A stretch of DNA of 40,770 bases, from positions 1 through 40,770 of the IMG/VR virus record IMGVR_UViG_3300025526_000005; one strand, written 5' to 3'. The translations under genes were made by a program, and so were the position numbers. Every line of letters starts with the position of its first letter. Within the stretch, counting starts at the first letter, position 1. Below, one piece after another: positions 1 through 40,770 of the stretch. The stretch is from a virus. The notes under the pieces are model-generated. The model ran no database searches, was not told the origin of the DNA, and saw only the letters and a list, made by a program, of their open reading frames with translations.

Positions 1-110
1 GTTTGAAATTCGACCTTGATGTAACCGAGCGGAAAGTTTGAAAAGGGTCGTGGAAAGTTTGTAAAGGGTCAGAACGGCTCAACAAGTCGGTAACGCGGAA
101 AGGGTCAGAA
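1..110. repeat. Left-end transposase-binding repeats (attL-like)
   Basis: Two near-identical 19-bp direct repeats, GGAAAGTTTGAAAAGGGTC at 31-49 and GGAAAGTTTGTAAAGGGTC at 52-70, start 21 bp apart, which places them on one face of the helix. Bases 1-8 (GTTTGAAA) look like the inner part of a third copy cut by the window edge. A shortened copy (GGAAAGGGTC) lies at 97-106. The same unit occurs inverted at the right edge (40607-40729). By analogy with the L1-L3 and R1-R3 sites of phage Mu these are probably the sites where the transposase holds the phage ends. The exact left terminus is not visible and probably lies just before base 1. Confidence 0.75.
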
Positions 111-398
111 ATGACCGGCTGGGCACTTCTCGGTGGCCAGCTTGGCTTTGAGGCGGGTGAAGCAGCCACATTCGGGATGGCTGCAACGGGCATCGGAGGC
201 GCGGAAGTATCCACACTGGTTGCTCTCGCAGATCTGGCGGTGTTCGGCGGCCTTCGCGGGGGTGAGCCAGATCTTTTGGCCGGTGGCGGCCGCGCGCAGG
301 ACTCGACCGGCGGCGCGCAGAGCGTTCTCGGCCTGGCGTTGTAACGGTGGCAGCGGGGTTTCGCGGGTGACGATGCGGCCGGTGATGCGGAAGCCCAT
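105..398 (-). CDS. Small cysteine-rich protein, last gene of the late operon
   Basis: 97 residues, ATG start. The C-terminal half has six cysteines (C57, C62, C72, C77, C79, C92) in a CxxxxC, CxxxxCxC, CP pattern, which suggests a small zinc-binding or disulfide-knotted domain. Proteins with this spacing and a C-terminal 'CP.G.(W/F)' ending recur at the ends of phage tail operons. No enzymatic motif is visible and the function is unknown. It lies 8 bp downstream of the large tail gene in the same direction. Its stop codon is only about 35 bp inside the second left-end repeat, so it is the terminal gene of the leftward transcript. It could be a tail-tip accessory protein, but this is inference from position. 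Confidence 0.7.
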   Translation of the reverse strand: MGFRITGRIVTRETPLPPLQRQAENALRAAGRVLRAAATGQKIWLTPAKAAEHRQICESNQCGYFRASDARCSHPECGCFTRLKAKLATEKCPAGHF

Positions 399-406
399 AC
401 TGTTAT

Positions 407-3400
407 TTAGAGCAGTATCGCCTGAAGCATGGCGGTATCGTCGCCCAGGATCGGCTCAATGCCCTCGGATCGTTGCGATCCACCCATGCAACTGTTGCCG
501 GAGATGTCCCGTCCGATCGCGAACACGCTTCGGCCTAAGGGTGCCGTGCTGATGGTTCCTCCGCTGCCGAGGAATTCGCACGAGACTGAGTTCTCGCCGA
601 TGTCGTCCTCGAAGAAGAGGTAGCCGCCATCCGGATCGATCCAATAGCCGGTCTGAAGCAAACAGTGGCTGGCGTCTCCGATATCGGCCACGTTACGGAC
701 CTGCTTCCGTTCCTCGAAGATGGTGCGGATGCCAATGAGCGATCCCTGGAGGCTGACGATCGCGCCGCCATCAGTCCCGAAACCGGACTGCCAGGCAGGT
801 GGCAGGGCATGCCAGGCATCGGAATCGACCATGGCCCAGCGCCAGTCGGAGTCGCCGCGGGAGGTTTGCAAGAGCCATGCATCGCCGCTGCACGCATCAT
901 TCGAGATGGATGCGCCGACCACACTGGAAGCGGTGGATGCATCTTCCCAGTCACCCATTGTATCCGCTCCCGCGTTTTTCGGTGTCCCCTCGTAATAGCC
1001 TTTCGGCTGGCCACCGGTGGCACACGTCGGCGCCGGGGAAGGCCAGGTCGCATCGACCTCCGCGATCGCACTGCCGCTCCGCGATCGCACCTGGAATTGC
1101 TGCGGGAGCATGATCTGGACCCGATCCAATTGGTTCAGGCAACTGCCGACCTGGTTGTAGCACTCGGACGAGAGCGAGAGCGCGGGTGCCTGACCGAATC
1201 CTTCCGGGGCGTCCGGGCGCACCTGGTCGAGGTGCGGAGTCGGGACTGTGGCGATGGAAGTGAGCCATTTCAGGCCGTGCGACTGAAAGCAGAGCGACTC
1301 AAAAGTGTAACAAAAGACTGCGGAGACACCGAACGTGCAGGCCTGCTCTTTCGTGGTCTGGGCATCGACAAATCCTTCGCACATGCCGCGCAGGTAGAAA
1401 TCGGCCTGCATCCACCATTCTGACGTGAGGGGCGTATCGTGGGCGTCCTGACGGTTGTTGCCGTCCTCGTAGGGCTTCTTGAATAGCTGCAGGAAGTAAA
1501 AGTGTGGGAAGCACGCGCCATGCGGATTGTCCGGCAGGCCCCAGACATCTGTGTCGGTGTTCTGCACGTAAGAGGAGTTTCCTTGCTGGCCCAAGTTGTG
1601 GCCCAAGACCAGGTCGTAGCCGCCCCCGACGCAATGCAGCCCGCGCTCCTGCAGGATGAGGTACTCGCGCAGGGCGTTTTCCATGGTGCGGTAATCTTCC
1701 GCTTGCAGAGCAGCGGCATCCCAAGTGTCGGTATTGCGATCCAGGCTGGCTGGAGCGGCGTCGTGATGATGGAAGCGCCCCTTGAAGGTGAGCTTGATGA
1801 CGGTCACGCCGAACTCGATATCCTCGACGGCCGATTCAATTTCCGGCATCGGCTCGTAGATGCGGCAGCTTTTGTACCGGGCGATACGTCGCGCCTGGCA
1901 GTCCAGATCCTCCTCATCACAGAGCCAGCGGTTCGTGTTGCCGGCGTAGCGCCAGCCGCTGAATGCTTCCGGGGCTACCGAGACGTTTTGGCCGTAATCA
2001 AATTGCCGTTTCAGACCGGCGTTGTAGCCCACCAGGCCATGGTAAAAGTGGCAGCGATCGCTCCAGAAATGGTAATCCGAGTAAGCGTCCGGCTTCCAAA
2101 TGCTTTCGTCCTGATGGCCGTAGACCTTGAGCTGCGTGCCCATGAGCCATTCATTCGTGAACTGGCCCGGATCGGCCAAGGCCCGAATGCCATCCCGGAC
2201 ATAGACCGTTCCGGCGCCGGTGAAGGTCGCGGCCGTCGCCGTGAAGGTGGCGTCCTGGGGAATGGTGTCGCCATCGTGGGTTATCGTTCCGCCGCGGACG
2301 ACGTATTCCCGGCCGATCACCAACGTCTCGATCGGCGTACGGCTCGGGCCGATCCCCTGGAACTGGTCCAGCTCCACGCCGCTGACGGCCACGAAGCGCT
2401 TGAACCAGCACACGGTCTTGCCGTCTTCCACTGCGTAGCCCAGGAACGCCGCGCGCGGCAGCACGCGCACGAATTGGCTCAGCCGCCGGGCCGCGTCAAA
2501 GACGGCATTGGAATTTACCTCACCGGTGAAGCTCCCGGCCGGCCCCGGTGCATCGTGCGTGTTGAGAATCGCGCCGGTGGTGAAATAGGATTCCCCGAGC
2601 TGGTCGGAGTCGCTTTCGTCCTGGCCGGAACCATCGAGCCCGCTTACGAGCGTAGTGCGGGCGCTGGCCAGGCGCAGGACCAGGTAGAGGTCATGATGCT
2701 GCGGTTGATAATTCAGGAGCTCGGAACATTCCACGCGGATCTCGCCTGCGTCCGAGAGAAATTCCGCCCCCCCCGGCAATTGCACGCGCAGGTTTGGCGC
2801 GAGGATGGCCGGTTCGAAAATGATGATTTGCGGCGCGAGCCCATCCTCATCTGGCGTGACCGTGACCGTCTTGAGCAGGGTTGATCCGGACCAAAACTCG
2901 ACCGGGCACGGGGCGGCCAGTTCCGCGACCGTCAGGAGCGCCGAGGCCAGAACGAATTCCCCTTGGTATTGGTGCGCGGGCGTGCCGGATTGCAGGTGCG
3001 TCAGAATCGTCGCGGCCGGGAGAGAGGTATCTGGATCGCACTCGGCCAGGTAAAGCGGGTAAACCGGGTCGATTTCATCGCCTGAGATTTGGCCCATGTT
3101 CGGCGCGAGATGGTATTGGCTGGTCAGGAAACGCTCCCGATCGAAGGCGAATTCCAGCCACTTTTCCTGCGTGTCCCGCTCCGAGGCTGTGCCGCGAAAA
3201 TCGTGCGTGAAGGCATTCAGGAATCGTGGCAGGTGATCGCCCCAATTGCGCTTGATCGATGCGCCGCCGCTGTATGGTCCCTCGATCCATTCATCGATCG
3301 GCAGGATCTCCACTGACCCGTTGTTGAACCAGACCAGGTACCAGCGCGGCGTTTTGACTACCTGCGCGATGTGGCCAGGCTGCTCCGGACAAGTGCCCGG

Positions 3401-4066
3401 ATAAGCCCGGATCTCACCGGTATAAAGGTTCGTGAAAAAGATCTGGTAATCAGGGATCTCGCCATTCTCGCAATCCGCCAGATCGACCGGGACCGCCATG
3501 AACCCGCCATAGCTATTCCCGTGCGGCGAGAGGTTGTTCGTGCGAATCCGGTAATGGGTCACGGCCGCGCTGAAGGCCGGGGAAGCGAGCACCAGGTTGG
3601 GACTGATCGCGCCGCGTTGCACCTTGCCCAGAGCCCAGATGGCCTCCGGTTCCGTGGGCACTCCCGACATCCCGTAAAGCTCCACGCCGCCCGCTGCCGG
3701 ATTGGCGATCCGCTCATCCTCACTGGCCAGACCGATCGCGTCCGCGCCGAAGACGAATGAGTTGATGATGCAGGCGAGATTCGCCCCCTCGGGTTCACCA
3801 GGGCCAGCTAAAGGCCAGGTGCCTTCATCCGCCTTGAGGTTTTGGTAGAAGTGGAAGAATTCCGTCTGCGGCGGGAAGAGGAAACCGCCATCCGAATTGC
3901 GGATCTGGCGGAACGGGCTGATGCCGTAGTAAACGACCCGCTCGCAGCTATCCCCGGCGTTGCACCGCAACCGATCGTTGAAGGCGTCCGCGACCTTCGC
4001 CAGTTGCGTGCTCGTGACCGGATCGCCCGGCGCGACCGGCGGCACTTTGGTCCAGGTGAGGGCCAC
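407..4066 (-). CDS. Large tail protein (probable central fibre/baseplate-type)
   Basis: 1219 residues from a GTG start (ATG is absent nearby; the preceding gene ends 15 bp upstream). It is the largest protein of the window. It is rich in aromatic residues, glycine and cysteine and has no signal peptide or transmembrane segment. The N-terminal ~35 residues resemble the short N-terminal segments of particle-bound phage proteins. I recognise no catalytic domain and no typical fibronectin or beta-helix repeats. Its place at the distal end of the tail module, after tape measure and minor tail genes, fits a tail-tip or receptor-contact protein. The many cysteines (for example CNAGDSC and C-rich pairs near residues 720-730) are unusual for a cytoplasmic phage protein and may form disulfides or bind metal in the virion. 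Confidence 0.75.
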   Translation of the reverse strand: MALTWTKVPPVAPGDPVTSTQLAKVADAFNDRLRCNAGDSCERVVYYGISPFRQIRNSDGGFLFPPQTEFFHFYQNLKADEGTWPLAGPGEPEGANLACIINSFVFGADAIGLASEDERIANPAAGGVELYGMSGVPTEPEAIWALGKVQRGAISPNLVLASPAFSAAVTHYRIRTNNLSPHGNSYGGFMAVPVDLADCENGEIPDYQIFFTNLYTGEIRAYPGTCPEQPGHIAQVVKTPRWYLVWFNNGSVEILPIDEWIEGPYSGGASIKRNWGDHLPRFLNAFTHDFRGTASERDTQEKWLEFAFDRERFLTSQYHLAPNMGQISGDEIDPVYPLYLAECDPDTSLPAATILTHLQSGTPAHQYQGEFVLASALLTVAELAAPCPVEFWSGSTLLKTVTVTPDEDGLAPQIIIFEPAILAPNLRVQLPGGAEFLSDAGEIRVECSELLNYQPQHHDLYLVLRLASARTTLVSGLDGSGQDESDSDQLGESYFTTGAILNTHDAPGPAGSFTGEVNSNAVFDAARRLSQFVRVLPRAAFLGYAVEDGKTVCWFKRFVAVSGVELDQFQGIGPSRTPIETLVIGREYVVRGGTITHDGDTIPQDATFTATAATFTGAGTVYVRDGIRALADPGQFTNEWLMGTQLKVYGHQDESIWKPDAYSDYHFWSDRCHFYHGLVGYNAGLKRQFDYGQNVSVAPEAFSGWRYAGNTNRWLCDEEDLDCQARRIARYKSCRIYEPMPEIESAVEDIEFGVTVIKLTFKGRFHHHDAAPASLDRNTDTWDAAALQAEDYRTMENALREYLILQERGLHCVGGGYDLVLGHNLGQQGNSSYVQNTDTDVWGLPDNPHGACFPHFYFLQLFKKPYEDGNNRQDAHDTPLTSEWWMQADFYLRGMCEGFVDAQTTKEQACTFGVSAVFCYTFESLCFQSHGLKWLTSIATVPTPHLDQVRPDAPEGFGQAPALSLSSECYNQVGSCLNQLDRVQIMLPQQFQVRSRSGSAIAEVDATWPSPAPTCATGGQPKGYYEGTPKNAGADTMGDWEDASTASSVVGASISNDACSGDAWLLQTSRGDSDWRWAMVDSDAWHALPPAWQSGFGTDGGAIVSLQGSLIGIRTIFEERKQVRNVADIGDASHCLLQTGYWIDPDGGYLFFEDDIGENSVSCEFLGSGGTISTAPLGRSVFAIGRDISGNSCMGGSQRSEGIEPILGDDTAMLQAILL

Positions 4067-4081
4067 AACAGATCAAGAGGA

Positions 4082-4462
4082 TCAAAGGTCGCAGGCCGTG
4101 TTCGCCGTTTTGCAATCGGCGGTATTGGCCTTTGCGTAGATGGCGGCCAGCGCGACAATGCAGATGCGATCCAGGGGCGGCACACGGGTGATCCGTGCCC
4201 CAGCGAAGCTACCGCCCGTCGCGGAACTCAATTCGAGGTAATTGGTGGCATCGAGATTTTCGACCAGCAGATGGCATGGGAAGGTGATGTTGGCCGGGAT
4301 AGCCAGCAGCACATCCGCCGCTTCCGTGATGTTCTGCAGGAACTTCGCGGAGTAATTGCCCGTCTGGTTGATGGTCTTCGTCGCGCTCGCCCCGTTGGCC
4401 GAGTCGACCCCGCCGTTTTTAATGCTCTTGAAAGAAACTGATTTGCTGATCTCGTTTGCCAT
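4082..4462 (-). CDS. Putative minor structural protein
   Basis: 126 residues, ATG start. A Ser/Thr/Asn-rich first third is followed by a beta-rich part with the segment LLVENLDATNYLELSS. That phrase recurs in small phage proteins that look like jelly-roll or immunoglobulin-like decorations. It lies between the 57-residue gene and the 1219-residue tail gene, in one transcription direction with short gaps (6 and 15 bp). No enzymatic motif is visible. The role is unknown; a small beta-sandwich tail or fibre-attachment protein is a reasonable guess. Confidence 0.7.
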   Translation of the reverse strand: MANEISKSVSFKSIKNGGVDSANGASATKTINQTGNYSAKFLQNITEAADVLLAIPANITFPCHLLVENLDATNYLELSSATGGSFAGARITRVPPLDRICIVALAAIYAKANTADCKTANTACDL

Positions 4463-4468
4463 AAATTC

Positions 4469-4642
4469 CTAACCCCACTTCGGGACGAAGCCTTTTCCGC
4501 CGCCCTGGTTTTTCGTCGCGTAGGTGCGTACGGTCTGACCCCGTGTGGTGCGCGTGACTCGCACGCCCGGTGCAGTGTTGATGCGGCTGCGCACATCCAA
4601 ATCTTTGCGCAGGTTCGTTACATCTGACTTTTTGGCGATCAT
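4469..4642 (-). CDS. Short basic protein in the tail operon
   Basis: 57 residues (MIAKKSDVTNLRKDLD... ending KGFVPKWG). The ATG overlaps the stop of the upstream gene as ATGA, and the stop is 6 bp from the next start. This is the arrangement used throughout the operon and is the main reason to accept it. The protein is strongly basic and Thr/Arg-rich with no membrane segment. No family is recognised. Confidence 0.55.
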   Translation of the reverse strand: MIAKKSDVTNLRKDLDVRSRINTAPGVRVTRTTRGQTVRTYATKNQGGGKGFVPKWG

Positions 4643-5421
4643 GCTCCGTACTGGTCGTGGACGAATGTGTTAAGGGGCGCTGCCCCGATATACCACCATT
4701 CCTGGTTGATCTCCCAAGTTGTGGAGGTCAAAGGCTCGACTGTGGGAAATTTCTTCATCCACCAGCCAGGCTGAACGTCAAACAGGATGCGCTCAGGGGT
4801 AAGAGGACCGCCTGTGCTCGGGTCGTTTCCCCCCACGAGATTTTCGGCGAGAATTACTCCATCCACGCCGGTAAAGTTGGGGCGCACTCTCGAACCAGTA
4901 GGGACGATCATCTTGCGCCGAATGGCTCCGCCAGAGATCGGCTTGCTTTCCACGCCGAGCTGGATGGATCGAAGCAAGTTGCCAATCACTAATTTCCCGG
5001 CAGTGTCGAATGGAATAGTGGCGATGAACTCGGCGTAATCCAGCTCGTCACTGATGACTTTTTCAGCATCGCGCCGGAGAGCGATCACCACATCGACCGG
5101 AGCGCTGGCAAGTACGCTGTAAACCTTCGGGATATCCCAGATGTTTTTTTCTGTCTCGATGGGTGCCAGGCTGAAGATGTCCGCCATCGGAGTATCCCGA
5201 TCGACGGACTCTGTCCCGCCGATGTAAATGCGGATCTCCTGGTATCCACCCTCAGACATCTCGACGACTTCATAGCGAAGGCCGAGAGACCGGGCCGCGT
5301 TCGCTTGCAGGAGAATATTTGTCGGCGTGCCGCGATAACGGCGTACAACTGAAACTCCTGTCCGCTGGTCGTAAGCGTACTCGTCTGCGAGCTGCGTGAA
5401 ATTGCCGCCGTAAAAACTCAT
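4639..5421 (-). CDS. Probable tail protein downstream of tape measure
   Basis: 260 residues, ATG overlapping the tape-measure stop (ATGA). Mixed alpha/beta composition, no signal peptide, no recognised catalytic motif. The ending is aromatic, with WWYIGAAPLN near the C-terminus. The gene directly after a tape measure usually encodes a distal-tail or baseplate-hub protein, and I infer that role here from position only. The stretch from about 4.6 to 7.3 kb looks less GC-rich and less biased in codon third positions than the head genes, which suggests the tail module has a separate origin. Confidence 0.65.
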   Translation of the reverse strand: MSFYGGNFTQLADEYAYDQRTGVSVVRRYRGTPTNILLQANAARSLGLRYEVVEMSEGGYQEIRIYIGGTESVDRDTPMADIFSLAPIETEKNIWDIPKVYSVLASAPVDVVIALRRDAEKVISDELDYAEFIATIPFDTAGKLVIGNLLRSIQLGVESKPISGGAIRRKMIVPTGSRVRPNFTGVDGVILAENLVGGNDPSTGGPLTPERILFDVQPGWWMKKFPTVEPLTSTTWEINQEWWYIGAAPLNTFVHDQYGA

Positions 5422-6665
5422 TCTTCCTTGATCGCCCGATCGATCGATTGCAGGCGGCTGACCATTTCCCTCTGGAGTCGCACTTGTTCTTTCAGTTCCT
5501 GTTCGCGGTCGCGCCGCCTTTGCGAACCCTTCAGCCCGAAATCCGCTTGGACATCGATCGCTCGATTTAACGTTTGCAGTTCACGCCCGAGGCTCTGTCG
5601 ATGGGACCTCTTGGCCCGCCGCAAGTATGACTGGTACATGGAAGGGGTCGCGCCGGACTCATCGAGCTGTTCAAGGACATCATCCGCCTCGCTGCCTAGC
5701 AACGTCCTGAGCTGAGTGCGCATGGCGTCCAGCTGCGTGGAGCTTCGGGATCGATTTCCTTTATCGACATCGCGCCGGGCGAGAGTGTCCGAAAAGCTCG
5801 CTCCGGTTGGATAGAAGGATTGCATTGCATCGGTGAGCCACTCATCACCACGAGCACTAACCCAGTTCCCGACCCGGTTCCCGCCGAACGGACTATATTG
5901 GTTTAAGGCGCGGCCGAATGTTTTCAAACCACCACCCGCAAGAAACTTCCCGCCGGTGAGCCACGCGTTTGCTTGAGTCCTAAGCAGAGTCCCGAGTCCA
6001 GCCCCGAACTGATCGACCTTCTCACCCGCTCCGGCTAACACCTCTTGATTGCTTTGCTCGATGGTGCTCAGAGGCCTCTGCAAGGTGCCGCCTAGTCCTT
6101 TTCTCGATGCCTCCGCGACTTCCGTAAAACCTTGCCCGAGCAGCCGCAGGCCCGCCGCATACTGTTCCGCGCTCACCGCGCCTTCTCGCATCCGTTGCGT
6201 GAGTGATAGAAAGAGCCGCTCAGCGTCCTGGCCTCGCAGGTCTTTCTCCGAGAAGCCTAGGATCGACATCCCTCGCATCGCATTGCCGCCGCCGCGGGGG
6301 ACCATCCCGGACTGGAATTGAGCGACGATCTGGGAAAATTGCTTATATGAATCAGCCAGGGCATCAAACTCAGTGCCGGTCTCGCCCGCGCCCTTCCTTA
6401 GTTTGAGAAGGAAATCCACTGAAGTTCCCGCAGCACGCGACATCTTCTCCAACTCTTGTGCTTGCTTCGCCTCGCCTAAAATACTGTTGGCGATCCCACC
6501 CGCAGCGGCGATGCCGGCAAAACGAGCACCGAACCTTGTGAAAATCCCGTCGAGCCCAAGAGCGCTCGTTTTAATCTTGTCTACGGATTGCTCGACAGCT
6601 TTGGCATGTTGAGCAAAGGCTCCAGTGCCGTTTGCTCGCACGTTTAAAACAAAGTCAGCGCCCAT
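5418..6665 (-). CDS. Tape-measure protein (short)
   Basis: 415 residues, ATG start. The N-terminus (FVLNVRANGTGAFAQHAKAV) is typical of tape-measure proteins, followed by long Ala/Gln/Glu-rich helices. A hydrophobic patch around residues 48-65 (FAGIAAAGGIANSILG) matches the small hydrophobic segment that many tape measures carry. The C-terminus is a long charged helix (QRRRDREQELKEQVRLQREM). At about 0.15 nm of tail per residue the length would give a tail of only ~60 nm. It is followed with ATGA overlap by a probable hub gene and preceded by a chaperone-position gene, the usual order. This is much shorter than the tape measures of most contractile phages. Confidence 0.8.
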   Translation of the reverse strand: MGADFVLNVRANGTGAFAQHAKAVEQSVDKIKTSALGLDGIFTRFGARFAGIAAAGGIANSILGEAKQAQELEKMSRAAGTSVDFLLKLRKGAGETGTEFDALADSYKQFSQIVAQFQSGMVPRGGGNAMRGMSILGFSEKDLRGQDAERLFLSLTQRMREGAVSAEQYAAGLRLLGQGFTEVAEASRKGLGGTLQRPLSTIEQSNQEVLAGAGEKVDQFGAGLGTLLRTQANAWLTGGKFLAGGGLKTFGRALNQYSPFGGNRVGNWVSARGDEWLTDAMQSFYPTGASFSDTLARRDVDKGNRSRSSTQLDAMRTQLRTLLGSEADDVLEQLDESGATPSMYQSYLRRAKRSHRQSLGRELQTLNRAIDVQADFGLKGSQRRRDREQELKEQVRLQREMVSRLQSIDRAIKEE

Positions 6666-6674
6666 AAATAGCGT

Positions 6675-7280
6675 TCAGTTTGTCGTCAGCCTACGAATGT
6701 CTGCACTCTCAGCCGCTCCGACCCACTCACTGCGACCGCTGTCTTCCTCGAAGCACGCCAGGTCCCATAAGGCTTCACGAACAGGATAACTCAAGGCCCC
6801 AGCACGCGATTCACCTAGGCACAATTGCAGACGAACCTTAAGGACCTGCAGAAAAGGGGCGTGGCAGATCGATGTATGGACCGTCCTTTGTGTTTCCCAA
6901 CGGACGGGCTCACTGAACGAATCTTCGAGATATCTTTCAATCGCTGTTTGCGCCGCGATCCTACCGGCAAGGCCAAAACGGCGAGCTAACTGCCAACCCC
7001 AAAACCGTAAACGCCATGCCGTGCGAAGCCGGTGCATCGCGGTTGCAGCCTCATCGCAAGGGCGGGTCAGGACGTAGAGTGTCGTGACCATTTTCCCAAG
7101 GGTGGCGAGCCTCATCGTGACTCCGTCGACAGTTACGGCTTCCATCTCGCCTGTGAGGAATGGACTCTTGAGGTGCCATAGAAGCAGGGCGTGATCGATC
7201 GTCAGTGGGACAAGCTGAACGCCGAGGACCTTTGTGCGGTCCCATCGCCCTTGCGCATATTCTGAAGTGAATGTCTCCAC
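6675..7280 (-). CDS. Tail-assembly-chaperone-position protein
   Basis: 201 residues from a GTG start; the upstream gene ends 5 bp before it. It is mostly helical and Trp/Leu/Arg-rich, for example DHALLLWHLKSPFLTG near residue 29 and RLRFWGWQLARRFGL near residue 90. There is no signal peptide or known catalytic motif. It sits between a candidate tail-tube-type protein (7286-7738) and the tape measure, where most long-tailed phages encode tail-assembly chaperones, often with a frameshift. I saw no clear slippery site that would extend it. The function is inferred from position only. Confidence 0.65.
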   Translation of the reverse strand: METFTSEYAQGRWDRTKVLGVQLVPLTIDHALLLWHLKSPFLTGEMEAVTVDGVTMRLATLGKMVTTLYVLTRPCDEAATAMHRLRTAWRLRFWGWQLARRFGLAGRIAAQTAIERYLEDSFSEPVRWETQRTVHTSICHAPFLQVLKVRLQLCLGESRAGALSYPVREALWDLACFEEDSGRSEWVGAAESADIRRLTTN

Positions 7281-7285
7281 TTCTT

Positions 7286-7738
7286 TTAAACCGCCTCGGT
7301 GAGCAGTTGCGCCACGGTCAAGCTGGATGTCTTTGGTCGGAAGCAGGACAAGCGGATTGCACCCTGGCCATCCACAAAGGTGCGTTGCGCCCCGCCGAGA
7401 TAAATGTAGTCGCCGTTATGGCCAAGGTCGCTCGACCCCGTATCCGGCAGGTTGCTCAGGGTGATCTTGGCCGGGATGGGCGGATATTTCAGCGCCTTCA
7501 TGGCGTCGGCGAGCGAGCCTGATCCGGCAATCTTTTTCGGGATGATCATGAGGTTGCAATACTCGCGCTCATCATGTTTGCGGAAGCCGAGCAGCTCCTT
7601 GTAACCATCCATGAACTCCTCAATCGAGGCGCGCTGCTCGCCTTCCACTGAATTAGTGAACGCGGCGATCGCGTCCGCGCCGTCGATCACGACCGTGCCG
7701 TCCACTCCCCACACTGAAGCTGTTCCGTACTGTTTCAT
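7286..7738 (-). CDS. Candidate tail-tube/major tail protein
   Basis: 150 residues, ATG start. The protein begins with beta-rich sequence (MKQYGTASVWGVDGTVVIDG) and ends with a strand-rich segment, a composition common in tail-tube and tail-terminator folds. It lies upstream of the chaperone-position and tape-measure genes, where the major tail protein is normally found. A run of nine or more T (in the transcript direction) occupies the short gap before its ATG, so no normal Shine-Dalgarno sequence is visible. Homology is not recognised, and the assignment rests on gene order and fold impression. Confidence 0.6.
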   Translation of the reverse strand: MKQYGTASVWGVDGTVVIDGADAIAAFTNSVEGEQRASIEEFMDGYKELLGFRKHDEREYCNLMIIPKKIAGSGSLADAMKALKYPPIPAKITLSNLPDTGSSDLGHNGDYIYLGGAQRTFVDGQGAIRLSCFRPKTSSLTVAQLLTEAV

Positions 7739-7750
7739 AAAAAAAAAGAC

Positions 7751-9700
7751 TTAGATGTTATCCAGGAAAAGGGCGCGGCCGGCGCCGCCTGGGCCTGTGT
7801 TATTCGCGCCGGTCTTGACGCGGTAGAGACCGCCGCCGTCGACATCGTAAAGCCAGAACCGGGTAGTGCCCGCGCTGGCGCCAGCGTCGAAGCGGAAGGT
7901 CTCAGTGGCTCCGCCAATGATGCCATTTAAGGTCTGCCCGGCGAAGGGCGCATGCACCGTGATGCCGTCCGCTTCCGAGTCCGTGCCCAGCACCATTTTC
8001 CCCCTCCTCTGCGCATCGCCGAAATCGCTCGGGAACGAACCGATATAACCACTGGCGTCGTTCGCTTCCACGCCGAGCACGGCGGCCGCGAGCGGCGCGC
8101 CGAGGGCTGTTTTGTTCTTCGCGTAGACCGCGAAAGTGCCGTTGGTATCACGGCGAAAAGTGAAGGGAGGCTGGTCCGAATTATCGAAACAATAGCAGAC
8201 GGAGCCCGCGGCGATGGAAGTTTCCGTAGTGCAATCCGGGAACTGGTTGCCGATAGCGATCGTGTTGAGTGCGCCGTCCCGCACGGTCAGCCCCGCCCCG
8301 GCATACCGGGCGTAACAGTCTCGGATGAACGTGTTCGTGCTGTCGCTGATGTAATAGGCGCTCACCGCGCTCTCAGCGGCGAAGGAAATGATGTTATTCT
8401 CCAGCCAGGTGTCGATCGAGTTGATGACACCGATGGCCAGGTCCGTCTTGACCGCCCCATCGTCAATGACGGTGTTGTTCTTCACCAGAGTGCGTTCCGC
8501 GCCGGAAATGAAAATGTCGTTCTTGGCGCATCGGCGAATGATGTTGCCAATCACCTTGTTGTCTTTGGCTGAGACGGTGATCGGCTGGCAGGTGCCGCCG
8601 TCCGAGGCGGTCACGCCGTCGAGAATATTTCCTTCGATGGTCACGTGCTGGCCCAGGCTGTAGATGCCATAGCCCTTCACGTTCTCAATCACGTTGTTCC
8701 GGACGATGCAGTTTTGGTGCTTCTCTCCGAGACGCCCGCCCGTGAACGGAGCGGAGCCTTCGCGGGCCTGGGGAGTGAAGAAGATGCCGAAACAGAGGTT
8801 ATCGATGGCGTTCGAGCCATTCCGGATATGGTTGGATTCAATAATGAAGTTATCCGCGCGCTGGACGCCGATCCCCCCGTAGCAAAAGCCGTTGATGTAA
8901 TTCCCGGAGATCCGTCCGTTGATCGCGCCATTGTAGACCCGGATCGGGTCCAGGAGTATCCCGCCGGAATACTGGCCGATCCCCCAGAACCGGTTGCCAT
9001 TGATCTGCAACGCGTCGAGAACATGGCCAGCAGTGGCGCCTTCCGTGATGAAAATGCCCCCGGCCTGGAGGTGGAGCGTCGCGGCCTCTGTCGAAGCGGC
9101 TCGGAAGTGGCAATTCTCGACCGTGATCCAACAACCAGTGCTGTTCGGCTGCGCGAAAATGGAGTAGGTCGCGTTCGTCCCATCGCTTTCGTTCATGCCC
9201 GTGAAGTGCGATTCGTAGACTTCCAGCGACCCCTCCGCGCAGATGGCCGCGCGGACGGAGTTGGTGAAAGTGCAGTTCCGGACAATGACCGTTTTATGAA
9301 AAGTACCGGCGGCGATCAGAGAGCAGCTCCGGACGATATCCCCGTAGCGGGCGCTGCGGACCGATTTGTTGCCATCAAAAACGATGCCTTCAAACATCAG
9401 CGTGGCGTCGTTCGTGTCAGCGCCCGTGGTGAACATCGAGTCCGTGGCGGAAGAGCTGTGCAAAAACACCGTGCCCGTCTCCCCGAGCCAGCGGAGATTC
9501 TTCGCCCCGGTCAGAGCGCAGCTGCTCAGCAGGTATCTCCCGGCGGGCGCATAAATAGTGTCGCCATCGTTCGCGGCGGCCATGGCCGCGCTGAAGGCCG
9601 CTGTCGTGTCGGTCAGTCCGGTCGTGATGGCGTCGTAATCCGCCAGGTTCACGACGCGCCGCCGTTCCACTTCCACCAGGTTCAGACGTGGTCTGCTCAT
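7751..9700 (-). CDS. Pectate-lyase-superfamily tailspike (right-handed beta-helix)
   Basis: 649 residues. The start is set at the ATG overlapping the preceding stop (GCATGA), which gives MSRPRLNLVEVERRRV. The N-terminal 'NLADYDAITTGLTDTTAAFSAA' region followed by GDTIYAPAGRYLL is the classic entry of the pectate-lyase/tailspike superfamily ('D..gdGvtDdTaAi..A'). Many beta-helix rungs follow, roughly residues 100-520, with repeated N-rich turns such as ISGNYING, IIESNHIRN, VIENVKG and TIEGNILDG. The C-terminal ~130 residues are a different beta domain, possibly for trimerisation. It lacks a signal peptide, unlike the beta-helix protein at 18353-19897, so it is the better candidate for the virion receptor-binding depolymerase. 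Confidence 0.85.
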   Translation of the reverse strand: MSRPRLNLVEVERRRVVNLADYDAITTGLTDTTAAFSAAMAAANDGDTIYAPAGRYLLSSCALTGAKNLRWLGETGTVFLHSSSATDSMFTTGADTNDATLMFEGIVFDGNKSVRSARYGDIVRSCSLIAAGTFHKTVIVRNCTFTNSVRAAICAEGSLEVYESHFTGMNESDGTNATYSIFAQPNSTGCWITVENCHFRAASTEAATLHLQAGGIFITEGATAGHVLDALQINGNRFWGIGQYSGGILLDPIRVYNGAINGRISGNYINGFCYGGIGVQRADNFIIESNHIRNGSNAIDNLCFGIFFTPQAREGSAPFTGGRLGEKHQNCIVRNNVIENVKGYGIYSLGQHVTIEGNILDGVTASDGGTCQPITVSAKDNKVIGNIIRRCAKNDIFISGAERTLVKNNTVIDDGAVKTDLAIGVINSIDTWLENNIISFAAESAVSAYYISDSTNTFIRDCYARYAGAGLTVRDGALNTIAIGNQFPDCTTETSIAAGSVCYCFDNSDQPPFTFRRDTNGTFAVYAKNKTALGAPLAAAVLGVEANDASGYIGSFPSDFGDAQRRGKMVLGTDSEADGITVHAPFAGQTLNGIIGGATETFRFDAGASAGTTRFWLYDVDGGGLYRVKTGANNTGPGGAGRALFLDNI

Positions 9701-10053
9701 GCTATGATCTCCCTCCACCCGGTATTGGTTCCATCCCCGGTATCTTTCACGTATTGCCTTTTGTTCACAGTGTCCCAGCAATGCCGCCCTGGGCGGCCGT
9801 GCACCGCATTCTGCGGGCTTCCCTCGCACGCGGTCGGGCAATTCAGAACCTCCATGATGAAATCTCTCTGGGGCGTGCTGAGCAGCCGGAAGGCCGCTTG
9901 GATCGCGTTGGCGATTTGCAGGCGTCGACTTTTTGGCGCGGTCAATCCGGAGTCCGCGATCTCGATATGCGCCGCGGCGGTCACGCTGGCCGCCGTCACT
10001 TCAGTCAGCGCATCGTCGCCGCCCGCTCCTAAAATTTTCAGTTTTACTGCCAT
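9697..10053 (-). CDS. Small phage protein linked to the tailspike
   Basis: 118 residues, ATG start. A helical N-terminal part contains QRDFIMEVLNCP. The C-terminus (KRQYVKDTGDGTNTGWREI) resembles the short C-terminal tags of phage fibre-attachment or adaptor proteins. It overlaps the tailspike start by 4 bp, which suggests coupled translation and a partner role such as spike anchoring. No enzymatic motif is seen. Confidence 0.6.
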   Translation of the reverse strand: MAVKLKILGAGGDDALTEVTAASVTAAAHIEIADSGLTAPKSRRLQIANAIQAAFRLLSTPQRDFIMEVLNCPTACEGSPQNAVHGRPGRHCWDTVNKRQYVKDTGDGTNTGWREIIA

Positions 10054-10060
10054 GGCCGTT

Positions 10061-10606
10061 TTATTCCGTCGCGCGATCGCTGGTTTCCTCGGTTACTCGA
10101 TCCGCGCTTTCTTCCGTGATCCGATCCGATTCATGATCCGTTTGCAGGATGGTGAACACCTGCATTTCCAAGGTCCAAATGACGCGGGCGTGTTCCTGAT
10201 CCACTTCGGTCATATCGAGGCGCGCGAAATAGACCGTGCTGAAGACATCCGGATCGGGCGACCAGGGCCGATCCCACAACGCCTTGGCCAACATCAACAG
10301 TTGCAACCCGGTTAATTTGGATTCGCTTTCTTCCCGCGCCCGATTGATCGGCACGATTTCGTGCGCCTGCGCGGAGACCGTGATCATGACCGATCCCTGG
10401 TAGGCGCCTTGTTCCGCTGGAACCACACCGGTGATCGCCACCACCAGCGCTAGTCCGAGCTTGGCCAGGGAATTGTCGACTTCCGCGAGCAGGTCCATGC
10501 TGTTCTCCGGCACGGCGCGCACGCCGCTCTCCGGATCGCTGAACACGGTGTCCTGTTCGAGTCGGGCCACCAGCGCCGCCAGTAGATCGTCGAGGACTGT
10601 GGCCAT
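10061..10606 (-). CDS. Mu gp37-like head-tail joining/tail-completion protein
   Basis: 181 residues. Its ATG overlaps the upstream stop as TAATG. It begins with a helix (VLDDLLAALVARLEQD), then a hydrophobic beta segment (LGLALVVAITGVVPAEQGAYQGSV) and later an alpha/beta part. Size, fold pattern and place right after the gp36-like gene match the Mu gp37-type proteins at the head-tail junction. The last ~25 residues are a short tandem repeat: DRITEESA, DRVTEETS, DRATE. This looks like a recently expanded acidic tail. Assignment by gene order and pattern. Confidence 0.65.
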   Translation of the reverse strand: MATVLDDLLAALVARLEQDTVFSDPESGVRAVPENSMDLLAEVDNSLAKLGLALVVAITGVVPAEQGAYQGSVMITVSAQAHEIVPINRAREESESKLTGLQLLMLAKALWDRPWSPDPDVFSTVYFARLDMTEVDQEHARVIWTLEMQVFTILQTDHESDRITEESADRVTEETSDRATE

Positions 10607-11040
10607 TAGAAGTTGAGTTGCTCATCACTGCCGTAGCGGGCATCCGATCCCGCGTGTTCCGTCTCATCCGCCGGATCGGGTTGTTCGATGGCGAATTCGC
10701 CTTTGGGAATTTCTTTGACCGTGGCCCAGGCGGAGTCGTGTTCGGCTTTGCGTTGCTCGCTGGCGCTCATCGCGCCACTTGTGCCGATGGAGATCCGGCC
10801 GATCATCCTCCAGCGGACGATGGCAATGGCCGCGTCATGAATTTCCGGCGGGAGCGTGCCCGCCGCGCCGAGGCTATACCGCACCGCGATATAGCCTCGG
10901 ATCGCATTGGTGACCTTGGAGATGATCTCCGACGTCGGATCGGTTTGACCCGACGCCAGGACCTTCGTGCGCAGCAGCGTCAGTTCATCCCCGCTCAAGC
11001 GGGTCTGCACGTCTTCGACGGTTAATGCTGCCCAGGCCAT
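10606..11040 (-). CDS. Mu gp36-like head-tail connector (DUF1320)
   Basis: 144 residues, ATG start, 8 bp after the capsid gene. The N-terminal sequence (ALTVEDVQTRLSGDELTLL) and the following helix with TDPTSEIISKVTNAIRGYIAVRYSLG fit the gp36/DUF1320 family of Mu-like phages. These are gp6-type adaptors that attach below the portal after DNA packaging. The Asp/Glu-rich tail (EQPDPADETEHAGSDARYG) is variable in such proteins. Gene order (capsid, gp36, gp37) is the same as in Mu. Confidence 0.8.
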   Translation of the reverse strand: MAWAALTVEDVQTRLSGDELTLLRTKVLASGQTDPTSEIISKVTNAIRGYIAVRYSLGAAGTLPPEIHDAAIAIVRWRMIGRISIGTSGAMSASEQRKAEHDSAWATVKEIPKGEFAIEQPDPADETEHAGSDARYGSDEQLNF

Positions 11041-11048
11041 GTGTTCGT

Positions 11049-13529
11049 TTATGCCGTGGCCGTGTTGACCAAACGTTGGCCCGCCGCGGGATCACCTACC
11101 GCTGTCCCATACATGAAGGCGTAGCGCGAAGCCGCTTCCGCCTTTACATGATCGACGTATTGCACGTTCAGCAGCGAGATTCCGGTGTTCGGTTCCGTGA
11201 TGATTTTGGTCACCGCGCCGCCGTTCACGCCGGGCAGAATCTTCGTGTAGTCATCCGGCAGCCGGGTCGCCAGAGCCAGGGCGCTCGGGAAGCAGGCGAA
11301 GCCTTGCAGGTTCTCGACCACCGGCAGGATCTTTGCATCCGCCACGCCGAACCCATGCACGTCCGGCAGCACGCCGCTCTGGATCACGTCGGACGCGCCC
11401 GGATTATTGAAGGCGCTGACAATCACGGTATCCTCGCCCAGCTTGTCGTAGTAATCGCCGCGCAGGATCAACATGCGCATCACGTCCGGCACCTCGCGAT
11501 CAGTGAGGGCGCGTCCCAGCTTCATCACGCCCGTGCGCGAGAAGTTAGCCAGTGTCACAACCGTTTCGTTTGTGATCGGGTTCGCGGTTGGATAGGTCGC
11601 GGTCTTCGGGAAGTTCGCCACCAGGATGTTTCCATAGAGCGCGGTCACCAGGGCCTTGCCGAGCACGTAGGCCTGGAGCGGCGCTTGTTCCTCGAAGAGC
11701 CTGCGATTCGTCGAACCCAGTTCCTCGGTGTTGAAAGCGATTTCGATCGCTTTGTGATTGTTCAACGTGATCGTCGCTTGCGTCACGGTCGCGTTGCTCC
11801 GGCTGTAGCCCGTGCCAGCGACATAGCTGGTCAACGCGGGAGGCGCGACCAGGTTCACCTTCACGGTGTTATTCCAGAGCGCCGTCTCCCCGCTCAGATT
11901 CGCGCTGATCCTCTGCAGCTGCGGGAAAGTCGTCATGAGCAGCTCCAGCACGCGCTGTGTCACTACATCGCCCGCCAGAGTGCTGAGCGAGTTCGACGCA
12001 TGGACCGGCACTCTCGCCGCCATCTGTGTGTTCAACACCAGCGGGAAGGCCTCCTTCTTCCGCAGCCGCGGGCTGATGTCGGAAGCGTAGATGGCCGCGC
12101 GAGCCTTGGCGTCCTCGATCGCGCCCCGCCCCTTCTCGTCACGAGCGCTGGCGTAGGCCAGCAATACCTGTTGCGAATCTTCCCGTGTGATTGTCACGCT
12201 GGCGTGCAGCGCGTCATTGTCCCGCGCCCCGCTGGCCGCCGTGATCGGCGTGAGCGCCGGATTGCCCTGCATGCTCGCGAGCAACACTTCCTTCGTCGGA
12301 TCGGAGGCAAGGATCTCTTCCCATTGCGCCTGGATGGCCGTGTCTTTCGGAGGCAAGGCCCCGCGCTTCACAGCGGCGAGCACCGCTGCTTTGGCCGTGG
12401 CCAGGTTGCGGGCTTTGATTTCCCCCTGCACTTTCGCAAGGGCCTGATTCAGCTGCTTGATCTCTTCGTCTTTCGCTTCGATCGTGGCTGTGTTGGCAGA
12501 GTTGGCCTGTTGAGCCCTTAACTCCGCGTTTTCATTCTCCAATTTAGCTAACCGGGCCTGGAGTGCGGCCAACTCTTCTGTTGTCATACTTTGGTTGGCG
12601 CCTTCGCTGGCCTGCTTGGCCCACAAAGGCGAAATCTTCTTGAACGCCGGATTATTCACGAGCGATCCCATGTTCAGCGGCGCGCCGGTCACCTTGGCTG
12701 GATTCGCTGTCGGATCGTCCACATGGAACCCCGGCGAGAAGGCGCGATACATTTTTCCCGTGATGGCGTCTGATCCGGCTTTGCTCCATTCCACGCGAGC
12801 GTAGACGCCCAAAGGCCGGTCGCCGCCGCGCCACACGAATTCGAGCGGCCAGGCGCTGGCCTGCCCGCCGTTATGATCGAAATCGAAGTAGGGCCGTTGC
12901 GGACCCGCCGCAAGATGTTCGCGGAGCGATCGCTGCAACGCCGCGGCGGAATCCGGACCGACCTGCACCGTCACCGTCACCGGCTTCCCGCCCTGGCTGG
13001 CGGTGATCTGATGCACGCCGCCCGGCATGACCATCACTTCACTCGGCGGTTGCGCGCCCTCGGCCGCCTCCGGCAAGGCAATCGGCATCCGGCATTCGAT
13101 CGTGGTCGGGTCATGCGCGTAAAAGGCCTCTCGGGTTTGGGAATGGGAAGTGCGAGAGTGGCCGTCCGAGACGGAACTGCTCACTTCGAAGATTGAGATC
13201 TGCCCCTTTCGGGAATAGCCTTTCTCATCCTCATACCGATTGAGCCGGGCCAGCGCGGATCGCCCCTGCTCATCCATCCCATTCATGAACACAAGCGAAT
13301 CGTTCGCCTCCAGATTCTGATTCAGTCCGTTGACCACACCGAAGCGCTCCCGCTTCAGCCAGCCTTTGCCGTCGCAGACCAGGCAACCGGCGCTGTCCAG
13401 ATCCGTCGACGTGAGTCGGAACCCTGAGCAGCGATGGCAAAATACCTGTCCGTTTTCCAGCTTCACTCGCTGCTTGTGAGCGATCGCATCCAGGATGCGT
13501 TTGTCTTCTGTGGTCAATCTCAGTCTCAT
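11049..13529 (-). CDS. Fused zinc ribbon, prohead protease, scaffold and major capsid protein
   Basis: 826 residues; the start (ATG at 13529) is the first one after the gpG stop. Four regions are visible. Residues 28-52: a zinc-ribbon-like pair (CHRC...CLVC). Residues ~133-306: Mu gpI-type protease/scaffold domain with PYFDFDHNGGQASAW, VYARVEWSKAG, YRAFSPGF and LNMGSLVNNPAF. Residues ~315-378: scaffold coiled coil (ALQARLAKLENENAELRAQ). Residues ~480-826: HK97/P22-like major capsid domain with ATITLNNHKAIEIAFNTEEL. In Mu the protease/scaffold (I, Z) and capsid (T) are separate genes; here they form one frame without stops. Self-cleavage probably frees the capsid domain. Neighbours gpG and gp36 support the role. 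Confidence 0.9.
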   Translation of the reverse strand: MRLRLTTEDKRILDAIAHKQRVKLENGQVFCHRCSGFRLTSTDLDSAGCLVCDGKGWLKRERFGVVNGLNQNLEANDSLVFMNGMDEQGRSALARLNRYEDEKGYSRKGQISIFEVSSSVSDGHSRTSHSQTREAFYAHDPTTIECRMPIALPEAAEGAQPPSEVMVMPGGVHQITASQGGKPVTVTVQVGPDSAAALQRSLREHLAAGPQRPYFDFDHNGGQASAWPLEFVWRGGDRPLGVYARVEWSKAGSDAITGKMYRAFSPGFHVDDPTANPAKVTGAPLNMGSLVNNPAFKKISPLWAKQASEGANQSMTTEELAALQARLAKLENENAELRAQQANSANTATIEAKDEEIKQLNQALAKVQGEIKARNLATAKAAVLAAVKRGALPPKDTAIQAQWEEILASDPTKEVLLASMQGNPALTPITAASGARDNDALHASVTITREDSQQVLLAYASARDEKGRGAIEDAKARAAIYASDISPRLRKKEAFPLVLNTQMAARVPVHASNSLSTLAGDVVTQRVLELLMTTFPQLQRISANLSGETALWNNTVKVNLVAPPALTSYVAGTGYSRSNATVTQATITLNNHKAIEIAFNTEELGSTNRRLFEEQAPLQAYVLGKALVTALYGNILVANFPKTATYPTANPITNETVVTLANFSRTGVMKLGRALTDREVPDVMRMLILRGDYYDKLGEDTVIVSAFNNPGASDVIQSGVLPDVHGFGVADAKILPVVENLQGFACFPSALALATRLPDDYTKILPGVNGGAVTKIITEPNTGISLLNVQYVDHVKAEAASRYAFMYGTAVGDPAAGQRLVNTATA

Positions 13530-13534
13530 AGAAA

Positions 13535-14113
13535 TCAATTCGTTGCCGGTCCGGCCATCCACTTGTTGAATGTCTCGCTGACTACGCGCTGCATCTCTTC
13601 GCGCGGCGGCAGAGCGGTTGCGTCCGGCTTTTGCGTGACCGATCGGGCCAGCGCGTAATAGACCGTGAGTTTCTTGGCGTCCTTGTCCCACGCGGCCAGG
13701 ACGTTCTTCACTCGAAACAGCTTCAGCCCGAGCGTTCGCTCCAACACGCTGACGCGACGGCCATGCGCCGCCGGATGAATCGGGATCGTCAGAAACTTCC
13801 CGCGCTTGGCCGTGATTGTTCCGCCGTGGATCTTCTGATTGATCGCCGGATGCGTGATCGAGATGGCCACGCTCTCCGGCCCCGTCTGCTTCGGCGCATT
13901 CACGCCCTGGCTCACCCCGAGCCAGAAGAATGTGCGCGATCCGCCCAGCTTGTTCGGCGCTTGCGACTTCGCCCGGAAATGGCTCTTGAGCAGATTCCCC
14001 AGCGCTCGCGCCGCGACATTCAATCCGCTCGTCACACTGCGCGCTCGCGCTTGTAACCCCGCCAGCGCCGGCCGCGCTGTGTCCTTCACGACTTGCACTT
14101 CCAGCGTTGTCAT
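13535..14113 (-). CDS. Mu gpG-like virion morphogenesis protein
   Basis: 192 residues; the ATG overlaps the portal stop (CATG with TGA). The N-terminal segment (VVKDTARPALAGLQARARS) and the order portal-gpG-protease are those of the phage virion morphogenesis (gpG) family, needed for tail completion and head stability in Mu. It also contains FFWLGVSQGVNAP, AISITHPAINQKIHGGTI and a C-terminal helix, all common in that family. No catalytic role is expected. Confidence 0.8.
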   Translation of the reverse strand: MTTLEVQVVKDTARPALAGLQARARSVTSGLNVAARALGNLLKSHFRAKSQAPNKLGGSRTFFWLGVSQGVNAPKQTGPESVAISITHPAINQKIHGGTITAKRGKFLTIPIHPAAHGRRVSVLERTLGLKLFRVKNVLAAWDKDAKKLTVYYALARSVTQKPDATALPPREEMQRVVSETFNKWMAGPATN

Positions 14114-15894
14114 GCGGACCTCGCTTTCTGCCGTTGCGCGACCTTACCCCGCCGCTCCATGTAACCTTTGATCGCCCCATTCACGCACGCCGCGCCCATG
14201 GCCGCTTCTAAGGCTTCCGCCAGCGCATCGTGATTCATCTTGGCGAACAGTTCCGGCATCTCGGCCCGCGCCTGATCGACCAGCCGCACGAACTCCGCAT
14301 CGCTCAGCGTCGCATCCTTGGCCTTAGCGAATAGCTCGCGGAAAAACGGTTTGATGCCCCCGAGCCATTTTGCCTCGACCCCGGTCAAGTTCTCCAGCGC
14401 CGCATCAATCACCTGGTCCGTCGCGCTCTTCGCGTGAATGGCGTGGCTGCAAGAAGGAGAGTGGCTCTGGAATCGCTGAAATCCCTCAGGGCCGCCCGGT
14501 CCCGTTTCTGGCATGGCCCCGCGTTCGATCACCGATTCGCCCTCTTCGGGTTCCGGGACGTTATGCCGTTCGTGCGCGTAGCTGAGCGGGATCTTCATCC
14601 CCATTTCCACCAGTTTCGCGTCGCGTTCCGCCAACGCCATCGGGTCCGGATCAATCGAGAGATCCGCGCAGACCTCGGGCGCTTCGTCCGATGATCCGTA
14701 ATTCAGCCGAAGCAACGGACCGACTAATTGATACGAGACCAGGTCACCCACCCAGGCGGCCGCGTTGTGCAACACGTCCTGGCGCACCTTGCCCTGCAAC
14801 GTGGCGTTCCCGCTGCCGAGGCCGCTCGCTTCGCTCTCACTGCTCAGCTCCTGGCCGAGAATCAACAAGTCGCACGCCTTCTTGGCCTGCTCCAAAATCA
14901 AAGCCTGCGGATTATCCCGCGCGCTCGTCACCGCCTCCTTGAAATCGAGTGTTGTGCCCGCCGGGAACGCCGCCCAACCGGTCGAGCCCATCGCTTCCAA
15001 CATCTCCGCAATCGTCGAGGCCAGCCCTGGGCTGGAATCATCGTAAGTGGCCCAGCGAAATGGTACCCCGAACAACTGCGCGGTCTGCATCAACCAGCGC
15101 CAGCCGTAAGTGTGACCGATCCAGTAGGGAACCAATGCCCGCAACAAAGCGGTCGCTCCCGGAATTCCCGATCGCGCCTTCCAGGTCCCAACAACAAATT
15201 GATCCGCCGCAAATTCCCGCCACACCTGGCGTTCGGAGGGCCGAGCTCCGCGAGTCCCATTTTGCTGCGTGACAATCAACCCCAACTCCGTCCCGCTCGC
15301 GTTCCACGCGTATTGGCGCGGCGTGAGCAGGTGCGCCGCGCGCGGCACGATCACTCCGCCGCGTTGTTGCCAGAGCACTTCCTGCACCGAGATCCCTTTG
15401 CCCAGTGCGTCGAGACCGTCATAGATAAACTCCTCGAACGAACTTTCCAGCGTGCCCGGTCGCGGCTCCCAGTTTTTCAGCGCGGCCTCGACCAGGTCCG
15501 CTTTCTCCTGGGCGCGCGGAGTCGGCTTCTCACCGCGCTCAGCGTAAGGGGTGACACTCCAGCGCAATCGCTTCACCGAGTTCTTCACCTCATTGAGGTT
15601 TTTCGCGAGCCGATCCCACTCCTCCATGCGCGCGAAGAGTTCCCACTGCGAATAGAGATCCCCATTGAGCGCCATCTCCAGGATCTGCTTCACATAGTCC
15701 GGCTTCGCCGGAGTCATGAGCAAACCGAGTTGATGTGACTCGATCTTCGCCGCCATCTGTTGCGGCAACGATCGCAGAACATTCCGGGCCGGAGTCGCTT
15801 GCACCGGCGCGCTCGCCGTCGCTGTCGTTATGGCCCCGATCGGGTCATTCCACACCCGAGGCAAACCGGACACTGGATGGATCAATCCTCTCAC
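14110..15894 (-). CDS. Portal protein, Mu gp29 type (DUF935)
   Basis: 594 residues from a GTG that overlaps the preceding stop (GTGA). Family features in order are DPIGAITTATA near the N-terminus, a MEEWDRLAKNLNEVKNSV region, GKGISVQEVLWQ, FVVGTWKARSGIPGA, LVPYWIGHTYGWRWLM, QTAQLFGVPFRWATYD and ILGQELSSES. These are typical of gp29/DUF935 portals, the dodecameric DNA gate of the head. The C-terminal ~110 residues (EAKWLGGIKPFFRELFAKA) form an extra helical tail seen in this family. A 24-bp palindromic element lies inside the gene (15235-15258) and encodes GTRGARPSE. The gene stands directly between terminase and gpG as in Mu. Confidence 0.9.
   Translation of the reverse strand: MRGLIHPVSGLPRVWNDPIGAITTATASAPVQATPARNVLRSLPQQMAAKIESHQLGLLMTPAKPDYVKQILEMALNGDLYSQWELFARMEEWDRLAKNLNEVKNSVKRLRWSVTPYAERGEKPTPRAQEKADLVEAALKNWEPRPGTLESSFEEFIYDGLDALGKGISVQEVLWQQRGGVIVPRAAHLLTPRQYAWNASGTELGLIVTQQNGTRGARPSERQVWREFAADQFVVGTWKARSGIPGATALLRALVPYWIGHTYGWRWLMQTAQLFGVPFRWATYDDSSPGLASTIAEMLEAMGSTGWAAFPAGTTLDFKEAVTSARDNPQALILEQAKKACDLLILGQELSSESEASGLGSGNATLQGKVRQDVLHNAAAWVGDLVSYQLVGPLLRLNYGSSDEAPEVCADLSIDPDPMALAERDAKLVEMGMKIPLSYAHERHNVPEPEEGESVIERGAMPETGPGGPEGFQRFQSHSPSCSHAIHAKSATDQVIDAALENLTGVEAKWLGGIKPFFRELFAKAKDATLSDAEFVRLVDQARAEMPELFAKMNHDALAEALEAAMGAACVNGAIKGYMERRGKVAQRQKARSA
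15235..15258 (+). repeat. Dispersed palindromic element, copy in portal gene
   Basis: 24 bases, one mismatch to the family core GGAGGGACGAGCTCCGCG + AGTCCC. Lies in-frame in the portal gene (read on the minus strand as GTRGARPSE) in a probably surface-exposed loop. Confidence 0.75.
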
Positions 15895-16226
15895 TGGGGT
15901 GGAAATATTAATGCGGCTTCTCCGGCCTGAGCCTTGAAGTAAATGGCCCCGTTCGTCTCTCGCACGATGAATGAGGTGAGTCTTCCTGGCACGGCCGCGA
16001 TCTCCGCTCTCGGAAATGCTTTACGAGCGCGCCTGATGTAAAATCCATCATCGCAGCCTGCCACGAGCAACACGAGGGATAGGATCAAAAGCTTGGGCCT
16101 GGCCGCGGTTGGTCGCGCACACCAGTAGGCCCGCCTGGCGGAAAGGAGGCATATATCAGACCTCTGCGCTACCGCACGCACGGCTGGCGTTTCATCATAG
16201 CTACAGGTCAGGAAATTAGATTTCAT
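15891..16226 (-). CDS. Lipoprotein-like ORF between terminase and portal
   Basis: 111 residues if read from the ATG at 16226, which overlaps the terminase end by 11 bp; its TGA overlaps the portal GTG. A hydrophobic run followed by a lipobox (LILSLVLLVAGC) lies in the middle, so the real product may begin at an internal TTG (near 16094) and be a ~68-residue lipoprotein. The mature part (DDGFYIRRARKAFPRAEIAAVPG) has no known motif. An outer-membrane lipoprotein here would be odd for a head module; it might be an accessory gene, or an Rz1-like or exclusion protein. The long N-terminal extension looks non-coding. Confidence 0.45.
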   Translation of the reverse strand: MKSNFLTCSYDETPAVRAVAQRSDICLLSARRAYWCARPTAARPKLLILSLVLLVAGCDDGFYIRRARKAFPRAEIAAVPGRLTSFIVRETNGAIYFKAQAGEAALIFPPQ

Positions 16227-17814
16227 GCGCTCGAAGCCTCCATCCTCCCGCCGCGAGCCGATCCAGGCGCGGCTTTTGCATGATCACTTTGGCGGCGCTC
16301 TCGGCGGTGAATGCGCCCGAGCTGCTCTTCAGCGCATAGACTCCGAGCTTCGTGCCGTCGAAGGTATCCCCGTGGCGGCCGGCCGCGTCGGGCTCGCAAA
16401 TGAATTGCCCCCGATCGCGCTTCACCAGGCGGAAGTCATCGCGGATATAGCGCTCCGGCGGGAGCAGCACATGATTGTCATCCAATTCCGCGACCAGCAT
16501 CGAGCCGAGGTACTGTTTCATATTCATCTCTTCGCCGGGCTTCTCCGCTTTCACGCTGGCGACGACGATTTCTACGGGCAGGTAACGGCCCAGGGCTTTC
16601 TTGATGCGCTCGGCGAAATATTTCTCATTGGTCCCGTCAATGCAGAGGCGGCGCGCACCGCCTGCACTGCCACTGCGCGAGTCACGCACCGTGGTGATCA
16701 CCCGCTCGATCCGCTCCTCGGCGATATCCGGGTCCGTCGTTTTCCAGACCAGAACTGCGCGCACGATCAATTCCACCCCGCGCCGTTCCACGACGGAAAG
16801 GCTGCTCGGGTTGCTCGTTTGCTTCGTGGTCGTGGCCACATCAAAGCCAATTCCGATGGAACCGGCCGTGATTGATTGCGCGATCCAGGCGAGAGCCGCT
16901 TCCATCGCGAGATCATTGTCGATATAGAAGCACGCGCACTCACCCACGCCGCGCCGTTGCGCTGTATCCAGCACGAGCAAGCTCACCGCTGACGTACCGC
17001 CCAGGACATGCTGCACCGCGTAGTTGCGTTTCCAGGCGTCCTTATCCTCGGCCCGCGCGAAATGTTCCTGAGGCGAAACTTCGCTGCCACTGCGCCGATC
17101 GTAGAGCTTCTGCCCGGCCGCGTAGGCATCGTGAATATCGACGCGATGCACCCGCTCGCCCGCTTCGCTCTCATACCAATTGCCCTTGGCGTTAATCGGA
17201 AATTCAGTGCCGAGCGCCGGAGCGGTCAGTTCATAACTATAGTGCGCGTCGTCTTTCGGCGGCGTGGTCGCGCCAATGAACTTGAAATTCGGATCGCTCG
17301 AAATGATCGGCTCGACTGCCTCCCATAGATCACGGAAGTCCCGAATGAACCCAAACTCATCCAGCATCACCGTGCCACTCCATCCGCGCGCCGTGGCCGG
17401 GTTCGGCGCAATCACCTGCGTGCGGGAATAAGTCGTGCGGTCATGCCATAAGCGAAACTCCAGCCGTTGCGATTCGAATAACTCCGCGAAGTCATCACTA
17501 CTCAACTCCAGAGGCTGGTGGGGCGAGGCTCCCGCCGAGCCAGTCTCCAATCGTAAGTTGGCTTTCTTGGCCAGCACGGCAAATTCCCGGAGCGCCTCCT
17601 GCAAGACCTGGCTTTCCTTCAGCACGATCTCGCGCCCGAGCAACAACGAAGCGCTCGCGTAAGTCACCAGGCGTCCCGGCACCGCCATCATTTCATCGAG
17701 CGCGCCATTCGCGAGCATGGTGCTTTTCCCGCCTTGCCGCCGCCACAACAGGAAGAAGGAGCGATACTGCCGCATCCCCTTCAATGCTTCGGTCTGGTAA
17801 GCGCGCCGTTTCAA
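16216..17814 (-). CDS. terL: Terminase large subunit (Mu gp28 type)
   Basis: 532 residues from a TTG that overlaps the terS stop (TTGA) and has AGGAGG 8 bases upstream, which decides the start; longer readings run through terS. ATPase: Walker A WRRQGGKST (residues 24-32) and Walker B TVMLDEF (D152, E153), then a coupling-type motif FIGATT. Nuclease (RNase H-like): GIGFDVATT (D325), LCIDGT (D393) and HGDTFDGTKL (D483/D486). It pumps DNA into the prohead; Mu-like phages package headfuls including host DNA. Residues 91-100 (TGSAGASPHQ) coincide with a palindromic GC-rich element at 17513-17543. Confidence 0.93.
   Translation of the reverse strand: MKRRAYQTEALKGMRQYRSFFLLWRRQGGKSTMLANGALDEMMAVPGRLVTYASASLLLGREIVLKESQVLQEALREFAVLAKKANLRLETGSAGASPHQPLELSSDDFAELFESQRLEFRLWHDRTTYSRTQVIAPNPATARGWSGTVMLDEFGFIRDFRDLWEAVEPIISSDPNFKFIGATTPPKDDAHYSYELTAPALGTEFPINAKGNWYESEAGERVHRVDIHDAYAAGQKLYDRRSGSEVSPQEHFARAEDKDAWKRNYAVQHVLGGTSAVSLLVLDTAQRRGVGECACFYIDNDLAMEAALAWIAQSITAGSIGIGFDVATTTKQTSNPSSLSVVERRGVELIVRAVLVWKTTDPDIAEERIERVITTVRDSRSGSAGGARRLCIDGTNEKYFAERIKKALGRYLPVEIVVASVKAEKPGEEMNMKQYLGSMLVAELDDNHVLLPPERYIRDDFRLVKRDRGQFICEPDAAGRHGDTFDGTKLGVYALKSSSGAFTAESAAKVIMQKPRLDRLAAGGWRLRAHEI
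17513..17543. repeat. GC-rich palindromic element in terL
   Basis: GGCTGGTGGGGCGAGGCTC + CCGCCGAGCCAGTC forms an imperfect palindrome unlike its surroundings. It codes for TGSAGASPHQ between the Walker A and Walker B motifs of TerL. From memory, similar GC-rich elements recur in many Verrucomicrobiota-like genomes; this copy may have been inserted in frame. Confidence 0.55.
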
Positions 17815-18344
17815 CTCGCTGCCTCCTGTGAGAGATCCCCGAACATCAATTGCCGGAGTTGCTCGATCTTGTCCGCATTGGTCGCTTTGCCCTCGACGAT
17901 CTCGCTGGCCCGCCGGTCCGCAACCCACTTCAGAAATAGCTCGCATGTCTCCCGCTGGAATCGTTGCTCTTCGATCCGGAGCGCCTGCGACTTGATGCGA
18001 AGATCCTGCGTGTTCTTCCACGATTTCGCGTCTCGTTGCTCGATGGCCAGCGCGCTGAAAAATGATTGGCCGGCCGCGAACAATTCCGCTTCGGTCAGAT
18101 CCGGCCGCGACTGCTTCAGTTCCTCCAAGACCGATTCGACCGTCGATTGGTTCCGGGCCAATTGCTCGCGCAGCAAATACCAGGAGAGCCATTCCGAGAT
18201 CGCCGCTGGCGAAGTAACGAAGCCATCTTCCTTGAGCCAAACGACTGTGGCCGCGAGCGAGTTGGCTCGAGCAAACTCCGCAATCTGCTCCTGCCGTTCC
18301 TCCGGCAGAGTCTTCAATCGCGAATCTGATCTGGGCTTTCTCAT
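17811..18344 (-). CDS. terS: Terminase small subunit (Mu gp27 / DUF3486 type)
   Basis: 177 residues, ATG start. The N-terminus (SDSRLKTLPEERQEQIAEFAR) is followed by a helix-turn-helix-like part (AATVVWLKEDGFVTSPAAISEWLSWY). A long charged helical region and a C-terminal helix follow. This is the layout of gp27/DUF3486 small terminases that bind packaging DNA and hand it to TerL. The gene overlaps terL by 4 bp. It starts 9 bp after the beta-helix gene, so two fibre-type genes lie directly upstream of the packaging genes, an arrangement not found in Mu. Confidence 0.85.
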   Translation of the reverse strand: MRKPRSDSRLKTLPEERQEQIAEFARANSLAATVVWLKEDGFVTSPAAISEWLSWYLLREQLARNQSTVESVLEELKQSRPDLTEAELFAAGQSFFSALAIEQRDAKSWKNTQDLRIKSQALRIEEQRFQRETCELFLKWVADRRASEIVEGKATNADKIEQLRQLMFGDLSQEAAS

Positions 18345-18352
18345 TCACCTTT

Positions 18353-19897
18353 TTACCGCCTCACTCCCCGAGTCCGTTTCACCGGAGTCGCCGAATGCAC
18401 GACCGGGGAGCTCAGCGGCTCGAAAGCACCAATCGCCCATAGCGCAGGCCGCGTGGTGCCATTCATGTCCGTTGTGAAATAAGCCGACAGATCCACACCC
18501 ACCCCAATCGCCGGGCTGCCGGTCTGAGGAACGTAATTCGCATCTAATGAGGGATTGCTACTTAGACCGTGCGCATCATATCCGAGCGCCTGCCATTGAG
18601 CGAAATTCTTGAAACTACTGCTACCGGTCGTTGACTTGGAGTAAGCCTGACCCGAAACGAGATCATAGCCGAGGTTGTAGTCGATGTTCAGCGTCTCCGT
18701 TGTCGTGCCGGAGTAGGTAATGTTGATCGCGTTCTTCCGGGTGATCAGATTGTTTTTGAGGTTGTGCGTCCCGCCGCGTTGCAGGTTGAGTCCAATGCCA
18801 ATGCCGCTCCCGCTTCCAATGACAGTGTTGTTGTAAACGTGCGTAATCACTCCGTATCCAGCCCACAGGAAAATGTCCCCATTCGATGGGGCGCTCGTCT
18901 CTTCCAGGAAAAGGTTGTTGTCGATGGTAATCGGCCCGACTGCGCCCACGCCTGAGATGAACACCCCGGAGGTAGCTTGGTTCGGGGACGTGATCGTGAA
19001 GTCAGGCCCGATAATATTTCGCGAAATCGACAACGTCTGGAGCTTGCCTCCGCTCTCCGCCCAACAGTAGATTCCGTTGTGATGGAGTATCGCCTGGCTT
19101 GCGGCATCCGTTCCGTCCCAGTTAGAGAAGTGGGATATGTCATTCCCGTATATGGCAAGGTTGTAGTTGGTGCTGTTCGAGTCTCTATCCCCGGTGCGGA
19201 TTCCCCAATTCACATAAGCAATCGTGTTACTCCGAAAGGTATTGTCATGAGTCACCCCGGAGTAATCCGTATCGATGCCCGTCGACGCGTGATAAACCTT
19301 GCAATTCTCGACCGTAAAAAAGCTGTAAGCCGTTCCGTTCTTGCAGGTGTTCTGGATCGCTGTCGCGCCAGTCCGGTTCGTGCCTGCCACCCGAATGTAG
19401 AGATTCGTGAACACGCAATTTCGGATCGTGCTGCGGCTCACGCTGGTAAAATTCACCGCCGTCCACCCGTTCGTGTAGGCCAGTCCATCCCCGTTGCCCA
19501 CCCCCTCGAACCAGAGGCCATCCAGATCGACGTAAGATTGACCAAAATTCCGGATCGCCCCGCCATCGTAGTTGTTTGGTGTGCCCGTGGAGAAATACGG
19601 TGCGCTAAACTTCGAACCACCCACGTCCTGCTTAACCGTGATAACATTTCCGGAGCTTCCCGCTCCAAGAATATTCAACGTGTTCGTGATCGTTCCGACC
19701 AGGATCAGATTATCCCCAGCGCTAATTTTCCCTGCTCCACTTCCCCAGTTGCCGGAGGTGTTAGCCCAAGCCAGAGACTTAGCATTTGCGGCACTCGCTC
19801 CCGTGTCTGCGCCGAGAGCTATTTGCGCAACGTAAAGATCTTCGGCAAAGGTTGTCCACACCAAGAGCAGAATCAGAAATAGTGCAGTGATCTTCAT
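18353..19897 (-). CDS. Secreted right-handed beta-helix protein
   Basis: 514 residues; the ATG overlaps the upstream stop as TAATG. A clear Sec signal peptide (MKITALFLILLLVWTTFA, cleavage likely after A18) precedes a parallel beta-helix with rungs such as STIRNCVFTNLYI, VENCKVYH, NTFRSNTIAYVN, TIDNNLFLE and NNLITRKN. Near the C-terminus is the phrase RPALWAIGAFEP, common in choice-of-anchor and beta-helix secreted proteins ('D.GAfE'). It could be a polysaccharide lyase or adhesin exported by the lysogen, or a spike. A signal peptide on a virion spike would be unusual. Adjacent gene 19897-21108 also carries one. Confidence 0.8.
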   Translation of the reverse strand: MKITALFLILLLVWTTFAEDLYVAQIALGADTGASAANAKSLAWANTSGNWGSGAGKISAGDNLILVGTITNTLNILGAGSSGNVITVKQDVGGSKFSAPYFSTGTPNNYDGGAIRNFGQSYVDLDGLWFEGVGNGDGLAYTNGWTAVNFTSVSRSTIRNCVFTNLYIRVAGTNRTGATAIQNTCKNGTAYSFFTVENCKVYHASTGIDTDYSGVTHDNTFRSNTIAYVNWGIRTGDRDSNSTNYNLAIYGNDISHFSNWDGTDAASQAILHHNGIYCWAESGGKLQTLSISRNIIGPDFTITSPNQATSGVFISGVGAVGPITIDNNLFLEETSAPSNGDIFLWAGYGVITHVYNNTVIGSGSGIGIGLNLQRGGTHNLKNNLITRKNAINITYSGTTTETLNIDYNLGYDLVSGQAYSKSTTGSSSFKNFAQWQALGYDAHGLSSNPSLDANYVPQTGSPAIGVGVDLSAYFTTDMNGTTRPALWAIGAFEPLSSPVVHSATPVKRTRGVRR

Positions 19898-21108
19898 TAA
19901 CGCACCCGCCGACCACTGAGTGATCCCCACCCTTTAAAAGTTCCAGAAGAAAATGTGGCTCGCCCGACCAAATACACGGTCGCATTGGTGGTAGTGCTAA
20001 TCCGAGTTGTGGGAAGGGTGAGAGCGTGAGTTCCAGGAGGGGACCAGTAAATTGCCGAGTTGTAGACCTCGTTACCTGTCGTCCCCATCGTAGTTGCTGA
20101 GGTTAAAGAAATAACGGAAACGAATCCATAAGACCCGGTTGAGGCCCCTGTTGAAGAAAAATTAGAAACTCCAGAAAAATCCCAGTCTCCTGGAGTAATT
20201 GCTATCGTAGCTATGTTTGCAGAAGTGGCTGTCGTCAAAGCGACCCCAGCAGCCAGCGTGACCGGAGATGACAGATACTCGCCAACATAACCAGTCGTAG
20301 CATCGCTGCCATCCGTCACGCCGAGCGCCGGCCATCCGCCCCCGCCGCCAGCCGCGCCCCACACTAGATCCGCTCCCGGCCCTTGAGACTTTAGAGAATA
20401 CCCGCTCGTCCCCGCTGCCAGCCGCACCCAGGCTGAGCTATTGCGATAGAGAATATCTCCTTGCGCCGCGCTCCCGACCCAATCCAATAGTTGCGAGAGC
20501 GTCACCAACTCCGCCGCTCCAGCCCCGGCCGTGTTGCGGCCCAGCAATCGTTGAGTGGTGCCGATCTCAATCTGGTCCGAACCCATCCGCGCTGTGTCCT
20601 GGTCGATGCTCCAGATCCCGCCCTGGCGCTTCAGGTAAATCTCATTGGTGCCAGTGCTCAACGATCCAGTGAGCCCTTTCCATCGGAGCGCATCCGTGAC
20701 GTTCGTGAGCGTGCCCGCGCCTGGCATCACGATCGTGATTAGAATATTTCGCTCGATGTTCGTGTCCGTGATTGAATTCGTCCCGAAGGCAAACCGGCAC
20801 GAAGCCGTGGGAAACCAGATGTAAGAATCGTAAGCCGGATCAATCACCACGTTCGTGCCGGTCCCCAGGGGAATCGTCGCGCGCGTGAACTGCCCAGACT
20901 GGATGGAGGTCAATCCGGTCGAGATGCTTTGCTTGATCAGCGACCAGGGCACTTTGTTATTAGCCAGGCCGTCCGCCGCCTCCGTGAAGAGCAAGTCCCC
21001 GTCCGCCAGGCTGGTCGCGGCGCTGTATTCGCTCACCTTCTTGCTCGCCGCAAAAAGTCCGGCCACCAGCGCGAAGGTCGCTAGAATCGTTAGAATAGGT
21101 CTCTTCAT
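19897..21108 (-). CDS. Signal-peptide-bearing fibre-like protein
   Basis: 403 residues; start at ATG 21108, six bases after the preceding stop. N-terminal signal peptide (MKRPILTILATFALVAGLFA), then SEYSAATSLADGDLLFTEA and NNKVPWSLIKQS, which resemble the repeated head-fibre/tail-fibre adhesion phrase. The rest is Thr/Ser/Gly-rich beta sequence with ATGTSGYSLKSQGPGADLVWGAA, a pattern found in long fibre stalks and caps. So the protein looks like a phage fibre but has an export signal. It may be a surface protein of the lysogen or a fibre assembled outside the cytoplasm. Confidence 0.7.
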   Translation of the reverse strand: MKRPILTILATFALVAGLFAASKKVSEYSAATSLADGDLLFTEAADGLANNKVPWSLIKQSISTGLTSIQSGQFTRATIPLGTGTNVVIDPAYDSYIWFPTASCRFAFGTNSITDTNIERNILITIVMPGAGTLTNVTDALRWKGLTGSLSTGTNEIYLKRQGGIWSIDQDTARMGSDQIEIGTTQRLLGRNTAGAGAAELVTLSQLLDWVGSAAQGDILYRNSSAWVRLAAGTSGYSLKSQGPGADLVWGAAGGGGGWPALGVTDGSDATTGYVGEYLSSPVTLAAGVALTTATSANIATIAITPGDWDFSGVSNFSSTGASTGSYGFVSVISLTSATTMGTTGNEVYNSAIYWSPPGTHALTLPTTRISTTTNATVYLVGRATFSSGTFKGWGSLSGRRVR

Positions 21109-21113
21109 TCGTC

Positions 21114-21299
21114 TCACACTCCGTTGACTTGATTCCCGTCCACATCCAGCAGCGGGTTGCCATCCACATCCAAAATCGAATTCTCCGAGGTTCCGGTGCC
21201 CGGTGCCGTCCCGAGCATCCGCACCACTCGCCCGCGACGCGCTCGGCGCACGGCTACCCGGTAACTCAGCTTCTTTTTGCTCGGGATTAAGACTTGCAT
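21114..21299 (-). CDS. Small protein with duplicated DVDGN motif
   Basis: 61 residues from ATG 21299. A basic first half (KKKLSYRVAVRRARRGRVVRM) is followed by an acidic tail in which LDVDGNPL and LDVDGNQV repeat in tandem. D-x-D-G-N resembles a calcium-binding loop, but one repeat pair is too little to claim binding. It starts inside the preceding small ORF (13-bp overlap) and ends 6 bp before the fibre gene. Function unknown; plausible small structural or linker protein. Confidence 0.5.
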   Translation of the reverse strand: MQVLIPSKKKLSYRVAVRRARRGRVVRMLGTAPGTGTSENSILDVDGNPLLDVDGNQVNGV

Positions 21300-21436
21300 G
21301 CGGAAACAATCGTTTTGCGACTTGGACCCGGCTCTCCAAAATGCCCCGTGCAACTCCGTGCAACGCGGTTTCCCGTGTCGGAGCTCGCTCCCGCTGTCTT
21401 GAGCGGGGTCAAATCGTTATGGGGCTTCCTGGGCAT
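21287..21436 (-). CDS. Possible 49-residue protein
   Basis: The ATG overlaps the upstream stop as TAATG, the coupling pattern seen at other junctions in this operon. The product begins MPRKPHNDLTPLKTAG and is basic, without recognised motif. It fills the only gap between two better-supported genes. Amino-acid composition does not clearly mark it as real, hence low confidence; the stretch could instead be untranslated. Confidence 0.3.
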   Translation of the reverse strand: MPRKPHNDLTPLKTAGASSDTGNRVARSCTGHFGEPGPSRKTIVSACKS

Positions 21437-21723
21437 TAGTTCGGTGTCGCGATTCGACCGGTTAGAAAATCCCGGCCGGCTGCGGTTCGGACCCACACGC
21501 GCAAGCTCGGTTCAATTGGTTTCGGCGGATTGTCCACCAGCCCCTTTTCGCGGAGGTAATCGAGCTCCACTTCCACCACATCCCGCGTGATGTGCGCAAA
21601 CCCGTAGCGGCTCACATGCAACACCACTGCATCCAGCGGCAACCCGAACCTCGAAGGGTTCGCATCCAGGACGCGCAGGATCGAGAGCTGCAAATCTTCG
21701 CGACGTTGGGGATCAAGAGTCAT
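21436..21723 (-). CDS. Winged-helix phage protein (VpaChn25_0724-like)
   Basis: 95 residues from ATG 21723, four bases after the preceding stop; an upstream in-frame extension would overlap the previous gene and looks like shadow. The layout is helix (REDLQLSILRVLDA), second helix (LPLDAVVLHVSRYG), recognition-type helix (ITRDVVEVELDYLREKGLV), then a wing and a C-terminal 'AAGRDFLTGR' segment. This is the pattern of the small winged-helix family encoded upstream of terminase in Mu-like phages. It probably binds DNA or another packaging protein; the role is not established. Confidence 0.7.
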   Translation of the reverse strand: MTLDPQRREDLQLSILRVLDANPSRFGLPLDAVVLHVSRYGFAHITRDVVEVELDYLREKGLVDNPPKPIEPSLRVWVRTAAGRDFLTGRIATPN

Positions 21724-21727
21724 TCGT

Positions 21728-22141
21728 TCAGCTTTTCTTCGCCTGGTTCTGGAGCATTTGAGTGATGTCTGACCGCAGGTGAACAATGTGCGTCGTGGCG
21801 CTTTCGCATTGCGCACGGGTTTCGCCGGTCGAGACCGCTACATCTCTCATCTCATTGCGGAGCGACTGAATCTGCCCGCCGATCTCCCGTTGCACCGACT
21901 CGATCCGTTCATAGATTGCTTTCCGGCGGGTCGCGTTATAGGACTCGATATTCGTGACATGCTCCGACAACTTCTCAAACTCCGTCTTTGTTGGATGCTC
22001 CGCCGGGAACGTCACCTCGCGCCGTTCCGGTTTCAGCCAGCGCATCAAGCCCAGCTTGTCCGCGATGGTCAGCAGGAACAGGAGGATAATTCCAAACCCC
22101 TTCCAATCCGCCGCCGTGGGCACTACTTCCGCGAAGATCAA
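21728..22141 (-). CDS. Membrane-anchored coiled-coil protein (DUF2730/gp24-like; spanin-like alternative)
   Basis: 137 residues from a TTG. One transmembrane segment near residues 13-26 (GFGIILLFLLTIAD) is followed by a long heptad-type helix with FEKLSEHVTNIESYN and IESVQREIGGQIQSL. Mu-like phages carry a membrane coiled-coil protein of this size (DUF2730 type) just upstream of the winged-helix and terminase genes, which matches the order here. The topology would also suit an inner-membrane spanin (Rz-like), but no overlapping Rz1-type lipoprotein frame was recognised. Confidence 0.65.
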   Translation of the reverse strand: MIFAEVVPTAADWKGFGIILLFLLTIADKLGLMRWLKPERREVTFPAEHPTKTEFEKLSEHVTNIESYNATRRKAIYERIESVQREIGGQIQSLRNEMRDVAVSTGETRAQCESATTHIVHLRSDITQMLQNQAKKS

Positions 22142-22175
22142 TCAGACCGCCTTTGTGTCTTTGTGCTCTTAGTGC

Positions 22176-22781
22176 CTACCGCGCGAATGCCCCGCTCACC
22201 AAATTGATCTTGCACGCGCTGGTCCCATCCAGATCCACAATGACCGGCAGCCCGCTCGGAGCCTGATACACCCCGACCGTGGTGATCTCCTTCGTTGCGG
22301 CCCCGACTGGGATCGTGCCCGCATTGGACATCTTATAGAGCACATCCCCAGCTACCACGGCCGTCCCCAGGCTCGCCGTCAATGTCAGGGCCGTGAGTCC
22401 ATTGGTCGCACTCACTTTCACCCGTTCGTAAGTATCCGTCGTTTTATGCCGCAACACTGCCAAGTCATTAGCCGCCCAGAACGAGCTGGCCGGGACATAA
22501 ATCACCGCCTGGCTGGCATTCGTCGCCACCGTCAAGGTCTGCGCGCCCGCCGTGCATTTCAGGAATTGCAACACACTCGCCGCTTTATCGGACGTGGCCG
22601 ATATGTAAGTCACCACCGGCCGCCCATTGCCCACCGGCACAACGACACTGGCTAGCGTGGTGCCCGTGCCCGTCTCCGCGAAATCCTCGCGCACTGGCGC
22701 TTGCGCCTGAATCGTTGTCGTGGTGAATAACCCGCAGGCAAGAACCGCCCCGGCCATTAAGATTGATTTGATTCGCTTCAT
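22176..22781 (-). CDS. Exported protein with beta-rich mature part
   Basis: 201 residues, ATG start. Signal peptide MKRIKSILMAGAVLACGLFT... with probable cleavage after the AQA at residue 28. The mature part is Thr/Val/Ala-rich and beta-structured (SATSDKAASVLQFLKCTAGA, VIYVPASSFWAANDLAVLRH), similar in feel to phage decoration or fibre-tip domains. No hydrolase motif is visible. It follows the membrane gene 22819-23481 at the start of the late operon, where lysis genes often stand, yet nothing identifies it as an endolysin. Confidence 0.65.
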   Translation of the reverse strand: MKRIKSILMAGAVLACGLFTTTTIQAQAPVREDFAETGTGTTLASVVVPVGNGRPVVTYISATSDKAASVLQFLKCTAGAQTLTVATNASQAVIYVPASSFWAANDLAVLRHKTTDTYERVKVSATNGLTALTLTASLGTAVVAGDVLYKMSNAGTIPVGAATKEITTVGVYQAPSGLPVIVDLDGTSACKINLVSGAFAR

Positions 22782-22818
22782 TTTTTCGAAAAGTTTGATC
22801 GCGTTTTACTGCGCGGGG

Positions 22819-23481
22819 TTACTTCGGCAACGCCTGCACGATCCCGCGCAGTTCCTGCAACACCCGCACGGCATTCGTGCCGCTCGTTTCCATGCCTAAC
22901 TCCCCGACGCGGGCCGACTGGCTCTTGTCGCTCTGGGCGGCCGCGAATCGCGCGAGGGCCGACTTGGCATCCCAGAACGTGCGGGCCTTGGCTCGCGTGG
23001 TGATCTCGCGGGTCGGGACACTGGTGGTTTTGGTTCCGTTGGTGACTGCTTCATAAGAAATGTCGCGTTGATCCGTGACGAAAGAAGCGCAACCGGTGAC
23101 CAGGCCAACGACGGCCGCGCCCAAAAGAATGGTTAAGGGAATGTTCCCATTGACCGATGTGCCGCCTGGATCGCCCTGGGTTTGCGCGTCTACGCGTGGG
23201 GCGAAAACGCTTCGACTTGAGTCGCCCTTGATGCGATTATAAATTTCATCGGCATCTCGCACCGCTTCCCGTTCAATTGCGTCATTCTCCGCGCTCTTCT
23301 CCGCATCGCTCAACCCAAGCGCCTTCGACCGATGCAGCACACCCCAGATCACGCCGATCGCCGCGAGTACACCCGCTGCGATAATTTCCGAGGTCGCCCC
23401 GTCCGCGTAACCGTGCGCGACCAGGATGCCGGCCAGGACCTTCAAGACGGATCGAACCAATGTTTGCGCTGTATCACTCAT
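22819..23481 (-). CDS. Membrane protein, holin candidate with lipobox
   Basis: 220 residues, ATG start, first gene of the leftward late operon. The N-terminal ~50 residues hold two closely spaced hydrophobic helices (LVRSVLKVLAGILVAHGY and AGVLAAIGVIWGVLH). These resemble small phage holins with a 'GWlta.G....' type pair. After a charged helix a second hydrophobic segment ends in a lipobox-like LVTGC (C131), followed by ~90 hydrophilic residues. This could be a holin domain fused to an Rz1/lipoprotein-like domain, which would be unusual. Upstream lie the four palindromes at 23584-23808. Confidence 0.65.
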   Translation of the reverse strand: MSDTAQTLVRSVLKVLAGILVAHGYADGATSEIIAAGVLAAIGVIWGVLHRSKALGLSDAEKSAENDAIEREAVRDADEIYNRIKGDSSRSVFAPRVDAQTQGDPGGTSVNGNIPLTILLGAAVVGLVTGCASFVTDQRDISYEAVTNGTKTTSVPTREITTRAKARTFWDAKSALARFAAAQSDKSQSARVGELGMETSGTNAVRVLQELRGIVQALPK

Positions 23482-23873
23482 GGAAGGAAAATCGCCGCGC
23501 CGGTTGGAACGAGACCCCGCCCCAAAATGTTGTGAACAGGCCGGACGCGGCTGAAGATGGTTTAAGGTTCCTGTTCACGGCGAAGGGTCTAACAACATTG
23601 CGCGACCCTGTCTGCTCACCCTGCACAAGCTGCACACCCTGCACATTAAAAGGGTAGCGCTTTTCTTTTTGACCCTGTGGATTTCCCCTCCCCTCTCAGG
23701 GTTGACCACAAATGCGCGACCCTTTCTGAAAGCCACACTCAGTGTAGCTTTTTTGCTTTTCGCTCAGGAAATCGGATTAAAAATGGTCGCTTTTTAAAAA
23801 GCGACCCTCTGACAAGCCATGGCAGATGCCCCCCTTGTGAATTCCCGCAATGGCTTGCGTTACTTAAAGTGAT
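23482..23873. promoter_or_regulatory. Gene-free control region between late operon and HTH gene
   Basis: 392 bases between divergent genes with no convincing reading frame. It contains the four GACCCT palindromes described separately, an inverted repeat GTGAACAGG (23532-23540) / CCTGTTCAC (23570-23578), and two direct copies of CACCCTGCAC (23617-23626 and 23635-23644) 18 bp apart. AT-rich tracts (for example 23660-23671 and 23750-23760) could carry promoters, but I could not pick a reliable -35/-10 pair. By position it must contain the leftward late promoter and probably the promoter of the gene starting at 23874. Confidence 0.7.
23584..23808. promoter_or_regulatory. Array of four AGGGTN-N14-GACCCT palindromes
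   Basis: Site 1: AGGGTC 23584-23589, GACCCT 23604-23609. Site 2: AGGGTA 23651-23656, GACCCT 23671-23676. Site 3: AGGGTT 23698-23703, GACCCT 23718-23723. Site 4: ATGGTC 23783-23788, GACCCT 23803-23808, which includes a perfect 22-bp palindrome at 23785-23806. In all four the gap is exactly 14 bases, so half-sites repeat every 20 bases, about two helical turns. Sites 1 and 3 extend to GCGCGACCCT. The same hexamer stands in the terminal repeats, and AGGGTAGCGC of site 2 recurs at 40596-40605. Likely binder: the transposase or the HTH protein next door. Confidence 0.8.
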
Positions 23874-24179
23874 ATGCGAGAAGTTCTGATTGTGAACAGT
23901 TCGCAGACCACGACTGCCACGCGCTCCTTTACCCCCGAGGTTCCATCAGGCCGCGTTGGGGTTTCCATCCCTGGAACGAAGCGAGAGAAGCTCACCCCGC
24001 GCATTGCCGCAGGCCGCGCGGGTGTCAGTGTGTGGACGATTTACCGGCTGCTTCAGGCCGATCTCATCCAGGGCGAACGCCCCAGTGAAAAGAAGATTCT
24101 TATCTACGCCGACAGTCTTGATGCCCACCTGGTCGCCACGCGCGATCCCGAATTCTGGGAAACGCACCACTCAGCTTAG
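23874..24179 (+). CDS. Excisionase/AlpA-like HTH protein, candidate late activator
   Basis: 101 residues from ATG 23874 (an internal GTG at 23892 is possible). The C-terminal half is a helix-turn-helix of the HTH_17/excisionase type: LTPRIAAGRAGVSVWTIYRLL, then a wing with SEKKILIYADSLDAHL. The first ~40 residues are low-complexity. It is transcribed away from the late operon across the palindrome array and converges with 24176-24991 (stop codons overlap by 3 bases). It is a single gene of its own orientation between two minus-strand units. In Mu the late genes need Mor and C activators, and none is otherwise found here, so this protein is the best candidate; that role is inference. Confidence 0.75.
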   Translation: MREVLIVNSSQTTTATRSFTPEVPSGRVGVSIPGTKREKLTPRIAAGRAGVSVWTIYRLLQADLIQGERPSEKKILIYADSLDAHLVATRDPEFWETHHSA

Positions 24180-24991
24180 TGAGCTGATCTCTCTTCGTTT
24201 TTATCCGTGACTGAGATCGCGATGTTTACATTTGAAAGCAGCATATTTGTTCCCTGGACTGGCTCGGCCCACAGGTAATGCTCCTTGCCTCCGAAGAGAG
24301 TTCGCTCGCTTCTAACCACCAGCGTGGTTGGTTCACGCTTCGGAACCGTGATGGAAAAACGTCCATCCGCATCTGTTATGACTTGGTGAGTGGATCTGTA
24401 AAATTCGGGGTTATCGATCAACGTTCGAGCGCGAGACCGAAGGTCCTTCGATCGAGCAAGCGCGGCCTCACCTTCAGTTTCTACTCTTGCCAGGTCTTCC
24501 TTCGCGGATTGGTGTTGGCCGAAAAGTCGGTTCTGTTCTTTCGTCGCTTCTTCTAGCCTTTCAGCGCGAGCCCGATTCGTCTTTGCTGCCTGCGCTCGCC
24601 GATCTGCGGGCATGTAGCGCATCAACTCAGCACTCTCCTTTATCACCCGTTCAAGTCGCACAACGTCTTTGCGCTTCGCCTCGTACGCATTGACGGCTTC
24701 AGTCTCCGCCCGAGTGGCTGCATCCAGTCGCTCATTTGCCTTCCTGAGCGCACCGTTCGCTTCTGCTTGGATCACTTCATTTGAGGCTGCCAGGTTTGCT
24801 ACTTTACTAACCGCAGGGCCGCGGACTACTCGAACGACTGTCCCGCTCAGCCGAATTGTCTCCCGATCATTTCGGACAACGAACACCTGGCCTGCAACCG
24901 TAATCTCTTCGTTCTGTCGGTGCCACAGGTAGGCCAGCGCCAGAAGTCCAATAAGCAGGGTTGAAATCAGCGCCGTCCACATTGCCTTCAT
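24176..24991 (-). CDS. Membrane-anchored coiled-coil protein coupled to the repressor
   Basis: 271 residues, ATG overlapping the repressor stop by 4 bp, so made from the same mRNA in the lysogen. One N-terminal transmembrane helix (ALISTLLIGLLALAYLW, residues ~7-23) precedes a short beta part (ITVAGQVFVV...). A long helix of about 120 residues follows, rich in Ala/Glu/Arg (coiled coil, ~70-195), then a C-terminal small beta domain with TDADGRFSITVP, typical of carboxypeptidase-regulatory-like folds. The bulk is probably periplasmic. Expression with the repressor suggests a lysogen function such as superinfection exclusion; the sequence does not prove it. Confidence 0.75.
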   Translation of the reverse strand: MKAMWTALISTLLIGLLALAYLWHRQNEEITVAGQVFVVRNDRETIRLSGTVVRVVRGPAVSKVANLAASNEVIQAEANGALRKANERLDAATRAETEAVNAYEAKRKDVVRLERVIKESAELMRYMPADRRAQAAKTNRARAERLEEATKEQNRLFGQHQSAKEDLARVETEGEAALARSKDLRSRARTLIDNPEFYRSTHQVITDADGRFSITVPKREPTTLVVRSERTLFGGKEHYLWAEPVQGTNMLLSNVNIAISVTDKNEERSAH

Positions 24992-25656
24992 TTTCGTCCT
25001 CCACGTTTTAACGTCCTACGCGTCATCTGGTAAACCGGGTGAATAAAGCGAAACTCCGTTTTCTTCCGGTCGATGGCGGGATAGAGATTTGCGTTATAGC
25101 TTGTGAGTCGCACCTGGCCAGTGCTCGTTTCGTGATAGAGCTTGAACAACACTTCCCCCTTCTCAACGAGGCGCGCGACCACAATGTCGCCATTTTGCGG
25201 CTGCTCATTCGGGGCGATCACGATCCGGTCACCAGGTCGGAAGATCGGTTCCATCGAATCACCTTCGACAATCAGCGCATATTTGTTCGGGTCTCGGCAA
25301 TCGGTCTCGACATACTCATCCATGAATCCGCCCAAGTCGTCGTACACCGTACCGTAACCCGCACTCGCCCAACTGATCACCGGAGCTTGTTCCTTCACTG
25401 GCTCAATGGGCCGTAAGCCCCTCCCTGCCTTATCATTCATCACGTAGCTATCGGCAGGCTTTGTTTCCTTATTCAGCACGGCTAATCGCAAAAGCTGTAA
25501 AGTCTGGGCGCTAGGAGTGTTCTTCCCGCTGAGGATCTGACTCACCGCCGATCGGCTGAGCTTTAATTGCCGCGCCGTTTCTGCTGCGGTCCAACCGACC
25601 ACGCGCATCAACATTTCGAATTCTACCTGCTCTGGATTTAACGGCCGTGCTTTCAA
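24988..25656 (-). CDS. c: LexA/CI-type phage repressor (S24 autopeptidase)
   Basis: 222 residues from a TTG (GAAGGGG about five bases upstream; no ATG fits). The N-terminal helix-turn-helix is WTAAETARQLKLSRSAVSQILSG (residues 22-44). The C-terminal S24 peptidase has the Ala99-Gly100 cleavage site (WASAGYG), nucleophile Ser134 in EGDSMEP and Lys172 in VLFKLY. It should keep the prophage silent and cut itself when RecA is activated, so induction is probably SOS-linked. Mu's own c repressor is not of this type. The operators at 25679-25738 lie between it and the divergent early operon. Confidence 0.92.
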   Translation of the reverse strand: MKARPLNPEQVEFEMLMRVVGWTAAETARQLKLSRSAVSQILSGKNTPSAQTLQLLRLAVLNKETKPADSYVMNDKAGRGLRPIEPVKEQAPVISWASAGYGTVYDDLGGFMDEYVETDCRDPNKYALIVEGDSMEPIFRPGDRIVIAPNEQPQNGDIVVARLVEKGEVLFKLYHETSTGQVRLTSYNANLYPAIDRKKTEFRFIHPVYQMTRRTLKRGGRK

Positions 25657-25678
25657 AAACCCCTTCGGAAAGAAACTT

Positions 25679-25738
25679 GTTAATTGAATGAACTTTTCTC
25701 TTGCGTGTTCATTTGATTAACAATATCTGTTAATTAAC
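25679..25738. promoter_or_regulatory. Operator cluster of the repressor / early switch
   Basis: Three palindromic sites lie in the 95-bp gap between the divergent repressor and Ner-like genes: GTTAATTGAATGAAC (25679-25693), GTTCATTTGATTAAC (25707-25721) and GTTAATTAAC (25729-25738). The first two are mirror copies with half-sites GTTAAT and GTTCAT around a 3-base centre, 28 bp apart. The third is a perfect 10-bp palindrome of the same core. This is how a repressor/Cro-type switch is normally built. A weak rightward promoter (TTGATT, 17 bases, AACAAT, 25713-25741) would be covered by the sites. Confidence 0.8.
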
Positions 25739-25751
25739 AATTGGTTTACAG

Positions 25752-25928
25752 ATGGCCGCCGAAAGAATCAACGCCAAAAATCTTAAAGCCCGGTGCCGGG
25801 CTCGCGACCTGACCATCGTCGCTCTGGCTCGGCAGATCGGCCGCAGTCGTCAGGCTGTTTACTTCGCTGCGGAAAACCCGTCCCGCTATTCGCGAACCTA
25901 CCGGCTCATTCAGGAGGTGCTCTCATGA
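25752..25928 (+). CDS. Ner/Cro-like early regulator
   Basis: 58 residues, ATG at 25752, the first gene of the rightward operon. The sequence is almost all one helix-turn-helix (LTIVALARQIGRSRQAVYFA), ending in RTYRLIQEVLS. Size and position, divergent from the repressor across shared operators, match Ner of Mu or Cro of lambdoid phages, which shut off repressor and early transcription. Its TGA overlaps the next ATG (ATGA), so the two are translated together. Confidence 0.75.
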   Translation: MAAERINAKNLKARCRARDLTIVALARQIGRSRQAVYFAAENPSRYSRTYRLIQEVLS

Positions 25929-26161
25929 TTACCCCCACCGAAAGATTGATCGCTCACGTCGTATCCACTCTTCCCGACTCAATTGTCCATCGCCGAGAGA
26001 TCTTGGAGGATGCGATAGCCATCATGCCCGATGGGGCTGCACGCCAGCGTGTTGAGACCATGCTCGCCTATCTGCACTCGCACCAGCGGCAGCAAATGGA
26101 GTTTTCCCTTGTTGGGTCTGTTCCGCAGCCAAGCCGCAAAAAACCTTCAACCCGCAACTAG
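25925..26161 (+). CDS. Small early protein, unknown
   Basis: 78 residues; the ATG overlaps the stop of the Ner-like gene, which fixes the start (an upstream extension in the same frame lies inside that gene). Predicted mostly helical (RLIAHVVSTLPDSIVHRR, ARQRVETMLAYLHSHQRQ) with a Pro/Lys tail. No family is recognised. The first-operon place suggests a regulatory or DNA-transaction role. Confidence 0.7.
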   Translation: MITPTERLIAHVVSTLPDSIVHRREILEDAIAIMPDGAARQRVETMLAYLHSHQRQQMEFSLVGSVPQPSRKKPSTRN

Positions 26162-26175
26162 CAGAACCGCATTCA

Positions 26176-26976
26176 ATGCCCAACCCCACAGCCAAGCCCA
26201 AGTATCTGAAATCGCCTGTGCGCGACGTTGCGCCGGTCGCGCTCACGGTTCATCCGATCCTCAGGGATCATCCGCAATGGGATGATGAAGATCCGCAGTT
26301 CGACGCCTTTTGCCGCGATATCCATGAGTATGGGATCGATCAGCCGATCATTGTGGATAGCAAGGATCGCATCGTGGACGGTCGTCAGCGCTGGCGCGCC
26401 TCCAAGCGGCTCAAGCTGGAAACCGTTCCGATCCAAACCGTGTCGGATCAGGACATCGGCCGCCTGGTCATTCACTACATTCTGGCGCGACGCCATTACG
26501 CCAAAGGCGCGCTGGCTTATATGAGCCTCCCGCTCATTCATGACAACTATTCGACGGGCAGCCGTTCGTTGGAACTGGTCATTCAGGAGTTTGGTTTTTC
26601 GCCAACGCTTTATCGCCAGGCGGAAAAGGTGCGCGAGATCTTCGGGAGCGGCGAACTCGGCGAGCTGTATCGCAAGGAATGTGAGCCAAAGATTCTCTCG
26701 GGTGATAACAGCCTAGGCGATGCCATTGCCGGTTGGGCCGGGATGGTCTCGACCAAAGGGAAGAAGAAGGAAGTGCGCCAGGCGATCGATCTGTGGAAGC
26801 GCAGCTTCACCGAGCTGCAACGCCGCTTCTCCGCGTGGGACAATTTCGATCCCGAAACCAAGAACACCATCTCGGCCGGCCTCGTGCCCCTGGTCGAAAC
26901 CATGCCGCTGGAACTAATGCAAAAGCTCTCCAGCAAAATCGCGGCGGAACTCAAGAACCGGAAGGAGGCCAAGTGA
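26176..26976 (+). CDS. ParB/Srx-fold DNA-binding protein
   Basis: 266 residues, ATG start. Residues ~20-75 form a ParB N-terminal-like domain: QFDAFCRDIHEYGIDQPIIV then IVDGRQRWRASKRL, matching ParB box I/II where 'GERR(W/R)RA' binds CTP or nucleotide. The rest is helical (FGFSPTLYRQAEKVREIFG looks like a helix-turn-helix) with a C-terminal long helix. ParB-like proteins act in partition, transcription or as nucleases. Placement between the Ner-like gene and the transposase suggests regulation or a role in target/end DNA handling. Not part of the Mu gene set. Confidence 0.8.
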   Translation: MPNPTAKPKYLKSPVRDVAPVALTVHPILRDHPQWDDEDPQFDAFCRDIHEYGIDQPIIVDSKDRIVDGRQRWRASKRLKLETVPIQTVSDQDIGRLVIHYILARRHYAKGALAYMSLPLIHDNYSTGSRSLELVIQEFGFSPTLYRQAEKVREIFGSGELGELYRKECEPKILSGDNSLGDAIAGWAGMVSTKGKKKEVRQAIDLWKRSFTELQRRFSAWDNFDPETKNTISAGLVPLVETMPLELMQKLSSKIAAELKNRKEAK

Positions 26977-27452
26977 TTCAAGTGAAGACCGCGTTCGCAA
27001 AGGCTCTAGAGAATTTCGGGGACGCTATACGCGTGAGCCGACTGCGTGAGGAGGCACGCGTTATTCGCGCAGCACAAGACCCCACGGTTTCCAACGCAGA
27101 CTTTGTAGCTATTTACCTTGCGAGTTTTAATTGCCCCGAGCTCTCTTTTTCGCCCGCTTATTTAAGGCTTTCAAAGTGTGTGGGCCGAGGCGCTCACGCA
27201 AAAGTTTTGCGTCTTTCCCGACGTGCCCAAGCGCTTCTGAAAGGCAATCGATCAAGGCCTCGCATTTCAGATCGTAAAGCTCAATCGCTACGGAATGCTT
27301 ATGCAAATGCCCATCGACGCGAACCAACAGGCGATCGAGCTCCTGAACGAAGACTTCCAGGCGAACTATCTGTTCCTCCAGTGCAATTAGTCGATCAGCA
27401 ACGTCCTTCTCCATCCCGGAAACCTAGATCTTCCAGAATAACAGGGAAATGA
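26973..27452 (+). CDS. Doubtful ORF, only its first third looks coding
   Basis: A GTG overlaps the parB-like stop and has GGAGG five bases upstream, so initiation is plausible. The first ~55 residues (VKTAFAKALENFGDAIRVSR) look like a normal helical protein. From about 27127 onward the same bases read on the other strand give a convincing protein (27127-27414), and this frame becomes Arg/Pro/Ser-rich as shadows do. The real product may be short or degenerate. Confidence 0.3.
   Translation: MIQVKTAFAKALENFGDAIRVSRLREEARVIRAAQDPTVSNADFVAIYLASFNCPELSFSPAYLRLSKCVGRGAHAKVLRLSRRAQALLKGNRSRPRISDRKAQSLRNAYANAHRREPTGDRAPERRLPGELSVPPVQLVDQQRPSPSRKPRSSRITGK
27127..27414 (-). CDS. Coiled-coil protein encoded against the early operon
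   Basis: 95 residues, ATG start, on the minus strand within a plus-strand operon. The product has clean heptads (VADRLIALEEQIVRLEVFV, LDRLLVRVDGHLHKHSVAI), natural codon use and a basic C-terminal tail (KALNKRAKKRARGN), which argues that it is real. The overlapping plus-strand frame has shadow composition. No Shine-Dalgarno sequence is obvious. Expressed from the lysogen or late side, its mRNA would be antisense to the region before the transposase. Function unknown. Confidence 0.55.
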   Translation of the reverse strand: MEKDVADRLIALEEQIVRLEVFVQELDRLLVRVDGHLHKHSVAIELYDLKCEALIDCLSEALGHVGKDAKLLRERLGPHTLKALNKRAKKRARGN

Positions 27453-27520
27453 CTTTTATGACCGACCTCATCCAAGTTTCGCCGTCATTCACGAAGGAGG
27501 CCAAGGAGTCCATTCTATGA
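27449..27520 (+). CDS. Possible leader peptide coupled to the transposase
   Basis: A 23-residue frame (MTFMTDLIQVSPSFTKEAKE...) whose TGA overlaps the transposase ATG (ATGA). AGGGAA precedes its start and an AAGGAG lies inside it, eight to nine bases before the transposase ATG. Such a short coupled frame could tune transposase synthesis. It may equally be chance; nothing but spacing supports it. Confidence 0.3.
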   Translation: MTFMTDLIQVSPSFTKEAKESIL

Positions 27521-29625
27521 CGTTAACCAGCCCAGCAATTTGCCTTTCCGATCGGAGGGACGAGTTCCACGAGTCCCCAGAGTGCGAATCGCACAATCCC
27601 GCGCCGCGCGCGGCTCTCTCAAATTTCGTGTCCGGTATGGTGTCGGTATTAAGCTCCGACCAGGCCAGCAGTGTTAGCGAGATTAGGATCAGCGAGGGAT
27701 TGTCCGCCCTCGCCTCATTGGGTTCTGTTGCGCCGCATGAATCGCCGGATACGAATTCAATCATTGGGAGCGGTCAAGGGACCAGCTCCAACCAGGGGGC
27801 GGCCTACGACGAAACTGGCGTAGCGAACCGCCCCCCAATTTCCGAATCCTCATCCCTGCGCCTGGCGCGCAAACAAACGCTCTGGCATCGCTACCAAGAC
27901 CTCGTGGGGCAGGGGTTGAGCCAGGCGCAAGCCGCCACGCGTCTCGGCGCGTCCAACGCCATGCTCTCGCGCATGAGCGCGATCGTGCGCGAGCAGGGGA
28001 TCGAAGGCCTCGCCGACAAATACCACCAGAGCGGCCGCAAACCGAAACTCATTCTCACACCCGAAGAGGAAGCGCGGCTCCAGGCGCTCTTCCTGAAGAC
28101 CAATCGCCATGCCGAGGGCGGCTCCATGCAGACCGCTTGCAAGTTCTTTGCACTCGATCCGCAAACCCGCGAGGAAGTGAGCACCGCCATTCTTTCCCAG
28201 CAGGAGAAAGGGCTCCTGCCCATGTTCGCTATGAAATGCCTCCGGCAAATCACCAAAGCGCACTTTGCTGCTCATCGCAAGCCCGGCAAGCTCGCGGCGG
28301 ATCATTTCGCGGGCCGCGTCGGCGCATTCTCCAAGGATAAGTTTGAGCGCCGTCGCGCGGTCGAGTCCGACGATGCCACTCTCAACTTCCCGGCTTGGAT
28401 TCCCTGGCCGCAAGGGGGCGATCCGGTGAGCGACAAATACGGCGTAAAGCTGGGCCGCTGGCAATTCCTCCCGGCGATCGAAGCGGGCTGGTCGCAATAT
28501 TATCTCGGCTATTCCCTGGTCGCGCGCCCGCGCGGTTCCTACACGCAAGAGGATGTGCGCGGCGTGATCTCCATGGTCGCTCGCCACCACGGTTTGCCGG
28601 ATGAGTTTCGGTTCGAGCGCGGCATTTGGGAGAGCGATTCCGTGGTGGAATTACTCCGATCGCTCGGCGTGGAACTCAACACCGTTTGGCAATCGAACCA
28701 AAAGCCCTTCGTCGAAGGCGGGCTCTCCACACTCTGGACCTACCTGAGCATGGTCGATGGGCAAGTCGGCCGATTCCAGGGCGAAATGGAGAAGGCCAAC
28801 CTGGATGTGGAACGTTGCCGGGCGGGCCGACTCGATCCGCGCGAAGTCTTCCCGAGCCTCACCGCCACGCACGCCGCGCTCAAGGGCGCTCTGGCCATGC
28901 GCAATTCCGATCGGCGCCAGTCTAAAACGTACGGCTCCTGGATTCCCGAAGTGCGCTATCGCGAGCAGGCGCAGGAGAAGCCCTGGCGTCCGCTCCCGCC
29001 GGAATTGAATTATCTCTTCGCGCCGATCGTGCGCGAATGGACCGTGCAGAAAGGCACCGTGGGGAACAGCGTCTCCCTGACCGAAGATCTCAAGGCTCCC
29101 TTCTACTTTTTCCACGAAGAACTCTGGCGCTCGAACGGCCAGAAGGTGCGCGTCTATTTCGATCCGGCCGCGCCGCAATGCACCGCCACCATTGTGTGCG
29201 TCACCCCGCACCTCTGCTGGAAGCCCGGCCAGATCATGCATCAAGCAACTCTCCTGGGAGAAATCCCGCACTTCACCCGCGCAGCAATGGGATGGCAAGA
29301 CCCCGCCAGCACAATCACCCCAGCCCCTGGAATGCGCGGGCCTCTTTCCGCTGTCCGCCGCGAAGTCCGCGCGCTCGCTCCGGGCGGCCGCGTGATCAGC
29401 ACCGCCAGCGAAGAACGCGATGGCCACGGCACCGTGAACCGCATTGAGCATTCCTCCCCTGGCAAACCCTCGGAGGGACAATCTCCGCGAGTCCCACAAA
29501 TTAAAGCGCCCGCCCGCCCGCGCTCGACCGCGCCGATCGATCCGGACGAAGAAACCATTTCCCTTACTTCCACCGATCGCCATGCAGCGCTCGCGGAAGA
29601 CGACGAAGAAACCATCAACCTCTAA
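27517..29625 (+). CDS. muA: Mu-type DDE transposase (MuA homologue)
   Basis: 702 residues. Start ATG 27517 has AAGGAG at the right distance. Residues 1-110 are Ser-rich and disordered; the enhancer-binding domain of MuA is not recognisable. Residues ~115-180 form a helix-turn-helix (LSQAQAATRLGASNAMLSRM). The RNase H-like core follows, with first acid D285/D286 in ESDDATLNF, then FRFERGIWES where Glu367 stands at the second acid position, and the last acid Glu400 in KPFVEGG. A beta-barrel domain follows (~500-565). The acidic tail repeats DEETISL (678-683) and DEETINL (696-702). It binds the end repeats and joins phage ends to target DNA with MuB. Two palindromic elements lie in the N- and C-terminal disordered parts. 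Confidence 0.92.
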   Translation: MTLTSPAICLSDRRDEFHESPECESHNPAPRAALSNFVSGMVSVLSSDQASSVSEIRISEGLSALASLGSVAPHESPDTNSIIGSGQGTSSNQGAAYDETGVANRPPISESSSLRLARKQTLWHRYQDLVGQGLSQAQAATRLGASNAMLSRMSAIVREQGIEGLADKYHQSGRKPKLILTPEEEARLQALFLKTNRHAEGGSMQTACKFFALDPQTREEVSTAILSQQEKGLLPMFAMKCLRQITKAHFAAHRKPGKLAADHFAGRVGAFSKDKFERRRAVESDDATLNFPAWIPWPQGGDPVSDKYGVKLGRWQFLPAIEAGWSQYYLGYSLVARPRGSYTQEDVRGVISMVARHHGLPDEFRFERGIWESDSVVELLRSLGVELNTVWQSNQKPFVEGGLSTLWTYLSMVDGQVGRFQGEMEKANLDVERCRAGRLDPREVFPSLTATHAALKGALAMRNSDRRQSKTYGSWIPEVRYREQAQEKPWRPLPPELNYLFAPIVREWTVQKGTVGNSVSLTEDLKAPFYFFHEELWRSNGQKVRVYFDPAAPQCTATIVCVTPHLCWKPGQIMHQATLLGEIPHFTRAAMGWQDPASTITPAPGMRGPLSAVRREVRALAPGGRVISTASEERDGHGTVNRIEHSSPGKPSEGQSPRVPQIKAPARPRSTAPIDPDEETISLTSTDRHAALAEDDEETINL
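27554..27577 (+). repeat. Dispersed palindromic element, copy in muA 5' part
   Basis: Two mismatches to the family core; codes for RRDEFHESP in the disordered N-terminal part of the transposase, in a different frame from the other copies. Confidence 0.65.
29472..29495 (+). repeat. Dispersed palindromic element, copy in muA 3' part
   Basis: Two mismatches to the core; codes for EGQSPRVP in the disordered C-terminal part, the same frame as the gemA copy. Confidence 0.7.
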
Positions 29626-29630
29626 AAGCC

Positions 29631-30812
29631 ATGGAAGCAACCAACCGACTCAACACCAACGGCAGCCGCACGGAACGCGATCCCATTCTGGACGGGCCGG
29701 AGCCCGCGAGAGATTCCGAAGCCCCCGAGCCTCCGCGCAACTCTGCGGCCGTGAACGCGCACCAATCCCGCTGGCGCATTCCCGGAGATGTCATTGCCCG
29801 GACCTGCAAGGACCTGACCGAAGAGCAGCGGCACGCGATTAATTGGGCGCACTCCTATTGCCGCTCGAAGAACCTGAGTCACGAAGACCTGGCCAAGCAA
29901 CTGCGCAAAAGTCCGGATAGCGAAGAGACCTATTCCGGCGACAGCGTCTATCAAACGTTCACCGGCCGGCGTGATAACGTCGCGCCCCTCTGCCAGGCTA
30001 TTCACGTCTTGCGCCGCCGCGTCGAGGAAACCTGCGCGCGGGCGGGCGTGGCCTTTGTCGAAACGTCCCTCTCGAAAAAGATTTTCGCCCATTGCCGACG
30101 CACCTTCAATCGCAAGGCTATCACCTTCATCCTTGGCGCCACCCGCATTGGCAAGACTCGGACCCTGGAAGAATACGCGCGCCAGCACAATCACGGCGAA
30201 ACCAAAATGATCCGCCTGCCGAGCGGCGGGAGCATCCGCGTTTTCCTGGTCGAATGCGCGATCGTCCTCGGGATCTCCACACAGTGCAAAAGCTTCGAAT
30301 TGCGTCGCCGCATTTTCGAGTGCTTCGATGAGCGCACCCTCCTAATCGTCGATGAGTGCGAAGAGGGCATGGTCAATCAGGAGATCCTCAATTTCATCCG
30401 CGAGCTTTGGGATCGGCGCAAATGCGGTGTCGTCTTCAGCGGAGCCATGAACCTGCGCGATGCCCCGCGGAGCAGTTATAACATGAAGAAGCTTTGCGAG
30501 CGCGGCATTCGCCCCCTCATCCTGCCGTCCGTTCCGCCTGCGGGAGACCTCGATAAATTCGCCGAAGCCTTCGGGTTAACCCCCGCGCCGAACGTCGAGA
30601 AACGCTTCAAGTTCCGTGATGAAGATGGAGTCGAGGAGTCTCTCAAAGGCAACCCTCAGGAAATCCAGAATAAGGTCATCCGCGACCATAGCCTCGGCCG
30701 CTGGCTCGCCATCCTGGAAGACGCCGCTGACACCGCCAAGGAAAGCCAAAGCCACATCTCGTGGAACCGCGTCATTGTCGCCTACGAACTCTTCAGCAAG
30801 GGGGGCATGTGA
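29631..30812 (+). CDS. muB: MuB/TniB-type AAA+ target-DNA ATPase
   Basis: 393 residues, ATG five bases after the transposase stop. The first ~45 residues are acidic/Pro-rich. Residues 60-125 form a helical DNA-binding-type domain like that of MuB. The AAA+ core has Walker A GATRIGKT (169-176), Walker B LLIVDE (237-242) and sensor-1 region VVFSGAMN (267-274). The C-terminal helical part resembles MuB's. It should polymerise on target DNA, stimulate the transposase and give target immunity. Gene order A-B is as in Mu. Confidence 0.92.
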   Translation: MEATNRLNTNGSRTERDPILDGPEPARDSEAPEPPRNSAAVNAHQSRWRIPGDVIARTCKDLTEEQRHAINWAHSYCRSKNLSHEDLAKQLRKSPDSEETYSGDSVYQTFTGRRDNVAPLCQAIHVLRRRVEETCARAGVAFVETSLSKKIFAHCRRTFNRKAITFILGATRIGKTRTLEEYARQHNHGETKMIRLPSGGSIRVFLVECAIVLGISTQCKSFELRRRIFECFDERTLLIVDECEEGMVNQEILNFIRELWDRRKCGVVFSGAMNLRDAPRSSYNMKKLCERGIRPLILPSVPPAGDLDKFAEAFGLTPAPNVEKRFKFRDEDGVEESLKGNPQEIQNKVIRDHSLGRWLAILEDAADTAKESQSHISWNRVIVAYELFSKGGM

Positions 30813-31096
30813 TTAAGTGGAGCGCCAGAAAATCTGAACTCGTCACAATCAGGTCGATCGCACGTCGCGCCGAGAAACTCGCTGTCCAGGCCGAACTTGA
30901 TTGGACTCGAAGGGATTTCGAAATGGACGTCCATGCCTGCCATTGCAACGGCTGCCGCCTCGATCTAAAGAAGCTTCTCGCCGCTCCTGCACCTGATTTC
31001 GGCCACGACGTTCTAGGGATTCGTAGATTTTTGAATCGCCAAAACGGTCAGGTCGGCGGCCACTTTTTACCGCGCTGTGCCGCGCCTACCCTATGA
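30809..31096 (+). CDS. Small early protein with CHCNGC motif
   Basis: 95 residues from a GTG that overlaps the muB stop (GTGA) behind a G-run that serves as ribosome site. It starts IKWSARKSELVTIRS. Cysteines and histidines cluster in the middle (HACHCNGCRLDLKKLL), a possible metal site, with one more CA near the end. The C-terminus ends one base before the next ATG (overlap ATGA). Not recognised in Mu. Function unknown; zinc-binding is only suggested. Confidence 0.6.
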   Translation: MIKWSARKSELVTIRSIARRAEKLAVQAELDWTRRDFEMDVHACHCNGCRLDLKKLLAAPAPDFGHDVLGIRRFLNRQNGQVGGHFLPRCAAPTL

Positions 31097-31320
31097 TCAC
31101 CCTCGCCGCCATCTTCGCTATTTTCGTCGTCACCAGCCTGACTCTCACCGCCGCTTTGGTGATCGTCCTCGGCGTGGAAGCGCACCGCGCCGCGAAGTCC
31201 ACTCCCACCGGACGGAATCCTTTCGCACGTACCAATGAGGAGCGCACCGAGACCGCGCCTGAACCCTTGAAAGTTATGCACAAACTTTCTTGCATAACTT
31301 TTGTCCCGCCAACCCGATGA
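31093..31320 (+). CDS. Small single-span membrane protein
   Basis: 75 residues, ATG overlapping the upstream stop. A strong N-terminal transmembrane helix (LAAIFAIFVVTSLTLTAALV), then a basic cytoplasmic tail rich in Thr/Arg. A perfect 11-bp inverted repeat (31270-31301) lies in its last codons. No family recognised. Phages often carry such short inner-membrane proteins to affect host physiology or exclusion. Confidence 0.65.
   Translation: MITLAAIFAIFVVTSLTLTAALVIVLGVEAHRAAKSTPTGRNPFARTNEERTETAPEPLKVMHKLSCITFVPPTR
31270..31301. promoter_or_regulatory. Perfect hairpin at the end of a membrane-protein gene
   Basis: AAAGTTATGCA (31270-31280) and its exact complement TGCATAACTTT (31291-31301) flank the 10-base loop CAAACTTTCT. 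The next gene starts 15 bases later. It is AT-rich and lies inside coding sequence. It could be an operator for a dimeric protein or an RNA hairpin that controls the next ribosome site. The loop matches the inner half of the terminal repeats (ACAAACTTTC). Confidence 0.55.
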
Positions 31321-31544
31321 ACACACCTGCCGAACAAGGAGCCCACTACGCTGCCCAACGCCAGGCTCGGCGCCGCCTCGCCTGGAATATTCGCACGGCT
31401 CAAACCGTCTCCATGATGCGCGCGGCCTCCGCGCGCGAGGAACGCGACGCTCGCCACGCTGCTGGTTACGAAACGCGCCAGGCTGCTCGCGCTGCCGAGA
31501 AATCCGCTTTAGCCGCATCTCTTGTGAATGCGGCTGATCAGTAA
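31317..31544 (+). CDS. Ala/Arg-rich helical protein
   Basis: 75 residues if started at the ATG overlapping the preceding stop (ATGA); an ATG nine codons upstream is less likely because it lies inside the hairpin. Composition is Ala, Arg and Gln with a heptad-like run (EQGAHYAAQRQARRRLAWN, ARHAAGYETRQAARAAEK). It probably forms one long amphipathic helix and may bind nucleic acid. No family recognised. Confidence 0.55.
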   Translation: MNTPAEQGAHYAAQRQARRRLAWNIRTAQTVSMMRAASAREERDARHAAGYETRQAARAAEKSALAASLVNAADQ

Positions 31545-31570
31545 AGACCACACCAAAAGGAAAATCAGTT

Positions 31571-31798
31571 ATGCACTATAAAAACGGCCGCGAGGCCAAA
31601 GTCGGCGACAAAGTGGTCGCACCGCACTATCACGGCCCATTCATCGGCACCGTGGTGAGCGCCAGCGCTGGAGCCGATACCTGCAACCTCATCGTGGTGC
31701 CGCATCCAATCCGCGAAGGCCAGAGCGCGACCGCCTCTGAATGCCTGCACGTTGACGACGCGGTCAACCAATCCCCGCCCAAACAAGAAGCAGCCTGA
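31571..31798 (+). CDS. Small SH3-like barrel protein
   Basis: 75 residues, ATG with AAAGGA upstream. It begins MHYKNGREAKVGDKVV, a phrase found in many small phage and mobile-element proteins of this size ('..NGREAK.GD.V.....G...GtV'), predicted to be a five-strand barrel. The tail is Pro/Lys/Gln-rich. The exact function of these proteins is unknown. Confidence 0.7.
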   Translation: MHYKNGREAKVGDKVVAPHYHGPFIGTVVSASAGADTCNLIVVPHPIREGQSATASECLHVDDAVNQSPPKQEAA

Positions 31799-31814
31799 CC
31801 CCCGTTTCTTGCCC

Positions 31815-31838
31815 TTGCCGCGCCCGAGCGCGCGGCAA
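31815..31838. other. GC-rich hairpin upstream of gam
   Basis: TTGCCGCGC (31815-31823) pairs perfectly with GCGCGGCAA (31830-31838) around a 6-base loop in the 81-bp gap before gam. It has no following T-run, so a classical intrinsic terminator is unlikely. It may slow or process the transcript between early and middle genes. Confidence 0.5.
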
Positions 31839-31879
31839 CGGCAGTGAACAGGCCAACAACAAAAGCAAACGAGACCAAC

Positions 31880-32464
31880 ATGAAGAAAGCAAAACCACTC
31901 CCGATCGATGAAGCCTCGACCGACTACAAGAACATGGTCGATCTCCTGGCCATCCTCACCCAGGCCTCGAACCAATTGCTTCAACTGCGCGGCTCCGCCC
32001 AGGAAGCGTTGATCGATATCATGGATGATCTGCGCGGGGATTACGCCGCGCTCCAGGAGACCGTCAGCAAAACCGAAGCCGCTATCGAAGCCGTGGCCCG
32101 GATGCACCCTGAATGGTTCAAGGCGCGCAAGAGCATCAAGACGCCCTACGGCGAAGTCGCCTTCCGCAGCTCGACCTCACTCGAAGTCGAGAACGAGGCC
32201 GCGACCATCGTCCGCATCCAGCTCGAAGCACAAAAGCTCTACCCTGGCGAGGGCGATGCCGCGATCGCCGCGCGCCGCATATACATCGAGACTTACGTGC
32301 GCCAAAAGGAATCACTCAATAAGGAAGCGCTCGAAGGGGAGAGTGACGCGTTCCTGTTCAAGCTCGGCATCAAACGCATCCCGGACGAAAGCTTCTCCGC
32401 GAAACCGGCTGTGCTTGACCTGGGCAAAGCCGTCAAGGAAGCCGTCGAACAGGAGGCCACCTAA
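31880..32464 (+). CDS. gam: Gam-like DNA-end protection protein
   Basis: 194 residues from ATG 31880; a GTG twelve codons upstream is in frame but unlikely. Helical N-terminal half (VDLLAILTQASNQLLQLRG) with a long coiled part. The core segment IKTPYGEVAFRSSTSLEV is followed by a C-terminal part with ESLNKEAL and LGIKRIPDESFSAKP. These are the signature blocks of the Mu Gam family (Ku-like fold). Gam dimers bind double-strand ends and block RecBCD-type exonucleases. The usual length (~170-195) fits. Confidence 0.85.
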   Translation: MKKAKPLPIDEASTDYKNMVDLLAILTQASNQLLQLRGSAQEALIDIMDDLRGDYAALQETVSKTEAAIEAVARMHPEWFKARKSIKTPYGEVAFRSSTSLEVENEAATIVRIQLEAQKLYPGEGDAAIAARRIYIETYVRQKESLNKEALEGESDAFLFKLGIKRIPDESFSAKPAVLDLGKAVKEAVEQEAT

Positions 32465-32472
32465 ACCCAACA

Positions 32473-32772
32473 ATGAAAGCCGAAATGCTCAACCTCCTGC
32501 ACCGGCTTGGCGCGCATCCGCTCCTCGGATCGTTCCAGGGCCTCATCATTTTTCCGGATGGCCGCGCCATGGCCTGGTTCCGGCACAACTCGCTCCCGTT
32601 TCGCAACCTCAGCGAGTTGGAACAATACGCCTATAGCGAACCGCCCTCCGCCCTGCCACCCCTGCGCCCGAATGAAAGCCAAGCCGCCCCTCCAACCGAA
32701 GCCAAAGAAACACTCGCACCAGAAACTCTTCGGCCTCAGCAACCCGGAACTCTCAGCCCTGCTCGTCCGTGA
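32473..32772 (+). CDS. Small phage protein with Pro-rich tail
   Basis: 99 residues, ATG start, 8 bases after gam. The folded part is residues ~1-55 (LNLLHRLGAHPLLGSFQGLI, FPDGRAMAWFRHNSLPF, LSELEQYAY). The remaining 45 residues are Pro/Glu/Thr-rich. Its last 101 bases overlap the next gene in another frame, and the Pro-rich composition there may be imposed by that overlap. Function unknown. Confidence 0.6.
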   Translation: MKAEMLNLLHRLGAHPLLGSFQGLIIFPDGRAMAWFRHNSLPFRNLSELEQYAYSEPPSALPPLRPNESQAAPPTEAKETLAPETLRPQQPGTLSPARP

Positions 32773-32911
32773 ATACATCGAGCAAAACGACCCGCGCGCC
32801 CTCAGCCTCCTGCGAGAAGCCTGGCCGCACATCGACTGGGACGAGGTCATCGGCCATTTCCGCGAAGTCCACTACGGCCGCAGCGGCGAACCCATCACCA
32901 TCGCCGAGTGA
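32672..32911 (+). CDS. Small acidic helical protein overlapping its neighbours
   Basis: 79 residues, ATG 32672. After a basic stretch (KPKKHSHQK) comes a well-formed helical part (LSNPELSALLVREYIEQND, SLLREAWPHIDWDEVIGHF). It overlaps the previous gene by 101 bases and its 3' half lies over the start of the DnaA-like frame. Composition marks it as the real coding frame between ~32700 and 32911. A +1 shift near its stop would join it to the DnaA-like frame. Confidence 0.6.
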   Translation: MKAKPPLQPKPKKHSHQKLFGLSNPELSALLVREYIEQNDPRALSLLREAWPHIDWDEVIGHFREVHYGRSGEPITIAE

Positions 32912-33335
32912 ATGGCGGCGGCTCCGGTCCGAAATTGCCACCCTGCAAGAACTCCTAAGTCTCTACCGCGATCGGGATCGCCTCGCCGCCGCAGTCGAGC
33001 TGAGCCCGCCCCGCGCGCGCCTGATCGATCGCGTGGAGCGCGCCGTCTGCGAAGTCTTTGATGTCACTCCCGAGGAATTGCGATCTAAGGCTAAGCCGGT
33101 CCATATCTCCGACCCGCGCCAGGTCGCAATGGCCATCTGCTACCAATTGGGACGGCACGGTGAAGTGGACGCCATTGCCCGTCATTACAATCGTGAGCGC
33201 TCCACGGTCCTCTGGGCCGTTCGCGCCGTCGCCGTCAAACTCGATATCGACCCCCACTTCCGCGCCCGCTATGACCAGGTCAAAATCCTCGCTTCACTCA
33301 CAAACTCCCAACTCCCTGATTTACCAACTCCCTGA
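32769..33335 (+). CDS. DnaA domain-IV-like DNA-binding protein, start uncertain
   Basis: The frame is open from GTG 32769 (overlapping the stop of 32473-32772), which gives 188 residues, but residues 1-47 are Ser/Thr-rich and lie over another gene. Convincing sequence begins at WRRLRSEIATLQELLSLYR (about 32913), where no ATG/GTG/TTG exists. The C-terminal part (ERAVCEVFDVTPEEL, SDPRQVAMAICYQL, RHYNRERSTVLWAVRAV) matches the C-terminal DNA-binding domain of DnaA. It could load replication proteins or compete for DnaA boxes. Either the long GTG form is made, or a +1 frameshift from 32672-32911, or an unusual start is used. Confidence 0.7.
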   Translation: MNTSSKTTRAPSASCEKPGRTSTGTRSSAISAKSTTAAAANPSPSPSEWRRLRSEIATLQELLSLYRDRDRLAAAVELSPPRARLIDRVERAVCEVFDVTPEELRSKAKPVHISDPRQVAMAICYQLGRHGEVDAIARHYNRERSTVLWAVRAVAVKLDIDPHFRARYDQVKILASLTNSQLPDLPTP

Positions 33336-33339
33336 TTCC

Positions 33340-33939
33340 ATGACTACAGCCCAACAACGCCGCCTCTACTTCCCCGCCTGGACCGCCGCCGCCCGCAACC
33401 ACGGCTGGCACAAACCGGAGGGACGAGCTCCGCGAGTCCCCTTCTTCGGCAACCCCGAACTCAACGATCTCTACCAACGCATTTGCACCATCGCCACCGA
33501 GCGCGCCGCCACTCCCCAATCCGACGATTATCGCCACGCCTGCCACATCGTCGCATTCGGTGCAGATAAATCCTCCAGCTCACTGACCAACAAAGAACTC
33601 GATCGCATCCTCGCCCTGTTCAAGCTGCTCGCCGATCCCGACGACCTCAACGCGACGCTCGCCTGGAACAACCCGCAGGAAGAACAACGCAAGCGCCTCC
33701 TCTGGTGGTTGCGCAACAAATGCGTCGAGAGCTACATCGTCCAGGTCTGCCGCGAGAAATTCGCCACCGACAATTGGGAAGCCCTCGACTTCCCCGAGCT
33801 GAGCAAGCTCCACATGACCCTGAAGAACCGCGCGCGCGCCCTGAAACCATGCCCTCCTACTCTTACTCCTCATCCTACTCCGGCCCCCTTCGTGAACGTA
33901 AACCGCGAAATGGAACTCGCCGAACCCGAACCGTTTTGA
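33340..33939 (+). CDS. gemA: GemA-like regulatory protein (DUF1018)
   Basis: 199 residues from ATG 33340. The N-terminus MTTAQQRRLYFPAWTAAAR and the second block with RLLWWLRNKCVESYIVQVC, DNWEALDFPELSKL and TLKNRARA resemble the two conserved blocks of the Mu gp16/GemA family. Those proteins alter host gene expression and superhelicity in Mu. A perfect copy of the 24-bp palindromic element (33417-33440) encodes EGRAPRVP between the blocks. The stop overlaps the next ATG. Confidence 0.65.
   Translation: MTTAQQRRLYFPAWTAAARNHGWHKPEGRAPRVPFFGNPELNDLYQRICTIATERAATPQSDDYRHACHIVAFGADKSSSSLTNKELDRILALFKLLADPDDLNATLAWNNPQEEQRKRLLWWLRNKCVESYIVQVCREKFATDNWEALDFPELSKLHMTLKNRARALKPCPPTLTPHPTPAPFVNVNREMELAEPEPF
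33417..33440 (+). repeat. Dispersed palindromic element, best copy (gemA)
   Basis: Exact core GGAGGGACGAGCTCCGCG + AGTCCC; used here as the reference. Codes for EGRAPRVP between two conserved blocks of the GemA-like protein. Confidence 0.8.
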
Positions 33940-35009
33940 TGAAACTTCTCGCGGCAGATCTCTTTTGTGGCGCTGGCGGCACAAGCACCGGTCTGGTTGA
34001 AGCCGCGCTTCAATCCGGCCACACGATGGACCTCACAGCGGTGAATCATTGGCCGGTCGCCGTGGATACCCATTCCGAAAACCATCCCGCTGCGCGCCAT
34101 CTCTGCGCTTCGCTTGATAGCCTCAATCCCCGTGCGCTTTTCCAGGAAGGCGAGCTCGACATCCTCTGGGCCTCACCTGAATGCACTCACCACAGCATCG
34201 CCCGCGGTGGAAAGCCGGTGAACGATCAAAGCCGTGCGACCGCCTGGTGCGTGGTCCGCTGGGCTGAGGCGCTGCGCCCCGCCGTGATCCTCATAGAGAA
34301 CGTGAAGGAATTCGCCAACTGGGGACCGATCGGCACCAACGGCAAACCGCTCAAACGCAAAAAGGGCGACATCTTTAAATCCTGGATCAAGGCCCTGGAA
34401 TCCATCGGCTACCGCGTCGAATGGCGCGTGCTGTGCGCGGCCGATTATGGCGATCCCACCACCCGACGCAGACTCTTCATTTACGCTGTGCGCGGGTCCG
34501 CACCGATTTGCTGGCCTGATCCATCCCACCATCACGCGGGAGAGTCCGGCCTCACCCCGTGGATACCTGCTCGCGAAATCATCGATTGGACCGATAAAGG
34601 GCGTAGCGTCTTCACCCGCGAGAAGCCTCTCGCCGAGAAAACCATGCGGCGAATCCTCATCGGCCTTGAGAAATACGGCCTCGTCGCCCAACCCTACCTC
34701 GTCAAATACTACGGCAGCGGCATCGCCAAGGACGTGCAATCGCCCCTCGACACCGTCACCACTAAACCCCGCTATGGCCTCTGCCAGCCCATCGTGGAGA
34801 TTAACGGCGAGACCTACATGGTTGATATCCTGTTTCGCATGCTCAAGCCGGCCGAGCTCGCCCAGGCCCAAGGTTTCCCTAAAGACTACCGATTCAAAGG
34901 TAATACGACCGAAGTCGTGAAGCAGATCGGCAACGCCGTCCCGAAGAATCTCGCCAAAGCCCTGGGACTTTCCGCCATCGAATTCCTCTACCCGAATTCA
35001 CGGATATGA
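33939..35009 (+). CDS. DNA (cytosine-5) methyltransferase
   Basis: 356 residues, ATG overlapping the gemA stop. Motif I DLFCGAGGTSTG (7-18). The motif IV catalytic loop is ASPECTHHS (Cys82) where most enzymes have PPCQ; this variant is known from phage enzymes. Motif VI is ILIENVKEF (E120, N121, V122), motif VIII ADYGDPTTRRRLF, and motifs IX/X LAQAQGFP and GNAVPKNLAKAL. The target-recognition region is short, so the site may be small. It probably protects phage DNA from host restriction. No cognate restriction enzyme gene is nearby. Confidence 0.92.
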   Translation: MKLLAADLFCGAGGTSTGLVEAALQSGHTMDLTAVNHWPVAVDTHSENHPAARHLCASLDSLNPRALFQEGELDILWASPECTHHSIARGGKPVNDQSRATAWCVVRWAEALRPAVILIENVKEFANWGPIGTNGKPLKRKKGDIFKSWIKALESIGYRVEWRVLCAADYGDPTTRRRLFIYAVRGSAPICWPDPSHHHAGESGLTPWIPAREIIDWTDKGRSVFTREKPLAEKTMRRILIGLEKYGLVAQPYLVKYYGSGIAKDVQSPLDTVTTKPRYGLCQPIVEINGETYMVDILFRMLKPAELAQAQGFPKDYRFKGNTTEVVKQIGNAVPKNLAKALGLSAIEFLYPNSRI

Positions 35010-35227
35010 ACCTCCTCAAAGCCAATAGCCCAAACCCCCGCCTGCGCGTTCACCTGCCCGATCCCGCACGCCCGTTGCGGAGCCTCTGCGGCGTTCATGC
35101 GACCGCCTGGCAGACTGATCTCGCTGACCCCAATTGCCAGCGCTGCGCGCAAATTCGCGCGGGACTGAGGAAGCTTTTACCCCCCCGCAGCATCCGTTCC
35201 AGTTTGATATTTAGCGCCTCAAACTAA
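35006..35227 (+). CDS. Small CxxC protein
   Basis: 73 residues, ATG overlapping the methyltransferase stop. A basic N-terminal part is followed by LCGVHATAWQTDL and NCQRCAQI, with Cys-His and CxxC spacing like a small zinc ribbon. The stop TAA is followed directly by the next ATG. Likely a zinc-binding partner in the DNA-modification cassette. No family recognised. Confidence 0.55.
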   Translation: MNLLKANSPNPRLRVHLPDPARPLRSLCGVHATAWQTDLADPNCQRCAQIRAGLRKLLPPRSIRSSLIFSASN

Positions 35228-35728
35228 ATGACTCTTACCGCCGCCAGAAAGCTCGCCGAACGCATCCAGGAGGAACTCGCTCCCCTGTGTCACGAGTGCG
35301 TGATTGCCGGGTCGATCCGCCGCCGTTGCTCCGTGGTCAATGATATCGACCTGGTCATCATTCCCCAGGACCAATACACTGTGCGCGCGCGCGTCCTGCG
35401 CAACGCCACGCCCATCCAGGATGGCCCGGTCAATCTCCTGGTCCGCCTGCAAAACGATATCCAGCTCGATATTTTCTTCGCCCGGCCGGCCACGCAGGAT
35501 CTGCTCGATAAACGGCCCACCAACCTCGGCAGCCTGATGCTGTGCCGCACCGGCAGCCGCGAGCACAATATCAAGCTCGCCACCCGCGCCGAAACCCTCG
35601 GCCTGAAATGGAGAATCTACGAAGGCCTGGTCGACCTCGAATCCGGCCTGCTCGTCGCCAGCGTCACCGAGGAAGATATGTTCCGCGCCCTCAAAATGGA
35701 TTTCATCAAACCGGAGGATCGCAAGTAG
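35228..35728 (+). CDS. Family-X DNA polymerase-like nucleotidyltransferase
   Basis: 166 residues, ATG directly after the preceding TAA. The palm domain has VIAGSIRRRC (GS at 28-29), VVNDIDLVI (D39, D41) and IQLDIFFA (D81), the three metal-binding acids of the Pol beta superfamily. Then GSLMLCRTGSREHNIKLATR and AETLGLKWRIYEGL match the thumb of PolX enzymes. The 8-kDa and fingers domains are missing; cellular PolX proteins are 330-580 residues. It could fill gaps left after transposition or act as a nucleotidyl transferase on other substrates. All catalytic residues are present. Confidence 0.88.
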   Translation: MTLTAARKLAERIQEELAPLCHECVIAGSIRRRCSVVNDIDLVIIPQDQYTVRARVLRNATPIQDGPVNLLVRLQNDIQLDIFFARPATQDLLDKRPTNLGSLMLCRTGSREHNIKLATRAETLGLKWRIYEGLVDLESGLLVASVTEEDMFRALKMDFIKPEDRK

Positions 35729-35736
35729 CGCACCCA

Positions 35737-36567
35737 ATGACCTCAACCCCGGAACTACCATTTGAGCGAGTTACGCGACCACCTCTCCGATATCACGGAG
35801 GTAAATTCCGTCTCGCGCCCTGGATCATTTCCCACCTCGATCGCGCGGAGCATCACTCCTACGTCGAAGTTTTCGGCGGCGCGGCTGGTGTCCTTCTAAG
35901 GAAGCCCCGATCCCCGATTGAGATTTACAATGACCTCGACAGCCAGGTTGTGAACCTCTTCCGCTGTTTGCGTGATGAAGCTCTCACCGCGCGTATAGTC
36001 TCCCTGCTTCACTTCACGCCGTTTAGTCGCGACGAATTCGAACTCGCGTATGTCGAGACAGAAGATCCCGCCGAAGCTGCTCGCCGATTTATTCTCCGCA
36101 CCTACATGGGACACGGCACCTCCAGTCTCGATCCTCGAGACAGCAATGGCTTCCGATCGTGTGATATCCGGGCCGGAAAATCCTATGCCAAAGAATGGCT
36201 CGGAGTGCCGCACGCCATCACCGTCGCCGCCCAACGCCTGCAGGGAGTGACGATTGAGAACCTTGACTACCGAAAGTTGATTCCGAAATTCGATGCTCCG
36301 GAAACCCTCTTCTACCTCGATCCACCATACCCGTTGAGCGCTCGCAACAACGGCGGCAAAGGCTACGTCCATGAAATGAGCGATGAAGATCATCGCCAAC
36401 TGCTCTGGCTCGCCAAGCGCGCTCGATCGCGCGTCGCCATCAGTGGATACGATTGCCCGCTTTACAATGATCACCTTCAGGAGTGGCACCGCGAAGAAAA
36501 GGCCACGACCGCCAACGGCCAGCGCGGTTCCGTCACCAGAACCGAAGTCCTTTGGTTAAACTACTGA
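35737..36567 (+). CDS. Dam-type DNA adenine-N6 methyltransferase (D12 class)
   Basis: 276 residues; start at the ATG of MTSTPELPF (35737), because the upstream extension in this frame overlaps the polymerase gene. Motif X RYHGGKFRLAPWI, motif I YVEVFGGAAGV (43-52) with IYNDLD, and catalytic DPPY (195-198). The C-terminus EVLWLNY is typical of the class. GATC-like sites are the usual target, but specificity cannot be read here. It is linked by TGATGA overlap to the ASCH gene. Likely anti-restriction or timing of phage DNA processes. Confidence 0.92.
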   Translation: MTSTPELPFERVTRPPLRYHGGKFRLAPWIISHLDRAEHHSYVEVFGGAAGVLLRKPRSPIEIYNDLDSQVVNLFRCLRDEALTARIVSLLHFTPFSRDEFELAYVETEDPAEAARRFILRTYMGHGTSSLDPRDSNGFRSCDIRAGKSYAKEWLGVPHAITVAAQRLQGVTIENLDYRKLIPKFDAPETLFYLDPPYPLSARNNGGKGYVHEMSDEDHRQLLWLAKRARSRVAISGYDCPLYNDHLQEWHREEKATTANGQRGSVTRTEVLWLNY

Positions 36568-37031
36568 TGAAAGCTATCTCCCTCCACCAGCCCTACGCCA
36601 GCGCCGTCGCCATCGGCCTCAAACGATACGAGACCCGCAGCCACCTCACCCGCATTCGCGGCCGCATCGCCATCCACGCCGCAAAACATAAATCCCGCGA
36701 TTACCGCTGCCTTTGGTATGACTTCATGGAAATCAACGAAATCCGATTCGCCTTCGAAGACACACTTGATCTCGACTACGATCTCCTTCCGTTCGGTGCC
36801 ATTATCGCCACCGCTGAACTTGTCCATTGCCAGCCGATCCCATCCATAGCCGAACTGCGCCGCCTCGGTTTGAGCGATACCGAACTCACCCTTGGCCACT
36901 ATGGCCCTGGCCGATTCATGTGGCGACTCGGCAACGTCCGCCTCCTCCATGAACCCCTCCCATTCAAGGCCCGCCAAAGCTGGTTTGATGTCCCGAGCGA
37001 TCTCCTTATCCACCATGTCTTCGCTGAATGA
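36567..37031 (+). CDS. ASCH-domain protein
   Basis: 154 residues, ATG overlapping the Dam stop. The start MKAISLHQPYASAVAIGLKR with YETRS and RGRIAIHAAK is the ASCH domain signature (PUA-like fold, first block 'Qpw..li..G.K..E.R'). A later block with GAIIATAELVHC and WRLGNVRLL also fits. ASCH proteins bind RNA or modified nucleotides, and some are nucleases or amidohydrolases. Beside two DNA methyltransferases it may read or remove a modified base. Confidence 0.85.
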   Translation: MKAISLHQPYASAVAIGLKRYETRSHLTRIRGRIAIHAAKHKSRDYRCLWYDFMEINEIRFAFEDTLDLDYDLLPFGAIIATAELVHCQPIPSIAELRRLGLSDTELTLGHYGPGRFMWRLGNVRLLHEPLPFKARQSWFDVPSDLLIHHVFAE

Positions 37032-37387
37032 AAACCGAACAACTCCCCTTGCTCCCGACCGCGCCCGAGGCACCGCGCGACCAGGATGTCGAATGGCTGG
37101 AATGCTACCTGCAAGAGCACCATGAATGGTTTACCGCGGTCATGCTGCTCGACGCCCTCACCGGTCTGGCGGGCGCCACCCATACCGACGATAAAAAGCG
37201 CCAGATCCGCGCCCTCGCGCAAGCCAGCCCCTGGATCATCAGCGGCCAGAAAGGCTACAAACACCTCAAGCACGCCACCCCGCAAGAGATCACCCACTTT
37301 GTCCACTGGATGGAAAGCCAGGCCCGCGAAATGACCCGCCGCGCCGAATCCATCCGAAAAAACGCCCACAAAATCATTGGATCATGA
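37028..37387 (+). CDS. Conserved-looking helical protein (winged-helix-like)
   Basis: 119 residues, ATG overlapping the ASCH stop. A helix rich in Trp/Glu (VEWLECYLQEHHEWFTAVML) is followed by KKRQIRALAQASPWIISG and a positively charged patch (GQKGYKHLKH), the pattern of a small winged helix with a wing. The C-terminal helix is basic. No family assigned; a role in DNA binding is likely. Confidence 0.6.
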   Translation: MKTEQLPLLPTAPEAPRDQDVEWLECYLQEHHEWFTAVMLLDALTGLAGATHTDDKKRQIRALAQASPWIISGQKGYKHLKHATPQEITHFVHWMESQAREMTRRAESIRKNAHKIIGS

Positions 37388-37436
37388 CCCTTTCTTATCA
37401 TCTTTACTTGGTTCCGCAGCTCCAGAGACTGAAGGG

Positions 37437-38237
37437 ATGCAAAAGCTCAAGAAGGTATTTAGCTGGCTTATGGAACAAGTCGCACAAGCTATCATCGCCC
37501 CGGTTTTGGGTGCCATTGCAGTTGGTGCCCCAATTATGACTCGGAGCTATTTCTCGAGCCTTGGGCTCGCGGGCGCGTATCTGATGGTCTTGCTCGTATT
37601 CTTCGTTCTATGCCTCATCGTCGGGTTGACCTTTCCCAAAAACGCTAGCCCAAGGTCAGGAAAGAACGCGAAGTCTCGATCGCGAAACACTTCCTCCGCG
37701 TTACCCTCAACGACGAAGACTTGGCTACCTCTTTTAGCTTCCTGGGTCGTTGCACTTTTAATCCTTTTAGCATTTCCATTCATTTACTCAAACTATCCAG
37801 GACGGCCTTACAGGACACACCCAAACGATATTCGGATGCCGATCGCATCCGCCTTCGATTTAAAAGATTCTGTCGTCGAGAAAAAGACGGTTTTTCCAAA
37901 CCGGATTCCGATGACACTGACTAGGCTCCAAGGTGTGGCTGAGCCAACTTACCTTATCAGCGATAAAACCTTTATTGATTGTGATTTTTTTGGTCCAGAT
38001 ACCATTCTTATGGATGGTCCGAGAACAGCGTTTCAAGACTCGTTCATTGCCCGTCCACCCAACCCTTTAATCTCTATTGAATCGTACATTCTCTCAAGCG
38101 CGGCTCCTCTCACTATTGGGCCCTTACCGTTTGTTAACTGCGGATTCATCCGTTGTCGGTTTGCTGGAATAAGTTTTACTGGATCGCCTGCGACTCTTGA
38201 AAAATTCCGAAAGACCATGCCCCTGAAGGTGAACTGA
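37437..38237 (+). CDS. Three-span membrane protein, probable accessory (moron) gene
   Basis: 266 residues from ATG 37437; a TTG at 37377 gives 20 more. Hydrophobic helices are IIAPVLGAIAVGAPIM, LGLAGAYLMVLLVFFVLCLIV and WLPLLASWVVALLILLAFPF. The last ~130 residues are beta-rich with short C/F repeats (FIDCDFF, FVNCGFIRCRFAGISFTG) like a pentapeptide or beta-helix fragment. Base composition is clearly more AT-rich than its neighbours and codon use differs, so it was probably acquired separately. Placed between DNA-modification and MuF genes; possible exclusion or defence role. Confidence 0.7.
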   Translation: MQKLKKVFSWLMEQVAQAIIAPVLGAIAVGAPIMTRSYFSSLGLAGAYLMVLLVFFVLCLIVGLTFPKNASPRSGKNAKSRSRNTSSALPSTTKTWLPLLASWVVALLILLAFPFIYSNYPGRPYRTHPNDIRMPIASAFDLKDSVVEKKTVFPNRIPMTLTRLQGVAEPTYLISDKTFIDCDFFGPDTILMDGPRTAFQDSFIARPPNPLISIESYILSSAAPLTIGPLPFVNCGFIRCRFAGISFTGSPATLEKFRKTMPLKVN

Positions 38238-38238
38238 A

Positions 38239-39816
38239 ATGCAATTTATACGTCCAAAAACCTTCACCGAAGCCGCCACTAAACTCGGCGCCCGAAGCGT
38301 CATTGGCTCCAAACTGACCAGCGAGCAATGGTCTCGCGTCCCATTAGCCCTCCGCGAACGCGGTTTTTTCTCCGCGCGCATCACCTCCGCACGCTTCCTG
38401 CAAAGCGCCCGTAACAGCCTTGCGGACTACGGCGAATCCGCCTTCGAAACCCTGCCCAACGGCCAAACCGCCCTCAAGACCGGTAGCCGCGCTGACTTCA
38501 TCAAACAATTTCAGGATTTCGCTCTGTCCAACGGCCTCGGATCGCTCGATACCGGGGGGGAAGCTCCGCGCGTCCCGAACGACCTCACCAACATCGCCTC
38601 GGAACGCCGCCTCGGCCTCATCTTCGACACCCCAACGCGCCAGGCCAATGACTACGGCTACGCCAAGCAAGGCTGGGACCCGGACGTGCTCGATGCCTTC
38701 CCCGCGCAACGCTTCATCCGGGTCAAACCGGCCAAAGAACCGCGCGATATGCACCAGCATCACGAAGGGGAAGTGCATCTCAAGAGCGACAATGCTTTCT
38801 GGATCGGCCTGAACCAGGATTTCGGCGTCCCCTGGGGTCCCTGGGGTTGGGGTTGCGGCCACGACGTGGAAGATGTCGATCGCGCAGAAGCCGAACGCCT
38901 CGGACTGATCAAGCCCGGCGAAGCCGTAAAATCCCCCGAACTCGATTTCAACGAGCGACTGCAAGCCAGCGTCGAGAACCTCGATCCTGACATGCAGCGT
39001 TCCCTCCAAAATATCTTCGGCGACCAGGTCACCATCGAGAACAACACCGCCCGCTGGTCCAGCGATCTCTCCCCAAGCCTTCCCGCGCCGCCGGCGGTGA
39101 CACCAGAACCGATTCCCGCTCCCGCGCGCGTGCCGGAACCGGACGCACGTCCGATTGCCGAACCCACGGCCCCGCGCCGCCCGGTCTCGCAAGCCTTGGC
39201 CATCGTTCGCCGACACCCCGAAGCCATCCGTGTGGCCATACGCCTGATCGATCTGGTTCACGACGATGGCGTTTTGCCGCGCATTCCGGTGGACGGTTCG
39301 ACCCCCGGCCACGCGGCCGGAGTCCTGGAACTTCATCACCAATCCAAGCGCGCCCTCCGGATCGGCGTTCGCCAAACCGTTCACGAGCATATCACCCTTT
39401 TCCACGAAGTCGGGCACTTGATCGACAATGAAGCCCTCGGATCGCCGGGATCTCTGGCCAGCAAAGCAATCCATCCCGATCTCGCGGAATGGCGCGACGC
39501 CGTTCGTTCCTCCAACATTGTCCAGGCTCTGGGGGCCGCGCCTCAAAGTCGCGGGACTCGCTACTTGCTCCAACAACACGAACTCTGGGCGCGCTCCTAC
39601 GCTCAATGGATCGTTCGGAGGGCCTTGGCCTCAGAAGCCGTTTCGTCGGAAGTGAAGCAGACCCTCCGCATCGGCCTTGCGGACTACCTGCACCGCCCCT
39701 TCCAGGGCGGTCACTGGACCGATGAAGAGTTCGCGCCAATCGCGATAGCCATCGAACGCCTGTTCGAGAAGAAGGGCTGGTTGCCGAGCGCTTTTGGCAC
39801 TACCTTGCCCCTATGA
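38239..39816 (+). CDS. MuF minor head protein fused to an HEVGH zincin-like domain
   Basis: 525 residues, ATG two bases after the previous stop. Residues ~25-250 form a MuF (Mu gpF/SPP1 gp7) minor capsid domain: VPLALRERGFFSARITSARF, NIASERRLGLIFDTPTRQA, DAFPAQRFIRV, EPRDMHQHH, WGWGCGHDV. A Pro-rich linker (~278-315) follows. The C-terminal ~210 residues hold LFHEVGHLID (zinc ligands H389, H393, catalytic E390) and a possible third ligand E448 in QQHELWARSYAQW. MuF proteins are injected with phage DNA and often carry C-terminal effector domains, so this may be a virion-delivered peptidase toxin. It stands on the other strand, far from the portal. A degenerate palindromic element encodes EAPRVP (38553-38576). 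Confidence 0.85.
   Translation: MQFIRPKTFTEAATKLGARSVIGSKLTSEQWSRVPLALRERGFFSARITSARFLQSARNSLADYGESAFETLPNGQTALKTGSRADFIKQFQDFALSNGLGSLDTGGEAPRVPNDLTNIASERRLGLIFDTPTRQANDYGYAKQGWDPDVLDAFPAQRFIRVKPAKEPRDMHQHHEGEVHLKSDNAFWIGLNQDFGVPWGPWGWGCGHDVEDVDRAEAERLGLIKPGEAVKSPELDFNERLQASVENLDPDMQRSLQNIFGDQVTIENNTARWSSDLSPSLPAPPAVTPEPIPAPARVPEPDARPIAEPTAPRRPVSQALAIVRRHPEAIRVAIRLIDLVHDDGVLPRIPVDGSTPGHAAGVLELHHQSKRALRIGVRQTVHEHITLFHEVGHLIDNEALGSPGSLASKAIHPDLAEWRDAVRSSNIVQALGAAPQSRGTRYLLQQHELWARSYAQWIVRRALASEAVSSEVKQTLRIGLADYLHRPFQGGHWTDEEFAPIAIAIERLFEKKGWLPSAFGTTLPL
38553..38576 (+). repeat. Dispersed palindromic element, degenerate copy (MuF)
   Basis: About 18 of 24 bases match the core (best in AGCTCCGCG and GTCCC). 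Codes for EAPRVP in the MuF domain, same frame as the gemA and muA 3' copies. Confidence 0.45.
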
Positions 39817-39950
39817 AGATCGACCCTTCTGAAGACCCGGAAACGCTTCCCACCGCCCAGCCCGATGTCTTCGTCGTCAATCCAGACGGCACGCGCACCG
39901 AGGTGGAAAGCCCCTCGATCTTCGACGCTCCCCAAGAGTCACCTAAATGA
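39813..39950 (+). CDS. Small acidic protein after MuF-zincin
   Basis: 45 residues, ATG overlapping the MuF stop and its own stop overlapping the next ATG (ATGA both sides), which makes it credible despite its size. Very acidic and Pro/Ser-rich (MKIDPSEDPETLPTAQPDV, SPSIFDAPQES), no hydrophobic core, probably disordered. As the gene after a possible toxin it could be a small inhibitor or chaperone; this is speculation. Confidence 0.55.
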   Translation: MKIDPSEDPETLPTAQPDVFVVNPDGTRTEVESPSIFDAPQESPK

Positions 39951-40399
39951 AGTCCGACCCGCGCTGGATCTCTAACCCCAGCGATCATGCCTCAGCTCTC
40001 AAAGCTCTGGAGGGACGCACCTGTCCTGTTTGCGGCTCAAACCTTTTGCGGGCCATCATACATCCCACCGCGCGCGTCTGGGACGCTCACTGCAACAACT
40101 GCGGCTCCAAGATCCCAGTTGTCGTGATCCTGAATCGGGAAGAGTGGATTAGATCCGCATCACTACCTGCCCCGGTGATCGCCTTAACCCCTCACGCCAT
40201 CGGCCCTTTGCCACCCCACGACATGGCCGCCGTTATGGAAGCCAATCGCCGCGCCGCCCTGTCCGGTGACACCAAGACCCTGGAATCCTTCACCCGCTTC
40301 GGCATCACCCTCGAAGAACTCAAAACCCTTTCCGCCGAGGTCCTGGCCGATCGCACAACCGAATCCTTCCTGAAGCCCAAGAGGTTGAAGTCCGCATGA
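39947..40399 (+). CDS. Zinc-ribbon protein
   Basis: 150 residues, ATG overlapping the preceding stop. An N-terminal zinc ribbon has CPVCGSNLL (C26, C29) and CNNCGSK (C49, C52). The C-terminal half is helical (AAVMEANRRAALSGDTKTL, FGITLEELKTLSAEVLADR). No enzyme motif. Could be a DNA- or RNA-binding regulator, or part of the MuF cassette. Confidence 0.65.
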   Translation: MKSDPRWISNPSDHASALKALEGRTCPVCGSNLLRAIIHPTARVWDAHCNNCGSKIPVVVILNREEWIRSASLPAPVIALTPHAIGPLPPHDMAAVMEANRRAALSGDTKTLESFTRFGITLEELKTLSAEVLADRTTESFLKPKRLKSA

Positions 40400-40602
40400 T
40401 GCCCGGAGATCCCGACGACCAGGACCTGAACCGCGAAGCAAACCTCGGTGCGTCTCTCGCCGTCGACCTGATCCGCCACATCGCCAGGATGCACGCCACA
40501 GGCCTCACTTACAACGTCGTCGTCTCAGGCATTGAATACACGATCACCGTCGAAAAACTCGGTCCCACCAACAAAGCCGACACATCGATTGCAGTAGGGT
40601 AG
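40396..40602 (+). CDS. Small terminal protein
   Basis: 68 residues, ATG overlapping the zinc-ribbon gene's stop (ATGATG). An acidic start (MMPGDPDDQDLNREANLGAS) precedes a short beta part (TYNVVVSGIEYTITVEKLG). The last gene of the rightward operon, it ends about ten bases before the right-end repeats begin (40596-40612 hairpin). Function unknown. Confidence 0.55.
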   Translation: MMPGDPDDQDLNREANLGASLAVDLIRHIARMHATGLTYNVVVSGIEYTITVEKLGPTNKADTSIAVG

Positions 40603-40729
40603 CGCCGACCCTTTTCAAACTTTCCGCTGAGGCCTTTACAAACTTTCCACACGCGGTTTAGGCGAAACGAGTCAGAAGTAGCTGATCTTCAGCCTCCTTC
40701 AGCGAAATAAGGGCTATTTCAATCTTTCC
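40596..40729. repeat. Right-end transposase-binding repeats (attR-like)
   Basis: Inverted copies of the left-end unit: GACCCTTTTCAAACTTTCC at 40607-40625 is the exact complement of the 31-49 copy. A second copy (GGCCTTTACAAACTTTCC, 40631-40648) ends 23 bp on, and a weaker one (GGGCTATTTCAATCTTTCC, 40711-40729) is outermost. The outermost right copy and the cut left copy at base 1 share TTGAAAT on the strand where they match, as expected for a pair of terminal sites. AGGGT (40596-40600) also pairs with ACCCT (40608-40612). The right terminus is probably within the last ~40 bases or just beyond. Confidence 0.75.
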
Positions 40730-40770
40730 ACTCGGTCTCACTGATCCTACTCCTCTCCCCACCCTCCACA

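Follow-up and report, generated by a model that had tools for sequence, protein, structure and literature searches.

The locus described here raises the question of how a phage can encode its head protease, scaffold and major capsid protein in one open reading frame, and whether such a gene must deliver protease and capsid in equal amounts. It was analysed within a metagenomic virus record of 40,770 bases, a single record, which is referred to below as the window.

Organization of the fused head gene

Translation of the minus strand, a strand that the earlier note left unnamed, from 13529 down to 11049 revealed a single frame of 826 codons plus stop, without an internal stop. The same frame stays open upstream as far as 14180; this stretch overlaps a separate gene with homologues (13535-14113), and its codon-position composition there looks non-coding. 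A Mu-like protease domain occupies approximately codons 160-300 (12630..13052, minus strand). It was recognized by PF10123, the Mu-like prophage I protein family (E 1.9e-14, residues 165-395), with a score of 54.4 bits, above the curated cut-off of 25.2, and the region also matches PHROG 328. Residues H219 and S265 are candidate catalytic residues, as H and S at these positions are invariant in all 17 aligned proteases. Comparison of the protease-domain model with PDB structures gave no convincing match. A coiled-coil segment between the protease and capsid domains represents the scaffold (codons 315-487; 12069..12587, minus strand), which is mostly helical in the modelled secondary structure and aligns with the C-terminal part of the protease genes of relatives with split genes. 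The major capsid domain (codons 512-826; 11052..11996, minus strand) matches PHROG 283, a major head protein family, over residues 512-739 (E 8.3e-15). The predicted model of the fused protein is good in parts only (mean pLDDT 64.8); within it, residues 514-826 are modelled with an HK97 fold, aligning with the P22 procapsid protein over 272 residues (Z 17.2, rmsd 3.5) and with T7 (Z 15.0). The fused profile found no match below E 0.097 among the sequences of solved structures, and NCBIfam returned nothing useful for the gene. The earlier note had read the locus as one 826-codon polypeptide carrying protease, scaffold and capsid, and this was borne out by the translation, by PF10123 and PHROG 283, and by 14 further fusions.

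The join between protease/scaffold and capsid lies at about residues 488-511. Where relatives have a separate protease gene, its product closes with a DPxKRxxFYAK-like stretch, aligns with the fused protein to about residue 487 and stops where the linker of the fused proteins begins; the separate capsid proteins begin at about residue 512. A P[VI]xA[AS]N motif between scaffold and capsid is kept in most fused rows of the alignment. In the window it reads PVHASNSL (codons 508-515; 11985..12008, minus strand), at the point where split capsids start, and is a candidate cleavage site.

The N-terminal extension (codons 1-147; 13089..13529, minus strand) has a coding-like codon-position composition and contains CxxC pairs at residues 31-34 and 49-52, which may bind zinc. 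It had been claimed that a zinc ribbon stands ahead of the protease; the CxxC pairs are indeed there, but they fall outside the conserved architecture. The ribbon found no relative in phages (best E 0.1), in viral contigs, or in 16 genomes, the last in a search without a positive control. Since most fused relatives' proteins begin near the protease, and since the ATG of codon 148 (13086..13088, minus strand) is the least structured of all in-frame ATGs in the window gene, the ribbon may be either a private extension of this phage or part of a longer minor form, and the protease form may start at codon 148. The fused relative L027 has a short N-terminal extension of another kind (4845-4994), in which a motif around EFPDEAQRSAVCYRQW contains cysteine; it gave no match in Pfam.

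Phage context

The fused gene is flanked on the same strand by a Mu gp36-like head-tail adaptor (10606..11040; PF07030) and, on the other side, by a gene with homologues in L098, L102, L106 and L107 (13535..14113), followed by a Mu-type portal (14110..15894; PF06074, E 1.8e-68). The plus strand carries a MuA-like transposase (27517-29625) and a MuB-like ATPase (29631-30812), a pair matched by PHROGs 310 and 296, one or the other for each, together with a Gam-like protein (PHROG 491). With this transposase and ATPase and a Mu-type head module, the window is a Mu-like transposable phage. It is related to prophages of Verrucomicrobiota; the portal, used as a query against viral contigs, found no relatives. 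The window also holds C5-cytosine and D12 adenine DNA methyltransferases (33705-35009 and 35542-36567), and two long frames, 18353-19930 (525 residues) and 407-4066 (1219 residues), gave no Pfam or PHROG match at the cut-offs used.

Distribution of the fusion

The protease-scaffold-capsid fusion was found in 15 genes, counting that of the window; the other 14 all come from Verrucomicrobiota genomes. A scan of genome contigs yielded five protease relatives, three of which have protease and capsid in one frame, all three from Verrucomicrobiota. A search of 387 Verrucomicrobiota genomes added two fused genes, and searches of two orders of this phylum (322 and 320 genomes) added nine. Identity among the 15 is mostly low, with the closest pair at 88% and the fourth closest at 62%; L120, L121 and L125 are close kin, so the genes are not fully independent.

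Phylogenetic trees were built with the six fused genes known at that point, leaving out the nine found later. The capsid tree, of 25 rows, places the six fused capsids in a single clade with support of 96/92, and in the protease tree the six group together, but without support (33/30). In more distant relatives, protease/scaffold and capsid are encoded by two genes. Among the split capsids, the nearest are those of L071, which adjoins an S49 protease, and L072, which adjoins a Mu-like protease, and the capsid has therefore changed protease partners.

Several other loci were observed around this family. Stand-alone capsid genes near the fused family occur in Verrucomicrobiota (L128 2101-3159, L129 5698-6855, L130 4292-5410, L131 289-1326 and L133 3243-4361), each with a short propeptide resembling the scaffold end. 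No frame matching the protease profile was found in the 4-9 kb examined around them, and a similar-looking small protein lies downstream of the capsid in L128 and L130; these loci could be defective prophages or domesticated shells. Several BFVD structure matches are long proteins that bear the name of prohead protease or capsid (656 and 733 aa in two instances) and may be other fusions. Finally, L101 (6463-10533) encodes a 1356-residue protein with a Mu-like protease domain near its N-terminus and an inorganic pyrophosphatase domain (PF18823).

A conserved internal ATG at the protease/scaffold junction

As had been claimed, the peptide MTTEELAAL begins at residue 315, and its ATG (12585..12587, minus strand) is the proposed start of a scaffold-capsid product. 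An in-frame ATG occupies this junction in every one of the 15 fused genes. It lies 12-35 codons past the conserved LVNxPAF motif in 14 of them and at +57 in the fifteenth; the mean chance of an ATG in that range is 0.32 per gene, and the minimum distance of 12 codons from the motif was introduced once early ATGs had been seen within the conserved protease stretch of four genes. A wider set comprised 27 non-redundant protease frames; an in-frame ATG no more than 90 codons from the domain end was present in 26, the exception being the short frame L086. L075 is a long protein of another kind, and its ATG does not lie at a scaffold.

The leader of the junction ATG is depleted in G. Over the seven codons before the ATG, the 15 fused genes have 12 third-position G against 35.9 expected (z -6.05) and 21 third-position A against 5.8 expected. 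When other in-frame ATGs were drawn from each gene, none of 5000 draws was as G-low as the junction ATG. At offsets more than 15 codons from the ATG the lowest z was -4.15, at +20; this minimum may still belong to the end of the open stretch at the ATG. In addition, the junction ATG is the most structure-free in-frame ATG in 13 of the 15 genes and the second in L125 and the window, where it ranks behind codon 148. The first six fused genes, taken without the distance rule and with the first ATG after the domain, gave one third-position G, where the codon use of the respective genes predicts 13.7; of 430 offsets in these genes, the twelve lowest scores all fall between -2 and +9 codons of the ATG.

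In the window, the 21-base leader (12588..12608, minus strand) lacks third-position G (about two expected) and folds weakly. It contains six G in all, the highest number among the 15 together with L122, and no Shine-Dalgarno sequence was seen at the normal distance from ATG 315. Relatives' separate capsid genes provide a comparison, since such genes need a real start: 15 of the 20 with a full leader have at most two G in the 21 bases before their ATG. Among 19 split relatives, third-position G before the junction ATG was 17 against 36.9 expected, and six of them have 7-9 G before it. Taken together, the fused genes have a conserved internal ATG with a translation-start-like leader. The comparison gives strong support to the suggestion of internal initiation at codon 315, which is plausible because the fused family conserves both this ATG and the open leader ahead of it.

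A proposed two-start model for the head gene

The equivalents of Mu I/Z and T are joined in one frame, and the gene probably works from two starts, giving a protease-scaffold-capsid chain in minor amounts and a scaffold-capsid chain as the main product, both of which are then cleaved. Ribosomes starting at the upstream ATG would make the minor chain, and those starting at the internal ATG would make the more abundant one, which would resemble HK97 gp5. The shared capsid domain would let both chains co-assemble into one procapsid, where the protease would cut near residue 511, removing scaffold and protease and leaving a mature capsid protein of about 315 residues. How the product ratio leads on to co-assembly and cleavage is our inference. 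Two starts would let the protease be a minority component, while with one start the shell would have to hold and clear the protease and scaffold of every subunit; Mu heads are described as having 415 capsid proteins (PMC11915804). Protease and capsid need not be made in equal amounts, which the earlier note had expected unless internal starts are used.

The frame could in principle be an assembly or sequencing artefact that joined two genes, as the window is one metagenomic virus record. This is hardly credible: the fusion is neither chance nor read error, because 14 other genomes carry the same protease-scaffold-capsid arrangement, and for that part the artefact is refuted. An artefact could still affect the N-terminal extension, which was seen in a single gene. 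The earlier note had named sequencing error and relatives with split genes as grounds for refutation; the former is excluded for the protease-scaffold-capsid part, and the latter do exist, but they are more distant and leave the fusion standing.

The internal ATG invites two further explanations. If it were never used, every coat subunit would bear its own protease and scaffold, all removed at maturation, and the Met would be the scaffold's first residue kept from a split ancestor. Thaumarchaeal proviruses are reported to have protease-capsid fusions for which no internal start is described (PMC6563490), and the linker contains many T, N, Q and P residues, the codons of which are poor in G. 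Third-position G is, however, depleted beyond the amino-acid constraint and the ATG is unusually structure-free, for which amino-acid choice cannot account; we regard this explanation as unlikely. It is also quite improbable that the start merely survives from the scaffold gene of the split ancestor and is now barely used. The same ATG is present in most split relatives, but the fused genes, at high divergence, show a depletion (1 against 13.0 expected, six genes) no weaker than that of the split ones.

Within the two-start reading, a more specific and tentative proposal, somewhat short of probable, is that the ratio of the two co-terminal coat proteins is set by the openness of the Shine-Dalgarno-less internal start, with scaffold-capsid in the majority; the protease-bearing minority would bring the maturation enzyme into the shell, and a third, longer form from codon 1 would add the zinc ribbon. 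Separate genes usually determine how much protease a procapsid receives; here a single gene with two starts would set that dose, so that protease stoichiometry would become testable through one codon change.

Comparison with known systems

The phage of the window shares related portal, gp36 and transposition genes with Mu. In Mu, too, the protease is of the Mu-like family and the scaffold lies in frame in its C-terminal half, with the capsid next; the Mu scaffold has an internal start, as is proposed for the window, and the annotation of the Mu record places Z within I, with its start at codon 179. The nested in-frame arrangement recurs in KS10 28/29, where the scaffold is reported to be embedded within the protease (PMC2628397). 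The difference is that Mu has separate protease/scaffold and capsid genes, whereas in the window all lie in one frame and the nested product would also carry the capsid. Protease and capsid are likewise separate genes in Akkermansia phage Chantilly, which has a related protease, and in Verrucomicrobia phage P8625, which has a related capsid. Corynephage BFK20 was considered as a fused protease-capsid case and rejected, as its record has separate genes.

A fusion of protease and capsid is already known from the thaumarchaeal proviruses Nvie-Pro1 and NCAV2-Pro1, in which a protease domain is joined to the major capsid protein (PMC6563490). As far as the accessible text goes, the protease there is chymotrypsin-like or a typical caudoviral prohead protease, in contrast to the Mu-like PF10123 protease of the window, and an internal start is not mentioned. 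These were the only protease-capsid fusions found in a limited literature search, which gave no internal start in such a fusion and is no proof of absence in either respect. Nor did that search show a Mu-type protease in such a fusion, kept across a diverse family with a conserved internal start.

The scaffold-capsid half of the arrangement is known from HK97, where gp5 is described as having a scaffold domain covalently joined to the N-terminus of an HK97-fold capsid protein (PMC10275583), which shows that such a scaffold works. The HK97 protease is a separate gene, whereas that of the window lies upstream in the same frame. The fused gene would unite the scaffold strategies of Mu and HK97 in one molecule.

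Follow-up and report, generated by a model that had tools for sequence, protein, structure and literature searches.

We analyzed the entire linear IMG/VR record IMGVR_UViG_3300025526_000005 (40,770 bases; hereafter the window) and found four long palindromes of constant spacing in the control region of its leftward late operon, sharing the motif AGGGT with the repeats at the phage ends. We read them tentatively, with a probability of about 0.4, as an operator array at the late promoter that is built on the end box of the phage's transposase, with the transposase as the most likely reader. The sequence patterns hint at control of the late genes by the transposition machinery or by a regulator that uses the same site.

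The Late Control Region and Its Palindromes

The window is a near-complete, uncultured Mu-like phage whose tips, at about positions 20 and 40740, were placed by comparison with other phages of the group. Genes for a MuA-like transposase, a MuB-like ATPase (29631–30812), and Gam (31844–32464) run rightward, and those for the holin, terminase, portal, protease/capsid, and tail run leftward. The holin gene and a small helix-turn-helix (HTH) gene diverge from a gene-free gap (Table 1), and the distance between their start codons equals the 392 bp given in the initial annotation. All four palindromes lie upstream of the holin start, at a distance of 103 bp and more. A sigma-70 scan of the gap returned no consensus promoter, and the gap contained no DnaA boxes. 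Terminator-like matches at 23785 and 23714 were the palindromes themselves; since divergent genes flank the region, we dismissed a function as terminators.

Table 1. Features of the window relevant to the palindrome array (a point marks features given without strand)
Feature	Position	Strand	Details
Left phage end	20..70	+	tip TGTAACCG at 20; boxes GGAAAGTTTGAAAAGGGTC (31–49) and GGAAAGTTTGTAAAGGGTC (52–70)
Extra AAAGGGTC near left end	99–106		
Holin (Pam3 gp28 family), first gene of leftward late operon	22819..23481	-	PF23987, E=3e-9
Divergent control region of late operon, gene-free, 392 bp	23482..23873	.	between start codons
Second motif TGTGAACAG, copy 1	23531..23539	+	
CTGTTCAC, part of second motif	23571–23578	-	
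Palindrome 1	23584..23609	.	AGGGTCTAACAACATTGCGCGACCCT; exact AGGGT-N16-ACCCT, dyad 9/13
Palindrome 2	23651..23676	.	AGGGTAGCGCTTTTCTTTTTGACCCT; exact match, dyad 5/13
End-type box AAAAGGGT within palindrome 2	23649		AAAGGGT
Palindrome 3	23698..23723	.	AGGGTTGACCACAAATGCGCGACCCT; exact match, dyad 8/13
End-type box GAAAGGGTC, right arm of palindrome 3	23719	-	AAAGGGT
Palindrome 4	23783..23808	.	ATGGTCGCTTTTTAAAAAGCGACCCT; near-perfect dyad 12/13, one mismatch to pattern
Small Xis/MerR-like HTH protein, candidate reader	23874..24179	+	profile, AF2, Foldseek
Second motif TGTGAACAG, copy 2	23891..23899	+	
S24 CI-like repressor	24988..25656	-	PF00717, E=2e-19; HTH_3
Likely repressor operators, TGTTAAT x4 including TGTTAATTAACA	25678..25739	.	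all four TGTTAAT of the window
MuA-like transposase, candidate reader	27517..29625	+	I-beta and I-gamma, without I-alpha; phrog_310, E=2e-11
Right phage end	40607..40740	-	boxes 40607–40625 and 40630–40648; tip about 40740
Outer degenerate box, right end	40712–40734		

The initial annotation had described four evenly built palindromes of the form AGGGTN-N14-GACCCT in front of the late operon. We recovered them at matching coordinates, and the constant spacing stood: in all four, 14 bases separate the hexamers, whose centers are 20 bp apart. The evenness of the arms held less well. AGGGT is present in every arm but the left one of palindrome 4, which reads ATGGTC (paired with GACCCT) and falls outside AGGGTN, and the inner bases GC are kept in just five to six of the eight half-sites. 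Palindrome 4, with its single mismatch to the pattern, is the most symmetric of the set.

We compared the array with dinucleotide shuffles of the whole window, scoring families of 5-mer inverted repeats that have one fixed spacer and three copies in 500 bp. None of the 60 shuffles contained such a family, while the real window has exactly one, the AGGGT/ACCCT palindromes. Given the counts of AGGGT and ACCCT in the gap, the probability of all three AGGGT falling at one spacing is ~1e-4. The gap is also the densest spot of the window for the two 5-mers, with nine occurrences vs. a shuffle mean of 0.8 and a maximum of four. The palindromes as such are not conserved in relatives, as would be expected of a product of chance or sequence composition; with both the family and the density beyond anything in the shuffles, however, we regard such an origin as extremely improbable.

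The array is flanked by a second motif, GTGAACAG, with three of its four copies in the window placed there, and more than one protein may therefore act at the late control region. One GTGAACAG pair near the array forms an inverted repeat, GTGAACAGG/CCTGTTCAC.

Terminal Repeats and the End Box

The ends of the window carry GGAAAGTTTGWAAAGGGTC repeats at 31 and 52 and, inverted, at 40607 and 40630. As the initial annotation had proposed, the hexamer of the palindromes recurs in these repeats (AGGGTC at 44, 65, 101, and 40607), and the 10-mer AGGGTAGCGC is common to palindrome 2 (23651) and the flank of the right-end repeats (40596), with no further copy in the window.

Searches for close relatives through the transposase, MuB, and portal in viral contigs, a phage collection, and genome contigs returned either nothing or distant matches only. 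The DNA pattern of the terminal repeats led to G001 and to the Verrucomicrobiaceae genome G003, and subsequent profile searches gave further prophages and IMG/VR contigs. Most matches to the end motif in genome contigs were chance occurrences within coding sequence. The relatives are distant and mostly Verrucomicrobiota prophages and IMG/VR contigs, the closest being G700 and G701 (48–49% transposase identity over the best segments) and G847 (46%). One of them, G704, is a 28.5-kb record that starts and ends exactly at the phage tips (TGTGACCAA...) and is apparently a complete small Mu-like phage.

Across the group, the AGGGT motif keeps its distance from the phage tip. It starts 25 bp from the tip at the left end of the window, the right ends of G700 and G701, and the left end of G704, and 26 bp from it at the right end of G704. 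Arrays of AAAGGGT are found at the ends of the window, G001, G045, G056, G098, G503, G700, G701, and G704. Judged from this placement, AGGGT is the position-locked terminal transposase box of this phage group. The phages whose transposases have the I-beta HTH (the window, G700, G701, and G503) carry an extra conserved half outside the box, whereas for transposases without I-beta (G098, G705, and the G045 type) the ends, where the records include them, seem to retain little more than GAAAAGGGT or TGAAAGGGT. By this comparison, the AGGGT part of the box is probably read by I-gamma.

Late Promoters of Related Phages

We found the end motif, GAAAAGGGT/AAAGGGT, clustered far above chance upstream of the holin, the first late gene, in G098 and G705, two relatives close enough to each other not to count as fully independent cases. 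The contig of G098 has end boxes at both extremities; of the ten AAAGGGT in its 33-kb record, four are at the ends and four fall in the 230 bp immediately before the holin gene. In the 16.7-kb record of G705, three of the four copies occupy a 180-bp stretch upstream of a gene for a holin-like protein. The largest clusters in shuffled sequences had two copies for G098 and one for G705. The holin-like membrane proteins of the two phages occupy the position that the holin has in the window, and the nearest site is similarly far from the holin start in the window (103 bp), G098 (118 bp), and G705 (100 bp). A weak case is G503, where a leftward gene is preceded by two sites separated by 48 bp. We did not count an AGGGTC cluster at 34.5 kb in G577 that falls within a coding frame. 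The reverse strand of G705 contains, at ~7715–7975 of the reversed record and between the holin and repressor-like genes, two tandem sets of three palindromes (GAGTGTCTCAATGTGGACACTC and GCTGTGTCCACAGTGGACACAGC).

The clusters are not universal in the group: no internal end-box cluster was found at the late promoters of G700, G701, G847, and the G045 group. G847 has the same ends as the window, yet no cluster at its probable late promoter; two AAAGGGT (692 and 869) are located in its terminase–portal gap. The conserved N14 spacing that the initial annotation had suggested looking for in related prophages was found in no relative examined, nor in the genome sets searched. Scans for tandem AGGGT-N16-ACCCT pairs gave just two unrelated simple-repeat arrays among the viral contigs and one coding repeat among 384 genomes of the class of G098, and 387 genomes of the order of G003, searched for single copies of the palindrome AGGGTCGC-N10-GCGACCCT, yielded two near-chance matches.

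Other motifs are distributed in a comparable way. Palindromes of the GTGACACGTGTCAC type are found at both ends and in an internal regulatory region of G704 (81, 19010, and 28314) and beside the right-end array and in an internal regulatory region of G045; a related palindrome, GTGTCCCACATGGGACAC, lies beside the left end of G704. It thus seems that, with different motifs, the group repeatedly shares a binding site between the ends and an internal control region, a pattern noticed after the fact that does not amount to a test.

Candidate Readers of the Array

The array, its nonrandom spacing, its place at the late operon, the position-locked AGGGT, and the clusters in two relatives are the observations from which we consider the identity of the reader. 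An end-repeat 6-mer would turn up in a random half-site with a chance of ~1%, and relatives carry end boxes at the same promoter; we therefore favor the transposase. In its AF2 model, residues 1–111 are disordered, and they are also unconserved; an HTH begins at residue 112, and two helical DNA-binding domains are followed by the catalytic core, with the Mu transpososome (4fcy) as the best Foldseek match.

Several features count against the transposase. The half-sites of the array extend inward (AGGGTCGC, with its partly kept GC) while those of the end boxes extend outward (GAAA), such that the overlap consists of AGGGTC only, and the outer GAAA/GGAAAGTTTG of the end sites is mostly absent from the array. 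On their end sites, MuA-type proteins are directional monomers, whereas dyads suggest a symmetric dimer. The lack of palindromes in the relatives and of clusters in G847, G700, G701, and the G045 group weighs in the same direction, as do the closeness of G098 to G705, the weakness of the G503 case, and the absence of a promoter consensus from the gap.

If the transposase is the reader, it would bind copies of the box placed face to face and two helical turns apart at the late promoter. Made early, it would occupy the array and hold the promoter off, or otherwise set it; each round of replicative transposition would add end sites competing for the protein, and the late genes would open once phage copies have accumulated. 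Binding at the array, the sign of its effect, and titration are all elements that we infer. A transposase acting in this way would be a late-gene switch titrated by the rising number of phage ends; copy number would set the timing, and no separate activator would be needed. We consider this possible but doubtful.

The small HTH protein encoded at 23874 is a competing candidate, the best one for a dedicated dimeric regulator. The array would then be the operator of a dimer that controls its own gene and, much like Mu C/Mor, the divergent late promoter, and the overlap with AGGGT would be coincidental or secondary. The gene adjoins the array, and a profile built from five members found homologues in most relatives, including G098, G503, G045, G577, G190, and G003, a conservation that suits a late regulator. 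The homologues are usually located away from the late promoter, however, in the early arm near MuB or a MuF-like gene, and in phages of the G045 group the protein is present while the late promoter lacks AGGGT sites. Exact dyads, and the near-perfect symmetry of palindrome 4 in particular, would suit a dimer, and dimeric activators such as Mu C bind dyads at late promoters (PMC4287176). The protein of the window falls in no Pfam or PHROG family; its AF2 model is a small winged HTH, for which Foldseek pointed to Xis, SoxR, and BldC at nonsignificant E-values, and a fold of the Xis/MerR/BldC kind without a long dimerization helix argues against such a role. Small Xis-like proteins also usually bind direct repeats. 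With the shared end box left unexplained, we find the protein at 23874 a somewhat less likely reader than the transposase, though a serious candidate.

Lower still we place the S24 repressor, the Cro/Ner-like protein (25752), a ParB-like protein (26176), or a host protein, whose operators the sites are unlikely to be. The same region of relatives contains other operator-like palindromes, GTGTCCACAGTGGACAC in G098 and G705 and GTGACACGTGTCAC in G045/G173, and the GTGAACAG motif beside the array would be consistent with additional regulators. Against this, the intergenic region between the repressor and Cro genes has a motif of its own, TGTTAAT, and AGGGTC is absent from the promoter region of the S24 repressor (25656–25793). 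The Cro/Ner-like gene (25752–25928, plus strand), previously unlisted, opens the early operon and encodes a 58-aa HTH protein; in relatives, G045 and G098 among them, small HTH genes are similarly placed.

The initial annotation had also suggested an internal transposition enhancer of the type of the Mu internal activation sequence (IAS), moved to the late promoter. Like the Mu element, the array is internal, away from the ends, and possibly read by the transposase, and it contains the end-type box. The Mu enhancer (operators O1–O3), however, is bound by the I-alpha domain of the transposase (PMC3362531). It also overlaps the repressor operators, which lie between the repressor and the early genes. 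The transposase of the window has no I-alpha winged helix, which makes a Mu-type enhancer unlikely; the likely repressor operators are 1.9 kb away, the motif of the array is the end box itself, and G700, G701, and G847, with the same ends, have no internal cluster. We thus consider the Mu analogy highly improbable. The broader link between late transcription and transposition that the annotation had drawn fares better: with AGGGT as the terminal box of the group and the clusters in G098 and G705, a connection between late control and end recognition is reasonable.

Comparison with Known Systems

The array resembles the dyad targets of Mu C and Mor at late and middle promoters, where dimers of C bind at four late promoters (PMC4287176), in that dyad-symmetric sites precede the late genes of a Mu-like phage. 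It differs in having four long dyads at one promoter and a half-site common to the phage ends, and among the window proteins covered by the Pfam and PHROG scans there was no Mor/C family member. P2 Ogr and P4 delta also have late-promoter dyads whose half-sites are more than a helical turn apart by a clear margin; the dyads of the window share this layout but differ in sequence, and no Ogr-type protein was identified, although a zinc-ribbon-like protein is encoded at 39947–40399. For all Mu-like phages, terminal transposase boxes are a known feature. The window agrees with terminal repeats of the MuA/TnsB type in its AGGGT box 25 bp from the tip, its two to four repeats per end, and the transposase fold closest to the Mu transpososome, and departs from them in that the internal copies are paired as palindromes without the outer GGAAAGTTTG half.

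In a narrow literature search we met no account of end boxes serving at a late promoter. In Mu, late transcription depends on transposition-replication and, to our knowledge, the tie between the two is not fully explained. In a phage group with the end box of the transposase at the late promoter, the two would be tied together directly and in a testable way. The analysis also defines the phage ends and a conserved small HTH protein for a little-described group of Mu-like phages with many members in Verrucomicrobiota.

The right arm of the window contains further recognizable genes. Near Gam, a plus-strand gene (32769–33335) encodes a phage protein, possibly a helicase loader or regulator, whose C-terminal part is a DnaA domain IV (PF08299, E=1.6e-14). 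A DNA polymerase beta thumb protein (35228–35728, plus strand; PF14791, E=7e-12) lies between two DNA methyltransferase genes.
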